From positions 1 to 58,315 of the forward strand of contig JAKAEO010000003.1 of the NCBI GenBank assembly GCA_021818285.1: a stretch of 58,315 nucleotides of DNA, in the 5' to 3' direction. The notes beneath the pieces were generated by a model. That model was not told where the DNA came from. It was given only the letters and a program-made list of their open reading frames with translations, and did not search any database. The position numbers were made by a program, and so were the translations under genes. The stretch is from Myxococcales bacterium. GTDB lineage: Bacteria > Myxococcota > Myxococcia > Myxococcales > Anaeromyxobacteraceae. This document shows, one piece after another, positions 1 through 58,315 of this stretch (its first letter is position 1; every line of letters starts with the position of its first letter).

Positions 1-13
1 TGCGTCGGACATG
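1..13 (-). CDS. First codons of a gene cut by the left edge (possibly the thiolase of the pim operon)
   Basis: Only the start is visible: ATG at 13-11 reading MSDA, preceded on the minus strand by a GGAG ribosome binding site 6 nt upstream, 20 nt after the stop of the PimF-like gene. The same strand, close spacing and good ribosome binding site show that another gene follows in the operon. In pimFABCDE-type operons and in most fadB operons the partner is an acetyl-CoA acyltransferase, so a thiolase is a reasonable guess, but four codons cannot prove it. Confidence 0.45.
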
Positions 14-33
14 GCGATCTCCGGATCCTGGTC

Positions 34-2121
<2,088 letters not shown>

Positions 2122-2163
2122 GGTTCGGTTCCTCCGTGAGGGGGGCTGCCGGGTCGGCGCAAT

Positions 2164-3312
2164 CTACGCCGGCCGGGCCGCGTTCGCCGCAACGAACTGC
2201 TCGAGGTGGTGCTCGGTGTCGCCGAGCGACAGCTCGAACCCGAGCAGCCGCTTGAAGTGGTGGCTCACCGCCAGCTCGTCGGTGACCCCCATGCCGCCGT
2301 GGAGCTGCACCGCCTGCTGGGCCACGTGGCGGCAGGCCTGGCCCACCACCACCTTGGCGGCCGAGACCGTCCGGCGCCGGTCCCGGGCGTCGCCGCTCGC
2401 CGCCTTCATCGCCGCCAGGTAGCTCATCGAGCGGGCCTGCTCGACGTGGATCAGCATGTCGGCCATGCGGTGCTGCAGCGCCTGGAACTTGGCGATGGGC
2501 ACCCCGAACTGCTTGCGGGTCTTGGTGTAGTCGATGGTGGCGTCGAGGGTGGCCTGGAGCGAGCCCACCGCGTCGGCGCAGAGGGCGGCGACGCCCAGGT
2601 CGAAGGCCGCCTGGAGCGCCAGGAAGGCCTGGCCCTCGGCGCCGAGCAGCGCGTCGGCCGGGACGGCCACGCCGGCCAGCTCCACGTCGGCGGCCCGCTG
2701 GCCGTCGACGGTGCGGTAGCCGGTGAGGCGCAGGCCCGTGGCGTCGCGGGGCACCAGGAACAGCGAGATCCCGGCGGCGTCGTCCAGGCCCCCGCCGGTG
2801 CGGGCCGAGACCAGCAGCAGGTCGGCCGCCTCGGCGTGGATCACCACCGTCTTCTTGCCGCGCAGCGCCCAGCCCTGGCCCTGGCGGGCCGCGGTGGTCG
2901 CCACCCGGGAGAGGTCGTACCGGGCCCCGCGCTCGCCGTGCGCCGGGACGGCGATCTTCTCGCCGGCGGCCATCGCCGGGAGCAGCGCCTCCTGCTGCCC
3001 CGCCGAGCCCAGGTCGCGGATCAGGGCGGTGGCCAGGATCGCCGAGGCCAGGTAGGGCTCGACCAGCAGCGCCTTGCCCATGGCGGTCATGGTGAGGAGC
3101 GTCTCCACGGCGGCCGGGGCCATCCCGCCCTGGGCCTCCGGGACCTGGAGGGCGAGGAGCCCCATCTCGGCGAGCTGGGCCCAGATCTCCCGGCTCCAGC
3201 CCTCCTTCGACTTCACGATCTTCTGGCGGGCCTCGAAGGCGTAGGCCTTCGCGAGGAAGCGCTGGACGGTGTCGGAGAGCAGCTGCTGCTCGGCGGTGAG
3301 GTTGAAGTGCAT
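2164..3312 (-). CDS. pimD: Acyl-CoA dehydrogenase, PimD-like (small subunit of pimeloyl-CoA dehydrogenase)
   Basis: A 382-residue acyl-CoA dehydrogenase beginning MHFNLTAEQQLL. It has the FAD-dependent fold and the C-terminal signature region ALQHRMADMLIHVEQARSM and QLHGGMGVTDELAVSHHFKRL. The C-terminus reads ELSLGDTEHHLEQF instead of the YEGTNQIQR-type segment that carries the catalytic glutamate in medium-chain enzymes, as is usual for the non-canonical partner in heteromeric dehydrogenases such as PimD. It starts 8 nt after the stop of the paired dehydrogenase and is followed by the hydratase/dehydrogenase gene, so a PimCD complex acting on a dicarboxylyl-CoA is likely. Substrate specificity is inferred from context. 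Confidence 0.75.
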   Translation of the reverse strand: MHFNLTAEQQLLSDTVQRFLAKAYAFEARQKIVKSKEGWSREIWAQLAEMGLLALQVPEAQGGMAPAAVETLLTMTAMGKALLVEPYLASAILATALIRDLGSAGQQEALLPAMAAGEKIAVPAHGERGARYDLSRVATTAARQGQGWALRGKKTVVIHAEAADLLLVSARTGGGLDDAAGISLFLVPRDATGLRLTGYRTVDGQRAADVELAGVAVPADALLGAEGQAFLALQAAFDLGVAALCADAVGSLQATLDATIDYTKTRKQFGVPIAKFQALQHRMADMLIHVEQARSMSYLAAMKAASGDARDRRRTVSAAKVVVGQACRHVAQQAVQLHGGMGVTDELAVSHHFKRLLGFELSLGDTEHHLEQFVAANAARPA

Positions 3313-3320
3313 GGCGCCCC

Positions 3321-4517
3321 CTACAGCCCCAGGATCATCTGGGTGATGATGTTCTTCTGGATCTCGTTCGAGCCGCCGTAGATGGAGGCCTTGCGGAGGT
3401 TGCAGTAGGTGGCCGCGAGCGGCGCCGCGTACGGAGGCTCGAGCGCCGGGCCGGCGAAGGCGCCGTCCAGGGCCTCCCGGCGGAACGGCAGGCCCGACGG
3501 CCCCACCGCCAGCACCATGAGCTCGGAGAGGGCCTGCTGGATCTCGGTGCCCTTGATCTTGAGGAGCGAGGCCTCCGGCCCCGGCGCGCGCCGCTCGGCC
3601 TCGGCCGAGAGCACCCGGAGGTTGGTGATCTCCAGGGCCATCAGCTCGATCTCCACCTGGGCCAGCCTGGCCGCGAAGAACGGGTCCTGGTCCAGGGGGC
3701 GCCCGTGCTTGGTCTCCTGGGCGGCGACCCGCTTCAGGCGGGCCAGCTCCCGCTTGGAGCTGCCGATGCCGGCGATGTTGGTGCGCTCGTGGCCGAGGAG
3801 GAACTTGGCGTAGGTCCAGCCCTTGTTCTCCTCGCCCACCAGGTTCTCGACCGGGACCACCACGTCCTCGAACCAGACCTCGTTCACCTCGTGCCCCTCG
3901 TCGAGCATGGTGATGGGGCGGACCTCGACCCCGGGGGTCTTCATGTCGATGAGGAGGAAGGAGATGCCGGCCTGGGGCTTGGCCGCCGGGTCGGTCCGCA
4001 CCAGGCAGAAGATCCAGTTGGCGTGCTGGGCCAGGGTGATCCAGGTCTTCTGGCCGTTCACCACGTAGTGGTCGCCCCGGCGCTCGGCGCGGGTCTTCAG
4101 CGAGGCCAGGTCGGAGCCGGCGCCGGGCTCGGAGTAGCCCTGGCACCACCAGTCGTCGGCCGCGAGGATGCGGGGCAGGTGGCGCTGCTGCTGGGCGGCG
4201 TTGCCGAAGCGCTGGATCACCGGCCCGACCATCTTCAGGCCGAAGGGGAGCAGGCGGGGGGCGCCGGCGGCGGCGCTCTCCTCCTCGAAGATGTACTGGC
4301 GCACCGGGTCCCAGCCGGTGCCGCCGAACTCCTTGGCCCAGTTCGGGCCGCCCCAGCCCTTCCGGTGGAGGATCTTCTGCCACTGGACGGTGTCCTGGGG
4401 GGAGACGTGCAGGCCGTCCAGCACCTTCCTGCGGATGGCGGGCGGCAGCTCCTTCTCGAGGAAGGAGGCCACTTCCTGCCGGAACGCCTGCTCGGCGGGG
4501 GTGAACGAGAGGTCCAT
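3321..4517 (-). CDS. pimC: Acyl-CoA dehydrogenase, PimC-like (large subunit of pimeloyl-CoA dehydrogenase)
   Basis: A 398-residue acyl-CoA dehydrogenase, start MDLSFTPAEQAF. FAD and substrate segments are recognisable: CQGYSEPGAGSDLASL near 140, GQKTWITLAQHANWIF, and the C-terminal IYGGSNEIQKNIITQMILGL. The residue at the position of the medium-chain catalytic glutamate (YEG) is glycine (YGG), as in large subunits of heteromeric dehydrogenases. It is the first gene of the minus-strand operon and is followed 8 nt later by the PimD-like subunit. The expected reaction is oxidation of pimeloyl-CoA or a related C7 dicarboxylyl-CoA. The ATG at 4517 gives the N-terminus typical of the family; the longer frame to 4877 would overlap the divergent gene and has no support. 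Confidence 0.78.
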   Translation of the reverse strand: MDLSFTPAEQAFRQEVASFLEKELPPAIRRKVLDGLHVSPQDTVQWQKILHRKGWGGPNWAKEFGGTGWDPVRQYIFEEESAAAGAPRLLPFGLKMVGPVIQRFGNAAQQQRHLPRILAADDWWCQGYSEPGAGSDLASLKTRAERRGDHYVVNGQKTWITLAQHANWIFCLVRTDPAAKPQAGISFLLIDMKTPGVEVRPITMLDEGHEVNEVWFEDVVVPVENLVGEENKGWTYAKFLLGHERTNIAGIGSSKRELARLKRVAAQETKHGRPLDQDPFFAARLAQVEIELMALEITNLRVLSAEAERRAPGPEASLLKIKGTEIQQALSELMVLAVGPSGLPFRREALDGAFAGPALEPPYAAPLAATYCNLRKASIYGGSNEIQKNIITQMILGL

Positions 4518-4606
4518 GGGCGACTCTCCGGGGGCTACCGTGTTTCGCTTTGCGGAATTGGAGTTCCGACCTGCGTACGAATGAGCCACACCGTAACACG
4601 AACCTG

Positions 4607-4639
4607 TTGACTTCGACAAGCGCGATGTGCACGATGCAC
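4607..4639 (+). promoter_or_regulatory. Divergent promoter region with a 13-bp palindrome
   Basis: Between the divergent dehydrogenase genes lies an AT-richer stretch. On the plus strand TTGACT (4607-4612) and, 17 bp on, CACGAT (4630-4635) form a possible sigma-70 promoter. The palindrome GTGCA-CGA-TGCAC (4627-4639) overlaps the -10 position. On the minus strand TTGTCG overlaps the plus-strand -35. The palindrome fits a repressor site placed to close the plus-strand promoter. The regulator is unknown. Confidence 0.4.
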
Positions 4640-4698
4640 CTTCCCCGCGCGAAATGCGGGCGGCGGCGGCCGTCCGGCCCCGCCCCACCGGAGGCCCC

Positions 4699-5901
4699 AT
4701 GGATTTCTCGGAGTCGGAGCGCGTCTCGTCCTTCCGCGGGCTGGTCCGCGAGTTCGTGAAGAGGGAGGTCATGCCGCTGGAGCGCCCCTTCTTCCGGAAG
4801 GGCTTCGCCGCCATCCAGCCGGAGCTGCAGGCGGCGCGCGCCAAGGCCCGGGAGACCGGCCTGTTCGCGGCCCACATGCCGGAGGCCTACGGCGGGGCCC
4901 ACCTCCCCCTCACCGACTTCGCCCACCTCTCCGAGGAGCTGGGGCGCAGCCCGCTCGGCCACTACGTCTTCAACGTCCAGGCCCCCGACATCGGCAACAT
5001 GGAGCTGATGCTGGAGTTCGGCACCGAGGAGCAGAAGGAGCGGTGGCTGAAGCCGCTGGCCCGCGGCGAGATCCGCAGCTGCTTCAGCATGACCGAGCCG
5101 GAGTTCGCCGGCTCGAACCCGGTGTGGATGGGCACCACCGCGAAGCTCGAGGGCGACAGCTGGGTGATCCGCGGCCACAAGTGGTTCGCCTCGTCCGCCG
5201 ACGGCGCCGCCTTCGCCGTCTGCATGGCGGTCACCGACCCGGACGCGGCCGAGCCGCACCGGCGCGCCAGCATGATCGTCGTCCCCACCAGCACCCCGGG
5301 CTTCGAGCTGGTCGGCAACATCTCGGTGGCCGGCCACCGCGGCACCGGCTGGGCCAGCCACGGCGAGATCATGTACCAGGGGGCCCGGGTGCCGAAGGAG
5401 AACCTGCTCGGCGCCCGCGGCGCCGGCTTCTCCCTGGCGCAGCACCGGCTCGGGCCGGGGCGCATCCACCACTGCATGCGCTGGATCGGCATCTGCGAGC
5501 GCGCCTTCGACATCATGTGCCGCCACGTCTCCACCCGCGAGCTGGCCCCCGGCGACCTGCTGGCCTCTCGACAGCTGGTGCAGGGCTGGGTGGCGGAGAG
5601 CCGGGCCGACATCAACGCCGCCCGGCTGATGGTGCTCCAGGCCGCCTGGAAGATCGACCGCGAGGGGGCGCCGGCGGCCCGCGAGGAGATCTCGCTCATC
5701 AAGTTCACCGTGGCCCGCACGCTGCAGCGGGTGGTGGACCGGGCCATCCAGTCCCTCGGCGCGCTGGGCATGACCGACGACACGCCGCTGGCCTGGTGGT
5801 GGGGCCACGAGCGGGCCGGCCGCATCTTCGACGGCGCCGACGAGGTGCACATGACCCACGTGGCGAAGCGCATCCTGCGGCGTTACGCCCAGCAGCCATG
5901 A
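4699..5901 (+). CDS. Acyl-CoA dehydrogenase of the ACAD10/ACAD11 type
   Basis: A 400-residue acyl-CoA dehydrogenase starting MDFSESERVSSF. Features include CFSMTEPEFAGSNPVWM near 130, WVIRGHKWFAS, and the C-terminal segment RIFDGADEVHMTHVAKRIL. The DGADEVH signature is that of the dehydrogenase half of ACAD10/ACAD11 proteins. The next gene, overlapping by ATGA, encodes the aminoglycoside-phosphotransferase-like kinase domain that is fused to this domain in ACAD11. Mammalian ACAD10/11 act on 4-hydroxyacyl-CoAs through phosphorylation and elimination, so this pair may handle hydroxyacyl-CoAs. The ATG at 4699 is preferred over 4627 because it gives the family N-terminus and follows a CCGGAGGCCCC ribosome binding site. 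Confidence 0.8.
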   Translation: MDFSESERVSSFRGLVREFVKREVMPLERPFFRKGFAAIQPELQAARAKARETGLFAAHMPEAYGGAHLPLTDFAHLSEELGRSPLGHYVFNVQAPDIGNMELMLEFGTEEQKERWLKPLARGEIRSCFSMTEPEFAGSNPVWMGTTAKLEGDSWVIRGHKWFASSADGAAFAVCMAVTDPDAAEPHRRASMIVVPTSTPGFELVGNISVAGHRGTGWASHGEIMYQGARVPKENLLGARGAGFSLAQHRLGPGRIHHCMRWIGICERAFDIMCRHVSTRELAPGDLLASRQLVQGWVAESRADINAARLMVLQAAWKIDREGAPAAREEISLIKFTVARTLQRVVDRAIQSLGALGMTDDTPLAWWWGHERAGRIFDGADEVHMTHVAKRILRRYAQQP

Positions 5902-7001
5902 GCGCGAGCGGGAGCCCCCGGCCGGCCGTCGACGAGGCGGACGAGGTCCGGGCCGAGGAGCGGCTCGACCCGGAGCGGCTCCGGCCCACCCTGGAGGCGG
6001 CCTTCCCCGGCGCCTCCGGCCCCATCACCCTCCGCCAGTTCCGCAAGGGCCACTCCAACCTCACCTACCTGGTGGGGATGGGCGGCCGGGAGGCGGTGCT
6101 GCGGCGCGCCCCGTTCGGCACCACGGTGAAGCACGCCCACGACATGCGCCGGGAGTTCCAGATCCTCTCGGCGCTGCAGGGGGCCTACCCGCAGGCGCCG
6201 CGGCCGCTGGCCTTCTGCGACGACGAGTCGGTCATCGGCGCCCGCTTCTTCCTCATGGAGCGGGTGAAGGGGCTCATCGTCCGCGGCGACGGGCGGGACA
6301 GCGGCCTCTCGCTGGACCCGGAGACGCTGCGGGCCACCTCCACGGCGCTGGTGGACAACCTGGCGGCGCTGCACGCCGTGGACCTCCAGGCCACCGGCCT
6401 CGCCGCCATGGGCCGGCCCGAGGGGTACGTGGGCCGGCAGGTGAAGGGCTGGACCGAGCGCTACCTGGCCGCCCGCACCGACGAGGTGCCCGCGGTGGAG
6501 CGGGCGGCCGCCTGGCTCGCCGCCCACATGCCGCCCGAGCGCGGCGCGGCGATGATCCACAACGACTACAAGTACGACAACGTGGTGCTGGACCCGGCGC
6601 GGCCCACCCGCATCGTGGCGGTGCTCGACTGGGAGATGGCCACCGTCGGCGACCCGCTCATGGACCTGGGCACCATGATCGGCTACTGGATCGACGCCGA
6701 CGACCCGGCCGAGCTGCGCACCCGCTCCTACGGCCCCACCCAGATGCCGGGGAGCCTCACCCGGCGCGGGCTGGTGGAGCGCTACCAGGAGCGCACCGGG
6801 CGCGAGGTGCCGGACGGCGGGCTCTTCTACTACGCCTTCTCCCTCTTCAAGATCTGCGTCATCGCCCAGCAGATCTACCGGCGCTACGTGGACGGGCACA
6901 CCCGGGACGAGCGCTTCGCCGCGCTCATCCACTGGGTGCACGGCATGGGCGCCCAGGCGATGCGGGCCATCGAGCAGGGACGGATCGACCGGCTGGGGTG
7001 A
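5898..7001 (+). CDS. Phosphotransferase family protein (APH-like kinase, ACAD10/11 N-terminal domain type)
   Basis: A 367-residue protein with an aminoglycoside/choline-kinase-like fold. The N-lobe FRKGHSNLTYLV contains the nucleotide-binding segment. The catalytic loop is HNDYKYDNVVLD (residues about 217-228) and the metal-binding motif is LDWEMATVGDPLMDLG, about 20 residues further. It starts at ATGA overlapping the stop of the acyl-CoA dehydrogenase gene, so the two are translationally coupled and probably work as a pair. In ACAD11 the two activities are one polypeptide. An antibiotic kinase is unlikely given the neighbour. The true substrate is not visible from sequence; a 4-hydroxyacyl-CoA is the best family-based guess. 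Confidence 0.8.
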   Translation: MSASGSPRPAVDEADEVRAEERLDPERLRPTLEAAFPGASGPITLRQFRKGHSNLTYLVGMGGREAVLRRAPFGTTVKHAHDMRREFQILSALQGAYPQAPRPLAFCDDESVIGARFFLMERVKGLIVRGDGRDSGLSLDPETLRATSTALVDNLAALHAVDLQATGLAAMGRPEGYVGRQVKGWTERYLAARTDEVPAVERAAAWLAAHMPPERGAAMIHNDYKYDNVVLDPARPTRIVAVLDWEMATVGDPLMDLGTMIGYWIDADDPAELRTRSYGPTQMPGSLTRRGLVERYQERTGREVPDGGLFYYAFSLFKICVIAQQIYRRYVDGHTRDERFAALIHWVHGMGAQAMRAIEQGRIDRLG

Positions 7002-7006
7002 GCGGC

Positions 7007-7408
7007 TCAGCGCCCGCCGCCGCCCACCGCGTCGCCGGGCGAGCCGCGCTCGCCGCGCAGCTGGAAGGTGCCGACCGCCTTGGCCACCAGCTTCCCCTCC
7101 CCGTCGCGGATCTCCCCCTCGCTGAAGGCCAGGCTGCGGCCGGCCTTCAGGCAGCGCCCCTCGGCCACCAGCGTGCCGGTGCCGGGGCCGATGAAGCTCA
7201 CGTTCAGCTCCACGGTGAGGGCGCCGCGCGCCGACGCGTCCAGGGTCAGCGCCGCCACCGCCAGGGCGATGTCGGCGAGCGTGGTCACCACGCCGCCGTG
7301 GGCCACGCCCCAGCTGTTCAGCAGCTCCGGCCGCAGCCGTTGCTCCAGGATGGCCCGCCCCTTCTCGCGCAGCACCACCCGGATGCCGAGCAGCTCGGCG
7401 AAGGGCAC
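7007..7408 (-). CDS. PaaI-family hotdog acyl-CoA thioesterase
   Basis: A 133-residue hotdog-fold protein. The helix motif LLNSWGVAHGGVVTTLADIALAVA (about 29-52) carries the HGG signature of the PaaI/YbdQ thioesterases, followed by VELNVSFIGPGTGTLVAEGRCLKAGRSLAFSEGEI. It probably hydrolyses aromatic or short acyl-CoA thioesters and so could rescue trapped CoA during aromatic degradation. It converges with the kinase gene, with 5 nt between stops. The start is a GTG at 7408 with no strong ribosome binding site, so the N-terminus is uncertain, but the family length of about 130-145 residues fits. Confidence 0.75.
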   Translation of the reverse strand: MPFAELLGIRVVLREKGRAILEQRLRPELLNSWGVAHGGVVTTLADIALAVAALTLDASARGALTVELNVSFIGPGTGTLVAEGRCLKAGRSLAFSEGEIRDGEGKLVAKAVGTFQLRGERGSPGDAVGGGGR

Positions 7409-7621
7409 GGTCCGGCCGATGACGCCGGAGACGCTGGCGGGGCGGGGCCTCGCCGGCGGGCGCGGGGGGCGCCGGCGCGCGGGCTTTTCGGTTCGCGAGG
7501 GAATGAGGCATGGTAGCAGCAGCGCGGCGCGCCTCGCAACGGCTTCGCGTCATCTGCTATGAATGACGCACGCGGCGGCCCGGCCCCACCGGCGCCCCGT
7601 CACCCCCGCACCGGAGCGCGC
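7409..7621. other. Intergenic region between thioesterase and MaoC genes
   Basis: This 213-nt divergent gap contains TGC-TATGAA (7555-7563), an extended -10-like element on the plus strand about 60 nt before the MaoC start, and a TGC-TACCAT element on the minus strand near 7511-7519. No clear -35 boxes or operators are visible. In-frame ATG at 7559 could extend the MaoC protein by 21 low-complexity residues, but the ATG at 7622 has the better ribosome binding site. Confidence 0.35.
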
Positions 7622-8077
7622 ATGAGCCCCGTCACCCTCACCGTGGCCGACCTCGAGGCGAAGGTGGGCCAGGAGATCGCCGTCTCCCCCTGGACCACCG
7701 TGAGCCAGGAGCAGATCGAGCGCTTCGCCGACGCCACCGGCGACCACCAGTGGATCCACGTCGACCCGGTGAAGGCCCGGGCCGGCCCCTTCGGCGGGAC
7801 CATCGCCCACGGCTTCCTCACCCTGTCGCTCCTGCCGAAGCTCATGGCCGAGGCGCTGGAGGTCACCGGGCGCCGCATGGCGGTGAACTACGGCCTGAAC
7901 AGGCTGCGCTTCACCGACCCGGTGCCCTCGGGGTCGAAGGTGCGCGCCCGCTTCGCGGTGGCCGCCTTCGAGAAGATCAGCGGCGGGGTGCAGCTCGCCT
8001 GGAACGTCACCGTCGAGCGCGAGGGCGGGACCAAGCCCGCCGTCGTCGCCGAGTGGCTGGCGCGGTACTACCTGTAG
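7622..8077 (+). CDS. MaoC-family (R)-specific enoyl-CoA hydratase
   Basis: A 151-residue single hotdog MaoC domain. The hydratase motif is intact: FADATGDHQWIHVDPVKAR (about 37-55) holds the catalytic aspartate and histidine, followed by FGGTIAHGFLTLSLLPKL. Such enzymes hydrate 2-enoyl-CoA to the (R)-3-hydroxyacyl-CoA, often feeding polyhydroxyalkanoate synthesis or side routes of beta-oxidation. The start at 7622 has GGAG 6 nt upstream. It stands alone, divergent from the thioesterase gene and convergent with the ATPase gene. Confidence 0.85.
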   Translation: MSPVTLTVADLEAKVGQEIAVSPWTTVSQEQIERFADATGDHQWIHVDPVKARAGPFGGTIAHGFLTLSLLPKLMAEALEVTGRRMAVNYGLNRLRFTDPVPSGSKVRARFAVAAFEKISGGVQLAWNVTVEREGGTKPAVVAEWLARYYL

Positions 8078-8113
8078 GACACGGTCCCCGCCGGCGGGCG
8101 GCGCCGAGGGCCC

Positions 8114-9310
8114 TCAGCCCCGGCCGGCGCCCGCCGCCAGCGCCGGCAGATCCTCGAGCAGGAACTCGCGCCACGGCACTGCCTCCACGCCGGCATCGAA
8201 CCGCTCGCGCCGCTCGCCCTGGTAGACCACCACCGGACGGACCGGCAGGTGCGCGACCGAGGCGAAGGAGTGCAGGCCCCCGAGGTCCTCCCGGCGGACG
8301 CCGCGCCCGAGCTTGCACTCGACGGCGACGAGTTGCCGCCCGGTGTCGAGCACCAGGTCCACCTCGGCGCCGGCGTCTGTCCGGTAGGAGGACACCTTCC
8401 AGGGAAGCCGGTGGGCCCGGGCGTAGGCGATGCATTGGAGGACGAACCACTGCTCGAAGAGGACGCCGCGCTCCGTCCCCGTGGGCGGTCGCCGGTGCGC
8501 TCCCAGCAGGGCGTTGCGCACGCCCACGTCGAAGAGGACGAAGCGGTCCCGCTGGCTGATCCGCCGGTGCGTGGTGCGGGGCCGGTAGGGTTCGATGCGG
8601 AAGGCCAGCAGCGTGTCCTCGAGGATGCCGTAGAAGCGCCGCACCGTCTCCTTCGGCAGCTCCAGGTCGCTCGCGAGCTTGGAGTAGTTGATCCAGCCGC
8701 CGCCCTGCCCGGCCGCCACGTCCAGGAAGCGCGCGTAGGACCCGACATCGCGCACCAGCGCCTCCGCCTGGACTTCCTCCCGGAGGTAGACCGTGGCGTA
8801 GGTCTCGAGCACCTCCAGCGCGTCCTCCGGCTCGGCCCAGAGGCCGGGAAGGGTTCCGCGCTGCAGCGCCGCCTCGAGGGAGAAGGCGTCGCCCAGTTCC
8901 CAGATGGTCAGGGGATCCAGGTACTCGAGGACGATCCGCCCGGGGAGCAGGTTGGCCCCCCCGCGCCGCAGCTTCCGGGCGGAGGATCCGGTGAGGATGA
9001 AGCGGTGCGGGCGGCCTTCGTCCAGGAGGGCCTGGACGGTGTTGAGCAACGAAGGGACGCGCTGGACCTCGTCGACCAGGATCAGCGAGCGCCGGCGCAG
9101 GGCGCGCACCTCGCGGCCGAGCCGCCCCGGGTCCTTCGCGTACCCCAGGTAGGTCCCCTCGTCGGCGAGGTTCACCAGCAGGTCCGGACCCAGCGACCGC
9201 GCCAGCGTGGACTTGCCCACCTGCCGCGCCCCCAGGAGGAGCACGCTGCGCCGGCCCGCGGCCAGCCGCCCGGCGAGGATGCGGTGGAACATGCGTGGGT
9301 CAATTACCAT
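8114..9310 (-). CDS. AAA+ ATPase with DUF4143 domain
   Basis: The 398-residue protein has an N-terminal P-loop ATPase: Walker A GARQVGKST at 27-35 and Walker B RSLILVDEVQ near 74. A sensor segment HRFILTGSSARKL follows. The middle (about 190-300) is the DUF4143 winged-helix region. The C-terminal GAEVDLVLDTGRQLVAVECK has the spacing of a PD-(D/E)xK nuclease-like core. Proteins of this family are common, sporadically distributed and of unknown function; some are linked to toxin or defence roles. A perfect 10-bp inverted repeat straddles its start codon (9294-9324). It has no functional tie to the neighbours and may be a transferred accessory gene. Confidence 0.85.
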   Translation of the reverse strand: MVIDPRMFHRILAGRLAAGRRSVLLLGARQVGKSTLARSLGPDLLVNLADEGTYLGYAKDPGRLGREVRALRRRSLILVDEVQRVPSLLNTVQALLDEGRPHRFILTGSSARKLRRGGANLLPGRIVLEYLDPLTIWELGDAFSLEAALQRGTLPGLWAEPEDALEVLETYATVYLREEVQAEALVRDVGSYARFLDVAAGQGGGWINYSKLASDLELPKETVRRFYGILEDTLLAFRIEPYRPRTTHRRISQRDRFVLFDVGVRNALLGAHRRPPTGTERGVLFEQWFVLQCIAYARAHRLPWKVSSYRTDAGAEVDLVLDTGRQLVAVECKLGRGVRREDLGGLHSFASVAHLPVRPVVVYQGERRERFDAGVEAVPWREFLLEDLPALAAGAGRG

Positions 9311-9324
9311 GCATTTGACCCACG
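9294..9324 (-). repeat. Inverted repeat across the start of the AAA/DUF4143 gene
   Basis: CGTGGGTCAA (9294-9303) and TTGACCCACG (9315-9324) are perfect 10-bp inverted arms with an 11-nt spacer holding the start codon (9308-9310). A -10-like TTTACT (minus strand, 9325-9330) sits directly upstream, so the repeat covers the expected transcription start. It could be an autoregulatory operator or an mRNA hairpin that hides the start codon in its loop. Confidence 0.7.
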
Positions 9325-9412
9325 AGTAAACCGAGGCCCCCTTCCGGGCGAAGCCGGGTCGCGCCGGGCCGTCGTGCGGGTGCAGGAGCGGGGCTCGTCC
9401 CCGCCCGCGAGG

Positions 9413-9829
9413 CTACGGCCCGCGCGCCGGCGTGCGCGGCCCGAACTCGAGCGGCGTGCCGGGCGGCAGCTTCTCCAGCCGCTCGATCCAGAAGGCGCCG
9501 TGGGCCCAGTCCACCGCGAAGGTGAAGCGGATCGGGTCTCCGGCAGCGAGCCCCTCGGCCCCGACGCCGGGCCGCAGGGCGAAGGGCATCACCATCGCGT
9601 CCATGCCGACCGCCTGGCCCCCCTGGTCCACGAAGCCCGGCACCGCCTCGTGCCGGATGACGAGCTCCGGGGCGGGGCGGCCCGGCTCGGGGAGCCGGAC
9701 CACCTCGCCCCGCACCGTGTAGCGCTGGACCGCCGCGGACGGGGCCGGGGCGGCCTGCTCCCCGCGGCGGCAGGCGGCCGGGGCCGCGAGCAGCGCGGGG
9801 AGCAGCAGGGCGAGGAGCGGGCGTCTCAC
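9413..9829 (-). CDS. CusF-like copper-binding lipoprotein
   Basis: The 138-residue protein has a signal sequence ending APAAC (Cys20), so it is probably an outer-membrane or periplasmic lipoprotein. The rest is a small beta-barrel resembling CusF/copper-binding modules: YTVRGEVVRL, then LVIRHEAVPGF and GMDAMVMPFAL, where His and Met residues usually bind Cu, and GDPIRFTFAVDWAHGAFWIERLE. A short insertion lies between the PGF and MDAM segments. Its GTG start overlaps the norB stop (GTGA). Coupling to norCB suggests a role in metal handling or assembly linked to NO reductase, although NorB uses non-haem iron rather than copper. Function is inferred. Confidence 0.65.
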   Translation of the reverse strand: MRRPLLALLLPALLAAPAACRRGEQAAPAPSAAVQRYTVRGEVVRLPEPGRPAPELVIRHEAVPGFVDQGGQAVGMDAMVMPFALRPGVGAEGLAAGDPIRFTFAVDWAHGAFWIERLEKLPPGTPLEFGPRTPARGP

Positions 9830-11163
9830 GCCCCCGATCGTGCCGGCGCCGGGCGCAACGTCAAGAGGTGCTTGATGATCAGCAGCGCCCCGGCCAGGAC
9901 CAGCAGGCCGTGCAGGAAGACGATCAGCATCCAGAAGCGCATGGGCGACTGGGCCACGATGTAGGGCTGCCCCTGCACCCGTTCCAGGTAGGTCTGGAGC
10001 ACGCCGGCCACCGCCATCGCCAGGCTCATGCCCACCACCGCGCTGCTGGTGAGCCAGAAGCCCCAGTGCCCTCCCCGCTCGTCGTACCGTCCGTCGGCGA
10101 AGCCCTTGAGCCGCGGGATGGCGAAGTAGAAGAAGGAGAGGTTCAGGAGCGCGTAGGCGCCGAAGAAGGCCAGGTGGCCGTGGGAGACCGTCACCTGGCT
10201 GCCGTGGGTGTAGTAGTTGATCTGCGGCAGCGTGTGGGCGAAGCCGAAGAGGCCGGCGCCGACGAAGTGCAGCACCGCCATGCCGATGACGTAGACCCAG
10301 GTGAGCCTCGGCTGCGGGCGCTTGCTGTCCTTCATCGACCGCCAGGTGTCGATGAGCATGAAGGCGATGGGCAGGGGCTCCAGCGCCGAGAAGGCGCCGC
10401 CCACCCAGAGCCAGTACCTCGGCGCGGCGATCCAGTAGTAGTGGTGGCCGGTGCCGGCGAGGCCGGTGAAGAGGAAGAGCCCGAGCTCCACGTAGAGCCA
10501 CTTCTCGACGATCTTCCGGTCCACGCCGGTGAGCTGGATCATCATGAAGGCCATCAGGGCCGCGGTGACCAGCTCCCAGGCCCCCTCCACCCAGAGGTGG
10601 ATGACCCACCACCAGTAGTACCAGTCGATGGCCAGGTTCTCGTAGAAGGGCATGCCGAAGAGGTACATCACCGCCAGGAAGACCAGGCCGGCCAGCAGCG
10701 TGCCCTGGGTGGCGGTGAAGCGCCGCGCCCTGAGGATGGTCACCCCCACGTTGGCGAGGAACATCAGCGCCCCGACGACCACCAGGACGTCGAGCGTGGT
10801 GGGGATCTCCAGCAGCGGCCGCCCCTGGGTCCAGCCGAAGAGGAAGCCCACCAGCGCCGCCACGCCGGTGCCGGTGAGCAGCACCAGCTGCGCCCAGGCC
10901 ACCTTGGGCCAGGCCAGCTCGCTCTGCGTCTCCTCGGGGATGGCGTAGTAGGTGGCGCCCATGAAGCCGAGCAGCAGCCAGAGCACCAGCAGGTTGGTGT
11001 GCATGGCGCGCGCGGTGGAGAAGGGGAAGACGTCCACCACCGCCTGCGGCACCGTGTAGAAGTAGTTGAAGGCGAGGTAGAGCCCCATCACCAGCTGCAG
11101 CGCGAAGAGCAGCAGGGCGACGACGAAGTATGGGTAGGCGACCCTCTGGGACTTGAAGTTCAC
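9826..11163 (-). CDS. norB: Nitric oxide reductase subunit B (cNOR catalytic subunit)
   Basis: A 445-residue haem-copper-oxidase-superfamily membrane protein with about twelve hydrophobic segments. It reduces 2 NO to N2O. Diagnostic segments: ARAMHTNLLVLWLLLGFMGATYY (low-spin haem ligand), WWVIHLWVEGAWELV (Fe_B ligand His and the conserved Glu), GLAGTGHHYYW (the HH pair) and HGHLAFFGAYALL near the C-terminus. There is no N-terminal extension of the quinol-oxidising qNOR type, which agrees with a NorC partner immediately upstream. The GTG start overlaps the norC stop (GTGA). Confidence 0.93.
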   Translation of the reverse strand: MNFKSQRVAYPYFVVALLLFALQLVMGLYLAFNYFYTVPQAVVDVFPFSTARAMHTNLLVLWLLLGFMGATYYAIPEETQSELAWPKVAWAQLVLLTGTGVAALVGFLFGWTQGRPLLEIPTTLDVLVVVGALMFLANVGVTILRARRFTATQGTLLAGLVFLAVMYLFGMPFYENLAIDWYYWWWVIHLWVEGAWELVTAALMAFMMIQLTGVDRKIVEKWLYVELGLFLFTGLAGTGHHYYWIAAPRYWLWVGGAFSALEPLPIAFMLIDTWRSMKDSKRPQPRLTWVYVIGMAVLHFVGAGLFGFAHTLPQINYYTHGSQVTVSHGHLAFFGAYALLNLSFFYFAIPRLKGFADGRYDERGGHWGFWLTSSAVVGMSLAMAVAGVLQTYLERVQGQPYIVAQSPMRFWMLIVFLHGLLVLAGALLIIKHLLTLRPAPARSGA

Positions 11164-11876
11164 GGCGTCCTCCCCTCGGCCAGGCTGGCGACGAACTCGG
11201 CGATGGCCTGGCGCTGCCCCTCCGAGAGGTGGTCGAACTTCGGCATGGTCGAGCCCGGGGTCAGCGCCTGCGGGTCGGCCAGGTACCGGGCGATCCAGTC
11301 GGCGTCGCGCCGCGTGGCGACGTACTCGAGCCGCGGCCCGCGGTGCTCGCCGGCGTTCCCCAGGGCGTGGCAGGCGAGGCAGGCCTCCTGGCTCACCAGC
11401 GCGGCGCCGGGCGACATCGCCGCGCCGCCGACCAGCCGGCGGGTCGAGGCCTTCCAGCGGGTGTCGGAGTCCTGCGGCGGCCAGTCGTGGTTGTCGATGC
11501 CGCCGACCCAGCGCAGGAAGTCCACCAGCCGGTCGATCTCGACGGGCGTGAGGTGCTGCTGCGGCATCTTGCGGTAGGAGGAGGCGAAGGCCTTCTCGGG
11601 CGACGCGAGCCGCAGCCGCACCGCGTCCTCGCCCAGCCGCTTGTAGGCGCGGGTCAGGTCCGGCGCGTAGTAGCCGCCGAAGCCCAGGATGGTGTGGCAG
11701 TCGTTGCAGTTGTGGTTCTCGAAGACGTGCTTGCCGGCGACGACGTTGGCGTCCAGCTTGTCCGCGTGGGTCAGCGCCGCGAACGACCGGTGCGTGTCCC
11801 AGGTCAAGCCCAGGAACAGCGCCAGGGACGAAAGCGTGCCCACCCAGAAGATGAGCTTGGCTGCGCGTTCGCTCAT
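11160..11876 (-). CDS. norC: Nitric oxide reductase subunit C with an additional C-terminal cytochrome c domain
   Basis: The 238-residue protein has an N-terminal membrane anchor (about 8-25), then a standard NorC domain: CNDCH haem motif at 57-61, GGYYAPDLT, and KMPQQHLTPVEIDRLVDFLRW ending with IDNHDWPP near 133. The family normally stops here at about 150 residues. This protein continues with a second haem-c domain, CLACH at 166-170 and possible Met ligand in STMPKF near 213. It would donate electrons to NorB through two c-type haems. The start at 11876 has GGAGAGGAG upstream. A sigma-54-type promoter lies about 50 nt upstream. Confidence 0.9.
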   Translation of the reverse strand: MSERAAKLIFWVGTLSSLALFLGLTWDTHRSFAALTHADKLDANVVAGKHVFENHNCNDCHTILGFGGYYAPDLTRAYKRLGEDAVRLRLASPEKAFASSYRKMPQQHLTPVEIDRLVDFLRWVGGIDNHDWPPQDSDTRWKASTRRLVGGAAMSPGAALVSQEACLACHALGNAGEHRGPRLEYVATRRDADWIARYLADPQALTPGSTMPKFDHLSEGQRQAIAEFVASLAEGRTP

Positions 11877-11923
11877 GGAACTCCTCTCCTCGTGCGTTGG
11901 GAACGGCGGAAGCCCCGGCCCAT

Positions 11924-11939
11924 CGCAAGCCGCCTGCCA
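11924..11939 (-). promoter_or_regulatory. Sigma-54 (-24/-12) promoter of norCB
   Basis: On the minus strand TGGCAGGCGGCTTGCG matches the consensus TGGCACGN4TTGCW at 9 of the 11 non-N positions other than the final W, with the GG and GC pairs 10 nt apart. The expected transcription start is near 11912, giving a leader of about 35 nt before norC. NorR-type sigma-54 activation of NO-detoxifying genes is known in other bacteria. I see no GTCA-N3-TGAC NorR site in the 70 nt upstream. Confidence 0.6.
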
Positions 11940-12010
11940 GCCGCAAGGGCGCGAAAACACGCGGCCGCGGCGCGGGAGCCCCACGCCGGCACCGAAGGAT
12001 GGGTGCGGCT

Positions 12011-12820
12011 TCAACGCGATTTGGGTTCGACGGCGGGGGGCGGCGCGGCGGCGCCCGCCCCTTCCGCCTCCATCGCCTGGAGCTCGGCCTCGAGGAGCTG
12101 GAAGGTGCTCTCGCGGAGCCGGTCCACGTCGGCGGCGCCGAGCCCGGCGGTGGGGAGCGCCGGCAGGATGCGCACCCGGATGCGCGACGGGGCGATCCAG
12201 GGCTGGTCGGCCGGCATCGCCGTCCCGGCGCCGGCGATGGCCACCGGGACCAGCGGGACGCCGGCGTCGATGGCCAGCTTGAACGGACCGGGCTTGAAGG
12301 GGCGCAGGGTCCCGTCGCGGCTGCGCGTCCCCTCGGCGAAGAGCCCCACCGGCACGCCCCGGGCCAGGTAGCCGCGCGCCCGCGCCAGCGCCGCCGAGCC
12401 GCTGTCCCGGTCGCCGCGCAGCACCGGGATGTAGCCGACGAGGGAGAAGGCCCAGCCCAGCCAGGGGACGCGGAAGGCCTCGACCTTCCCCACCCACTTG
12501 GTCTCGCGGGGCAGGCAGGCGATGGCCAGGGCGTCCACCATGGAGCGGTGGTTCGGCACCACCACGTAGCTCCCGGACGCCGGCACCGTCCCCTCGACCG
12601 AGACGCGCCAGAGCGGGTAGCAGCGGATGAGCAGCTCGCCGAGGAAGCGGACGGCGCGGCTCGCGACCATCCGGTCCCGGTCGAACGGGAAGGTGACGGC
12701 GCGCAGCAGCAGCGCCAGCGGGAAGGAGAACCCGATGAGGAGCGCCGCCGCGGCGTAGCCGACCAGCGCCGCCGCGGCGCGCACCAGGATCGCCGCCGGC
12801 CGGCGGCGCGGACGGGTCAT
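12011..12820 (-). CDS. 1-acyl-sn-glycerol-3-phosphate acyltransferase (PlsC family)
   Basis: A 269-residue membrane-associated acyltransferase. The catalytic motif is NHRSMVD at 90-96 (the HX4D box) and the substrate-binding motif FAEGTRSRDG follows about 75 residues later; two hydrophobic segments lie near residues 10-45. It should acylate lysophosphatidate or a related lysolipid. Its ATG overlaps the benzoate-CoA ligase stop (ATGA), an unusual pairing. A proline/alanine-rich tail ends the protein. It may adjust membrane lipids when aromatic acids are present, or may use an acyl-CoA made by the ligase; both ideas are inference. Confidence 0.85.
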   Translation of the reverse strand: MTRPRRRPAAILVRAAAALVGYAAAALLIGFSFPLALLLRAVTFPFDRDRMVASRAVRFLGELLIRCYPLWRVSVEGTVPASGSYVVVPNHRSMVDALAIACLPRETKWVGKVEAFRVPWLGWAFSLVGYIPVLRGDRDSGSAALARARGYLARGVPVGLFAEGTRSRDGTLRPFKPGPFKLAIDAGVPLVPVAIAGAGTAMPADQPWIAPSRIRVRILPALPTAGLGAADVDRLRESTFQLLEAELQAMEAEGAGAAAPPPAVEPKSR

Positions 12821-14442
12821 GCCTTGGCGGCGCCCGCCCCCTGGCCCGCCGCCTCCGCCTGCTGCCGCAGCCGGAAGCGCTGGATCTTGCCGGTGGCGGT
12901 CTTGGGCAGCTCGGCCACGAAGTGGATCTGGCGCGGGTACTTGTAGGGCGCGAGCCGGGTCTTGCAGTGCTGCATGAGCTGGTCGGCCAGCGCCGGCGAC
13001 CGCGCCTGCCCCTCGCGCAGCACCACCCAGGCCTCCGGCTTCACCAGCCCCTCGGCGTCGGCGTAGCCGATGACCGCCACCTCCAGCACCGCCGGGTGGC
13101 TCACCAGCGTGCCCTCGATCTCGATGGGGGAGCACCAGATGCCGCCCACCTTGAGCATGTCGTCGCTGCGGCCGCAGTAGACGTAGGCCCCCGTCTCGTC
13201 CTGGACGTAGGTGTCGCCGGTGTCGAGCCAGTCCCCGGGGAGCATGGTGGCCGCGGTCTTCTCCGGGTTGTTCCAGTAGTAGGCGGCGGTGGAGGGCCCC
13301 TTGATCTGCAGCCGCCCCTGCTCGCCCGCCGGCGCCGGCGTCCCCTCGGCGGTGACGATGCGGGCCTGGTAGCCGGGCACCAGCGTGCCGCTGGTGCCGG
13401 GCCGGACGTCGCCCGGCCGGTTGGAGATGAAGATGTGCAGCGCCTCGGTGGAGCCGATGCCGTCGAGGATGGTGAGGCCCGTGCCCTCCCGCCAGCGCCG
13501 GAAGATGTCGGCGGGGAGCGCCTCGCCGGCCGAGACGCAGTAGCGCACCGAGGAGAGGTCGGGCCGGGGGCCGGCGGCCAGGGCCTGGAGCTGCGCGGCG
13601 TAGAGGGTGGGCACGCCGAAGTAGAGGGTGGGCTTGAAGCGGGCGATGGTCTCGAAGGTGCTCTGCGGCGTGGGGCGGCCGTCGAGCAGCACCGCGGTGG
13701 CGCCGGCCCAGAGCGGGAAGGTCATCCCGTTCCCCAGGCCGTAGGCGAAGAAGAGCTTGGCGGCGGAGAAGCAGACGTCGTCCTCCCGGACGCCGAGGAC
13801 CTCGGTGCCGTACCACTGGCTGGTGACCACCATGTCGCGCTGGCGGTGGACCGCCCCCTTGGGCCGGCCGGTCGAGCCGGAGGAGTAGAGCCAGAAGCAG
13901 GCGGCCGTGGCGCCGGCCGGGACGGCCTCCAGCGCCGGCGAGGCGGCGGCCAGCTCGTCGCGGAGGGTGCGGGCCTTCCCCTCGACGGCGAAGACCAGCG
14001 GCGGCGCCGGCCGCGCCGCCGCCACCGCCGGTTCCACCTCGGCGGCGAACTCCGGCGAGTAGAAGATGGCGGAGCAGGCCGAGTCCTGCAGGATGTAGCG
14101 GTAGTCGTCGGCCCGCAGCAGGGTGTTGAGCGGGACCGGGACGATGCCGGCCTTGATGGCGCCCCAGAACAGGTAGAAGAACTCGGGGCAGTCCTTCACC
14201 ACCATGAGCAGCCGCTGCCCCCGCTGCAGCCCCAGCTTCAGCAGGGCGTTGCCGCAGCGGTTCACGCTCGCCGCCAGCTCGGCGTAGGTGACCTCGCCGC
14301 CGGCGGCGCGGATGGCCACCTTGGCCCCGCGCCCCTCGGCGAGGTGCCGGTCGATGAAGGGGACGGCGGCGTTGAAGCCCGGCGCGAACTCCAGGCCGGC
14401 CGGCGAGGTGCTGCGGTCCACCGTGAGCTTTCCGAGGTCCAT
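12817..14442 (-). CDS. bclA: Benzoate-CoA ligase (AMP-forming)
   Basis: The 541-residue acyl-adenylating enzyme makes benzoyl-CoA from benzoate, ATP and CoA, the entry step of the pathway. The AMP-binding motif YSSGSTGRPKG lies at 186-196, DGIGSTEALHIFISN near 327, the hinge WLDTGD near 405, and the catalytic A10 lysine in ELPKTATGKI is Lys519. The FFAYGLGNGMTFPLWAGATAVLL segment is typical of the benzoate/4-hydroxybenzoate ligase group. Lys519 corresponds to the lysine whose acetylation inactivates such ligases, and a tandem acetyltransferase gene lies 80 nt upstream. ATG 14442 is preferred to 14469, which lies ahead of the start predicted from the TACAAA element. Confidence 0.88.
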   Translation of the reverse strand: MDLGKLTVDRSTSPAGLEFAPGFNAAVPFIDRHLAEGRGAKVAIRAAGGEVTYAELAASVNRCGNALLKLGLQRGQRLLMVVKDCPEFFYLFWGAIKAGIVPVPLNTLLRADDYRYILQDSACSAIFYSPEFAAEVEPAVAAARPAPPLVFAVEGKARTLRDELAAASPALEAVPAGATAACFWLYSSGSTGRPKGAVHRQRDMVVTSQWYGTEVLGVREDDVCFSAAKLFFAYGLGNGMTFPLWAGATAVLLDGRPTPQSTFETIARFKPTLYFGVPTLYAAQLQALAAGPRPDLSSVRYCVSAGEALPADIFRRWREGTGLTILDGIGSTEALHIFISNRPGDVRPGTSGTLVPGYQARIVTAEGTPAPAGEQGRLQIKGPSTAAYYWNNPEKTAATMLPGDWLDTGDTYVQDETGAYVYCGRSDDMLKVGGIWCSPIEIEGTLVSHPAVLEVAVIGYADAEGLVKPEAWVVLREGQARSPALADQLMQHCKTRLAPYKYPRQIHFVAELPKTATGKIQRFRLRQQAEAAGQGAGAAKA

Positions 14443-14471
14443 GCGAGGTCCGGTCCCGAGGTGTCCCATCG

Positions 14472-14480
14472 TTTGTACCA
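14472..14480 (-). promoter_or_regulatory. Extended -10 promoter element upstream of benzoate-CoA ligase
   Basis: TGGTACAAA on the minus strand is an extended -10-like element with no visible -35. Transcription would start near 14465, leaving about 22 nt before the ATG at 14442. It would allow the ligase and plsC genes to be expressed apart from the reductase operon. Confidence 0.35.
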
Positions 14481-14522
14481 GAGTGCCGGCGGCCGCCTTC
14501 CCCCGTCCCCTTCCGGGCTGCC

Positions 14523-15455
14523 TCAGCGGAGTGGCTTCTCGAAGGAGAGCCGCTGCGAGAGGGTGAAGCCGGTCCGGGCCAGGAAGCGCAGCAGGTCGAA
14601 GGCGTCCCAGTCGGCCTGGGTCACCACCCGCTCGACCCGCAGCGAGCCGAGGTTCAGGAGCAGCTGGCGCATCAGCGCCCTCCCCACGTTCTTGCGGGCG
14701 AAGGCCGGGTGCACGCCGAGCGTGTCCATCACCGCGGTGGGCTCGGTCCGGCCGAAGTCGCCCATGTCCACGCGCGCCATGAGGAAGCCGGCGAACTGCC
14801 GGTCCACCTCGGCCACCAGCGAGACCCGGACCCCGGACTGGCGCAGGACCTCGACCGCCTTGCGCTGGTAGTACGGGGTGCGGTCCCGGCCGGTGATCTT
14901 CCGGTCCACCTGGACGATGGCCGGCAGGTCGGCCTCGGCCATCGAGCGGACCGGCACCTGCTCCCAGGCGAACTCCTCGGTGCCCTGGGCCGGCGGCTCC
15001 TCGATGAGGTCGCCCACCGGCCGCTCCAGCACCAGCCGGCGCGAGAGCCGCAGGCCGTTGGCGGAGAAGAAGCCGGTGAGCCGGTGCTCCGCCCAGTCGG
15101 CCTCGGTGCGCAGCGCCCCCACGCCCCGGTCGGCCAGCACCCCCTCCAGCGCCTGGAGCAGCGCGGTGGCCACCCCCTTGCGCCCGGCGGCCGGGTCGAC
15201 GCCGATGGCGCCGAGCACCCCCACCGGCGCCTTGCCGCCGAACTCGCCGTCGAGCACGTCGGCGAGGAGGAAGCCCTGGATCCGGCCGCCGGCGGTGGCC
15301 GCCAGCCCCACGGTCCCGGTCCGGCCGTCCCCCAGCCCCGCCAGCCGCTTGGCGTAGAAGCCCCGCCGCGAGCCGCCGGTGATGGCCTGGTCGATGGCGA
15401 TGACCGCCTCGAGGTCGCCGGGCACCAGGGCCCGCATGTCGTGTCGGGTGGCCAT
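14523..15455 (-). CDS. Tandem-domain GNAT acetyltransferase in the benzoyl-CoA reductase operon
   Basis: The 310-residue protein consists of two GNAT domains, about 1-150 and 165-310. Each begins with an IDQAITGGSRRGFY or VDRKITGRDRTPYY motif and has the acetyl-CoA loop (RKGVATAL in domain 1, RKNVGRAL in domain 2) after a conserved GVDP/GVHP strand. The start is 2 nt after the bcrD stop, so it belongs to the operon. The single-domain GNAT at 26565-27035 shares the same D-x2-x-TG-x-x-x-x-x-Y motif. I infer that it acylates a lysine on a pathway enzyme; benzoate-CoA ligase, encoded next, is a natural candidate. A small-molecule substrate cannot be excluded. Confidence 0.8.
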   Translation of the reverse strand: MATRHDMRALVPGDLEAVIAIDQAITGGSRRGFYAKRLAGLGDGRTGTVGLAATAGGRIQGFLLADVLDGEFGGKAPVGVLGAIGVDPAAGRKGVATALLQALEGVLADRGVGALRTEADWAEHRLTGFFSANGLRLSRRLVLERPVGDLIEEPPAQGTEEFAWEQVPVRSMAEADLPAIVQVDRKITGRDRTPYYQRKAVEVLRQSGVRVSLVAEVDRQFAGFLMARVDMGDFGRTEPTAVMDTLGVHPAFARKNVGRALMRQLLLNLGSLRVERVVTQADWDAFDLLRFLARTGFTLSQRLSFEKPLR

Positions 15456-15457
15456 GG

Positions 15458-16303
15458 TCAGGAGGCCATCGCCAGCCGGCCCTGGGCGGCCAGCTTCTGG
15501 TGGCGGAAGGCGCCCCAGAGCGCCGCGCCGATGGCCCCGGCGTAGATCGAGTCGGGGTGGCCCTTCACCTCCATCCGCACCTTCTCGCCGCCCAGCGACT
15601 CGCGCAGCGCCGCCACCAGCCCGGTGTCGAGCGCCAGGCCGCCGGTCATCAGCACCGTGCCCTCGGAGACCGAGATCCCCTTGAGCAGGCTGGCGAGCCG
15701 CCCGGCCATCGAGAGGTGGATGCCCTTGAGGATGTTGGCGGCGGAGATGCCCCGCGACACCATGTTGATGACGTCGGTCTCGGCCAGCACCGCGCAGATG
15801 GAGGAGACCTTCTCCGGCGCCTCCCCCTGCTGGCTCAGGCTGCCGATCTCGTCCTGGCCGATGCCCAGGTAGCGGGCGATGTTCTCCAGGAACTGGCCGG
15901 AGCCGGAGGCGCACTGGCTGGTCATCTTGTAGGCCTGCACCTTGCCCCGCGGGTCGACGCGGATGGCGCGGCCGTGGAGCGCCCCGATGTCCAGCACCCC
16001 GCGGGTGGTGCCGTCGAGGTGGATGGCCCCCCGGGCGTGGGTGGTCATCGAGTAGAAGTGGCCGGTGGTGAAGGTGAGGTTCTCGCCGTCGCCGGTGCTG
16101 GCCACGTAGGCCACGTCCTGGCGGGCGACGCCGGCCTGCCGGAGCATCGCGTCGTAGGCGTCGGCCGCCAGCTGGTACGGGTCGCGTTGCCGGATCCGGT
16201 CCACGCTGCGCGCCAGCCACCTCGGCGCGCCGCCGCCGTGCTCGAAGAGCACGGTCTTCACGCAGCCGGTGCCGACGTCGATGCCCGCGGTGAGGGTCGC
16301 CAT
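15458..16303 (-). CDS. bcrD: Benzoyl-CoA reductase subunit D (ATPase/activator, BcrD)
   Basis: The 281-residue BadF/BadG/BcrA/BcrD-family ATPase matches the length of Thauera BcrD (about 282). The ASKHA ATPase motifs are GIDVGTGCVKTVLF at 7-20 and VLDIGALHGRAIRVD near 103. The segment TSQCASGSGQFLENIARYLG (about 128-147) carries a cysteine of the [4Fe-4S] cluster that bridges BcrA and BcrD. It couples ATP hydrolysis to low-potential electron transfer into the BcrBC active site. It follows bcrA in the order C-B-A-D. Confidence 0.93.
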   Translation of the reverse strand: MATLTAGIDVGTGCVKTVLFEHGGGAPRWLARSVDRIRQRDPYQLAADAYDAMLRQAGVARQDVAYVASTGDGENLTFTTGHFYSMTTHARGAIHLDGTTRGVLDIGALHGRAIRVDPRGKVQAYKMTSQCASGSGQFLENIARYLGIGQDEIGSLSQQGEAPEKVSSICAVLAETDVINMVSRGISAANILKGIHLSMAGRLASLLKGISVSEGTVLMTGGLALDTGLVAALRESLGGEKVRMEVKGHPDSIYAGAIGAALWGAFRHQKLAAQGRLAMAS

Positions 16304-16313
16304 GGTGCTCCTC

Positions 16314-17621
16314 CTAGACCTGGACGGCGCGCCGCGCGAACTCCGCGCCGCCCAGCGCCCCGGTGTAGATCGAGTCGGGGTTGATGTTGATGGTGACCTG
16401 CCCGTAGTTCTCCCGCACCAGCTTGGTCAGCTCGCGGACCGCCGCCTCGTTCTTGGCGACGCCGCCGGTGAAGGTGAACTGGTCCCGGATGCCGCCGGAG
16501 CGGCTGATGATGGACATGGCCCGCAGGATGATGGCCCGGTGCAGGCCGGCCAGCACGTCCTCGCGCTTGTCGCCCAGGGCCAGCCGGTCGCGGAGCTCGG
16601 CGCCGGCGAAGACCGTGCAGGTGGAGTTGATGCGCAGCGAGCGGGTGGACTTCATCGCCATGGGCCCGAGCTCGTGGAGCCCCATCTGCATCTCGTCGGC
16701 GATGTAGCCCAGGTAGCGGCCGCAGCCGGCGGCGCAGCGGTCGTTCATCTGGAAGTTCTCGACGATGCCGTCGGGGTCCACCTGGATGGCCTTGGTGTCC
16801 TGGCCGCCGATGTCGAGGACGGTGCGGGTGCCCGCGTACATGATGTGGGCGCCCAGGCCGTGGCAGAGGATCTCCGAGCGGATGTGCTCCTTGGGGAAGG
16901 GCAGCCGGACCCGGCCGTAGCCGGTGCCGACCACGTAGGCCTCCTCCAGCGGGATGGCCAGCGCCGCCTGGACCCGGTGCGCCACCCCGTTGGCCGCCGC
17001 CTGGCCGGTGGCGCCGAGCGTCTTCTCCAGCGCCCGGAGGAACTTCCCCTCCATGGCGCCGGCCGGGGGCCGGTTCTCCACCTCGATGATCGACTTGTCG
17101 TAGACGTTGAGCAGCAGGTCGAAGGAGAGCCCGGCCTCCTTGCAGACGGCGTCGCCCAGCGCCATGAAGCGCGAGCCGGCGATGTCGCGGAAGAAGTCGG
17201 ACTTGCGCTTGGCGCCCGGCGCGAAGATGCCCTCCGACTCGGCGCGGAGCTGGCGGAACACCTCGCCGAGGGCGGCCCGCAGCGGCTTCTCCTGCCCGGC
17301 GAAGCGCAGGCCGGCGCCGTGCCGGACGCCGGTGGCCTCGAGGTCGTCGAGCTGCTCCAGGAACTGGACGTGGCGGAAGTTGCGCTCCAGCTCCGCCAGG
17401 AAGGCGTCGACCCGCCCGGCCAGCGCCGCCTCCCCCTCCAGCCCGCGCCGGAAGAGGGTGAAGCGGGCGTCGATGAGCGCCTCCTGCTTGGAGACCGCCG
17501 CCGCGGTGTCGTAGTTGGAGCGGGAGTTGGTGATGCCCCGCCCCAGCTGCTTCCCGCCGTCGTCCATCACCACCGCCTTGGTGGTGGTCGAGCCCAGGTC
17601 GATGCCGATGAAGCACTTCAT
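16314..17621 (-). CDS. bcrA: Benzoyl-CoA reductase subunit A (ATPase/activator, BcrA)
   Basis: The 435-residue ASKHA ATPase partners BcrD. It begins [20 protein letters not shown], the nucleotide-binding phosphate-1 motif, and continues with [18 protein letters not shown] and [19 protein letters not shown], whose cysteines hold the shared iron-sulfur cluster. The length near 435 places it with the Thauera-type Bcr (BcrA about 438) rather than the shorter Azoarcus BzdPQ subunits. [16 protein letters not shown] near the C-terminus is the adenosine motif. It lies 10 nt before bcrD and 15 nt after bcrB. Confidence 0.94.
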
Positions 17622-17636
17622 GGTGGGCTCCTCGCC

Positions 17637-18944
17637 TCAGGCGGCCGACGCCACGCGCCGCTTCTGGTCGATCATCTGGAAGTAGCTCTCCAGGCGGTTC
17701 TTCACGTTGGCGGCGGAGAAGTAGCGCGGGTCCACCAGGTCGGTCTCGATGAAGGCGCCGGGCTTCCCGGTGCGCTTCTCGATCTCGCGCATCATCATCA
17801 GCTGCCCGGCCGAGAAGCTGTTGCAGCTCTTGATGGAATTGATGAGCAGGCCGTCGGCCTCGTACTCCTTCATGTACTTCTCGAGGAGGCCGACCCGCTG
17901 GGGCAGGTTCATGTTGGTGTAGCAGCCCATCGCGTAGTCGGCGAGCGACTCCAGCGGATGGTCGGGGTCGTGGCGGAAGCCCAGGTCGTAGAGGCCGCCG
18001 ACCTTGGTGTAGCTCGAGGCGACCACCACCGCGCCCTCGTCGTAGAACATCTTCCAGAACTCGCGGAAGCTGGTCCAGTTGGGCGGCCCCTCCACCACCA
18101 GCCGGTACTTCTGCTGCTTCATGTCGCCCTCGGGGGTGATGGGCCCGAGCCCCTTGGCCATGCGCTCCTCGATCTCGGCGCGCAGCAGCCGGTAGTACTC
18201 GCTGGCGTCGGGCGTCCCGCGGAAGGCGGTGAAGATGGGGCCGGTGTAGTAGACGCTCCCGAAGTACGCGTCGATGGGCGAGGGCCGGTGCCGCGCCGTC
18301 TCCAGCACCCAGACGAAGTCGTCCTCGGCCTTGGCCGACTCGCGCATCAGCTCGCGCAACCGGTCGATGTCGAACTTCACGCCCGACACCTGCTCCAGCT
18401 TGGGGATGACCTCCTGCTTGAGCTGCTTGACGATGTAGTCCCGCATGTTCCGGGTGGTGGTCCCCTCGCCCTGGTAGGGCACGTGGAGCATCACCGTCGG
18501 GCACTTGTACTCGTTGCGGACCAGCTCGAACCACTTCATGAAGGTGAAGCAGCCGGTGTAGCTCAGCAGCAGCACGTCGGGCCGGGGCAGCGGCTTGCCG
18601 TTGGGCGCCAGGTTGCCCTTGGCCATGCTCCCCAGGTCGGCCTTCACGTAGGTGCAGACGTCCTCGGAGTGGCCGCGCTTCTCCGCCTCGAGGATGTAGT
18701 CGCCGGAGAGCTTGCGCATCCCGTTCTGGATGGCGTTGATCTCCGGCAGGTTGTTGAGGAGCCCGAAGACCTGGATGAGCTCGTTGAGGTTGCCGGGGAC
18801 GAAGGTGGCCGCCACCTTGCGCCCGGTCTCCGGGGCGGAGGTGAGGGCGTCGTAGTTGCGGGTGATCATCTCCTTCTGCTTCAGCATCGAGAGGTCCTTG
18901 ACGACCTCGGACTTCCCCGCGGCCTTGCTCTCGGGCTTGCTCAT
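17637..18944 (-). CDS. bcrB: Benzoyl-CoA reductase subunit B (BcrB, active-site subunit)
   Basis: The 435-residue subunit of the 2-hydroxyglutaryl-CoA dehydratase-like fold forms, with BcrC, the [4Fe-4S]-containing module that binds benzoyl-CoA and reduces it to cyclohexa-1,5-diene-1-carbonyl-CoA. Recognisable parts are LLSYTGCFTFMKWFELV near 125, the LHVPYQGEG segment, and the C-terminal SCNSFSAGQLMMMREIEKRTGKPGAFIETDLVDPRYF. ATG 18944 is chosen over 18956 because GGAG stands 6 nt upstream and it overlaps the bcrC stop as ATGA. Confidence 0.94.
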   Translation of the reverse strand: MSKPESKAAGKSEVVKDLSMLKQKEMITRNYDALTSAPETGRKVAATFVPGNLNELIQVFGLLNNLPEINAIQNGMRKLSGDYILEAEKRGHSEDVCTYVKADLGSMAKGNLAPNGKPLPRPDVLLLSYTGCFTFMKWFELVRNEYKCPTVMLHVPYQGEGTTTRNMRDYIVKQLKQEVIPKLEQVSGVKFDIDRLRELMRESAKAEDDFVWVLETARHRPSPIDAYFGSVYYTGPIFTAFRGTPDASEYYRLLRAEIEERMAKGLGPITPEGDMKQQKYRLVVEGPPNWTSFREFWKMFYDEGAVVVASSYTKVGGLYDLGFRHDPDHPLESLADYAMGCYTNMNLPQRVGLLEKYMKEYEADGLLINSIKSCNSFSAGQLMMMREIEKRTGKPGAFIETDLVDPRYFSAANVKNRLESYFQMIDQKRRVASAA

Positions 18945-20134
18945 GGCGTGCTCCACAGCTTGATGGAATCGGCGAAGGTTCCCGCCTGCTCGCGGACCGG
19001 CTGCATCTGCGCCGAGTTCTCGGCGTACTTGAAGCCGATGTAGGGGACGTCGACCCGGTCGAGCCGCTCCTCGAGCATGGGGCGCTCCAGCAGGGCCGGG
19101 TCGCAGAAGCTGGGGGCGGCGAAGATCACCCCCTCGGCCCCGTTCCGGCGGACCGCGTCCACGATGTACTGCCCCTTGGCCGCCTGGTCAGGCTGGTACT
19201 TGGAGGCGGTCTCCTCGGAGCGGGTCAGGTAGGCGGTGGAGAGGTTGGCGAGCGGGTCGCCCTCGACCGGCACGTCGCCGATGAGGAGCCGGTTCACCAG
19301 CATGAAGTCGTCGTCGACGACGTAGCAGCCGGCCATCTCGATGGCCTTGATGAGGCCGAGGGGCGGCTGCTCGCAGAAGACCCCGTTCAGCACGATGCGG
19401 GTGTTGTCGCGCCGCTGCCGCTTCTCGGAGCGGGCCGCCGCCAGCCAGTCCCGCAGCAGCCGGGTGTGCTCCTCCACCGGCAGCACCAGCCCGGCGCGCA
19501 TCAGGAGGTACACGTCGGACGACGGGGCCTGCCAGGGCTCGGCCGCCCGGTAGGCGTACACCTCCCGCACCACCCGGCGGTTCTCGTTGTAGACGGCGAT
19601 GGAGTCGCGCAGGGCGTCGTCGGTGATCTCGACGCCGGCCAGCTTCCCCAGCCCCTCGCGCAGCTCCTGCAGCTCGTGGACCCAGAACTCGTCGGCCATC
19701 CCGGGCGTGAAGTTCTGGGGCACGTCCAGGTAGCGGACGTAGACCTTGGGGAAGAGCAGCTTCCAGATGCCGGAGAGGTTGCGGATGACGTCGCAGAGGG
19801 AGGGGAAGAGGAAGCCGTCCACGAAGTCGAGCCGCCCGGTGATGCCCAGCTCCAGGGTGGAGCGCGGGATGCGGCAGATGTAGCTCTGGTAGTAGGCGTC
19901 CCCGTGGATCACCTCCAGGGACTCGCCGGCGCCCATGATCCCGAGCGGCAGCATCCCGGCGGCGTGGACCAGCTCGCGCGGCGCGTAGACCGGCATGAAG
20001 GCGACCACCTTGCGGCCGGGCGCGGCCGCCTTCCAGCGCCGGGCGGCGCCGAAGTCGAGGTCGTCGAACAGCTCCTGGCAGCGCGCGACGATGGGCGCGG
20101 TGGGGCTCGGGGCGGGGACGGGTGCGGCGCACAT
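18941..20134 (-). CDS. bcrC: Benzoyl-CoA reductase subunit C (BcrC)
   Basis: The 397-residue partner of BcrB belongs to the same HgdB-like family. Motifs include FMPVYAPRELVHAAGMLPLGIMG (about 45-68), YYQSYICRIPRSTLELG with a cluster cysteine, FLFPSLCDVIRNLSGIWK, and NGVFCEQPPLGLIKAIE. The C-terminal PSFCDPALLERPMLEERLDRVDVPYIGFKYAENSAQ is typical of the family. The length resembles Thauera BcrC (about 386). It follows dch by 2 nt and overlaps bcrB. The reaction needs reduced ferredoxin, for which no gene is present here. Confidence 0.94.
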   Translation of the reverse strand: MCAAPVPAPSPTAPIVARCQELFDDLDFGAARRWKAAAPGRKVVAFMPVYAPRELVHAAGMLPLGIMGAGESLEVIHGDAYYQSYICRIPRSTLELGITGRLDFVDGFLFPSLCDVIRNLSGIWKLLFPKVYVRYLDVPQNFTPGMADEFWVHELQELREGLGKLAGVEITDDALRDSIAVYNENRRVVREVYAYRAAEPWQAPSSDVYLLMRAGLVLPVEEHTRLLRDWLAAARSEKRQRRDNTRIVLNGVFCEQPPLGLIKAIEMAGCYVVDDDFMLVNRLLIGDVPVEGDPLANLSTAYLTRSEETASKYQPDQAAKGQYIVDAVRRNGAEGVIFAAPSFCDPALLERPMLEERLDRVDVPYIGFKYAENSAQMQPVREQAGTFADSIKLWSTP

Positions 20135-20136
20135 GG

Positions 20137-20916
20137 TCAGCGGTCCTCCCAGACGGGCGCGCGCTTCTCCAGGAAGGCGGTGAGCCCCTCGACGGCGTCC
20201 CGGGTCTTCATGAGCCGGGCCAGGTACAGCTCCTCGACGGCGGCCAGCTTCTCGCGCACCCGGGCCCGCAGGTCCCGGCGCGACGCCTCGACCGCCAGGC
20301 GCAGCGAGGCGGCCGACCGCTTCGCGAGGTGCTCGTCGAACCAGGCCAGCGCCGCCGCCTCCGGGTCGTCGGCCACGGCGTTCACCAGGCCGAGGCGGTG
20401 GGCCTCGCGACCGTCGACGGAGCGGCCCGACCAGAGCAGGTCGTCGGCGGCCCCCTGCCCTACCCGCTCCGGGAGCAGGCAGGAGGCGGCCGGGGCGAAG
20501 ACCCCGAGCAGGATCTCGGGCTGGCCCATCCGGGCGTCGGGGGCGGCGAAGATCAGGTGGCCGGCGGCCGCCACCTCCAGCCCGCCGCCCAGGCACTGGC
20601 CGCGCACCGCCACCAGGATGGGCAGGGGGAAGTCCACCATCCGCAGCACCAGGCCGTGGAGCGACCGCAGCATGGCGGCGCAGCTCTCCGGCAGGTGCTC
20701 CTGGACGCTGGCGCCGAAGCTGAAGTGGGGCCCCTCGTGCTCCAGGAGCACCCCGCGCAGCGCCGGGGCGCCCGGCGCCTCCCGCCCGGCCTCCGCCAGG
20801 GCCGCGTCCAGCGCCGCGATCATCTCGGCGTCGACGATGTTGGCCTTGGGCCGCGAGAGCCGGAGCCGGAGCAGCCGGCCGTCGCGGTCGCGCGAGACCT
20901 GGAGGCAGCCGGCCAT
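20137..20916 (-). CDS. dch: Cyclohexa-1,5-diene-1-carbonyl-CoA hydratase
   Basis: The 259-residue crotonase-fold enzyme adds water to the diene product of benzoyl-CoA reductase to give 6-hydroxycyclohex-1-ene-1-carbonyl-CoA. The start MAGCLQVSRDRDGRLLRLRL and the LSRPKANIVDAEMIAAL, HFSFGASVQEHLPE and VRGQCLGGGLEVAAAGH segments are typical of dienoyl-CoA hydratases (Dch/BadK-like with FSFGASV). Its start shares one base with the oah stop (TGATG). The operon order had-oah-dch-bcrCBAD puts all early ring-modifying enzymes in one transcript. Confidence 0.9.
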   Translation of the reverse strand: MAGCLQVSRDRDGRLLRLRLSRPKANIVDAEMIAALDAALAEAGREAPGAPALRGVLLEHEGPHFSFGASVQEHLPESCAAMLRSLHGLVLRMVDFPLPILVAVRGQCLGGGLEVAAAGHLIFAAPDARMGQPEILLGVFAPAASCLLPERVGQGAADDLLWSGRSVDGREAHRLGLVNAVADDPEAAALAWFDEHLAKRSAASLRLAVEASRRDLRARVREKLAAVEELYLARLMKTRDAVEGLTAFLEKRAPVWEDR

Positions 20917-22058
20917 CAGCGCCCCTCCCGCCGGCCCTTGGCGCCGGGGAGCAGGCTCTCGGTGAGCTCCACGCTCCAGGGGGTGCCCTTCGCCAGCGCC
21001 TGCCGCAGCCCGACGAAGTCGGCCTCGCGGTCCTCCTTGGTGCCCTCGTTGAAGGCCCGGAAGCCGGTGCGGGCCTCGGTCATCATGTTGAGCGCCAGCC
21101 AGGCCCGGCTGTCCTCCTTGTTGGCGTCCCAGGCGTGGAGCTTGGGCTTGCGCAGCTCCTCGAGGGTCTTGGTGGTGCAGTCGGGGAAGGTGAGCAGGAG
21201 CTTGGCGCAGAGCGCCTCCACCCGCTCGTCGAGGAGGGAGAGGTCCACCGTGCCCCTCTTCAGGACGGCCTTGCCCTCCTCCAGCGCCGCGCCGGTCCTG
21301 GGCTCGCCGTGCACGAACCGGCCGTACTCGTCGAAGAGCCGGTCGGTGACCACCAGCGGGTTGGCGACGTACTTCCCGTCGACCTTCAGGCCCGGCACCA
21401 CGTCGGTGATCATCCCCTCCCGGTAGGCCCGGTGGGCCGACCAGGGCTCGCAGAGCACGCAGGCCTCCATGGCCCGCTCGTTCCCGACGATCAGCGGCAG
21501 GAAGTCGGTGGCGCCGCCGATGGGGGCGGAGCCGTGCTTGGGGCCGGCCTGGCCGAAGCGGGCCAGGTCCTGGGCGATGGTGAAGTCGCAGGCCATGCCG
21601 ATCTCCTGCCCGCCGCCGATGCGCATGCCGTTCACCCGGCAGATCACCGGCTTGTCGCAGCCCAGGATGGCGCTGACCATGTCGTTGAAGAGCCGCATGT
21701 ACTGCCGGTACTCCTGCGGGTTGCCGGCGTAGTACTCGGCGTACTCCTTGGTGTTGCCGCCGGTGCAGAAGGCCTTGTCGCCGGCCCCGGTGAAGACCAC
21801 GCTGGCCACGTCGCGGGAGGTGGAGGCGGCCCGGAAGGCCAGGATCACGTCCTTCACCATCTGGGTGGTGTAGGAGTTGAACTGCGCCGGGTTGTTCAGG
21901 ACGATCCAGGCGTTGTACAGCCCCGCCGCCGGCGAGCCGTCGGGCCGCCGCGCCGGGCGCTTCTCGAGGAGCACGCCGGGGGGCCCGGCCGCCGGCTTCC
22001 AGCCGGAGAGCAGGTCGTGGTCCTTGAGCGGGCCGCCGGACGTCGTGGGGTCGGACAT
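20916..22058 (-). CDS. oah: 6-oxocyclohex-1-ene-1-carbonyl-CoA hydrolase
   Basis: The 380-residue member of the crotonase superfamily is close in length to Thauera/Geobacter Oah/BamA (about 377). It hydrates and then hydrolytically opens the ring of 6-oxocyclohexenoyl-CoA to give 3-hydroxypimeloyl-CoA. Diagnostic stretches: LYNAWIVLNNPAQFNSYTTQ, GDKAFCTGGNTKEYAEYYAG and CRVNGMRIGGGQEIGMACDF, and GQAGPKHGSAPIGGATDFLPL. The long C-terminal extension beyond a normal crotonase is present. It begins 21 nt after had and overlaps dch. Confidence 0.94.
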   Translation of the reverse strand: MSDPTTSGGPLKDHDLLSGWKPAAGPPGVLLEKRPARRPDGSPAAGLYNAWIVLNNPAQFNSYTTQMVKDVILAFRAASTSRDVASVVFTGAGDKAFCTGGNTKEYAEYYAGNPQEYRQYMRLFNDMVSAILGCDKPVICRVNGMRIGGGQEIGMACDFTIAQDLARFGQAGPKHGSAPIGGATDFLPLIVGNERAMEACVLCEPWSAHRAYREGMITDVVPGLKVDGKYVANPLVVTDRLFDEYGRFVHGEPRTGAALEEGKAVLKRGTVDLSLLDERVEALCAKLLLTFPDCTTKTLEELRKPKLHAWDANKEDSRAWLALNMMTEARTGFRAFNEGTKEDREADFVGLRQALAKGTPWSVELTESLLPGAKGRREGR

Positions 22059-22079
22059 GTCGGGTCTCCGGGCCTTCGG

Positions 22080-23138
22080 TCAGGGGACGAGGACGGCGCG
22101 GCGCGTGAGCTTCCGCGCGTGCACCTCCTCGAAGACGCGGTTGACGTCGGCGAGCGGTCGCCGCTCGACGAAGGGCGCCAGCACCACCTTGCCGTCCAGC
22201 ACCAGGTCGAGCGCCGCCGGGTACAGCTCCGGCGGGCAGCCCCAGTTGCCCAGGGCGCGGGCGTGGAAGGCCATCAGGTTGGAGAGGCGGACCTCCACCT
22301 TGTCCATGGTGAAGCCCACCACCGCCAGGGTGGCGCCGTGGACCAGCAGGCTCCAGGCGGTGGCCTGGCCGGCGGCGGTGCCGGAGGTCTCGAAGATGGC
22401 CCACTCGCGCGAGGGCAGCTTGTTGGCCCGGGCGAACTCGCCGATCTCCTTCTTCAGCGCCTTGGCGTCGAGCTGGCGCGCGTTGAAGGTCCGGGCGGCG
22501 CCGTGGGCCCCGATGAGGTCGAGCTTGGGCTGGTCGACGTCCACCGCCACCACCGTGGCGCCCAGGGCGCGGGCGATCTGGACCGCGTAGCCGCCCACGC
22601 CGCCCACGCCGATGACCACCGCCAGCTGCCCGGGCCGCACGCCGGCCTGGACCACCGCCTGGTAGGGGGTGGTGACGGCGTCGGCCACCACCGACAGGTC
22701 GGCGAGCGCGATCCCGGCCTTGGCGAGGCGCCCCTCGTCCACCGCGCACAACCCGCGCGCGGGCACGGCGACGTGGGTGCCGAAGCCGCCCTGGATGTCG
22801 TTGCCCGGCATCTTCTGGGTGGGGCAGATGGTGCCGCGGCCGCGGCGGCAGGCGTCGCACTCGCCGCAGGGGATCACCGCCGGGACGATGACCGCCTTGC
22901 CCAGCCAGGCCTCCGCCCCCGGGCCCGCCTTCACCACCCGGCCGCTGATCTCGTGGCCCAGCGCCAGGGGCAGCGGCAGGTTGGTGCGGACGCCGTCGTA
23001 GTAGTAGCCGAGGTCGGTGTGGCACACCCCGCAGCCGGCCACCTCCACCACCACCGCGCCGGGGCCGGGCTCGCCCGGGTCGAACTCCTGGCGCTCCATC
23101 GGCTGGCCCACTGCGGTCATCATCCAGCGGTGCGGCAT
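22080..23138 (-). CDS. had: 6-hydroxycyclohex-1-ene-1-carbonyl-CoA dehydrogenase
   Basis: The 352-residue zinc-dependent alcohol-dehydrogenase-family enzyme oxidises the hydroxyl formed by Dch with NAD. Catalytic zinc residues lie in [14 protein letters not shown] (36-49) and GHEISG; the structural zinc site is [16 protein letters not shown]. The Rossmann motif is GVGGVGGYA near 178. It is the first gene of the ring-reduction operon, behind a promoter with a 16-bp palindrome. It matches the Thauera-type Had in architecture, slightly shorter. Confidence 0.92.
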
Positions 23139-23219
23139 CGCGTCGCCTCCGTGAGGGCGGGTCCGCGGCCGGGAGATCCGGCTCGAGGCCCGCCAGGACG
23201 GTACCGAACGGCCCGGCGT

Positions 23220-23235
23220 TGAATTCGGTAATTCA
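23220..23235. promoter_or_regulatory. Palindromic operator at the had-bcr promoter
   Basis: TGAATT-CGGT-AATTCA is a perfect inverted repeat overlapping the downstream edge of the predicted -10 and the transcription start. A repressor bound here would block initiation of the had-oah-dch-bcrCBAD operon. It does not fit the FNR/CRP spacing. The regulator is not identified. Confidence 0.5.
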
Positions 23236-23262
23236 GTACCAGAATACGTTAGAACTCGTCAA
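23233..23262 (-). promoter_or_regulatory. Sigma-70 promoter of the had-oah-dch-bcr operon
   Basis: On the minus strand TTGACG (23262-23257) and TACTGA (23238-23233) are separated by 18 bp. The -35 is strong and the -10 is weak, as expected for a controlled promoter. The transcription start would lie near 23226, giving a leader of about 88 nt. The surrounding stretch is markedly AT-richer than the flanking DNA. Confidence 0.5.
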
Positions 23263-23349
23263 GGCCCCTCCCCGGTCCCGCGGCGGGCCCCGGCGACGGC
23301 GCCCCGCCTCCCGGCCCCGCCGCGCCGGCGGGCGATCAGCGACGGGCGA

Positions 23350-24171
23350 TCAGGGCCGTCCGGTTCCGGAGCCGCCCGGCCGGCGGAAGCGCCCGTAGTC
23401 CGGGGGGCGCCGCTCCAGGAAGGCGTTCTTCCCCTCGGTGGCCTCCTCGGTCCCGTAGTAGAGGCTGAGCCCGCCCACGCCCAGGTTGGTGACGCCGGCG
23501 ACGCCGTCGGTCTCGGCGTGGAAGGCGTACTTCAGCATCTTCAGCGCCGTCGGGCTCTTGGCGAGGAGCTCCTCGCACCAGCGCGCCACCTCCTCGTCGA
23601 GCCTCTCCGGCGGCACCACCGCGTTCACCAGCCCCATCTGCAGCGCCTCGGCCGCCGTGTAGCGGCGGCACAGGAACCAGATCTCCTTCGCCTTCTTCAT
23701 CCCCACCAGGCGGGCCAGGTCCCCGGTGCCGAAGCCCGGGTCGAAGCTCCCCACCCGCGGGCCGGCCTGGCCGAAGGAGGCGGTCTCGGAGGCGATGCTG
23801 AGGTCGCAGGCCACCTGGAAGACGTGGCCGCCGCCGATGGCGTAGCCGTTGACGCGGGCGATCACCGGCTTGGGGATGCCGCGGATCAGGGTGGTCACCT
23901 GCTGCCAGGCCACCTCGAGCGGGAGCGCGGCGACGGTGCCGCGGTAGCCGCCCTTCTCCCGCACCGACTGGTCGCCGCCGGTGCAGAAGGCCTTCTCGCC
24001 GGCCCCGGTGAGGACCACCACCCCGACGGCATCGTCCACCCAGGCGTCGGTGAGCGCCTGGGTGAGCTCCAGCACCGTGCCCGGCGCGCAGGCGTTGTGC
24101 TTGGCCGGCCGGTTGATGGTGATGGTGGCGACCCCGCCCTGCTTCACGTACAGGATGTCCTGGAAGTCCAC
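23350..24171 (-). CDS. badI: BadI-like 2-ketocyclohexanecarboxyl-CoA hydrolase (MenB/crotonase family)
   Basis: The 273-residue crotonase homologue resembles Rhodopseudomonas BadI (about 260 residues) and MenB: ITINRPAKHNACAPGTV, GAGEKAFCTGGDQS, PVIARVNGYAIGGGHVFQVACDL, GQAGPRVGSFDPGFGTGDLAR and KKAKEIWFLCRRYTAAEALQMGLVN. BadI opens the saturated ring of 2-oxocyclohexanecarboxyl-CoA to pimeloyl-CoA. The start is GTG with GAGAGGAG upstream. It is coupled to the dehydrogenase gene at 24189 (17-nt gap). A MenB role is unlikely because no menaquinone genes are nearby. Presence beside oah suggests a second, cyclohexanecarboxylate-type route. Confidence 0.8.
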   Translation of the reverse strand: MDFQDILYVKQGGVATITINRPAKHNACAPGTVLELTQALTDAWVDDAVGVVVLTGAGEKAFCTGGDQSVREKGGYRGTVAALPLEVAWQQVTTLIRGIPKPVIARVNGYAIGGGHVFQVACDLSIASETASFGQAGPRVGSFDPGFGTGDLARLVGMKKAKEIWFLCRRYTAAEALQMGLVNAVVPPERLDEEVARWCEELLAKSPTALKMLKYAFHAETDGVAGVTNLGVGGLSLYYGTEEATEGKNAFLERRPPDYGRFRRPGGSGTGRP

Positions 24172-24188
24172 GGCTCGGCTCCTCTCCG

Positions 24189-25334
24189 TCAGCGGGCCTC
24201 GCGGAGCAGCTCGCGGGCGATCACCAGCCGCTGGATCTGGTTCGCCCCCTCGAAGATCTGCGTCAGCTTGGCGTCGCGGAACATCCGCTCCACCGGGTAG
24301 TCCTGCATGTAGCCGTAGCCGCCCAGCACCTGGATGGCGTCGGTGGTGACGCGCATGGCGGCGTCGGAGGCGAACACCTTGGCCATCGAGGCCAGCTTGG
24401 TGTTCCGCTCGCCGCGGTCGTACAGGTGGGCGGCCCGGTACACCAGGCCGCGCGCCGCCTCCACCAGCGTCGCGCCGTCGGCCAGGATCTGCTGGATCAT
24501 CTGGTGGGAGGCGAGCGGCTCCCCGAACGTCCTGCGCTGCCGCGCGTGGCCGATCATCTCGGCCAGCGCCCCCTCGGCGATGCCCAGCGCCTGCGCCCCC
24601 ACCGCCGGCCGGGACATGTCGAAGTCCTTCATGGCGAGCAGGAAGCCCTTCCCCTCCTCGCCGAGCAGGTTCCCGGCCGGGATCCGCACCCCGTCGAGGA
24701 TCACCTCGGCGGTGTTGGAGCCCCGCTGCCCCAGCTTCTTCTCGATCTTGCCGATGGAGACGCCCGGCGAGTCCCGGTCCACGGCGAAGAAGGAGAGGCC
24801 CTCTCGCCCCGGCGCCGCCGAGGTCCGCGCCAGCACCGTGTAGATCCCGGCCCGCGCGCCGTTGGTGGCGAAGCACTTGGTGCCGGTGAGGACCCACTCG
24901 CCGCCGTCGCGCACCGCGGTGGTGCGCAGGCCGCCCACGTCGGAGCCGGCGCCCGGCTCGGTGACCAGGTAGGCGACCAGCTCCCGCCCCCCGGCCATCC
25001 GGGGCAGCAGCCGCTCCAGGAGCTCGCGCCGGGCGCCGTGGAGGATGGGGAAGCTCCCCACCGCCTGGATCACGAGCAGCAGCGCCGTGGAGGCGCAGGC
25101 CGCGGCGATCTCCTCGACCGCGGTGCACAGCGCCGTGCCCTGGTCCCGCTCGACGCCCCCGTGCTCCGGCGGGAAGGTGAGCGTCATCAGCCCCAGCTCC
25201 CAGAGCAGCCCCTCCACCTCCGGGTCCGGCCCGCCGCCGGCGTCGAGGGCCGCGGCCCGCGGGCCGATGCGCTCCCGCGCCACCCGCCGGACGGTGGCGC
25301 GGAGGGACTCCAGCTCCTCGCTGCTCGAGAACAT
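24189..25334 (-). CDS. Acyl-CoA dehydrogenase (possibly cyclohexanecarboxyl-CoA dehydrogenase)
   Basis: The 381-residue acyl-CoA dehydrogenase has [20 protein letters not shown] (about 122-141), the substrate-binding stretch and the C-terminal [39 protein letters not shown]. The catalytic glutamate is present in FEG, as in medium- and short-chain enzymes. It shares an operon with the BadI-like hydrolase and is divergent from a TetR gene across a perfect operator. This arrangement suggests AliB-type oxidation of cyclohexanecarboxyl-CoA or a related alicyclic substrate; ordinary acyl-CoA oxidation remains possible. Confidence 0.82.
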
Positions 25335-25378
25335 CCGCGCTCCCTGGGGCCCCGCCGCGGGGCCGGTGGTGAAGGCAC

Positions 25379-25426
25379 TTGGCCGGAGACGGGAAGCACC
25401 GTATCATAGACCGACGCGTCGGTCTA
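25379..25426 (+). promoter_or_regulatory. Divergent promoters and 20-bp TetR operator
   Basis: TAGACCGACGCGTCGGTCTA (25407-25426) is a perfect 20-bp palindrome. On the plus strand TTGGCC (25379-25384), 17 bp, and TATCAT (25402-25407) form the tetR promoter, so the palindrome covers its transcription start. On the minus strand TATGAT (25408-25403) is the -10 for the dehydrogenase-badI operon, with the palindrome in its spacer. A TetR protein bound here would repress both directions, with autoregulation. Release is likely by a CoA thioester ligand. Confidence 0.75.
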
Positions 25427-25446
25427 CTAATGACGGGAGGAGCGGC

Positions 25447-26046
25447 ATGGCCAGGCCCCAGGCGGAGGACTACGGCGACAAGCGGCAGGCGATCCTGGAC
25501 GCGGCGGCGGCGCTCTTCGCGCGCATCGGCTACGCGAACGCCAAGCTGGCGGACGTGGCCCGCGCCTGCGGCGCCACCAAGTCGATGCTGTACCACTACT
25601 TCCCGTCCAAGGAGGACGTGCTCTTCGCCATCATCCGGGACCACGCCGGGGGCAACCTGGCCGCCCTGGAGGAGGTGCTGGCCCGGGAGGCGCCGCCCGA
25701 GGAGCGGCTCCGCGCCCTGGTGGCCACCTGGGTGCGGCGCTCGCTGACGGCCCGGGCCGCCAACACCGTGCTGATGTACGACCTGAAGTTCCTGCCGCCG
25801 CGCCAGCACCGGGCCATCGTCGAGATCGAGCGCCGGATGATCGAGCGGGTGGGCGCGCTGCTCGCCGAGGTGAGCCCGGCGCTGCGGCGCGGCCGGCCGC
25901 CGCAGCAGAAGACCTACGCCCTGCTGCTCTTCGGCATGCTGAACTGGACCGAGACCTGGTTCCGGGGCAGCGGCCCGCTCTCCGCCGGGGAGATGGCCGA
26001 GCGCATCCACCGGCTCTTCCTGCACGGCCTGGCGGCGGAGCGGTAG
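25447..26046 (+). CDS. TetR-family transcriptional regulator
   Basis: The 199-residue regulator has an N-terminal helix-turn-helix at about 18-60 (AAALFARIGYANAKLADVARACGATKSMLYHYFPSKEDVL in outline) and a C-terminal ligand domain ending FRGSGPLSAGEMAERIHRLFL, similar to FadR/PaaR-type regulators of acyl-CoA metabolism. It is transcribed divergently from the dehydrogenase-badI operon and has GGGAGGAG 6 nt before ATG. The perfect palindrome between the two genes is the likely operator. The effector may be an alicyclic or dicarboxylyl-CoA. Confidence 0.88.
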   Translation: MARPQAEDYGDKRQAILDAAAALFARIGYANAKLADVARACGATKSMLYHYFPSKEDVLFAIIRDHAGGNLAALEEVLAREAPPEERLRALVATWVRRSLTARAANTVLMYDLKFLPPRQHRAIVEIERRMIERVGALLAEVSPALRRGRPPQQKTYALLLFGMLNWTETWFRGSGPLSAGEMAERIHRLFLHGLAAER

Positions 26047-26109
26047 GACGGCGGGGACCGGCGCCGGCGGGCGCCGCGAGCCGGGGGCGGCCCCGCCGGA
26101 CGGCGGGCC

Positions 26110-26568
26110 CTACTCGGTCGCGGCGCGGGCGCGCCGCTCCGCGGGCCGGGCCGCCGCCTCGCGCCGGTCCTGGTCGATGAGCTTGCGCATGGTGGCCAGG
26201 GTGATGGAGCCGAGCGTCGCCCGGGCGATGTCGTCGATCTCGTCGATCACCCGGCCCAGGGCCCGCCCCTCGGGCGTGCGCGAGCCCGGCTCCCGGACCG
26301 CGTCGCGCGAGGCCACCGGCTCGAAGTGCTGGATGACGTCGAGCAGGGTGACGCGCTTGGGGTTTCCGCGGAAACGGTAGCCGCCGCCGGCGCCGCGCAG
26401 CGCCTCGACCAGCCCGGCCCGGCCCAGGGTGCGCAGCACCTTGGAGAGGTGGTGGCCGGAGATCTCGAAGCGCTCGGCGATCTCCCCGGCGGAGAACTGC
26501 CGCTCCGGATCCCGGGCCAGCTCCAGCACCGCGTAGAGCGCGAAGCGGGTGGCCTTCTGCAGCCTCAC
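26110..26568 (-). CDS. Rrf2-family transcriptional regulator without cysteines
   Basis: The 152-residue protein has the Rrf2 winged helix-turn-helix: MRLQKATRFALYAVLELA, IAERFEISGHHLSKVLRTLGRAGLVEALRGAGGGYRF and the TLLDVIQHFEP helix start. IscR and NsrR carry three cysteines after this point to bind an iron-sulfur cluster; this protein contains no cysteine at all. It therefore cannot sense NO or redox state through a cluster in the usual way. A GTG start overlaps the upstream GNAT stop (GTGA), so the two are co-translated. The C-terminus is Arg/Ala-rich. Confidence 0.85.
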   Translation of the reverse strand: MRLQKATRFALYAVLELARDPERQFSAGEIAERFEISGHHLSKVLRTLGRAGLVEALRGAGGGYRFRGNPKRVTLLDVIQHFEPVASRDAVREPGSRTPEGRALGRVIDEIDDIARATLGSITLATMRKLIDQDRREAAARPAERRARAATE

Positions 26569-27035
26569 GGCGCCAGCCCCTTCTCCAGCTCGATGAACGG
26601 CCCGGCCATCATCCCCTGGCTGCGGAAGAAGGACATCACCAGCTTGTCCTCCTTGGCGATCATGGTGCGGACCTGGCGCACCCCGGACCTCCGGAAGCGG
26701 TCGCAGACCGCCTCGAAGAGCAGCGTGCCCAGGCCGTCCTGGCGGGCGGCCCGGTTCACGTTGATGGCGAAGATCCAGCCGCTGGGCGGCGAGCCGAACT
26801 CCCAGGCCCGGACCTCCCCGACGATGAAGCCGGCGGGCCGCCCGTCCTTCTCGGCGATGAGGAAGTAGCGGTCGGGCTGGCCGCCGGCGTACCGCTCCAG
26901 CCGGTCCTTCCAGTAGGCGACCTTGGCGATGCCGGTGGTCTCCTCGTCGAGGGAGACCACCGTCTGCAGATCGGCCGCCCGCGCCGGCCGGATGTCGAAG
27001 GGAACGCCGGGCATCTCGGTATTCCGGTGCTCCAT
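26565..27035 (-). CDS. GNAT acetyltransferase, homologous to the tandem GNAT domains
   Basis: The 156-residue single-domain GNAT has FDIRPARAADLQTVVSLDEETTGIAKVAYWKDRLERY (in outline), matching the motif at the start of both domains of the protein at 14523-15455. The acetyl-CoA loop RQDGLGTLLFEAV lies near residues 109-121 and the LVMSFFRSQG segment near the C-terminus. It is co-transcribed with the cysteine-free Rrf2 gene (GTGA overlap) and divergent from the Pat-like gene. ATG 27035 is preferred to the upstream TTG because a complete promoter (27042-27070) places the transcription start at or near this ATG. Confidence 0.82.
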   Translation of the reverse strand: MEHRNTEMPGVPFDIRPARAADLQTVVSLDEETTGIAKVAYWKDRLERYAGGQPDRYFLIAEKDGRPAGFIVGEVRAWEFGSPPSGWIFAINVNRAARQDGLGTLLFEAVCDRFRRSGVRQVRTMIAKEDKLVMSFFRSQGMMAGPFIELEKGLAP

Positions 27036-27041
27036 TACCAA

Positions 27042-27070
27042 TTTATACCCGGCCGCGCGGCGGAATTCAA
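27042..27070 (-). promoter_or_regulatory. Promoter of the GNAT-Rrf2 operon, apparently leaderless
   Basis: On the minus strand TTGAAT (27070-27065), 17 bp, TATAAA (27047-27042) is a near-consensus sigma-70 promoter. The -10 ends 6 nt before the ATG at 27035, so the transcript would begin at or very near the start codon. Confidence 0.65.
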
Positions 27071-27141
27071 AGGGATCCCCTTGCGACGACGCGTCGCGAT
27101 CGGGGGCCGCCTTCCGCGCCGGGGCCGCGAGAGGTTCGCCC

Positions 27142-27147
27142 TATACT
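27142..27147 (+). promoter_or_regulatory. -10 element of the Pat-like gene
   Basis: TATACT lies 8 nt before the ATG at 27156, with no ribosome binding site in between and no clear -35. The transcript would have a leader of about two bases. The GNAT promoter on the other strand lies 72 bp away, so the two acetyltransferase genes share one divergent control region. Confidence 0.5.
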
Positions 27148-27155
27148 GGGCGCGC

Positions 27156-29843
27156 ATGAGCACCACCTACCTGGAGCGCCTGTTCCGGCCCCGCTCGGTG
27201 GCGGTCGTCGGCGCCAACGACAAGCCGCAGCGGGTCGGCGGCGTCATCATGCGCAACCTGCTCTCCGGCGGCTTCGTCGGCCCCATCATGCCGGTGAACC
27301 CCCGCCACGACTCGGTGGCCGGGGTGCTCACCTACCCCGACATCGCCAGCCTGCCGCGCACGCCCGACGTCGCCATCCTCTGCACGCCCCCGGAGACGGT
27401 GCCGGCGCTGGTGGACGAGCTGGGGGCGCGCGGCACCCGGGCGGCGGTGGTGGTGGCCCGCGGGCTCGCCACCACCCGCGACGCCTCCGGCCGGACCCTC
27501 CAGGACCGGATGCTGGCCGCCGCCAAGGCGCACGGCATGCGGATCCTCGGCGGCGGCACGCTGGGGCTGGTGGTGCCCCACCTCGGGCTCGACGCCAGCT
27601 TCTCCCGCGTCCGGGCGCTCCCCGGGGAGCTGGGGTTCGTCTCCCAGTCCGACGCCATGGGGACCCTGGTGCTCGACTGGGCCCACCCGCGCCGCATCGG
27701 CTTCTCCCACTTCATCTCCCTGGGCGACGCCGCCGACATCGGCTTCGGCGAGGCCCTGGACTACCTGGGCAGCGACCCCGACACCCGCGCCATCCTCCTG
27801 TACATCGAGTCGCTGCGGGAGCGGCGCCGCTTCATGGCCGCCGCCCGCGGCGCGGCCCGCAACAAGCCGGTGCTGGCCATCAAGGCCGGCCGGCGCCCGC
27901 CGCCCGGGCCCGGGGCGCGGGGGCCGCTCTCGGCCGACACCCTCTCGCTGGTGGAGCCCGACGCCGTCCTCGACGCCGCGCTGCGCCGGGCCGGCATCCT
28001 GCGGGTGGAGCGGCTGGAGGAGCTGTTCAGCGCGGTGGGGACGCTGGCCCGGGCCCGGCCGCGCCACGGCGAGCGGCTGGCGGTGGTGAGCAACGGCGGC
28101 GGCGCCGGGGTGATGGCCGCCGACGAGCTCTACGCCGGCGGGCTGGGGCTGGCCGCGCTGTCGGAGGCCACCGCGGCGAGGCTCCGCGCCGCGGTGCCGG
28201 GCTGGGACGGGCGCAACCCGGTGGACATCCAGGTGGACGCCCCCGGCGCGCGCTACGCCGAGGTGGTGCGGATCCTGATGGAGAGCCGGGAGCTGGACGC
28301 CGTGCTCGCCATCCACACGCCCAGCGCGCTGGCGAGCAGCACCGAGGCGGCCCGCGCGGTGATCCAGGCCGCCGCCGGCCACCCCTGCACCCTGCTCGCC
28401 TGCTGGATGGGAGGCGAGACGCTGGCCGCCGCCCGCTCGCTGCTGGTGGAGGCGGGCGTCGCCGCCTTCGACACCCCCGCCGACGCGGTGCGGGCCTTCC
28501 GCTTCACCGTCACCTGGCAGCGCAACCGCGACGCCCTGATCCAGACCCCGCCCTCGGTGCCGGCCGAGTTCCAGCCCGACACCGCGGCGGCGCGGGCGGT
28601 GATCCGGGGGGCGCTCGACGAGGGGCGCGACTTCCTGCGGGCGCCCGAGCGCATGGCCGTTCTGGCGGCCTACGGCCTCCCGGTGGTCGAGGCCCACACC
28701 GCCGACACGCCCGAGCAGGCCGCGGCGCTGGCCCGCCGCATCGGCTTCCCGGTGGACCTGGCGGCCCGCTCCCCCGACGTCCGGCGCAAGCGCGAGCTGG
28801 GGGCGGTGGCGGTGTCGCTGGAGACGGCGGAGGCGGTGGAGGCGGCGGCCCGCAACCTGCTCTCCCACCTCTCCACCTGGCGCCCCGACGCCCGGCTCAC
28901 CGGGTTCACCGTGCAGCGCAACCTGCCGCGGCCGCGCGCCCGCCAGCTCTTCGTGGGCGTGGCCGTGGACCCGTTCTTCGGCCCGGTCATCCTCTTCGGC
29001 GAGGCGCGCACCGGCGAGGCCACCCGGGACTTCGGCGTCGGCCTGCCGCCGCTCAACCTGCCGCTGGCCCGCGAGCTGATCGCCCGCTCCCGGGTGGCGG
29101 AGCTGCTGGAGCAGGGCCCCACCCGGCCGGCCGCCGACCGCGAGGCGCTGGCGCTGGCCCTGGTCAAGGTCTCGCAGCTGGTGGTGGACCTGCCCGAGAT
29201 CGTGGAGCTGGACGTGGACCCGCTGCTCGCCGACGAGCGGGGCGTGGTGGCGGTCGACGCCTACCTGCGGGTGACGGCGGCCGGCGCGGCCGAGGACCGG
29301 CTCGCCATCCGCCCCTACCCGCAGCGGCTGGAGGAGCGGGTGCGGCTGGGCGACGGGCAGGAGGCGGTGCTGCGGCCGGTCCGGCCCGAGGACGAGCCGT
29401 CGCACGACGACTTCATCTCCCGCCTCACCCCCGAGGACATCCGCTTCCGCTTCTTCCACTTCATCCCCGGCCTCACCCACACCGAGATGGCCCGCCTCAC
29501 CCAGATCGACTACGACCGCGAGATGGCCTTCATCGCCACCGTTCCCGGCCCGGACGGGCGCGAGGAGACGCTGGGGGTGGTGCGGGCGGTGGCCGACCCG
29601 GACAACGACGCGGCCGAGTTCTCGGTGGTGGTCCGGTCCGACCAGAAGCGGCGGGGCATCGCCTCGCTGCTGATGCGGAAGATGCTCGCCTACTCCCGCG
29701 GGCGCGGCACCCGGGTGCTGGAGGGGGAGGTCCTGGGCGACAACGCCCCCATGCTGGCCCTGGCCCGGCACCTGGGCGCCGCCGTCCACGGGCCCGAGGC
29801 CGACGGCATCTTCCGCGTCACCTTCGACCTCCGGGCGGGGTGA
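27156..29843 (+). CDS. Pat-like protein lysine acetyltransferase (ADP-forming acyl-CoA synthetase fold fused to GNAT)
   Basis: The 895-residue protein starts with a CoA-binding domain (LFRPRSVAVVGAND, residues 9-22), then the succinyl-CoA-synthetase-like and ATP-grasp regions, and ends with a GNAT domain (about 735-895; acetyl-CoA loop QKRRGIASLLMRKM). This architecture is that of Salmonella Pat and RpPat. In active ADP-forming ligases a catalytic His occurs in a SHTGALAG-type loop; here the corresponding segment is GPLSADTLS and lacks it, so the ligase half is probably a sensor or allosteric domain. Pat enzymes inactivate AMP-forming acyl-CoA ligases, including benzoate ligases, by acetylating the A10 lysine. 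The gene is monocistronic, with a hairpin after its stop. Confidence 0.85.
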   Translation: MSTTYLERLFRPRSVAVVGANDKPQRVGGVIMRNLLSGGFVGPIMPVNPRHDSVAGVLTYPDIASLPRTPDVAILCTPPETVPALVDELGARGTRAAVVVARGLATTRDASGRTLQDRMLAAAKAHGMRILGGGTLGLVVPHLGLDASFSRVRALPGELGFVSQSDAMGTLVLDWAHPRRIGFSHFISLGDAADIGFGEALDYLGSDPDTRAILLYIESLRERRRFMAAARGAARNKPVLAIKAGRRPPPGPGARGPLSADTLSLVEPDAVLDAALRRAGILRVERLEELFSAVGTLARARPRHGERLAVVSNGGGAGVMAADELYAGGLGLAALSEATAARLRAAVPGWDGRNPVDIQVDAPGARYAEVVRILMESRELDAVLAIHTPSALASSTEAARAVIQAAAGHPCTLLACWMGGETLAAARSLLVEAGVAAFDTPADAVRAFRFTVTWQRNRDALIQTPPSVPAEFQPDTAAARAVIRGALDEGRDFLRAPERMAVLAAYGLPVVEAHTADTPEQAAALARRIGFPVDLAARSPDVRRKRELGAVAVSLETAEAVEAAARNLLSHLSTWRPDARLTGFTVQRNLPRPRARQLFVGVAVDPFFGPVILFGEARTGEATRDFGVGLPPLNLPLARELIARSRVAELLEQGPTRPAADREALALALVKVSQLVVDLPEIVELDVDPLLADERGVVAVDAYLRVTAAGAAEDRLAIRPYPQRLEERVRLGDGQEAVLRPVRPEDEPSHDDFISRLTPEDIRFRFFHFIPGLTHTEMARLTQIDYDREMAFIATVPGPDGREETLGVVRAVADPDNDAAEFSVVVRSDQKRRGIASLLMRKMLAYSRGRGTRVLEGEVLGDNAPMLALARHLGAAVHGPEADGIFRVTFDLRAG

Positions 29844-29853
29844 GGCCGGGCAC

Positions 29854-29872
29854 GGGGCCCCGTCAGGGCCCC
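29854..29872 (+). terminator. Hairpin terminator after the Pat-like gene
   Basis: GGGGCCC-CGTCA-GGGCCCC forms a perfect 7-bp GC stem 11 nt after the stop codon at 29843. There is no T-run, as is common in such GC-rich genomes. Confidence 0.5.
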
Positions 29873-29937
29873 CCACGAGCGCGCGCGGCTGGGGCACCAT
29901 GCCGGCGAGCGCACCCACGCGCCCGCCGGAGGGATCC

Positions 29938-31500
29938 ATGACCTTGCCCCGCGCCGCACTCGCGGCCGCACTCGCCGCACCGCTCCTCCTCGCCTCGGCG
30001 AGCGCCGCCACGCCTCGGCCCAAGGCCAGGGCGGCCGCCGCCGGGCGCTCCGAGAGCTGCGTCACCTGCCACGACATGAGCACGCCGGGCATCGTCGGCG
30101 AGTGGCGCGGGAGCCGCCACGCCGCCAGGGGCGTCGGGTGCTTCGAGTGCCACCGGGCCGAGAAGGGGGACCCGGACGCCTTCGAGCACTACGGCGAGCT
30201 GGTGGCGACGGTGGTGACGCCGCGCGACTGCGCCCGCTGCCACCGGCAGGAGGACGTCGAGTTCGAGCGCAGCCACCACGCCAAGGCCGGGAACATCCTG
30301 GCCTCGCTCGACAACTTCCTGGCGGAGATCGCCGAGGGCTCGCGCGCGCCCTTCCCGCCCCAGTCCCCCACGCCGGGCCGGTCGATGGGGATGGTGAACG
30401 GCCTGGCCAGCGCCCAGCAGGGTTGCCAGCAGTGCCACGGCGGCAAGGTGGCGCTCCAGGCCAGGGACGGCGGCCAGGTCACGGTCGACGACCTGAAGCC
30501 CGGACCGGACGGCAAGCCCACGGTCCAGGCGGCGGTGGAGCGCATCGTCCGCGACGGCGACGGCAAGCCGGTGTTGCTCCCCGGCAGCTGGCCCAACACC
30601 GGCATCGGCCGCCTCAACCTGGACGGCTCGCGCGGGAGCTGCGCCGCCTGCCACAGCCGCCACGACTTCTCGGCGCGGCGGGCCCGGCAGCCGGAGTCCT
30701 GCGGCAAGTGCCACCTCGGCCCCGACCACCCGCAGAAGGAGATCTACGAGGAGTCGAAGCACGGCATCGCCTACCGCGACCAGAAGGACAAGATGAACCT
30801 GGACGCCCGCTCCTGGGTCCTCGGCAAGGACTACACGGCCGCCCCCACCTGCGCCAGCTGCCACGTCTCCGCCAACGTGAACGGCGGCAAGGTGACCCAC
30901 GACATCGGCGAGCGCATCTCCTGGACCAACCGGCCGCCGGTCTCCCTGGTGATGGACACCGACGCCGACCGCAATGTGGTCACCGAGACCGACCCGGTGA
31001 AGCGCAAGGCGCTGGTGGTCGACACCTGGCAGCAGAAGCGCGAGCGGATGAAGCAGGCCTGCACCGTCTGCCACACGCCGCCCTACGTGGACGCCTTCTA
31101 CGCCGGCTACGACGACTTCGTGCAGCTCTACGACGAGAAGTTCGCCAAGCCGGGGCTCCAGCTCATGGCCGAGCTCCGCAAGCAGGGGCTGCTGACCAGG
31201 CGGGAGTTCGACGAGGAGATCGAGTGGACCTGGTACCTCCTCTGGCACCACGAGGGGCGGCGGGCCCGCCACGGCGCCTCGATGATGGCGCCGGACTACG
31301 CCCACTGGCACGGGATGTTCGAGGTGGCCGAGGACTTCTACGTGAAGCTCATCCCGCAGGCGCGGGAGATCGCGGCCCACGCCGCGGCGCGCGGCGAGAA
31401 GGCGAAGGCCGACGCCGTGAACGCGGTCATCGAGCGGATCCTGGCGCGCCCGGAGCACGCCTGGTTCCAGGCGGAGCAGGCGAAGCCGGCCGCGCACTGA
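29938..31500 (+). CDS. Octahaem c-type cytochrome of the hydroxylamine oxidoreductase (HAO) family
   Basis: The 520-residue protein has a signal peptide (about 1-23) and eight CXXCH motifs: CVTCH, CFECH, CARCH, CQQCH, CAACH, CGKCH, CASCH and CTVCH. The segments GPDHPQKEIYEESKHGIAY and WHHEGRRARHGASMMAPDYAHWHGMFEVAEDFY are characteristic of HAO-family enzymes rather than tetrathionate reductases or pentahaem NrfA. In non-nitrifiers such proteins reduce nitrite or oxidise/reduce hydroxylamine in the periplasm. A tyrosine occurs in the APDYAHWHG segment; whether it makes the P460 cross-link cannot be decided here. The ATG at 29938 has GGAGGG 5 nt upstream. No membrane anchor or quinol-oxidising partner is adjacent. 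Confidence 0.88.
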   Translation: MTLPRAALAAALAAPLLLASASAATPRPKARAAAAGRSESCVTCHDMSTPGIVGEWRGSRHAARGVGCFECHRAEKGDPDAFEHYGELVATVVTPRDCARCHRQEDVEFERSHHAKAGNILASLDNFLAEIAEGSRAPFPPQSPTPGRSMGMVNGLASAQQGCQQCHGGKVALQARDGGQVTVDDLKPGPDGKPTVQAAVERIVRDGDGKPVLLPGSWPNTGIGRLNLDGSRGSCAACHSRHDFSARRARQPESCGKCHLGPDHPQKEIYEESKHGIAYRDQKDKMNLDARSWVLGKDYTAAPTCASCHVSANVNGGKVTHDIGERISWTNRPPVSLVMDTDADRNVVTETDPVKRKALVVDTWQQKRERMKQACTVCHTPPYVDAFYAGYDDFVQLYDEKFAKPGLQLMAELRKQGLLTRREFDEEIEWTWYLLWHHEGRRARHGASMMAPDYAHWHGMFEVAEDFYVKLIPQAREIAAHAAARGEKAKADAVNAVIERILARPEHAWFQAEQAKPAAH

Positions 31501-31518
31501 GAGGTGGCGAGCCTCTCC

Positions 31519-31546
31519 CTCTCCCCCCGCGCCCGCGGGGGGAGAG
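31519..31546. terminator. Bidirectional hairpin terminator between convergent genes
   Basis: CTCTCCCCCCGCG (31519-31531) and CGCGGGGGGAGAG (31534-31546) are perfect 13-bp arms. The hairpin lies between the stops of the octahaem cytochrome gene (31500) and the convergent ABC ATPase gene (31563), so it can end both transcripts. Confidence 0.75.
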
Positions 31547-31562
31547 CGCCGGTCCGCGCCCG

Positions 31563-32294
31563 TCAGACGTGGTGCAGGATCTTCGAGAGGAAGAGCTGCG
31601 CCCGCTCGGAGCGCGGCGTGCCGAAGAACTCGGCCTTGGGGGCGTCCTCGACGATGCGCCCCTGGTCCATGAAGACCACCCGGTGCGCGACCTTCTGGGC
31701 GAAGCCCATCTCGTGGGTCACGCACATCATGGTCATGCCCTCCCGGGCCAGCTCGACCATGACCTCGAGCACCTCGTTGATCATCTCCGGGTCGAGGGCC
31801 GAGGTGGGCTCGTCGAAGAGCATGCAGATCGGGTCCATCGCCAGCGCCCGGGCGATGGCCACCCGCTGCTGCTGCCCGCCGGAGAGCTGGCCCGGGAACT
31901 TCCCGGCCTGGGCGGCGAGCCCGACGCGGTCGAGGAGCTTGAGCCCCTTGGCCACCGCCTCGTCGCGCCCGCGCCCCAGCACCTTCACCTGCGCCAGCGC
32001 CAGGTTGTCCCGGATCGACATGTGCGGGAAGAGCTCGAAGTGCTGGAACACCATCCCCACCCGGGCGCGCAGCTTCGGGAGGTTCGTGCCCCGGGCGCCC
32101 ACCGAGATGCCGTCCACCGTCAGTTCCCCCTTCTGGAAGGGCTCCAGCCCGTTGGCGCACTTGATGAGCGTGGACTTCCCGGAGCCGGAGGGGCCGCAGA
32201 CCACCACCACCTCGCCCTTGTTCACCTCGAGGTTGCAGGCGTCGAGCACCTGGAAGCTGCCGTACCACTTGGAGACGTCGCGGAAGCGGATCAC
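31563..32294 (-). CDS. gltL: Polar amino acid ABC transporter ATP-binding protein (GltL/GlnQ type)
   Basis: The 243-residue ATPase has Walker [10 protein letters not shown] near 34-42, the signature [19 protein letters not shown], Walker [15 protein letters not shown] and the H-loop CVTHEMGF. It energises glutamate/aspartate or related polar amino-acid import. It is the last gene of the four-gene glt operon and overlaps the upstream permease gene as GTGA. Confidence 0.92.
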
Positions 32295-32968
32295 GCGGCC
32301 ACCCTCCGCTGCAGCCGGCGGACCAGGACCGAGGCGCCGAAGCAGGCGAGGAAGTAGAGGAACCCGGCGAAGAGCAGCAGCTCGACCAGCCGCCCGTCCC
32401 GGTCGCCGACCTTGTAGGCGGAGCCGAAGAAGTCGGCGAGGCCGATGACGTACACCAGCGAGGTGTCCTGGAAGAGGATGATGGCCTGGGTGAGCAGCAG
32501 CGGCACCATGTTGCGGAAGGCCTGGGGCAGCACCACCAGCCGCATCGCCTGCCCGCCGGTCATCCCCAGCGCCAGCGCCGCCGACACCTGCCCCTTGGAC
32601 ACGCTCTGGATGCCGGCGCGGATGATCTCCGAGTAGTAGGCCGACTCGAACAGGGCGAAGGCCACCAGCCCCGAGGCCATGCGGATGTCGTAGGAGGCGG
32701 GGATGTCGAGCCCCCGCCGCAGCAGCTGCGGGACGATGAGGTAGAACCAGAGGATCACCATCACCAGCGGCACGGAGCGGAACAGGTTCACGTAGGCCGC
32801 CGCCGGCCAGGCCAGCCAGGAGCGGCCCGACATCCGCGCCACCGCCAGCAACGTCCCCCAGAGGATGCCGACGACGATGGCGGTGGCGGTGATCTTCAGG
32901 GTGATGAGCGCGCCGCTGGCCAGGATGGGCAGGGCGCCGGGGATCGAGCTCCAGTCGAAGTCGTACAC
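32291..32968 (-). CDS. gltK: Polar amino acid ABC transporter permease (GltK type)
   Basis: A 225-residue inner-membrane permease with about five membrane spans and the HisM-type EAA loop [47 protein letters not shown] (in outline, around 110-155), which contacts the ATPase. It starts with GTG 7 nt after the partner permease and overlaps the ATPase gene. The two permeases and binding protein together define a glutamate/aspartate-type importer. Confidence 0.9.
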
Positions 32969-32975
32969 GGAGCCC

Positions 32976-33713
32976 TCACTTCGACCCGATGAAGCCGGGG
33001 ACCCGCGACCGCGACTCCACCCAGCGCATCCCGCCCATCACCACCACGTTCACCAGCAGGTAGAGCAGGGTCACGGCGATGAAGGCCTCGTAGGGCTGGG
33101 CGGTGTAGTCCACCAGTTGCTGGCTCTGGCGCGACAGCTCGATGAGCCCGATGGTCGAGGCCACCGCCGAGTTCTTGAAGACGTTCAGGAACTCCGAGGT
33201 GAGCGGCGGCACGATGATGCGGAAGGACATGGGCAGCAGCACGTGCCGGTAGGTCTGGGGGAGCGTGAGCCCGAGCGCCAGGCCGGCGGCGCGCTGGCCG
33301 CGGGGCAGCGAGCCGATCCCCGCGCGCACCTGCTCGGCGACCCGCGCCGCGGTGAAGGTGCCCAGGCACAGCCAGGCGGCCAGGAACTGCTGCAGCATCG
33401 GGTCCAGCTGCTTGATGGCGTCGCCCCAGGCCCGCGGCAGCAGCTCGGGCATCACGAAGTACCAGCTGAAGAGCTGGACCAGCAGCGGCACGTTGCGGAA
33501 CAGCTCGACGTAGGCGGCGCCCAGGCCCGGGAGCCACCGGCCGGGCACGGTCCTCAGGACCCCGAAGATCGTGCCCAGCAGCAGCGCCAGGGCCCAGGCG
33601 GCCAGCGACAGGGCCACCGTCCACCAGAGCCCCTGGAGCAGCCAGCCGAGGTAGGTGCTCTCCCCGCTGGGCGTGCGGGCGAGGAAGACGCCCCAGTTCC
33701 AGTGGTAGTTCAC
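32976..33713 (-). CDS. gltJ: Polar amino acid ABC transporter permease (GltJ type)
   Basis: The 245-residue permease starts [22 protein letters not shown] and has the conserved [45 protein letters not shown] coupling region (in outline). The N-terminal segment before the first span is typical of GltJ, which pairs with GltK. It follows the binding-protein gene by 18 nt and starts with GTG. Confidence 0.9.
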
Positions 33714-33731
33714 GCGGCGGCCGGGGACGGC

Positions 33732-34625
33732 CTAGTCCAGCGCCTTGTCGTTGGGGTGCGCGAAGAGCGCCTTCATGTCGTCGGAGAGCGGGAAGTTCAG
33801 GTTCAGCCCCTTGGGCGGCACCGGGTGCTGGAACCACTTCGCGTAGATCTTCGCGGCCTCGCCCGAGGTCATGAGCCTGGTGATGGCGGCGTCCACCACC
33901 TTCTTGAAGGGGGCGTCGCCCTTGCGCAGCATGCAGCCGTAGGCCTCGCGGGACATGGGCTTGCCCACCACCACCCAGTCGCCGGGCCGCTTGGCCTTGG
34001 CCAGCTCGCCGTAGAGCAGGGCGTCGTCCATCATGAAGGCGGCCGCCCGGCCGGTCTCCAGCGTCAGGAAGCTCTCGCCGTGGTCCTTGGCGCTGATGAT
34101 CTTCATCCCCAGCTTGTGCTCCTCGTTGTACTTGCGCAGCAGGCGCTCCGAGGTGGTGCCGGCGGTGGTCACCACGTTCTTGCCGGCGAGGTCGGGGAAG
34201 TCCTTGATGCCCGAGTCCTTGCGCACCAGCAGGCGGGTGCCGATGACGAAGATGGTGGTGGAGAAGTCCACCTGCTTCTGGCGCTCCAGGTTGTTGGTGG
34301 TGGAGCCGCACTCCAGGTCCACCGTGCCGTTCTCGACCAGCGGGATGCGGTTCTGGGAGGTGACCGGGAGCAGCTTCACGTCCAGCTTGGCGAGCTTCAG
34401 GTCCTTCTTCACGGCGTCGACGGCGTGCAGCATGAACTCCTGCGAGTAGCCGATCACGTGCTGCTGGTCGTCGTAGTAGGAGAAGGGGATCGAGGACTCG
34501 CGGTGGCCGAGGGTGATGGTCCCGCTCTCCTTGACCTTCTTCAGGGTTCCGGTGAGCTCCGCGGCTCCCGCGGGCAGCGCGAGGGCCAGGGCCAGGGCGG
34601 CGGGCAGCAGGCGTCGATAGGACAT
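33732..34625 (-). CDS. gltI: Glutamate/aspartate ABC transporter substrate-binding protein (GltI type)
   Basis: The 297-residue periplasmic protein has a signal peptide (about 1-21, ending PAGAA) and an SBP_bac_3 fold: ITLGHRESSIPFSYYDDQQHVIGYSQEF, then NRIPLVENGTVDLECGSTTNNLERQKQVDFS, which is diagnostic of glutamate/aspartate binders. The start at 34625 has GGAGGAA 5 nt upstream. It is the first gene of the glt operon; a TACCAT -10-like element lies at 34686-34691 on the minus strand. Confidence 0.92.
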   Translation of the reverse strand: MSYRRLLPAALALALALPAGAAELTGTLKKVKESGTITLGHRESSIPFSYYDDQQHVIGYSQEFMLHAVDAVKKDLKLAKLDVKLLPVTSQNRIPLVENGTVDLECGSTTNNLERQKQVDFSTTIFVIGTRLLVRKDSGIKDFPDLAGKNVVTTAGTTSERLLRKYNEEHKLGMKIISAKDHGESFLTLETGRAAAFMMDDALLYGELAKAKRPGDWVVVGKPMSREAYGCMLRKGDAPFKKVVDAAITRLMTSGEAAKIYAKWFQHPVPPKGLNLNFPLSDDMKALFAHPNDKALD

Positions 34626-34716
34626 GGTTCCTCCAGCGTGGTCGCGGCAGGCGTCGCCCGGGGTCCCGGGAGCCGGCCGCCGCGCATGGTATCCGAAATC
34701 CACCGGGCGTCGCGCC

Positions 34717-35109
34717 CTACTTGCGCAGGGCCCGGAGCGCCCCCTTCACGTCCCGCACCGCCAGGTAGAGGTTCACCTTGCCCGGCCGCCCCGGCGTGCC
34801 CAGGTAGGCGTACTCGATGTTCACCCCGGCGGCCCCGAGGCGGTCGGCGACCCGGCCGAGCGCGCCGGGCTTGTCGCCGATGGTCACCTCGACCACCTCG
34901 TCCTCGGTGGTCTTCCAGCCGTGGGCGGCGAAGACCTTCCGCGCCGCCTTGGGCCGGTCCACCACCACCCGCACGAAGCCGCGGCCGCCCATGACCGTGG
35001 CCAGGAAGGCGCGGATGTCCACCTTCTTCGCGCCCAGGGCGTCGGCCACCTGGCCGAGCATCCCCGGGCGGTTCTCGACCCAGGCGGAGAGCTGCGTCAC
35101 CTTTGGCAT
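34717..35109 (-). CDS. Tandem ACT-domain protein
   Basis: The 130-residue protein contains two ACT domains, each starting with the small-ligand motif: VTQLSAWVENRPGMLGQVADALG (about 4-26) and VVEVTIGDKPGALGRVADRLGAAGVNIEYAYLG (about 72-104). ACT domains bind amino acids and act as regulators. There is no catalytic domain. It lies 91 nt before the glutamate transporter operon on the same strand, which may be meaningful. A -10-like TACGCT (35116-35121) ends 6 nt before the ATG, so the mRNA is probably leaderless. Confidence 0.82.
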   Translation of the reverse strand: MPKVTQLSAWVENRPGMLGQVADALGAKKVDIRAFLATVMGGRGFVRVVVDRPKAARKVFAAHGWKTTEDEVVEVTIGDKPGALGRVADRLGAAGVNIEYAYLGTPGRPGKVNLYLAVRDVKGALRALRK

Positions 35110-35115
35110 GGCGGG

Positions 35116-35121
35116 AGCGTA
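35116..35121 (-). promoter_or_regulatory. -10 element of the ACT gene, apparently leaderless
   Basis: TACGCT on the minus strand, 6 nt before ATG 35109, in GCTACGCTCCC. The context resembles that before the M1 aminopeptidase gene (GCTAGGCTCCC). No ribosome binding site fits in the gap. Confidence 0.45.
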
Positions 35122-35173
35122 GCGCCCCTCTCCCCGCCGCCACAACCGCCCGCGCGGGTGGCCCTCCGGCCGC

Positions 35174-36322
35174 TCAGGCGGCTCCGGCCCGCGCCGGCGC
35201 GTCGGCCAGGAAGGCCTCCACCTCGGCCCGGCGCGCCATCGTGTCCTCGTAGCCGAGGTTGATGCAGCGCGACACGTAGACCGGCTCGAAGGCCAGGTAG
35301 CTGAGCAGGTCCGAGCCCCCGTCGCCGGAGGCGCCGATGCTCTTGAGGAGGTAGCGCAGCATGCCGGGGAAGCGCTGGACCTGGTCGGCGGCCAGCTCCC
35401 CGAGGTCGCGCGACGGCCGCAGCACCAGGATGGGGATCTGGCGGAGCGGGTCGAGCATCTTGTCGCGGGCCCCGGGCGGCACCAGCTGGAGGGTCCGGTT
35501 CATCCGCTCCAGCCGCTCCACGTCCCCCTCCAGCGAGTCGAGGAAGACGGCGTTCAGCAGGAGCCCGGCGATCTGCGAGATGGGCAGGCCCGGAGCCGCC
35601 CGCCGGCCCGAGGGATCGGGGCGGTGGCGCACGCCGATGGCCAGGATGCGCGTGGCGCCCAGGTGGACGGCGGGCGAGAGCGGCGAGAGCAGCCGGACGC
35701 AGCCGTCGCCGAACCACATCCCCCGGAGCTTCACCGGCGGGAAGAAGACCGGGATGGCCGCCGAGGCCATGACGTGCTCGATGTGGATGCGCTCCCGGAC
35801 CCCGACGCGGATGGCCCGCGCCCAGGGGGCGATGTCCGGGGCGCCGTCGAAGAAGGTCACCGCGGTGCCGTCCCCGTAGTTGGTGGCCGACACCGCCACT
35901 CCCCGCAGCACGCCGCTGCGGATGTGGCGCCGCATCCGCGGCACCGGCAGGTGGGCCCGCAGGAACTCGCGCAGCGGCGAGGTGTCGAGCAGGTAGTTGA
36001 TGTCGCTGGCCCCGAGCAGCCCGCCGACGGTCAGCTCCTTGAGCCAGCGGCCGCCGACCCCCAGCATCCGCCGGGTGTCGGTCCGGTAGATCTTCCCCGG
36101 CTGGAGCGCCAGCCAGAGGTCGCCGACCCGGCCCGCGGCGTTGCGGAAGTCCTCGGCGCCGGCCGCCAGCGAGACCCCGTTCACCGCGCCGGCCGACACC
36201 CCGGTGATGACGTTGAAGGGGCTCGGTCCCGGCCCGGCGATCTCGGACACCGCCCGGATCGCCCCCGCCTGGTAGGCGGCCCTCGCCCCTCCCCCCGTGA
36301 GCACCAGTCCCCGGTTCTCCAC
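35174..36322 (-). CDS. Patatin-like phospholipase
   Basis: The 382-residue protein has the patatin fold: oxyanion-hole GLVLTGGGARAAYQAG at 5-20, nucleophile GVSAG near 41-45 (Ser43) and the catalytic-dyad DGC near 208 in place of the more common DGG/DGA. The C-terminal region after residue 300 includes SRCINLGYEDTMAR, a conserved tail of bacterial patatins. It is probably a lipid acyl hydrolase acting in the cytoplasm or after secretion. The GTG start has no leader: TACCGT ends 6 nt upstream. It follows pntB after a double hairpin, so it is a separate unit. Confidence 0.85.
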   Translation of the reverse strand: MENRGLVLTGGGARAAYQAGAIRAVSEIAGPGPSPFNVITGVSAGAVNGVSLAAGAEDFRNAAGRVGDLWLALQPGKIYRTDTRRMLGVGGRWLKELTVGGLLGASDINYLLDTSPLREFLRAHLPVPRMRRHIRSGVLRGVAVSATNYGDGTAVTFFDGAPDIAPWARAIRVGVRERIHIEHVMASAAIPVFFPPVKLRGMWFGDGCVRLLSPLSPAVHLGATRILAIGVRHRPDPSGRRAAPGLPISQIAGLLLNAVFLDSLEGDVERLERMNRTLQLVPPGARDKMLDPLRQIPILVLRPSRDLGELAADQVQRFPGMLRYLLKSIGASGDGGSDLLSYLAFEPVYVSRCINLGYEDTMARRAEVEAFLADAPARAGAA

Positions 36323-36328
36323 CCCCCG

Positions 36329-36334
36329 ACGGTA
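36329..36334 (-). promoter_or_regulatory. -10 element of the patatin gene, apparently leaderless
   Basis: TGA-TACCGT on the minus strand is an extended -10 ending 6 nt before the GTG at 36322, leaving no space for a ribosome binding site. Confidence 0.45.
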
Positions 36335-36343
36335 TCAACGGGC

Positions 36344-36377
36344 GGGCGCCGCGCCCAGCCCCTCGGGGCCGCGCCCC
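36344..36377 (-). terminator. Double GC hairpin after pntB
   Basis: GGGGC-CGC-GCCCC (36365-36377) and GGGCG-CCG-CGCCC (36344-36356) form two short perfect stems within 40 nt after the pntB stop. They could terminate the liv-hbd-pnt transcript. No T-run is present. Confidence 0.4.
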
Positions 36378-36379
36378 GG

Positions 36380-37765
36380 TCAGGCCTGCTTCACCAGCTC
36401 CACCAGCCGCCGCAGCGACTCCCTGGCGTCGCCGAAGAGCATCGAGGTCCGCTCCGCGGTGAAGAGCGGGTTCTCGATCCCGGCGAAGCCGGGGCCCATC
36501 GAGCGCTTGAGGACGATGGCGCTCTTCGCCCGGTCCACGTCGAGGATGGGCATTCCGTAGATGGGGCTCGCCGGGTCGCTGCGGGCGGCGGGGTTCACCA
36601 CGTCGTTGGCTCCCACCACCAGGGCGACGTCGCAGGCCGGGAACGCGGGGTTCACCTCCTCCATCTCCTTCAGCTTCTCGTAGGGGACGTCGGCCTCGGC
36701 GAGGAGCACGTTCATGTGGCCGGGCATGCGCCCGGCCACCGGGTGGATGGCGTAGCGCACCTCGCCGCCGTTCCGCTCGATGAGGTCGGCCAGCTCCTTG
36801 ATCTGGTGTTGCGCCTGGGCCACCGCCAGGCCGTAGCCCGGCACCACGATGACGCTGCGGGCCCAGGCCAGCCGGACGGCCGCGTCCTCGGCGGTGATGG
36901 CGCGGACCGCGAGCCCGGCGGCCCCCCGCGCCGCGGCCGCCTGCGGCGAGCCGAAGGCCCCGAACAGCACGTTGCGAAAGGAGCGGTTCATGGCCCGCGA
37001 CATGATCACCGAGAGGATGAAGCCCGAGGCGCCGTCCAGCGCGCCGGCGATGATGAGCACGTCGTTGCCGATGGCGAAGCCGGTGGCCGCGGAGGCGAGG
37101 CCGGCGTAGCTGTTCAACAGCGAGATCACCACCGGCATGTCGGCGCCGCCGATGGGCAGCACCACCGAGAGGCCGATGGCCAGGGCCAGCGCCACCAGCA
37201 GGGCGAAGGCCCGCGGCGAGCCCGGGTCGTGGACCAGCCAGCCGAAGATCCCGAGCGCCGCGGCGAAGAGCAGCGCGTTCAGGGCGTTCTGGCCCCGGAA
37301 GGTGATGGGGGCGCCGGGCAGCAGCTCCTGGAGCTTGGCGAAGGCCAGGAAGCTCCCGGTGACGGTGAGGGCCCCGAAGAGCACCTCGAAGCCCAGCGCC
37401 GCCATCAGCGGGCGCGGCACCTGCGCCCCGAAGCCGAGCTTGGCGAACTCGGCGACGCCGACCAGCGTGGCGGCCAGGGCGCCGAAGAGGTGGCTGGCGG
37501 CGATGCGCTGGGGCATGGCGGTCATCGGCACCCACATGCCCATCGGGTAGCCGGCCACCGCCCCCACCCCGAGGCCGACCAGGATCCAGCGGTACTCGAC
37601 GATCTCGTGGTGCAGCAGCGTGCCCACCACCGCCAGCAGCATGCCCACCGCCGCCTGCTGCATGCCGCGGCGGGCGCTGTCGGGCCGGGTCAGGCTCCGC
37701 AGGCCGAGGATGAAGAAGACCGAGGCGGCCAGGTAGCTGCCCTGGATGACCAGGGTGCGGATCAC
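36380..37765 (-). CDS. pntB: NAD(P) transhydrogenase subunit beta
   Basis: The 461-residue protein has about eight membrane spans, then the NADP-binding dIII domain with VIVVPGYGLAVAQAQHQIKELADLI (about 310-335), GRMPGHMNVLLAEADVPYEKL and DVALVVGANDVVNPAA. It couples hydride transfer from NADH to NADP with proton translocation. The GTG start overlaps the pntAB stop. With the split alpha subunit it forms the three-polypeptide version of the enzyme. Confidence 0.94.
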   Translation of the reverse strand: MIRTLVIQGSYLAASVFFILGLRSLTRPDSARRGMQQAAVGMLLAVVGTLLHHEIVEYRWILVGLGVGAVAGYPMGMWVPMTAMPQRIAASHLFGALAATLVGVAEFAKLGFGAQVPRPLMAALGFEVLFGALTVTGSFLAFAKLQELLPGAPITFRGQNALNALLFAAALGIFGWLVHDPGSPRAFALLVALALAIGLSVVLPIGGADMPVVISLLNSYAGLASAATGFAIGNDVLIIAGALDGASGFILSVIMSRAMNRSFRNVLFGAFGSPQAAAARGAAGLAVRAITAEDAAVRLAWARSVIVVPGYGLAVAQAQHQIKELADLIERNGGEVRYAIHPVAGRMPGHMNVLLAEADVPYEKLKEMEEVNPAFPACDVALVVGANDVVNPAARSDPASPIYGMPILDVDRAKSAIVLKRSMGPGFAGIENPLFTAERTSMLFGDARESLRRLVELVKQA

Positions 37766-38160
37766 GCCCGCTCCCCGCCCGCCCCGGACTTCCCGCCCTT
37801 CCCGGGCTCCCCGCCCTGCCCGCCCCCGGCGCCCTCCCCGCCCGTCGCGCCCTTCTCCCGGGGGGCGGCCGGGCCGCCGCGCCGGAACATCTTCAGCATC
37901 CGGTCGGTGATGAGGAATCCGCCGACGACGTTCACGGTCGCCGCCGCCACCGCCACCGTGCCCAGCGCCGTGGTCAGCGCCGAGTGGCCCGCCCCGGCCG
38001 CCGCCAGCGACCCCACCAGCGAGATGCCGCTGATGGCGTTGGTGGCGCTCATCAGCGGGGTGTGCAGGAGCGGCGGCACCCGGGTGATGACCAGGAAGCC
38101 GACGAACCCGGCGAGGACGAAGACGTAGATCTCGACGAGCTGCGTGGCGCCGCCGGCCAT
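37762..38160 (-). CDS. pntAB: NAD(P) transhydrogenase subunit alpha, membrane part
   Basis: The 132-residue protein has three to four membrane spans (about 5-92), including FVGFLVITRVPPLLHTPLMSATNAISGISLVGSL, the conserved dII sequence of PntA. The last 35 residues are a Gly/Pro/Lys-rich tail without hydrophobic character, longer than usual in the roughly 100-residue family. It follows pntAA by 9 nt and overlaps pntB. Confidence 0.9.
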   Translation of the reverse strand: MAGGATQLVEIYVFVLAGFVGFLVITRVPPLLHTPLMSATNAISGISLVGSLAAAGAGHSALTTALGTVAVAAATVNVVGGFLITDRMLKMFRRGGPAAPREKGATGGEGAGGGQGGEPGKGGKSGAGGERA

Positions 38161-38169
38161 CGGCGAATC

Positions 38170-39270
38170 CTACCTCCGGCGTATCTCGCCGGCGTGGGTG
38201 AGGGCCATGGCGCCGGCGATCTCGTCGGCCGGGTCGAAGACCAGCCTCCCCTCCGCCGCCACGACCTCGACGAGGGCGAGCAGGTTCCGGGCGTACATCT
38301 GGCTGGCGTGGGTGGGGAGGCGCGAGGGCAGGTCGAGCGGCCCGAGCACCGCCACGCCGCCCACCTCCACGGTCTCTCCGGGCCGGGTGCAGGCGCAGTT
38401 CCCGCCGCCCTCGGCGGCGAGGTCCACCACGGCGCTCCCCGGCCGCATCGACCGCACCATCTCCTCGGTGACCAGCAGCGGCGCCGGCCGGCCCGGGACC
38501 TGGGCGGTGGTGATCACCAGGTCCTGGGCGGGCAGGTGGCGGGCCAGGGCCTCGGCGACGCGCCGCCGCTGGCCCTCCGCCAGCTCGGCGGCGTAGCCGC
38601 CCGCCCCCTCGGCGGCTGCCCGGGGGACCTCGAGGAAGGCCGCGCCCAGGGACCGGACCTGCTCCGCCACCGCCGGGCGCACGTCGAAGGCCGAGACCAC
38701 CGCGCCCAGCCGCCGCGCGGTGGCGATGGCCTGGAGGCCGGCCACGCCCGCCCCGGCCACGAAGCAGCGGGCCGGCGCCAGCGTCCCGGCGGCGGTGGTG
38801 AGCATGGGGAGGATGCGGGTCATGGCCGCCGCGCCGAGGATCACCGACAGGTACCCGGCCAGGGTCGCCTGCGAGGAGAGGGCGTCGAGCGCCTGGGCGC
38901 GGGTGGTGCGCGGCACCCACTCCATGGCGAAGGCGGTGACGCGCCGCCGGGCCAGGATCGCCGCCAGCGCCGCGTCCTGGCCGGGGGCGAGGAAGGCCGC
39001 CAGCGCCGCCCCCTCGGTCAGCTCCTCGGCCTCGGCCGGCGAGGGGCGCCGCACCTTGAGCACCAGGCCGGCCCCCAGCGGCTCCGCCGCGCCCGGCGAG
39101 AGCGAGGCACCGGCGGCGGCGTAGGCGGCGTCGGGGAAGCCGGCGGCGGCGCCGGCCCCGGCCTCCACCACCACCGCGTGGCCGGCCTTCGCCAGCCGCG
39201 CCACCACCTCCGGCACCAGCGCCACGCGCCGTTCGCCGGGGGCGGTCTCGCGGGGGACGCCGATGCGCAC
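38170..39270 (-). CDS. pntAA: NAD(P) transhydrogenase subunit alpha, NAD-binding part
   Basis: The 366-residue protein has the alanine-dehydrogenase/PNT N-terminal motif MRIGVPRETAPGERRVALVPE and a Rossmann segment CFVAGAGVAGLQAIATARRLGAVVSAFDVRP (about 190-220), the dI NAD(H) site. Length fits the soluble alpha-1 subunit of the split enzyme. The GTG start is 19 nt after the 3-hydroxybutyrate dehydrogenase gene, so it is in the liv-hbd-pnt operon. Confidence 0.92.
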   Translation of the reverse strand: MRIGVPRETAPGERRVALVPEVVARLAKAGHAVVVEAGAGAAAGFPDAAYAAAGASLSPGAAEPLGAGLVLKVRRPSPAEAEELTEGAALAAFLAPGQDAALAAILARRRVTAFAMEWVPRTTRAQALDALSSQATLAGYLSVILGAAAMTRILPMLTTAAGTLAPARCFVAGAGVAGLQAIATARRLGAVVSAFDVRPAVAEQVRSLGAAFLEVPRAAAEGAGGYAAELAEGQRRRVAEALARHLPAQDLVITTAQVPGRPAPLLVTEEMVRSMRPGSAVVDLAAEGGGNCACTRPGETVEVGGVAVLGPLDLPSRLPTHASQMYARNLLALVEVVAAEGRLVFDPADEIAGAMALTHAGEIRRR

Positions 39271-39289
39271 CGGGCCGCTCCGGCCCCGA

Positions 39290-40075
39290 TCACTGGGCGG
39301 TGTAACCGCCGTCCACGATCAGCGGCACGCCGGTGATGCCGCCGGCCCGCTCGCCGACGACGAAGAGGACGTAGGCCGAGACGTCCTCGACCGAGAGCAG
39401 CCGGCGCATGGGCACCAGCGGGTAGATGACCTCCTCCAGCACCTTCTCCAGCGGGACGTTGCGGGTGCGCGCCAGGTCGCCGAGCTGGTTGCGCACCAGC
39501 GGGGTGTCCACGTAGCCGGGGCAGATGGCGTTGACGGTGATCCCGTGGGGCGCCCCCTCGAGCGCCGCCACCTTGGTGAGCCCGAGCAGGCCGTGCTTCG
39601 CCGAGTTGTAGCCGGCCTTCCCGGCGAAGCCGACCAGGCCGTTGATCGAGGCGACGTTGACGATCCGCCCCCACCTCCGGGCCTTCATGGCCGGGAAGAC
39701 CCGCTTGGTGGCGATGAAGGGGGCCACCAGCATGATCTTCAGGAGCTGCTCGAACTTGGCGGTGGGGAAGCTCTCGATGGGGTCCACGTGCTGCATCCCG
39801 GCGTTGTTCACCAGGACGTCGACGGGCCCCCGGCGCGCCGCCGCGGCGTCGAGGGCGGCGACCAGCTGCTCCTCGCGGGTCACGTCGCAGGGCGCGCCGA
39901 AGGTCTCCAGCCCCTCGGCGCGCAGGCGGCCCACCGCCTCGTCCACCGCCGCGGGGTGGAGGTCGGAGAGGAACACCGCCGCCCCCTCCCTGGCCAGGTC
40001 GCGGCAGACCTGCAGGCCGATGCCTCCGGCGGCCCCGGTGACGAAGGCGACGCGATTCTCGAGGGACCTGGACAT
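39290..40075 (-). CDS. bdhA: 3-hydroxybutyrate dehydrogenase (SDR family)
   Basis: The 261-residue short-chain dehydrogenase has the NAD motif TGAAGGIG at 14-21, NNAG near 89 and the catalytic YNSAK preceded by the serine in VASINGLVGFAGKAG. The pattern NNAGMQHVDPIESFP and the long LGDLARTRNVPLEKVLEEVI loop are typical of D-3-hydroxybutyrate dehydrogenases. It interconverts 3-hydroxybutyrate and acetoacetate with NAD. It lies between livM (27-nt gap) and the transhydrogenase genes (19-nt gap), implying co-transcription with aromatic uptake. Confidence 0.88.
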   Translation of the reverse strand: MSRSLENRVAFVTGAAGGIGLQVCRDLAREGAAVFLSDLHPAAVDEAVGRLRAEGLETFGAPCDVTREEQLVAALDAAAARRGPVDVLVNNAGMQHVDPIESFPTAKFEQLLKIMLVAPFIATKRVFPAMKARRWGRIVNVASINGLVGFAGKAGYNSAKHGLLGLTKVAALEGAPHGITVNAICPGYVDTPLVRNQLGDLARTRNVPLEKVLEEVIYPLVPMRRLLSVEDVSAYVLFVVGERAGGITGVPLIVDGGYTAQ

Positions 40076-40102
40076 GCGGGCCTCCCCGGGCCGGCGGCCC
40101 GG

Positions 40103-41086
40103 TCAGAAGGGGAAGTTGCGGGCGAGGTGCAGCGCCTCGCCGACGATGCCGCGCCGGAAGGCGAGCACCCCGGCCACGAACACCGTCCCGACGATCACCG
40201 TGACCCAGTCGCCGAAGCCGGTGAGGTAGTTCTCCATCGCCACCACCAGGAGCGCGCCCACCGAGGGGCCCATCACCGTGCCCATGCCGCCGAGCAGCGT
40301 CATCAGCACCACCTCCCCCGACTTGTGCCAGTGGACGTCGGTGAGGGTGACGAACTGGAGCACCAGCGCCTTGGTCGAGCCCGCCAGCCCGGCCAGCCCG
40401 GCGGAGATGACGAAGGCCACGAGCTTGTACCGCTCCACGTCGTAGCCCAGCGACAGCGCCCGCGCCTCGTTCTCGCGGATGGAGCGCAGCACGTGGCCGA
40501 ACGGGGAGTGGATGGTCCGGTAGATGACGGCGAAGCCCAGGGCGAAGATCGCGAAGACGAAGTAGTAGAGGGCGTAGGGGTTGTGCAGCGGCACGAAGCC
40601 GAGCGCCTTGCCCTGGGGGATGCCCTGCAGGCCGTCCTCGCCGCCGGTGAAGGGCAGCTGGACCGCCAGGAAGTAGATCATCTGGGCGAAGCCCAGGGTG
40701 ATCATCGCGAAGTAGATGCCGGAGCGGCGGATGGCCAGCGCCCCGATGGCCCACCCCAGCACGGTGGCGACCGCGGTCCCGGCCAGCACCCCCAGCTCGA
40801 CCGGGAGCCCCACCGACCGGAGCAGCCAGCCGGTGACGTAGCCGGCGGTGCCCAGGAAGGCGGCGTGGCCGAAGGAGAGCAGGCCGGTGTAGCCGAGCAG
40901 CAGGTTGAACGCGCTGGCGAAGAGCGCCATGCAGAGCACGTTCATGAGGAACACCGGGTAGACCAGGTAGGGCAGCACCAGCCCCAGGACCACCAGGAGC
41001 CCGAAGAAGATCCGCTTGCGCCGGGGGGTGATGATGCCCAGGCGCCAGGCGGCGCGGCTCTCCTGGACGCCGTCGGGCGTGCTCAC
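40103..41086 (-). CDS. livM: Branched-chain/aromatic acid ABC transporter permease LivM
   Basis: The 327-residue inner-membrane permease has about ten hydrophobic segments, the NLLLGYTGLLSFGHAAFLG motif near 63-81 and the family loop SPFGHVLRSIRENEARALSLGYDVERYKL. The GTG start overlaps the livH stop. Together with livH, livG, livF and the binding protein it forms a complete LIV-type importer. The binding protein and the locus suggest benzoate or another aromatic acid rather than leucine. Confidence 0.9.
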   Translation of the reverse strand: MSTPDGVQESRAAWRLGIITPRRKRIFFGLLVVLGLVLPYLVYPVFLMNVLCMALFASAFNLLLGYTGLLSFGHAAFLGTAGYVTGWLLRSVGLPVELGVLAGTAVATVLGWAIGALAIRRSGIYFAMITLGFAQMIYFLAVQLPFTGGEDGLQGIPQGKALGFVPLHNPYALYYFVFAIFALGFAVIYRTIHSPFGHVLRSIRENEARALSLGYDVERYKLVAFVISAGLAGLAGSTKALVLQFVTLTDVHWHKSGEVVLMTLLGGMGTVMGPSVGALLVVAMENYLTGFGDWVTVIVGTVFVAGVLAFRRGIVGEALHLARNFPF

Positions 41087-41946
41087 TTCTCCCTCCCGAA
41101 GAGGCCGGCCGGCCGGATCAGCAGCACGACCGCCATGATGGCGAAGACCACCGTCGAGGCGGCCTGCGGGTAGAGGTACTTGGTGAGCCCCTCCACCAGG
41201 CCCAGCCCGATCCCGGTGACGATCGAGCCGAGGATCGAGCCCATGCCGCCGATCACCACCACCGCGAAGACCACGATGATCAGCCCGGAGCCCATCGAGG
41301 GCGTCACCTGGTAGATGGGCGCGGCCATGACGCCGGCGAAGCCGGCCAGGGCCACGCCGAAGCCGAAGGTCAGCGTCATCATCAGCGGCACGTTGACGCC
41401 GAAGGCCTGCAGCAGCTTCGGGTTCTCGGTGCCGGCCCGCAGGTAGGCCCCGAGCTTGGTGCGCTCGATCACGAACCAGCTGGCGAAGCAGACCGCCACC
41501 GACACCAGCACCACCCAGGCCCGGTAGCGGGGCAGGTACATGAAGCCCAGGTTGGAGCCGCCCTGGAGCGCCTCCGGCACCGGGAAGGAGTTCCCGGAGT
41601 TGCCGTACTGGTGGTGGAAGAGCCCCTCGACGATCAGGGTCAGGCCGAAGGTGAAGAGCAGCCCGTAGAGGTTGTCGAGCTGGTAGAGCCTGCGCAGCAT
41701 GGTCCGCTCCACGGCCACGCCGAGCAGGCCCACCGCCAGGGGCGAGAGGAGGAGGGAGGGCCAGTAGCCGATCCCCAGGGAGGAGAGGCCGATCCAGGCG
41801 AAGAAGGCCCCGGTCATGTACATCGCCCCGTGGGCGAAGTTCACGACGTTGACCAGCCCGAAGATGATCGACAGCCCGAGCGACAGCAGCGCGTAGAACG
41901 AGCCGTTGATGAGCCCGACGAGCAGCTGTCCGAAGAGCGCCTGCAT
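41083..41946 (-). CDS. livH: Branched-chain/aromatic acid ABC transporter permease LivH
   Basis: The 287-residue permease contains GLINGSFYALLSLGLSIIFGLVNVVNFAHGAMYM at 11-44, the LivH hallmark, and later RAGTENPKLLQAFGVNVPLMMTLTFGFGVALAGFAGVMAAP. It has about eight spans. It is encoded 24 nt after the substrate-binding protein gene and overlaps livM. Confidence 0.92.
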   Translation of the reverse strand: MQALFGQLLVGLINGSFYALLSLGLSIIFGLVNVVNFAHGAMYMTGAFFAWIGLSSLGIGYWPSLLLSPLAVGLLGVAVERTMLRRLYQLDNLYGLLFTFGLTLIVEGLFHHQYGNSGNSFPVPEALQGGSNLGFMYLPRYRAWVVLVSVAVCFASWFVIERTKLGAYLRAGTENPKLLQAFGVNVPLMMTLTFGFGVALAGFAGVMAAPIYQVTPSMGSGLIIVVFAVVVIGGMGSILGSIVTGIGLGLVEGLTKYLYPQAASTVVFAIMAVVLLIRPAGLFGREK

Positions 41947-41970
41947 CCCTCCTCCTCCGTGCCGGCTTCG

Positions 41971-43197
41971 CTACTTCTTCACCGCCAGCGGGCAGCCCTG
42001 GGCCGCGACCGAGGGGAAGGCCTCGGCGGCCGGGATCTTCTTGATGATCTTGTAGTAGTCCCAGGGGTACTTCGACTCGGCCGGGCTCTTCACCTGGACC
42101 AGGAAGGCGTCGTGGCGGTGGAGGCCGTCCGGGCCGATGACGCCGTGGCGCGCGAAGAAGTCGTTCACCGGGACGGCCTTCATCCTGGCGATGACCGGCT
42201 CGGCCTGGTCGGTGCCCACCGCCTTGATGGCCTGCAGGTAGTGCATCGTCGCCGAGTAGAGGCCGGCCTGGGTCATGGTCGGCATCGCCTTCTTGGCGTT
42301 GTCCGGGTGGTTCTGGAACTTCTTCGACCAGGCGCGGGTCTGGTCGTCGTAGTCCCAGTAGAAGGAGGTGGTCAGGTACATGCCCTTGGCGGTCTCCAGC
42401 CCGAGGCTGTGGATGTCGGAGATGAAGACCAGCAGGCCGGCCAGGGTCTGCTTCGGGGTGATGCCGAACTCCTTGGCCTGCTTGATGGTGTTGATGGTGT
42501 CGCCGCCGGCGTTGGCCATGCCGATCACCTTGGCGCCGGAGGCCTGGGCCTGGAGCAGGTAGCTGGAGAAGTCGGAGCTGTTCTGCGGGTGGCGCGCGTA
42601 GCCGAGCACCTTGCCGCCGGCCGCCTTCACCACGTTGGCGGTGTCCTCCTCCAGCGACTTGCCGAAGACGTAGTCGGCGGTGATGAAGAACCAGGTGTTG
42701 CCGCCGGACTTCACCACCTCGCGGCCGGTGCCGTTGGCCAGCATCCAGTTGTTGTAGGTGTAGTGGATGTTGTAGGCGGTGCACTTGTCGCCGGTGATCG
42801 AGGTGGTGGCCGCCGTGGAGAGGATGGTGAGCTTCTTCTTCTCCGCCGCCACCGGCATCACCGCGAAGGCGGTGCCGCTGTTGGGCAGGTCCATGATGAC
42901 GTCGACCTTGTCCTCGTCGAACCACTTGCGGGCGATGGTCGAGGCGATGTCGGCCTTGTTCTGGTGGTCGGCGGAGATCACCTCGATGGGCTTGCCCAGC
43001 ACCTTCCCGCCGAAGTCGTGCACCGCCATCTTCACCGCCAGCACCGAGCCGGGCCCGGAGAGGTCGGAGTAGAAGCCGGTCATGTCGGTGAGGACGCCGA
43101 TCTTCACGACGCCGTCGGAGATCTTGTCGGCGGCGCGTCCGGCGGCCGGGAGGGACAGCAGTGCGGCCATCATCAGGCTGGATGCCACTCTCTTCAT
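41971..43197 (-). CDS. livJ: LIV-type ABC substrate-binding protein, probably aromatic acid-specific
   Basis: The 408-residue periplasmic-binding protein has a signal peptide (about 1-23, ending GRAADK) and a type-I fold: VVKIGVLTDMTGFYSDLSGPGSVLAVKMAV, DVIMDLPNSGTAFAVMPVAAEKK and CTAYNIHYTYNNWMLANGTGREVVKSGGNTWFFITADYVFGKSLE. Such sequences group with binders linked to 4-hydroxybenzoate or benzoate loci more than with leucine binders, as far as I can judge. Context in the benzoate region and a sigma-54 promoter support aromatic uptake. Ligand identity is unproven. Confidence 0.82.
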   Translation of the reverse strand: MKRVASSLMMAALLSLPAAGRAADKISDGVVKIGVLTDMTGFYSDLSGPGSVLAVKMAVHDFGGKVLGKPIEVISADHQNKADIASTIARKWFDEDKVDVIMDLPNSGTAFAVMPVAAEKKKLTILSTAATTSITGDKCTAYNIHYTYNNWMLANGTGREVVKSGGNTWFFITADYVFGKSLEEDTANVVKAAGGKVLGYARHPQNSSDFSSYLLQAQASGAKVIGMANAGGDTINTIKQAKEFGITPKQTLAGLLVFISDIHSLGLETAKGMYLTTSFYWDYDDQTRAWSKKFQNHPDNAKKAMPTMTQAGLYSATMHYLQAIKAVGTDQAEPVIARMKAVPVNDFFARHGVIGPDGLHRHDAFLVQVKSPAESKYPWDYYKIIKKIPAAEAFPSVAAQGCPLAVKK

Positions 43198-43224
43198 GGG
43201 ATGCCTCCTGCTCGGGGTTGCCTG

Positions 43225-43944
43225 CTAGACGCCCAGGTAGCTCTGCAGCTTGTCCATGCTCCTCTCGAGTTCGTCGTGCGCGAAGGTGTCGACGATCCGC
43301 CCGTGCTCCACCACGTAGTGCCGGTCCGCCAGCTTCGAGGCGAACCGGAAGTTCTGCTCCACCAGGACCACGGTGAAGCCCTTCTCCTTCAGGGTGCGCA
43401 CCGCCCGGCCCAGGGCCTGGACGATGACCGGCGCCAGCCCCTCGGTGATCTCGTCGAGCAGCAGCAGCCGGGCCCCGACCCGCAGGATGCGGGCCATGGC
43501 CAGCATCTGCTGCTCGCCGCCGGAGAGGCGGCTCCCGGGGCTCTTCCGCCGCTCCTGGAGGTTCGGGAACATGGCGTAGAGCTCGTCCACCGTCATCCCG
43601 CCGCTGCCCACCGGCGGCAGCAGGGTGAGGTTCTCCTCGGCGCTGAGGCTGGCGAAGATGCCGCGCTCCTCGGGGCAGTAGCCGATGCCCAGCTGCACGA
43701 TCTTGTGGGGCTGCATCCCCACCGTCTCCCGGCCGTTCACCATCACCGACCCGGTGCGCTTGCCGACCAGCCCGAGGATGGCCTTCAACGTGGTGGTCCG
43801 GCCCGAGCCGTTCCGCCCCAGCAGCGTCACCACCTCGCCGCGGTTCACGCGGAAGTCCATGCCGTGGAGGATGTGCGACTCGCCGTAGAAGGCGTGCAGG
43901 TCGGTGACCCGCAGGAACTCGACCGGCGGCGGGTTGGCGATCAC
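43225..43944 (-). CDS. livF: LIV-type ABC transporter ATPase LivF, with arginine in Walker A
   Basis: The 239-residue ATPase has FYGESHILHGMDFRVNRGEVVTLLGRNGSGRTTTLKAIL in outline; the P-loop reads GRNGSGRT at 43-50, with Arg49 where lysine is expected (codon CGG). The signature SRLSGGEQQMLAMARIL, Walker B RLLLLDEITEGLAP and the H-loop VLVEQNF are intact. The protein is otherwise normal. A GTG start overlaps the livG stop. Confidence 0.9.
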   Translation of the reverse strand: MIANPPPVEFLRVTDLHAFYGESHILHGMDFRVNRGEVVTLLGRNGSGRTTTLKAILGLVGKRTGSVMVNGRETVGMQPHKIVQLGIGYCPEERGIFASLSAEENLTLLPPVGSGGMTVDELYAMFPNLQERRKSPGSRLSGGEQQMLAMARILRVGARLLLLDEITEGLAPVIVQALGRAVRTLKEKGFTVVLVEQNFRFASKLADRHYVVEHGRIVDTFAHDELERSMDKLQSYLGV

Positions 43945-44711
43945 TCGGCCACTCCGATGTAGGCCTCGAGGACCTGGGGGTTGCGGGAGACCTCGGCGTA
44001 GGGCCCCTCCGCCAGGATGCTGCCCCGCTGCAGGACGGTGATGGTGTGGCAGAGGTCGGCCACCACCGAGAGGTTGTGCTCGACCATGAGGACGGTGCGG
44101 TCGGCGGCCACGCGGCGGATCAGCTCCACCACCCTGCCGACGTCCTCGTGTCCCATGCCCTGGGTGGGCTCGTCGAGCAGCAGCATCTCGGGGTCGAGCG
44201 CCAGGGTGGTGGCGATCTCCAGCGCCCGCTTGCGGCCGTAGGGCAGCTCCACCGCGACGGTGTCGCGGTGGCCGGCCAGGTCCACCGCCTCGAGCAGCTC
44301 CAGGGCCCGGCCGTGCAGGACCTGCAGGGTGTGGTCGCTCTTCCAGAAGTGGAAGGAGGTGCCGAGCCTGCGCTGCAGCGCCACCCGGACGTTCTCCAGC
44401 ACGGTGAGGTTGGGGAAGACCGCCGACACCTGGAAGGAGCGGATCATGCCCTTGCGCGCCACCTCGGCGGGGCGCTCGTGGGTGATGTCCTCGCCCTTGT
44501 AGAGGATGGCGCCGCTGCTGGGCGGCAGGAACTTGGTGAGCAGGTTGAAGACGGTGGTCTTGCCGGCGCCGTTCGGGCCGATGAGGGCGTGGATGGTCCC
44601 CCGCCGGACCCGCAGGCTCACGTCGCTCACCGCGACGAAGCCGCGGAAGTCCTTGGTGAGGTGGCGGGTCTCCAGGATCAGACCGTCGCCGGTTGCCGTC
44701 GGAGCTGTCAC
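43941..44711 (-). CDS. livG: LIV-type ABC transporter ATPase LivG
   Basis: The 256-residue ATPase has a canonical Walker A GPNGAGKTT near 44-52, the LPYGRKRALEIATTLALDP signature with the LivG-type YGRKR, Walker B MLLLDEPTQGM and the H-loop LMVEHNL. It is the first gene of the operon. GTG 44711 is preferred to the upstream TTG at 44726 because GGAGG stands 8 nt before the GTG. Confidence 0.9.
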   Translation of the reverse strand: MTAPTATGDGLILETRHLTKDFRGFVAVSDVSLRVRRGTIHALIGPNGAGKTTVFNLLTKFLPPSSGAILYKGEDITHERPAEVARKGMIRSFQVSAVFPNLTVLENVRVALQRRLGTSFHFWKSDHTLQVLHGRALELLEAVDLAGHRDTVAVELPYGRKRALEIATTLALDPEMLLLDEPTQGMGHEDVGRVVELIRRVAADRTVLMVEHNLSVVADLCHTITVLQRGSILAEGPYAEVSRNPQVLEAYIGVAE

Positions 44712-44829
44712 GCGGGGTGCCTCCAACCTGCTCCCGGGCCCGGGATCGAGGGGGTGCTGCCACCGGCGCGTATCGAGGCGCGTATCCTAGCCGAGGGCCG
44801 GGGGGATGGGGAGTGATGGCCTCCCTCCC

Positions 44830-44845
44830 AGCGAAGCCCGTGCCA
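44830..44845 (-). promoter_or_regulatory. Sigma-54 promoter of the liv-bdhA-pnt operon
   Basis: TGGCACGGGCTTCGCT on the minus strand fits TGGCACGN4TTGCW with one mismatch (TCGC for TTGC); the -24 element is perfect. The expected start near 44818 gives a leader of about 107 nt before livG. A sigma-54 activator gene lies immediately upstream. Confidence 0.68.
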
Positions 44846-44955
44846 CCCGCCGGCCTCGGCCTGCCTCCGGGGGCCCCGTCCGGCGCAAGGGCGCGCCCCG
44901 CCGGGGCTTCCCGGCCGGCACCGGTGCCGGGCACGTGGCGGCGCCGTGCGGGATC

Positions 44956-44973
44956 CGTCCAGATTCCTGTACT
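44956..44973. promoter_or_regulatory. Degenerate third activator-site-like repeat
   Basis: CGTCCA-GATTCC-TGTACT has an intact left arm and a degenerate right arm compared with the two boxes at 45070-45109. Its centre is about 145 bp upstream of the predicted start, a normal enhancer distance. Confidence 0.4.
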
Positions 44974-45069
44974 CGTCCGGCACCAGGGGACCTCGGCCGG
45001 GCGACCGGAACGCGCCGCCGAGGATTCCGATCCATGCCCAGATCAAGGTACTTCCGGGCATTCTTTCGG

Positions 45070-45109
45070 CGTCCAATTTTCTGGACGATAGATTCCAGTT
45101 TCCTGGACG
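45070..45109. promoter_or_regulatory. Paired enhancer-like inverted repeats
   Basis: Box 1 is CGTCCA-ATTTTC-TGGACG (45070-45087), a perfect 6-bp inverted repeat. Box 2 is ATTCCA-GTTTCC-TGGACG (45092-45109), with four of six arm bases matched. Their centres are 22 bp apart, two helical turns, as for cooperative binding of a sigma-54 activator. They lie about 260-280 bp upstream of the liv promoter start and just after the activator gene. Confidence 0.65.
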
Positions 45110-45123
45110 CCGCCCGGTCCTTC

Positions 45124-46557
45124 TCAGTCCGCCAGGCCGTACTGCCCGATCTTCGCGTACATGGAGGACCGGCTGATGCCCAGGCGGGCGGCGGCCTCGA
45201 CCCGGCTCCCCTTCGCGTCCCGGAGCGCGCCGCGGATGATGCTCTCCTCCGAGACGCGCAGGAGCCGCTTCAGGGTCCGCGGCTCCTCGGCGCCGGTCTC
45301 CTCGGCGAGCCCCTCGACCCCGATGGAGGCCGCCACGTCGGCGCGCGCGATGAGCGGCCCGCGCTTCACGTACATCGCCTGCTCCAGCACGTTCCGCAGC
45401 TCGCGGACGTTGCCCGGCCAGGGCGCGGCGCGCAGCAGGGCCTCGGCCCCGGCGTCGATCCCCTCGACGGGGATGCCGGTCTCCCGCTCGAGCTGCCGCA
45501 GGATGCTCTCGGCCAGCACCGGGATGTCGTCCCGCCGCTCGCGGAGCGGCGGGATGTCCAGCTTCACGACGTTGAGCCGGTAGTAGAGGTCGTGCCGGAA
45601 CTCGCCGCGCTCCAGCATCACCTCCAGCCGCCGGTTGGTGGCGGCGACGATGCGGACGTCCACCGGCTCGGGCTGGTCGGCGCCCACCGGCTCGATCTCC
45701 TTCTCCTGCAGCGCCCGCAGCAGCTTCACCTGCATGGTCACCGGCAGCTCGCTGATCTCGTCGAGGAACAGGGTGCCGCCGTCGGCGGTGGCGAACTTGC
45801 CCTTCTTCCCCTTGCGCAGCGCGCCGGTGAAGGCGCCGTCCTTGTAGCCGAAGAGCTCCGACTCGAAGAGGCTCTCGGGGATGGCGGCGCAGTTCACCTT
45901 GACGAAGGGGCCGAGCGCGCGGGCGCTCTCGACGTGGATCGAGTGGGCGAACAGCTCCTTGCCGGTCCCGCTCTCGCCGGCCAGCAGCACGGTGGTGTCG
46001 CTGCGCGCCACCTTGCGTCCGAGCTCCTTCACCCGCTCCAGCTGCTCGTCCTTCCCGACGATGTGGTCGAAGGAGTAGCGGGCGCCGAGCCGCTTGTTCA
46101 GCTCGGTCTTGTAGAAGTCCAGCTCCTTCTTGAGGTTCCGGAAGTGGCCCGACATCGCGAAGAGGTCGTCCACGTCCTTGAAGATGATCTTCCCCACCAC
46201 CGCCACCAGCTTCCCCTGCTCGAAGATGGGGATGCGGCTGCAGATCATCTCCCGGCCCCGGATCTTCTGGGTGTGGGCGATCTCCGGGACGCCGGTGCGC
46301 CCCACGATGTGCATCCGGGTGTTCTCCACCACCTCGGTGACCGGCCGGCCGATCATCTGGTCGAGCCGCAGCCCCAGGAAGCGGGCGTAGGCCTGGTTGG
46401 CCTTGAGGATGCGCCCATCGGGGTCGGTGATGATGAGCCCCTCGTAGGCGTGAGAGAGCGCGTCCTCCAGCATGGCGCGCTCGCGCTCCGACTCCCGGGC
46501 CTTGCGCGCCAGCCCCTGCAGCGACCGGTGCACCAGCCCACCACGGCGGATCCGCAT
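45124..46557 (-). CDS. PAS-domain sigma-54-dependent transcriptional activator
   Basis: The 477-residue protein has a PAS domain (about 28-130), the sigma-54 AAA+ domain (about 165-395) and a C-terminal Fis-type helix-turn-helix (about 440-470). The Walker A is GESGTGKE at 194-201, the sigma-54 contact loop GAFTGA at 241-246 and Walker B TLFLDE at 262-267. There is no receiver domain, so it is not a two-component partner; a ligand or redox signal is probably sensed by PAS. It is encoded directly upstream of the liv operon and is the likely activator of that promoter, and possibly of norCB. Confidence 0.92.
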
Positions 46558-46756
46558 CGTTCGGCGACCTCCGCCCGAGACCTTTAGCCGATGGGGCGCC
46601 GCCGGAGGAAGCCCCCCGCGCCCCGGAAGAGGCAGCGATCGTGCGCCGCGTCATGGCCATTTCGGGGCCCGGTGCGATCCTGACCCATCGAGGGGCGCGG
46701 GGGACACGCCCGGGGTGCTAGCGTGGTTTCCTGCCCACCATCGGAGGTCGAGCGCG
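46558..46756. other. Divergent region between the sigma-54 activator and fdnG
   Basis: This 199-nt gap holds TGC-TAGCGT (46716-46724), an extended -10-like element on the plus strand 32 nt before fdnG, and a GGAGG ribosome binding site before its ATG. No convincing -35, FNR box or sigma-54 promoter is visible. Confidence 0.35.
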
Positions 46757-49700
46757 ATGACCGTCACCCGAAGGCAGTTCGTGCAGATCGCCGCCGGTGG
46801 CATCGGCGCCACCAGCCTCGCGGCGCTCGGATTCTCGCCGGCCCGCGCCCTGGCCGACACCCGGGCCTTCAAGCTCACGCACGCCACCGAGACGCGGAAC
46901 ACCTGCCCCTACTGCTCGGTGGGCTGCGGGGTCATCCTCTACGCGCTCGGCGACCGGGCCAAGAACGCCCACACCGAGATCATCCACGTCGAGGGGGACG
47001 CCGACCACCCGGTGAACCGCGGCACGCTCTGCCCCAAGGGCGCCGGCCTGCTCGACTTCATCCGCTCCCCCGACCGGCTGCAGTTCCCCGAGTACCGCGC
47101 CCCCGGCTCGTCGGAGTGGAAGCGCGTCTCCTGGGACTGGGCGGTGGACCGCATCGCCCGGCTGGTGAAGGACGACCGGGACAAGAACCTGCTGCACAAG
47201 AACGCCGCCGGCGTGACCGTGAACCGCTGGCTCACCTCCGGCTTCCTGGCCGCCTCGGCCTCCTCCAACGAGACCGGCTACCTCACGGTGAAGATCCTCC
47301 GCGCCCTGGGGATGACGGCCATCGACAACCAGGCCCGTGTCTGACACGGCCCCACGGTGGCCGGTCTGGCCCCGACGTTCGGCCGTGGCGCGATGACCAA
47401 CAACTGGGTCGACATCAAGAACGCCGATGTCGTCTTCGTGATGGGAGGCAACCCCGCCGAGGCCCACCCCTGCGGCTTCAAGTGGGTCATCGAGGCGAAG
47501 ATCAAGAACAAGGCGAGGCTGGTCGTGGTGGACCCGCGCTTCACGCGGACCGCCGCGGTGGCCGACGTCTTCGCGCAGATCCGGCCCGGCGCCGACATCG
47601 CCTTCCTCGGCGGCGTCATCCGCTACCTGGTGGAGAACGACAAGATCCAGCGCGAGTACGTGAAGGCCTACACCAACGCGCCGTTCCTGGTCCGGGAGGA
47701 CTACGGGTTCCAGGACGGGCTCTTCGCCGGCTACGACGCCGGGAAGCGCGCCTACGACAAGGCCACCTGGGCCTACCAGCTCGACAAGGAGGGGTTCGCC
47801 AAGGTCGACCCGACCATGCAGGACCCGCACTGCGTCTACCAGCTGATGCGGAAGCACTACTCCCGCTACACGCCGGAGATGGTCGAGGGGGTCACCGGCG
47901 TGAAGAAGGAGAAGTTCCTGCAGATCTGCGAGATCGTCGCCGCCACCGCCCCGGCCAACAAGGTGATGACCAGCCTCTACGCCCTGGGCTGGACGCAGCA
48001 CACCACCGGCGCCGAGATGATCCGGGCCATGGCCATGATCCAGCTGCTGCTGGGCAACATGGGCATGCCGGGCGGCGGGGTGAACGCCCTGCGCGGCCAC
48101 TCCAACATCCAGGGGCTCACCGACCTCGGGGTCATGAGCCACCTGCTCCCGGGCTACATCGGGCTGCCGCTCGAGGCCGAGCCCGACCTGAAGACCTTCC
48201 TGGAGAAGCGCACGCCCAAGCCGCTCCGGCCGGGCCAGATGAACTTCGTGCAGAACACGCCCAAGTGGTTCGTGTCGCTGCTCAAGGCCTGGTACGGCAA
48301 GGCCGCCACCAAGGAGAACGACTTCGGGTACGACTGGCTGCCCAAGAACGACAAGCCGTACGACATCCTGGCGGCCTTCGAGCTGATGGCCCAGGGCAAG
48401 ATGAACGGCTACTTCTGCCAGGGCTTCAACCCCCTGGCGTCGGTGCCGGACAAGGCCAAGCTCACCGCCGGCCTCTCCAGGTTGAAGTTCCTGGTCACCA
48501 TCGACCCGCTGGCCACCGAGACCGCCTCCTTCTGGAAGAACGTCGGCGAGCTGAACGACGTCGACCCGTCGAAGATCCAGACCGAGGTGTTCCGGCTCCC
48601 CTCCACCTGCTTCGCCGAGGAGGAGGGCTCGCTGGTGAACTCGGGCCGCTGGCTGCAGTGGCACTGGAAGGGGGGCGAGCCGCCGGGCGAGGCCCGGAAC
48701 GACGTCGACATCATGGCCGCCCTCTACCTCAAGGTGCGCGAGCTGTACGCCAAGGAGGGCGGGACGGTCCCCGAGCCCATCCTCAACCTCGCCTGGGACT
48801 ACGTGCAACCGCACCGGCCCAGCGCCGCCGAGCTGGCCCGCGAGTTCAACGGCAGGGCGCTCGCCGACATCCCCGACCCCAAGGAGCCGGGCAAGTTCCT
48901 GGCGCGCGAGGGGGAGCAGCTCGCCACCTTCCTGCACCTCCAGGCCGACGGCACCACCGCCAGCGGCAACTGGATCTTCTGCGGGAGCTGGACCCAGGCC
49001 GGCAACCAGATGGCCCGGCGCGACGCCTCCGACCCCACCGGGCTCGGCGCCACCGGGAGCTGGGCCTGGTCGTGGCCCGCCAACCGCCGGATCCTCTACA
49101 ACCGGGCCTCCGCCGATCCCGCCGGGAAGCCGTGGGATCCGGGCCGCAGGTACCTGTTCTGGAACGGGAAGAAGTGGGCCGGCGCCGACATCCCCGACAT
49201 GCGGCCCGACGCGGCGCCCGACCAGGACGTCGGCCCGTTCATCATGAACCCGGAGGGCGTGGCCCGGTTCTTCGCGCCGCTCATGGCCGAGGGACCCTTC
49301 CCCGAGCACTACGAGCCCTTCGAGTCGCCGCTGGAGTCCAACCCCTTCGCCCCCAAGGAGAGCCGCGCCTACTGGAACCCGGCGGCGCGCGTCTACCCGG
49401 ACGACCTGGCGAAGCGCGGCGCGGCCAGGGAGTTCCCCTACGTCGGCACCACCTACCGCCTCACCGAGCACTTCCACTTCTGGACCAAGCACACGCGCAT
49501 CGCGGCGGTGCTCCAGCCGGAGATGTTCGTGGAGATCGGCGAGGGGCTGGCCCAGGAGAAGGGCATCCGCCAGGGCGACCTGGTGGTGGTCCGCTCCAAG
49601 CGCGGCCAGATCAAGGCCAAGGCGCTGGTGACCAAGCGCATCCAGCCGCTCCAGATCCAGGGGAAGACGGTGCACACCGTCGGCATCCCCATCCACTGGG

Positions 49701-49819
49701 GCTTCGAGGGGCTGACCAAGGCGGGTCCCATCGCCAACACGCTCACCCCGAGCGTCGGCGACGCCAACATCCAGACGCCCGAGTTCAAGGCGTTCCTCGT
49801 CGACGTGCAGAAGGCCTAG
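46757..49819 (+). CDS. fdnG: Formate dehydrogenase alpha subunit, selenocysteine-containing (FdnG type)
   Basis: The frame runs through an in-frame TGA at 47342-47344 that encodes selenocysteine at residue 196, the same position as in E. coli FdnG, giving 1020 residues. Context is NQARV-Sec-HGPTVAGL. The N-terminus has a Tat signal (RRQFVQ) and the [4Fe-4S] cysteines C50, C53, C57 and C92. The molybdopterin domains follow. The enzyme oxidises formate on the periplasmic side and passes electrons to FdnH/FdnI. A SECIS hairpin follows the TGA. The gene is not a frameshifted pseudogene, since reading frame, length and all flanking motifs continue. Confidence 0.95.
47345..47383 (+). promoter_or_regulatory. 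Bacterial SECIS element
   Basis: Directly after the Sec TGA the mRNA can form a hairpin with a GGCC/GGCC apical stem (47359-47362 with 47368-47371) and the loop GGUCU at 47363-47367, the SelB-binding loop seen in E. coli fdhF and fdnG. Loop position about 18-22 nt after the TGA matches the required spacing. Confidence 0.85.
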
Positions 49820-49827
49820 GGGACGCC

Positions 49828-50688
49828 ATGGCTCTCCAATCGCTCGACATCCGGAACCGCTCCGCCTCCACCTTCGAGGGCCCCTCGGCCCGCCAGGCGC
49901 TGGAGGTGGCCAAGCTCATCGACGTCTCGCGCTGCATCGGGTGCAAGGCCTGCCAGTCGGCCTGCATGGAGTGGAACGACCTGCGCGGGGCGGTGGGCGT
50001 CAACGACGGCCTCTACACCAACCCCGCCGACCTGGACGATCAGACCTGGACGCTGATGCGGTTCTACGAGGAGAACCTGCCCACCGGCCTCCAGTGGCTC
50101 ATCCTCAAGGACGGCTGCCTCCACTGCGCCGAGCCGGGCTGCCTGAAGTCCTGCCCCTCCCCCGGCGCCATCGTCCAGTACGCCAACGGCATCGTCGACT
50201 TCCACGAGGAGAGCTGCATCGGCTGCGGGTACTGCATCAGCGGCTGCCCCTTCAACATCCCGCGGCTGCGCAAGGAGGACTCCAAGGTCTACAAGTGCAC
50301 GCTCTGCTCCGACCGCGTCTCGGTGGGGCTGGAGCCGGCGTGCGTGAAGACCTGCCCGACCGGCGCCATCCACTTCGGCTCCAAGGCGGACATGCTCTTC
50401 CAGGCCCAGGGGCGGCTCGCCGACCTCGCCGACCGCGGCTTCAAGAACGCCGCGGTCTACGACCCCAAGGGCGTCGGCGGCACCCACGTGGTCTACGTGC
50501 TGCCGCACGGCGACCACCCCGAGAAGTACGGCCTGCCCCGCCGCCCGAGCGTGAGCCCGCTGGTGGCGCTCTGGCGGTCCGGCTTCGCCCGCACCGCGGG
50601 CGTCGTCACCATGGTGGGCGTGGCCGTCGCCGGCATCCTCCACTACATGCGCCACGGGCCGCTCGAGGTCCCCGAGGAGAAGGAGTGA
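49828..50688 (+). CDS. fdnH: Formate dehydrogenase iron-sulfur subunit (FdnH type)
   Basis: The 286-residue subunit has four ferredoxin-type clusters: CIGCKACQSACMEWN (about 36-50), CLHCAEPGCLKSCPSPGAI, CIGCGYCISGCPFNIPRL and CTLCSDRVSVGLEPACVKTCPTGAI. A C-terminal membrane helix (about 251-270) anchors it. It relays electrons from FdnG to cytochrome b FdnI. The start is 9 nt after fdnG. Confidence 0.94.
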   Translation: MALQSLDIRNRSASTFEGPSARQALEVAKLIDVSRCIGCKACQSACMEWNDLRGAVGVNDGLYTNPADLDDQTWTLMRFYEENLPTGLQWLILKDGCLHCAEPGCLKSCPSPGAIVQYANGIVDFHEESCIGCGYCISGCPFNIPRLRKEDSKVYKCTLCSDRVSVGLEPACVKTCPTGAIHFGSKADMLFQAQGRLADLADRGFKNAAVYDPKGVGGTHVVYVLPHGDHPEKYGLPRRPSVSPLVALWRSGFARTAGVVTMVGVAVAGILHYMRHGPLEVPEEKE

Positions 50689-50690
50689 CC

Positions 50691-51323
50691 ATGGCCACCG
50701 CCAACGAGCCCCTCATCGAGCGCCACACCGTCAAGGAGCGGGTGGTCCACTGGGCCATCGCCATCGTCTTCCTCTTCCTGTTCCTCTCCGGGCTGGCGCT
50801 GTTCCACCCCGTCTTCTTCTGGATCTCCGCCCTCTTCGGCGGGGGCGAGTTCATGCGCTGGCTGCACCCGCTGGTGGGCGTGCTCCTCGCCATCCTCTTC
50901 GCGCCCTACGCGGCCGGCCTGGTCCGGGACAACCGCTGGCTGCCGGCCGACCAGGCCTGGCGGGCCCACATGTGGGCCTACATGAAGAAGCAGTACCACC
51001 CGACCGACACCGGCAAGTACAACGCCGGGCAGAAGCTCATGTACTGGTCGATGGTGCCGATCATCGCGGTGCTGGCGGTGACCGGGATCGTGATGTGGCA
51101 GCCCTGGTTCGCGCCCATCTTCCCGGCGACGGGCCGCCGGCTGGCCGGGCTGCTGCACGCCGTGGGCGCCTTCATCATGTTCGTGGGCATCGGCATCCAC
51201 GTCTACGCCGCCTACTGGACCCGCGGCTCCATCCGGGCCATGGTCCGCGGGACCGTGAGCTCGCGCTGGGCGCGCTTCCACCACCCGGGCTGGTACCGGC
51301 AGGTCACGGGCAAGGAGCCGTGA
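50691..51323 (+). CDS. fdnI: Formate dehydrogenase cytochrome b subunit (FdnI type)
   Basis: The 210-residue membrane protein has four spans and haem-ligand histidines in HTVKERVVHWAIA (N-terminal), FMRWLHPLVGVLLA and LAGLLHAVGAFIMFVGIGIHVYAAYWTRG. It transfers electrons from FdnH to the quinone pool. It starts 2 nt after fdnH and overlaps fdhE by GTGA. Confidence 0.93.
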   Translation: MATANEPLIERHTVKERVVHWAIAIVFLFLFLSGLALFHPVFFWISALFGGGEFMRWLHPLVGVLLAILFAPYAAGLVRDNRWLPADQAWRAHMWAYMKKQYHPTDTGKYNAGQKLMYWSMVPIIAVLAVTGIVMWQPWFAPIFPATGRRLAGLLHAVGAFIMFVGIGIHVYAAYWTRGSIRAMVRGTVSSRWARFHHPGWYRQVTGKEP

Positions 51324-52195
51324 CCGAGCCGCGGCTCTCCCCCGGCGGGGAGCTGGGAGAGGTGGCCTACCTGCGGGCGCCCGCCGGCCCGGAGCGGTTC
51401 CGGCGGCGGGCGGAGCGCCTCGCGGCGCTGGCGCCGGGTCACGCCGCCGGCGACTACCTGGCCTTCCTGGCGCTGGTCTGCGAGGCGCAGGCCGGGGCGG
51501 CCCGCTCGCTCCGCCTCTCGCCCAACGGGCGCGACCTGCCGCCGGGGCGCCCGCTGGACGTGGCCGCGCCGCCGCCCGCCGAGTGGCGGACCGCCCTGGC
51601 CTCGATCCTCGCCTCCCTGGAGCCGGCCCCGATGCCCGGCGCGGCCCGGGAGGCGGTGCGGCAGCTGGCCGGCGCCGGCGCCGGGCCGCTCGAGGAGCTG
51701 GCGGCGCGGGTGCTGTCCGGCCAGCTCGGCGCCGACGAGCTGGCCCGCGCGCCCCTGGTCGGCGCCGCGCTCCAGATCCCCTACGTCCTGCTGGCGGCGG
51801 GCGTGGGCACCCTCCCGGTGGCCCGCGCCGAGGACGGCGGCTGCCCGGTGTGCGGCTTCGCCCCGGTAGCGGGCCTGCTCCTCGCCGGCGACCGCCTGCG
51901 CTACCTGTCCTGCGGCCTGTGCGCCTCCGAGTGGCACCTCACCCGGCTCCAGTGCGCCGTCTGCCGCCAGGCCGACCAGGTCGCCTACCTCTCGATCGAG
52001 GGAGGCGACGAGGTGGCCCGCGCCGAGGCCTGCCACCGCTGCGGCGCCTACACGAAGATCCTCGACGTGGAGAAGGCGCCCCGGCTCGAGCCGTCCGCCG
52101 ACGACCTGGCCACCCTCTCCCTCGACCTGCTGGTGGCCGAGCAGGGCTTCGCGCGGAATGGGCGGAATCTCCTCCTGGCAACGGCGGCGGAGTAG
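51320..52195 (+). CDS. fdhE: Formate dehydrogenase accessory protein FdhE
   Basis: The 291-residue rubredoxin-like maturation factor contains four CXXC pairs: CPVC, CGLC, CAVC and CHRC, spaced as in FdhE, which is required for activity and cofactor assembly of respiratory formate dehydrogenases. The LQCAVCRQADQVAYLSIEG segment is family-typical. The GTG start overlaps the fdnI stop, so maturation factor and enzyme are co-translated. Confidence 0.92.
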   Translation: MTEPRLSPGGELGEVAYLRAPAGPERFRRRAERLAALAPGHAAGDYLAFLALVCEAQAGAARSLRLSPNGRDLPPGRPLDVAAPPPAEWRTALASILASLEPAPMPGAAREAVRQLAGAGAGPLEELAARVLSGQLGADELARAPLVGAALQIPYVLLAAGVGTLPVARAEDGGCPVCGFAPVAGLLLAGDRLRYLSCGLCASEWHLTRLQCAVCRQADQVAYLSIEGGDEVARAEACHRCGAYTKILDVEKAPRLEPSADDLATLSLDLLVAEQGFARNGRNLLLATAAE

Positions 52196-52215
52196 CGCGA
52201 GCGGCGTTCCGGCTC

Positions 52216-52293
52216 GGTCGCGGTCGAGGTCGTGGTCGCGGTCGACGTCGCGATCGCGGTCGCGGTCGTGGTCGAGGTCGAGGTCGAGGTCGA
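52216..52293 (+). repeat. 13-copy hexanucleotide repeat GGTCGN
   Basis: Thirteen consecutive 6-bp units fill the gap between fdhE and the hydrolase gene. Eleven fit GGTCGN (N is A, C or T) and two differ by one base (CGTCGC, GATCGC). The last four are identical GGTCGA and run straight into the GGAG ribosome binding site of the hydrolase (52294-52297). The array is noncoding if the hydrolase starts at 52302; in one frame it would read as Arg-Ser repeats. Confidence 0.85.
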
Positions 52294-52301
52294 GGAGATC
52301 G

Positions 52302-53159
52302 ATGGAGCCTCTCCAGCGCGACGTCACCGCCAACGGCCTGCGGCTCCGGGTGCTGGAGTGGGACGGCGGCGGTCGGACCACCGTCCTCTGCCTCCACGGC
52401 TTCCTCGACTCGGCCTGGGCCTTCTTCGAGGTCGGTCCGGCGCTGGCCGCCGCCGGCCACCACGTGGTGGCCCCCGACCTCCGGGGCTTCGGCGACAGCG
52501 AGCGGGTGGGCGCGGGCGGCTACTACTACTTCACCGACTACCTGCTGGACGTGGCCGACCTGGTGGAGGCGCTGGCGCGCGACCGGCTGGCCCTGGTCGG
52601 CCACTCCATGGGCGGCTCGGTCGCCGCCCAGTACGCCGCCAGCTTCCCGGAGCGGGCCTGGCGCGTCGCCATGCTGGAGTCGATCGAGTTCGACCAGCCG
52701 CCGGAGCCGCCGCCGCGCCGCGTCGCCGCCTGGGTGGCCGCGGTGCGCCAGGCGCGCGGCCGGCCGTCGCGGATCTTCCCCACCGTCGAGGCGGCGGCGG
52801 AGCGCATCCGCGCCCTCGACCCGCGCTGCCCGCCGGCCACCGCCCGCGCCCTCGCCGAGCGGGGCACCCGCGCGGTCGACGGCGGCTTCACCTTCCGCCA
52901 CGACCCCCTGCACGTCACCCCCTCCCCCTTCCCCTTCGACCTGGCGCGGGTGAAGGCCTTCTGGTCCGCCCTGCGCTGCCCGGTGCTGCTGGTCCAGGGC
53001 GGCGCCACCGAACTGCCCCTCCCCGCCGACCTCGAGGAGCGCCGGGCCTGCTTCGCCGACGCGCGCCAGGCGGTGATCCCCGGCGCCGGCCACATGCTGA
53101 TGCGCCACGCCCCCGCCGAGGTCGCCCGGCTGCTCCTCGCCTTCCTCTCCGGCGGCTGA
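52302..53159 (+). CDS. Alpha/beta hydrolase
   Basis: The 285-residue alpha/beta hydrolase has the oxyanion-region LCLHGFLDSAWAF near 30, the nucleophile elbow VGHSMGGSVAAQYAA near 98-112, and the catalytic His in PGAGHMLMRHAP near 262. It resembles epoxide-hydrolase/esterase-type enzymes of broad specificity. The ATG at 52302 follows GAGGAG with 4 nt spacing at the end of the hexanucleotide array. An upstream ATG at 52158 in the same frame would add an Arg-Ser tract from the repeat and overlap fdhE, so it is rejected. Confidence 0.85.
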   Translation: MEPLQRDVTANGLRLRVLEWDGGGRTTVLCLHGFLDSAWAFFEVGPALAAAGHHVVAPDLRGFGDSERVGAGGYYYFTDYLLDVADLVEALARDRLALVGHSMGGSVAAQYAASFPERAWRVAMLESIEFDQPPEPPPRRVAAWVAAVRQARGRPSRIFPTVEAAAERIRALDPRCPPATARALAERGTRAVDGGFTFRHDPLHVTPSPFPFDLARVKAFWSALRCPVLLVQGGATELPLPADLEERRACFADARQAVIPGAGHMLMRHAPAEVARLLLAFLSGG

Positions 53160-53241
53160 AGGCGCCGGGGACGGGCCCGGCGGGAGGCCCCGGCCCCGGG
53201 GCTCGACAGCGGGGGGCGCATCGGGTGAAATCCCCGCCTCC

Positions 53242-53829
53242 GTGCGCCGCACCCGCGTCCCCGACCTCTCGCTGCGCTGCCCGCGCTGCCTGTTCCGGCC
53301 CGAGGACTGCCTCTGCGCCGAGATCCCCCGCATCGCCTCGCCGGTGGAGTTCCTGGTGCTGCGCCACGCCAGCGAGATCCGCCGCAGCACCAACTCCGGC
53401 CGCTGGGCGGCGGCGGCGCTGGGCGCGCCCATCGTGGACTACGGCGCCCCGGGCGCACCGTTCGACGACCGGGCGCTGCGCGCCCCGGGCACCTGGGTGC
53501 TGTTCCCGTCGCCGCGCCCCGCGCCGCCCGGCGCGCCCCCGCCCCGGCGGCTGGTGGTGCTCGACGCCTCCTGGTCCCAGGCCCGGCGCATGCTCCAGCG
53601 CATCCCCTCCCTGCGCGAGCTGCCGCGGCTCTCCCTGCCGGCGCCGCCGGCGCGCGAGCGGCTCCGGGCGCCGACGGTGGCGGGCGGGATGTCCACGCTG
53701 GAGGCCATGGCCCGGGCGCTCGAGCTCCTCGGCGACGCCGGGGCGGCGGCCCGGCTCGACGCGGTCATGGCCGGCGCGGTGGCCCGGCAGCGCCGGCTGC
53801 GCGGCCAGCCGCTGGCGAGGACGCCGTGA
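53242..53829 (+). CDS. DTW-domain tRNA-uridine aminocarboxypropyltransferase
   Basis: The 195-residue protein has an N-terminal zinc-like motif CPRCLFRPEDCLCAEIP (about 13-29), a HASEIRRSTNSGRWAA segment and LVVLDASWSQARRM, the DxTW-type motif after which the family is named (here DASW). Members such as TapT modify uridine 47 or 20 of tRNA with an acp group from S-adenosylmethionine. GTG 53242 gives the normal length. It overlaps the next hydrolase gene by GTGA. Confidence 0.85.
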   Translation: MRRTRVPDLSLRCPRCLFRPEDCLCAEIPRIASPVEFLVLRHASEIRRSTNSGRWAAAALGAPIVDYGAPGAPFDDRALRAPGTWVLFPSPRPAPPGAPPPRRLVVLDASWSQARRMLQRIPSLRELPRLSLPAPPARERLRAPTVAGGMSTLEAMARALELLGDAGAAARLDAVMAGAVARQRRLRGQPLARTP

Positions 53830-54791
53830 CCTTCCGCCCCGCGGCCTGGCTCCCCGGCCCCAACGCCCAGACGGTCTTCGCCAACCTCTGGCGGCCGCCC
53901 CTGGGGCTCGCGCCGCGGCGCGAGCGCTGGGAGCTGCCCGACGGCGACTTCCTGGACGTGGACCGGCACGGCGACGGCGCCGCCCCGGCGGTGGTGGTGC
54001 TCCACGGCCTGGAGGGCTCGTCGCGCGCTCCCTACGTGAAGCGGCTGGTGCGGGCCCTGCTCGGCCACGGGCTCTCGGCGGTGGCCCTGAACTTCCGGGG
54101 CTGCTCCGGCGAGGAGAACCGGCTGCCGCGCCTCTACCACTCGGGCGAGACCGGCGACCTGGACTTCGCGGTCCGGCGCCTGGCGGCGGAGCGGCCGGGG
54201 CGGCCGCTGGGCGTGGCCGGCTTCTCCCTGGGCGGGAACGTCTGCGCCAAGTGGCTCGGCGAGCGCGGGGACGGGCTGCCGCCGGAGGTGCGCGGGGGCG
54301 CGGTGATCTCCGTCCCCTTCGACCTGGCGGCCAGCGCCGCCGCCATCGACGGCCCGGGCTTCTGGCCGGCCGTCTACCGCGTGCGCTTCCTGCTCATGCT
54401 GCGGCGCAAGGCGGTCGCCAAGGCGCGCCGCTTCCCGGGCCTCCTCGACGAGGCGGCCCTGCGCGCGGTGAGGAGCTTCCGCGAGTTCGACGAGCGGGCC
54501 ACCGCCCCGGTCCACGGCTTCGCCGGGGCGGAGGACTACTGGGCGCGCTCCTCGGCGGGCCCCTTCGTCGGGGGCGTCCGCCGCCCGCTGCTGGCCCTCA
54601 CCGCCGCCGACGACCCCATGGTCCCGTCCGGCTCGCTGCCGGTCGCGGCGGCGCGCGCCAACCCGCGGGTGGAGCTGGAGGTCGCGCCCGGCGGCGGCCA
54701 CGTGGGCTTCGTGGAGGGGCCGCCCTGGCGCCCGGCCTTCTGGGCCGAGCGGCGGGCGGCGGGGTTCCTGCGCGAGCGGATGCTCGGCTGA
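53826..54791 (+). CDS. YheT-like alpha/beta hydrolase
   Basis: The 321-residue hydrolase starts MTFRPAAWLPGPNAQTVFANLWRP, the YheT/ABHD1-3 hallmark. The nucleophile lies in VAGFSLGGNVCAKWLGE (about 131-147), the Asp in LTAADDPMVP and the His in GGGHVGFVEG near the C-terminus. Substrates are unknown, with lipid esterase activity suggested for relatives. The GTG start overlaps the DTW gene. Confidence 0.85.
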   Translation: MTFRPAAWLPGPNAQTVFANLWRPPLGLAPRRERWELPDGDFLDVDRHGDGAAPAVVVLHGLEGSSRAPYVKRLVRALLGHGLSAVALNFRGCSGEENRLPRLYHSGETGDLDFAVRRLAAERPGRPLGVAGFSLGGNVCAKWLGERGDGLPPEVRGGAVISVPFDLAASAAAIDGPGFWPAVYRVRFLLMLRRKAVAKARRFPGLLDEAALRAVRSFREFDERATAPVHGFAGAEDYWARSSAGPFVGGVRRPLLALTAADDPMVPSGSLPVAAARANPRVELEVAPGGGHVGFVEGPPWRPAFWAERRAAGFLRERMLG

Positions 54792-54810
54792 GGGCTCCCG
54801 GCCGCGCCGG

Positions 54811-57378
<2,568 letters not shown>

Positions 57379-57387
57379 GGTCGGGGG

Positions 57388-57393
57388 AGCCTA
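57388..57393 (-). promoter_or_regulatory. -10 element of the M1 aminopeptidase gene, near-leaderless
   Basis: TAGGCT in GCTAGGCTCCC on the minus strand, 9 nt before the GTG start. The expected transcription start is only about 3 nt from the start codon. Confidence 0.4.
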
Positions 57394-57490
57394 GCGCCGG
57401 GACCGCCTCCCGGCCACCTCCCTGGTGCGGGGAGCGGCCGGCGGCACCCACCGCCCCATCCGGCGCCGCGCTGGCGCCGTCGGGCGCTGG

Positions 57491-57496
57491 TAGGCT
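57491..57496 (+). promoter_or_regulatory. -10 element of the photolyase gene
   Basis: TGG-TAGGCT on the plus strand, an extended -10. It lies 8 nt before an in-frame TTG (57505) and 14 nt before GTG 57511, with no ribosome binding site between. Confidence 0.4.
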
Positions 57497-57510
57497 CGGG
57501 GCGCTTGCCG

Positions 57511-58315
57511 GTGCCGGCCCTCCGCCTCCGCGACGTGAACGGGGCGCCGGTCCGCCCCGGCGGCGACCACGTCCTCTACTGGATGACCGCCGCGCGCCGC
57601 GCCTCCCACGGCTTCGCGCTCGACCGCGCCGTGGAGCTCTGCCGCGAGCTGGGCCGCCCCCTGCTGGTGCTCGAGGCGCTGCGGGCCGGCCACCCCCACG
57701 CCAGCGACCGGCTCCACGCCTTCGTCCTCCAGGGCATGGCCGGGAACGCCGCCGCCTTCGCCCGCGCCGGCGTCACCTACCTGCCCTACGTCGAGCCCCG
57801 GCCCGGCGCCGGCCGCGGCCTGCTCGCGGCGCTGGCGGCCCGCGCCTGCTGCGTGGTCGCCGACGACTCGCCCGCCTTCTTCCTGCCGCGCATGGTCGCC
57901 GCCGCGGGGCGCCGCCTCCCGGTCCGGCTGGAGGCGGTGGACGGCGCCGGCCTGCTCCCGCTGCGGGCCGCGCCCCGCGCCTTCCCGACCGCCCACGCCT
58001 TCCGCCGCTTCCTGCAGCGCGAGCTGCCGCGCCACCTGGCCGACGTCCCCTCGCCGCGCCCGCTGGCGCGCCTGGATCTGCCGCCGGCCGCCGTGCCGCG
58101 CGCGGTGACGGCCCGCTGGTCCCGGGCCGGCGAGGCGCTGCTGCGCGCCGAGCCCGCGGCGCTGGCCCGGCTGGCCGTCGACCACGGCGTGCCGCCGGCG
58201 GCCGACCGCGGGGGCACGGCCGCGGCCCGGGCCGCGCTGGCGGCCTTCCTCCCCCGCCTGGCCCGCTACGCCGAGGACCGCGCCCAACCGGACCGCGCCG
58301 GCGCGAGCGGCCTCT
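57511..58315 (+). CDS. Deoxyribodipyrimidine photolyase, cut by the right edge
   Basis: The open frame from GTG 57511 runs to the window end without a stop. It reads VPALRLRDVNGAPVRPGG, then HVLYWMTAARRASHGFALDRAVE, LGRPLLVLEALRAGHPHASDRLHAF, GVTYLPYVEPRPGAGRGLL and VVADDSPAFFLPRMV. These are hallmarks of class II-type or related myxobacterial photolyases that repair cyclobutane pyrimidine dimers with light (DNA-photolyase N-terminal antenna-binding domain). About 268 of probably 450 or more residues are visible, so the FAD domain is outside. The start could also be TTG 57505. Confidence 0.82.
   Translation, partial: MPALRLRDVNGAPVRPGGDHVLYWMTAARRASHGFALDRAVELCRELGRPLLVLEALRAGHPHASDRLHAFVLQGMAGNAAAFARAGVTYLPYVEPRPGAGRGLLAALAARACCVVADDSPAFFLPRMVAAAGRRLPVRLEAVDGAGLLPLRAAPRAFPTAHAFRRFLQRELPRHLADVPSPRPLARLDLPPAAVPRAVTARWSRAGEALLRAEPAALARLAVDHGVPPAADRGGTAAARAALAAFLPRLARYAEDRAQPDRAGASGL

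Follow-up and report, generated by a model that had tools for sequence, protein, structure and literature searches.

The gene at positions 14523–15455 (minus strand) of the window, by which we mean the whole 58,315-nucleotide stretch of DNA from a Myxococcales bacterium (Anaeromyxobacteraceae) analysed here, encodes a protein of 310 amino acids with two GNAT domains (P0002). This protein is shown here to belong, as its two-domain form, to a GNAT family that goes together with three kinds of benzoyl-CoA reductase, namely the Thauera-type BcrCBAD, the class II Bam reductase and, through a relative with one domain encoded at the place of bzdT, the Azoarcus-type BzdNOPQ. P0002 may be a small-molecule acyltransferase that acts at the benzoyl-CoA step, a reading to which we assign a probability of roughly 0.4. 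Work on the anaerobic degradation of aromatic compounds has proceeded gene by gene in a small number of model strains, and the literature that we found gives no function for bzdT or bamK. Placed in one family across three reductase types, of which class II is non-homologous to the other two, bzdT, probably bamK, the tandem GNAT and the split gene pairs turn from loose ends into one testable question.

The tandem GNAT gene and its product

The gene for P0002 runs from an ATG at 15455 to a stop codon at 14523–14525 on the minus strand, the strand being a detail that the earlier note had not given. Its start codon lies 2 nt behind the end of bcrD at 15458 (...TGA CC ATG...), a junction that looks like stop-start coupling, and its stop codon is 53 nt away from the start of the benzoate-CoA ligase gene bclA (12817–14469; TIGR02262, 639 bits). 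The gene order is had-oah-dch-bcrCBAD-GNAT-bclA, all on the minus strand, with bcrD at 15458–16303 (TIGR02261, 449 bits), bcrA at 16314–17621 (TIGR02259, 768 bits), bcrB at 17637–18956 (TIGR02260, 823 bits), bcrC at 18941–20140 (TIGR02263, 662 bits), the dienoyl-CoA hydratase gene dch at 20137–20913 (TIGR03189), the 6-oxocyclohexenecarbonyl-CoA hydratase gene oah at 20916–22058 (TIGR03200) and the 6-hydroxycyclohexenecarbonyl-CoA dehydrogenase gene had at 22080–23138 (TIGR03201). Since each of these genes scored above the curated cut-off of its NCBIfam equivalog, the position between bcrD and benzoate-CoA ligase described in the earlier note is confirmed. The adjacency of bcrD and the GNAT gene is not due to chance, because it recurs across the window's family. 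The GNAT gene is a candidate for the last gene of the bcr operon, a label that would hold only if bclA is not co-transcribed. Directly 3′ of bclA, on the same strand, is an acyltransferase gene of the phospholipid type (PF01553; 12131–12820, minus strand).

The two-domain architecture proposed earlier was borne out by both methods that we used. PF00583 matched P0002 in two stretches (63.3 bits; gathering threshold: 20.7), and the AlphaFold2 model built with 67 homologues (mean pLDDT 89, pTM 0.84) has two complete GNAT folds, domain 1 (residues 1–148; 15012–15455) and domain 2 (residues 166–310; 14526–14960), both encoded on the minus strand and joined by a linker near residues 150–165 that is weakly predicted. 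Aligned with homologues, the two domains differ in the acyl-CoA pyrophosphate loop, (Q/R)xxGx(G/A). The loop of domain 1, GRKGVA (residues 91–96; 15168–15185, minus strand), has an altered first position and keeps its glycine, G94, a position occupied by glycine in 97/99 homologues. The loop of domain 2, ARKNVG (residues 253–258; 14682–14699, minus strand), is degenerate, with Asn256 at the position where 61/99 homologues have glycine and the other 38 likewise have a degenerate loop. In addition, domain 1 of P0002 carries Gly82 where all other aligned tandem homologues have Asp or Glu, except for a 97% identical relative that also has Gly, whereas domain 2 has kept its acid; the losses within P0002 are thus complementary, affecting the acid in domain 1 and the loop glycine in domain 2. 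Because of Gly82 in the one domain and the missing loop glycine in the other, catalytic activity of the P0002 copy encoded in the window appears uncertain.

The solved structures nearest to the model are tandem GNATs mostly acting on small molecules: a glucosamine N-acetyltransferase (5kf1), the mycothiol synthase MshD, a GNAT of the clavulanate pathway and a histidine acetyltransferase. VipF and Eis were also among the matches; these two are protein acetyltransferases, and most of the others take small amines. The predicted fold by itself would thus fit either a small molecule or a protein as substrate. MshD and the glucosamine N-acetyltransferase of C. acetobutylicum share the two-GNAT architecture with P0002 (TM-score ~0.61–0.67 over the whole chain), but they are only 15–22% identical to it and belong to other pathways with other substrates. 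None of the named NCBIfam GNAT equivalogs (MshD, AAC and others) was over its cut-off for P0002, the best being NF002959 (49.7 bits; cut-off: 124), and in the PDB no close sequence relative scored over the cut-off.

Association with three types of benzoyl-CoA reductase

We scored the tandem GNAT as present when both domains were encoded, either fused or as two adjacent genes, and compared genomes with and without a Thauera-type bcrD over the cut-off in three sets. The first set consisted of 60 relatives, including the window's own genome; within the window's family, the tandem GNAT gene was directly 3′ of bcrD in 7/7 genomes with bcrD (in one of them across a contig break) and in 0/17 without. 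Among 150 Rhodocyclaceae-like relatives of Azoarcus taiwanensis, both GNAT domains were encoded in 4/4 bcrD genomes and in 0/146 others, and among the alphaproteobacterial relatives of a Bradyrhizobium MAG in 11/12 and 0/186, respectively. Pooled, this amounts to 22 of the 25 genomes with bcrD and 1 of the 383 without (Fisher p ~4e-32, not corrected for shared ancestry). The single exception without bcrD over the cut-off (G057) carries a bcrD-like fragment below it. Conversely, the tandem GNAT was absent from several genomes with a Thauera-type reductase (G029 and G030, with bcrD over the cut-off; G718; and G031, G036 and G040, just below it). The protein is therefore common among bcr genomes but not universal, and it is not indispensable.

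A profile search of genome contigs with an alignment of eight sequences as the query returned 128 loci, of which 80 were kept. They span Alpha-, Beta- and Gammaproteobacteria, Desulfuromonadia and Myxococcota, so that a restriction of the family to relatives of Anaeromyxobacter is ruled out. The genomes of 77 of these 80 loci carry bcr genes: bcrD was inside the fetched stretch at 48 loci (within 600 nt at 31 of these), other bcr-pathway genes were present at 5 more, and a whole-genome check of the remaining loci detected bcrD everywhere except in three MAGs of 2.2–3.0 Mb. In the split form, found at 12/99 examined loci including those of Azoarcus taiwanensis and Rhodovulum, the two domains are encoded by adjacent genes 9–36 nt apart. 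Since these split genes stay paired, this suggests that the two domains work together. Two observations concern copy number and domain number. Paramagnetospirillum marisnigri has two tandem GNAT copies ~29 kb apart on one contig (L075, L076), and a bcr cluster of a further member of the Myxococcota (L258) has a single-domain, domain-2-like GNAT (36%) directly 3′ of bcrD, which may be intermediate between BzdT and the tandem form.

The association extends beyond the Thauera-type reductase. In Desulfuromonadia, tandem GNAT genes were found 3′ of bcrD (L223–225, L227–229, L235, L238, L242) and, at other loci, directly upstream of bamB-C-D-E-F-G-H (L230, L231, L233, L236, L237) or directly 3′ of bamI (L226). 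The identity of the BamB neighbour is supported by a score of 1178 bits against the crystallized BamB (PDB 4z3w). Given these bam loci, the linkage is not confined to class I reductases. The benzoyl-CoA reductases of class I and class II are non-homologous (PMC7285207), and they have substrate and product in common; thus, the GNAT follows the reaction and not one protein complex. In some Desulfuromonadia (L099, L223, L238), electron-transfer genes of the class II kind occur together with a class I reductase: bcrCBAD is preceded, at a distance of a few kb, by genes resembling bamH and bamI.

In Rhodocyclaceae without a Thauera-type bcr cluster, the position of bzdT, which follows bzdNOPQ and bzdM and is flanked by bzdS and bzdU, was occupied by genes for single-domain relatives of domain 2. 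Here, bzdN, bzdO and bzdQ scored over their own cut-offs, and a GNAT in the bzdT position was present in 13/15 genomes with bzdQ, compared to 1/131 others. No BadL or BadM was seen in the bzd stretches examined.

Taken together, the association of this GNAT family with benzoyl-CoA reductases is solid. The dedication to the pathway that had been proposed from the window is thereby supported well beyond it, through linkage to bcr, bam and bzd genes, and the conservation with bcr in relatives that had been named as a check is seen both in the window's family and in the pooled sets. As for the statement that no bcr operon with a tandem GNAT gene had been described, our literature search indeed found no paper describing one, but such neighbourhoods are common in genomes, and relatives of the protein already bear names (bzdT and probably bamK).

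Relationship to BzdT, BamK and BadL

Domain 2 of P0002 is the domain nearest to the protein in the bzdT position. The two are 34–41% identical over 140–150 amino acids, have the GEFG, DTIGVDP and C-terminal K/QR motifs in common, and are encoded at the same place in a benzoyl-CoA reductase operon (bzdNOPQMSTUVWXYZA in Azoarcus/Aromatoleum). The bzdT-position protein differs in having a single domain and an intact CoA loop, and in its Azoarcus-type reductase. Our use of the name BzdT for it is based on gene order and not on an alignment with the CIB sequence. In strain NaphS2, growth on benzoate up-regulated BzdT (PMC2988823), and the legend to a figure of the bzd operon colours part of it as of unknown function (PMC6678401); beyond operon listings and these two mentions, we found no function for bzdT in the bzd operon literature that we searched. 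BamK of Geobacter metallireducens (Gmet_2077), annotated as an N-acetyltransferase and induced 21.8-fold on benzoate (PMC1924859), probably belongs to the tandem GNAT family as well, going by its position and not its sequence: its locus number is three past that of bamH, comparable to the tandem GNAT directly 3′ of bamI in L226.

In a tree of 177 GNAT domains, which is based on few columns and is unsure in its deep forks, domain 1 (support 100/99), domain 2 (100/92) and the BadL group (100/95) formed three separate clades, with single-domain relatives branching between BadL and the tandem domains. The BadL clade also takes in further single-domain genes of Desulfuromonadia. Two motifs are common to all groups: [E/D]FG, preceding strand beta-4, and a basic-aromatic one that follows helix 1. 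BadL of Rhodopseudomonas palustris and relatives is, like P0002, a GNAT of benzoyl-CoA pathway clusters with an EFG motif. It is 23–29% identical to the two P0002 domains, but has a single domain that lacks the beta-4 acid, is paired with BadM and acetylates aminobenzoates (PMC6191541). Both domains of P0002 fall outside the BadL clade; inside it is the product of another gene of the window, at 26565–27041 (minus strand), which is ~29% identical to P0002 and was the one paralogue found when the window's own genome was searched with P0002. This single-domain, BadL-like GNAT is the BadL counterpart here, and an identity of the tandem GNAT with BadL is rejected. A plain duplication of BadL is not supported either, since BzdT-like and other single-domain GNATs branch between them. 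Nor was the tandem GNAT gene, whose neighbours are bcrD and bclA, found paired with a BadM-type Rrf2 gene. We conclude that the tandem GNAT is a distinct clade, distantly related to BadL, that tracks the reductase also at loci showing neither BadL nor BadM. Single-domain GNATs 47–50% identical to domain 2 also occur in Myxococcota (L254, L256, L257) with no reductase gene or telling neighbour in view.

Possible functions of the tandem GNAT

As a small-molecule acyltransferase, P0002 would use acetyl-CoA or another acyl-CoA to modify a compound met at benzoyl-CoA dearomatisation, with an aromatic or alicyclic amine, an aminobenzoate-type analogue or a by-product of the reductase as candidate acceptors; the modification would keep the pathway from being poisoned or misled. 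For such a reaction, domain 1 would offer the standard CoA pyrophosphate loop, altered in its first position, and domain 2, the one nearest to BzdT, appears to keep the acceptor-side signature (R-x2-YY, G[DE]FG, D244). Since the CoA loop of domain 2 appears to have decayed in this lineage, this domain probably helps in binding or in dimer-like packing. The pair would stem from an ancient duplication, and some bacteria still have the domains as separate adjacent genes. This reading is favoured by the action of BadL, the nearest characterized relative, on aminobenzoates and by the predominance of small-molecule tandem GNATs among the nearest folds. Against it are the presence of VipF and Eis in the fold class, Gly82 together with the lost loop glycine, and the bcr genomes that lack the GNAT. 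It is conceivable, although on balance doubtful, that BzdT, probably BamK and the tandem form share one enzymatic function as one family needed wherever benzoyl-CoA is dearomatised by any of the three reductase lineages; this would be a missing common step, e.g. the removal of a toxic by-product or the release of CoA from stalled benzoyl-CoA. Engineered cassettes for benzoate or toluene should include the protein if it is needed, and a control of flux by it would amount to a new regulatory layer.

The earlier note had raised the idea of feedback acylation of the benzoate-CoA ligase at its A10 lysine. According to this idea, the tandem GNAT acetylates BclA and so switches off benzoate activation. 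The lysine (in ELPKTATGKI) is indeed intact, being K528 when counted from the ATG at 14469 and K519, as numbered before, when counted from Met10, which we favour as the start because alignments with homologues begin at residue 9–10. Moreover, bclA is the next gene, and ligases of the benzoyl-CoA pathway in R. palustris are reportedly regulated by lysine acetylation, going by the title of work by Crosby et al. from 2010. However, the family tracks the reductase type, at bam and bzd loci too, and not a neighbouring ligase; in most bcr loci no bclA adjoins the GNAT gene, and BadL acts on small molecules. Furthermore, the window already encodes a Pat-like protein of 938 amino acids (27027–29843, plus strand) with an NDP-forming acyl-CoA synthetase (PF13380, PF13607, PF13549) and a C-terminal GNAT domain (PF00583). 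Pat-type protein acetyltransferases tie GNAT activity to the control of acyl-CoA ligases, as had been suggested for P0002, but they carry the NDP-forming domain, which Pfam did not find in P0002. If the ligase is lysine-acetylated in this organism, the Pat-like protein would be the more natural candidate. Regulation of the ligase by P0002 is thus not supported and we regard it as unlikely; a possible acetylation of the ligase would not explain the link to the reductase.

It is just as improbable that the tandem GNAT is a second producer of acetamidobenzoates (or of another ligand) for BadM, in which case the two GNATs would have the same substrates or divide them between each other. BadL acetylates aminobenzoates, and the acetamidobenzoates bind to BadM, which derepresses the bad operon; two BadL homologues did not acetylate the BadM protein (PMC6191541). 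In the window, the BadL-like gene overlaps a gene for a BadM-like Rrf2 regulator (26110–26568, minus strand; TIGR00738, 101.8 bits, cut-off: 73.3), and this pair (26110–27041), 11 kb from the tandem GNAT gene, has counterparts near bcr in 7/7 bcr-bearing members of the family and at 39/80 homologous loci. The distant homology to BadL and the common EFG motif are consistent with such a role. Nevertheless, the tandem domains are in well-supported clades of their own, and the regulator of the bzd operon, BzdR, has benzoyl-CoA itself as its effector (PMC5658619). As neither BadL nor BadM was seen at the bzd loci, making the BadM inducer is unlikely to be the common role of the family.

Slightly less likely still is a helper of the reductase complex at the protein level, possibly non-catalytic, that acylates it, acts as its chaperone or senses acyl-CoA for it. 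The tight linkage to bcrD, the degenerate loop of domain 2 in part of the homologues and the pairing of the domains even as two genes would be explained in this way, but domain 1 has kept its loop glycine almost throughout, and one protein-specific helper is unlikely to serve both BcrCBAD and the non-homologous BamB-I. A metabolite as the target fits better than a reductase protein, since the two reductase classes are non-homologous and yet share substrate and product. Least probable, though attractive as a special case of the small-molecule reading, is a safety valve for CoA that moves the benzoyl or dienoyl group to an amino acid when the reductase is saturated, in the manner of the mammalian glycine N-acyltransferase, a GNAT-superfamily enzyme that forms hippurate from benzoyl-CoA: the GNAT does follow the benzoyl-CoA step whatever the reductase, but no glycine N-acyltransferase was among the best 50 PDB folds for P0002, and donor specificity cannot be read from the sequence.

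With the tandem GNAT, the BadL-BadM-like pair and the Pat-like protein, the window offers three candidate acetylation systems for comparison within a single organism. The starts of the Pat-like and BadL-like genes overlap on opposite strands, and a Pat-like gene is also near bcr in L068, L077, L083 and L085. Elsewhere in the window, two adjacent frames at 9826–12000 (minus strand) resemble, by eye only, NorC and NorB of nitric oxide reductase.
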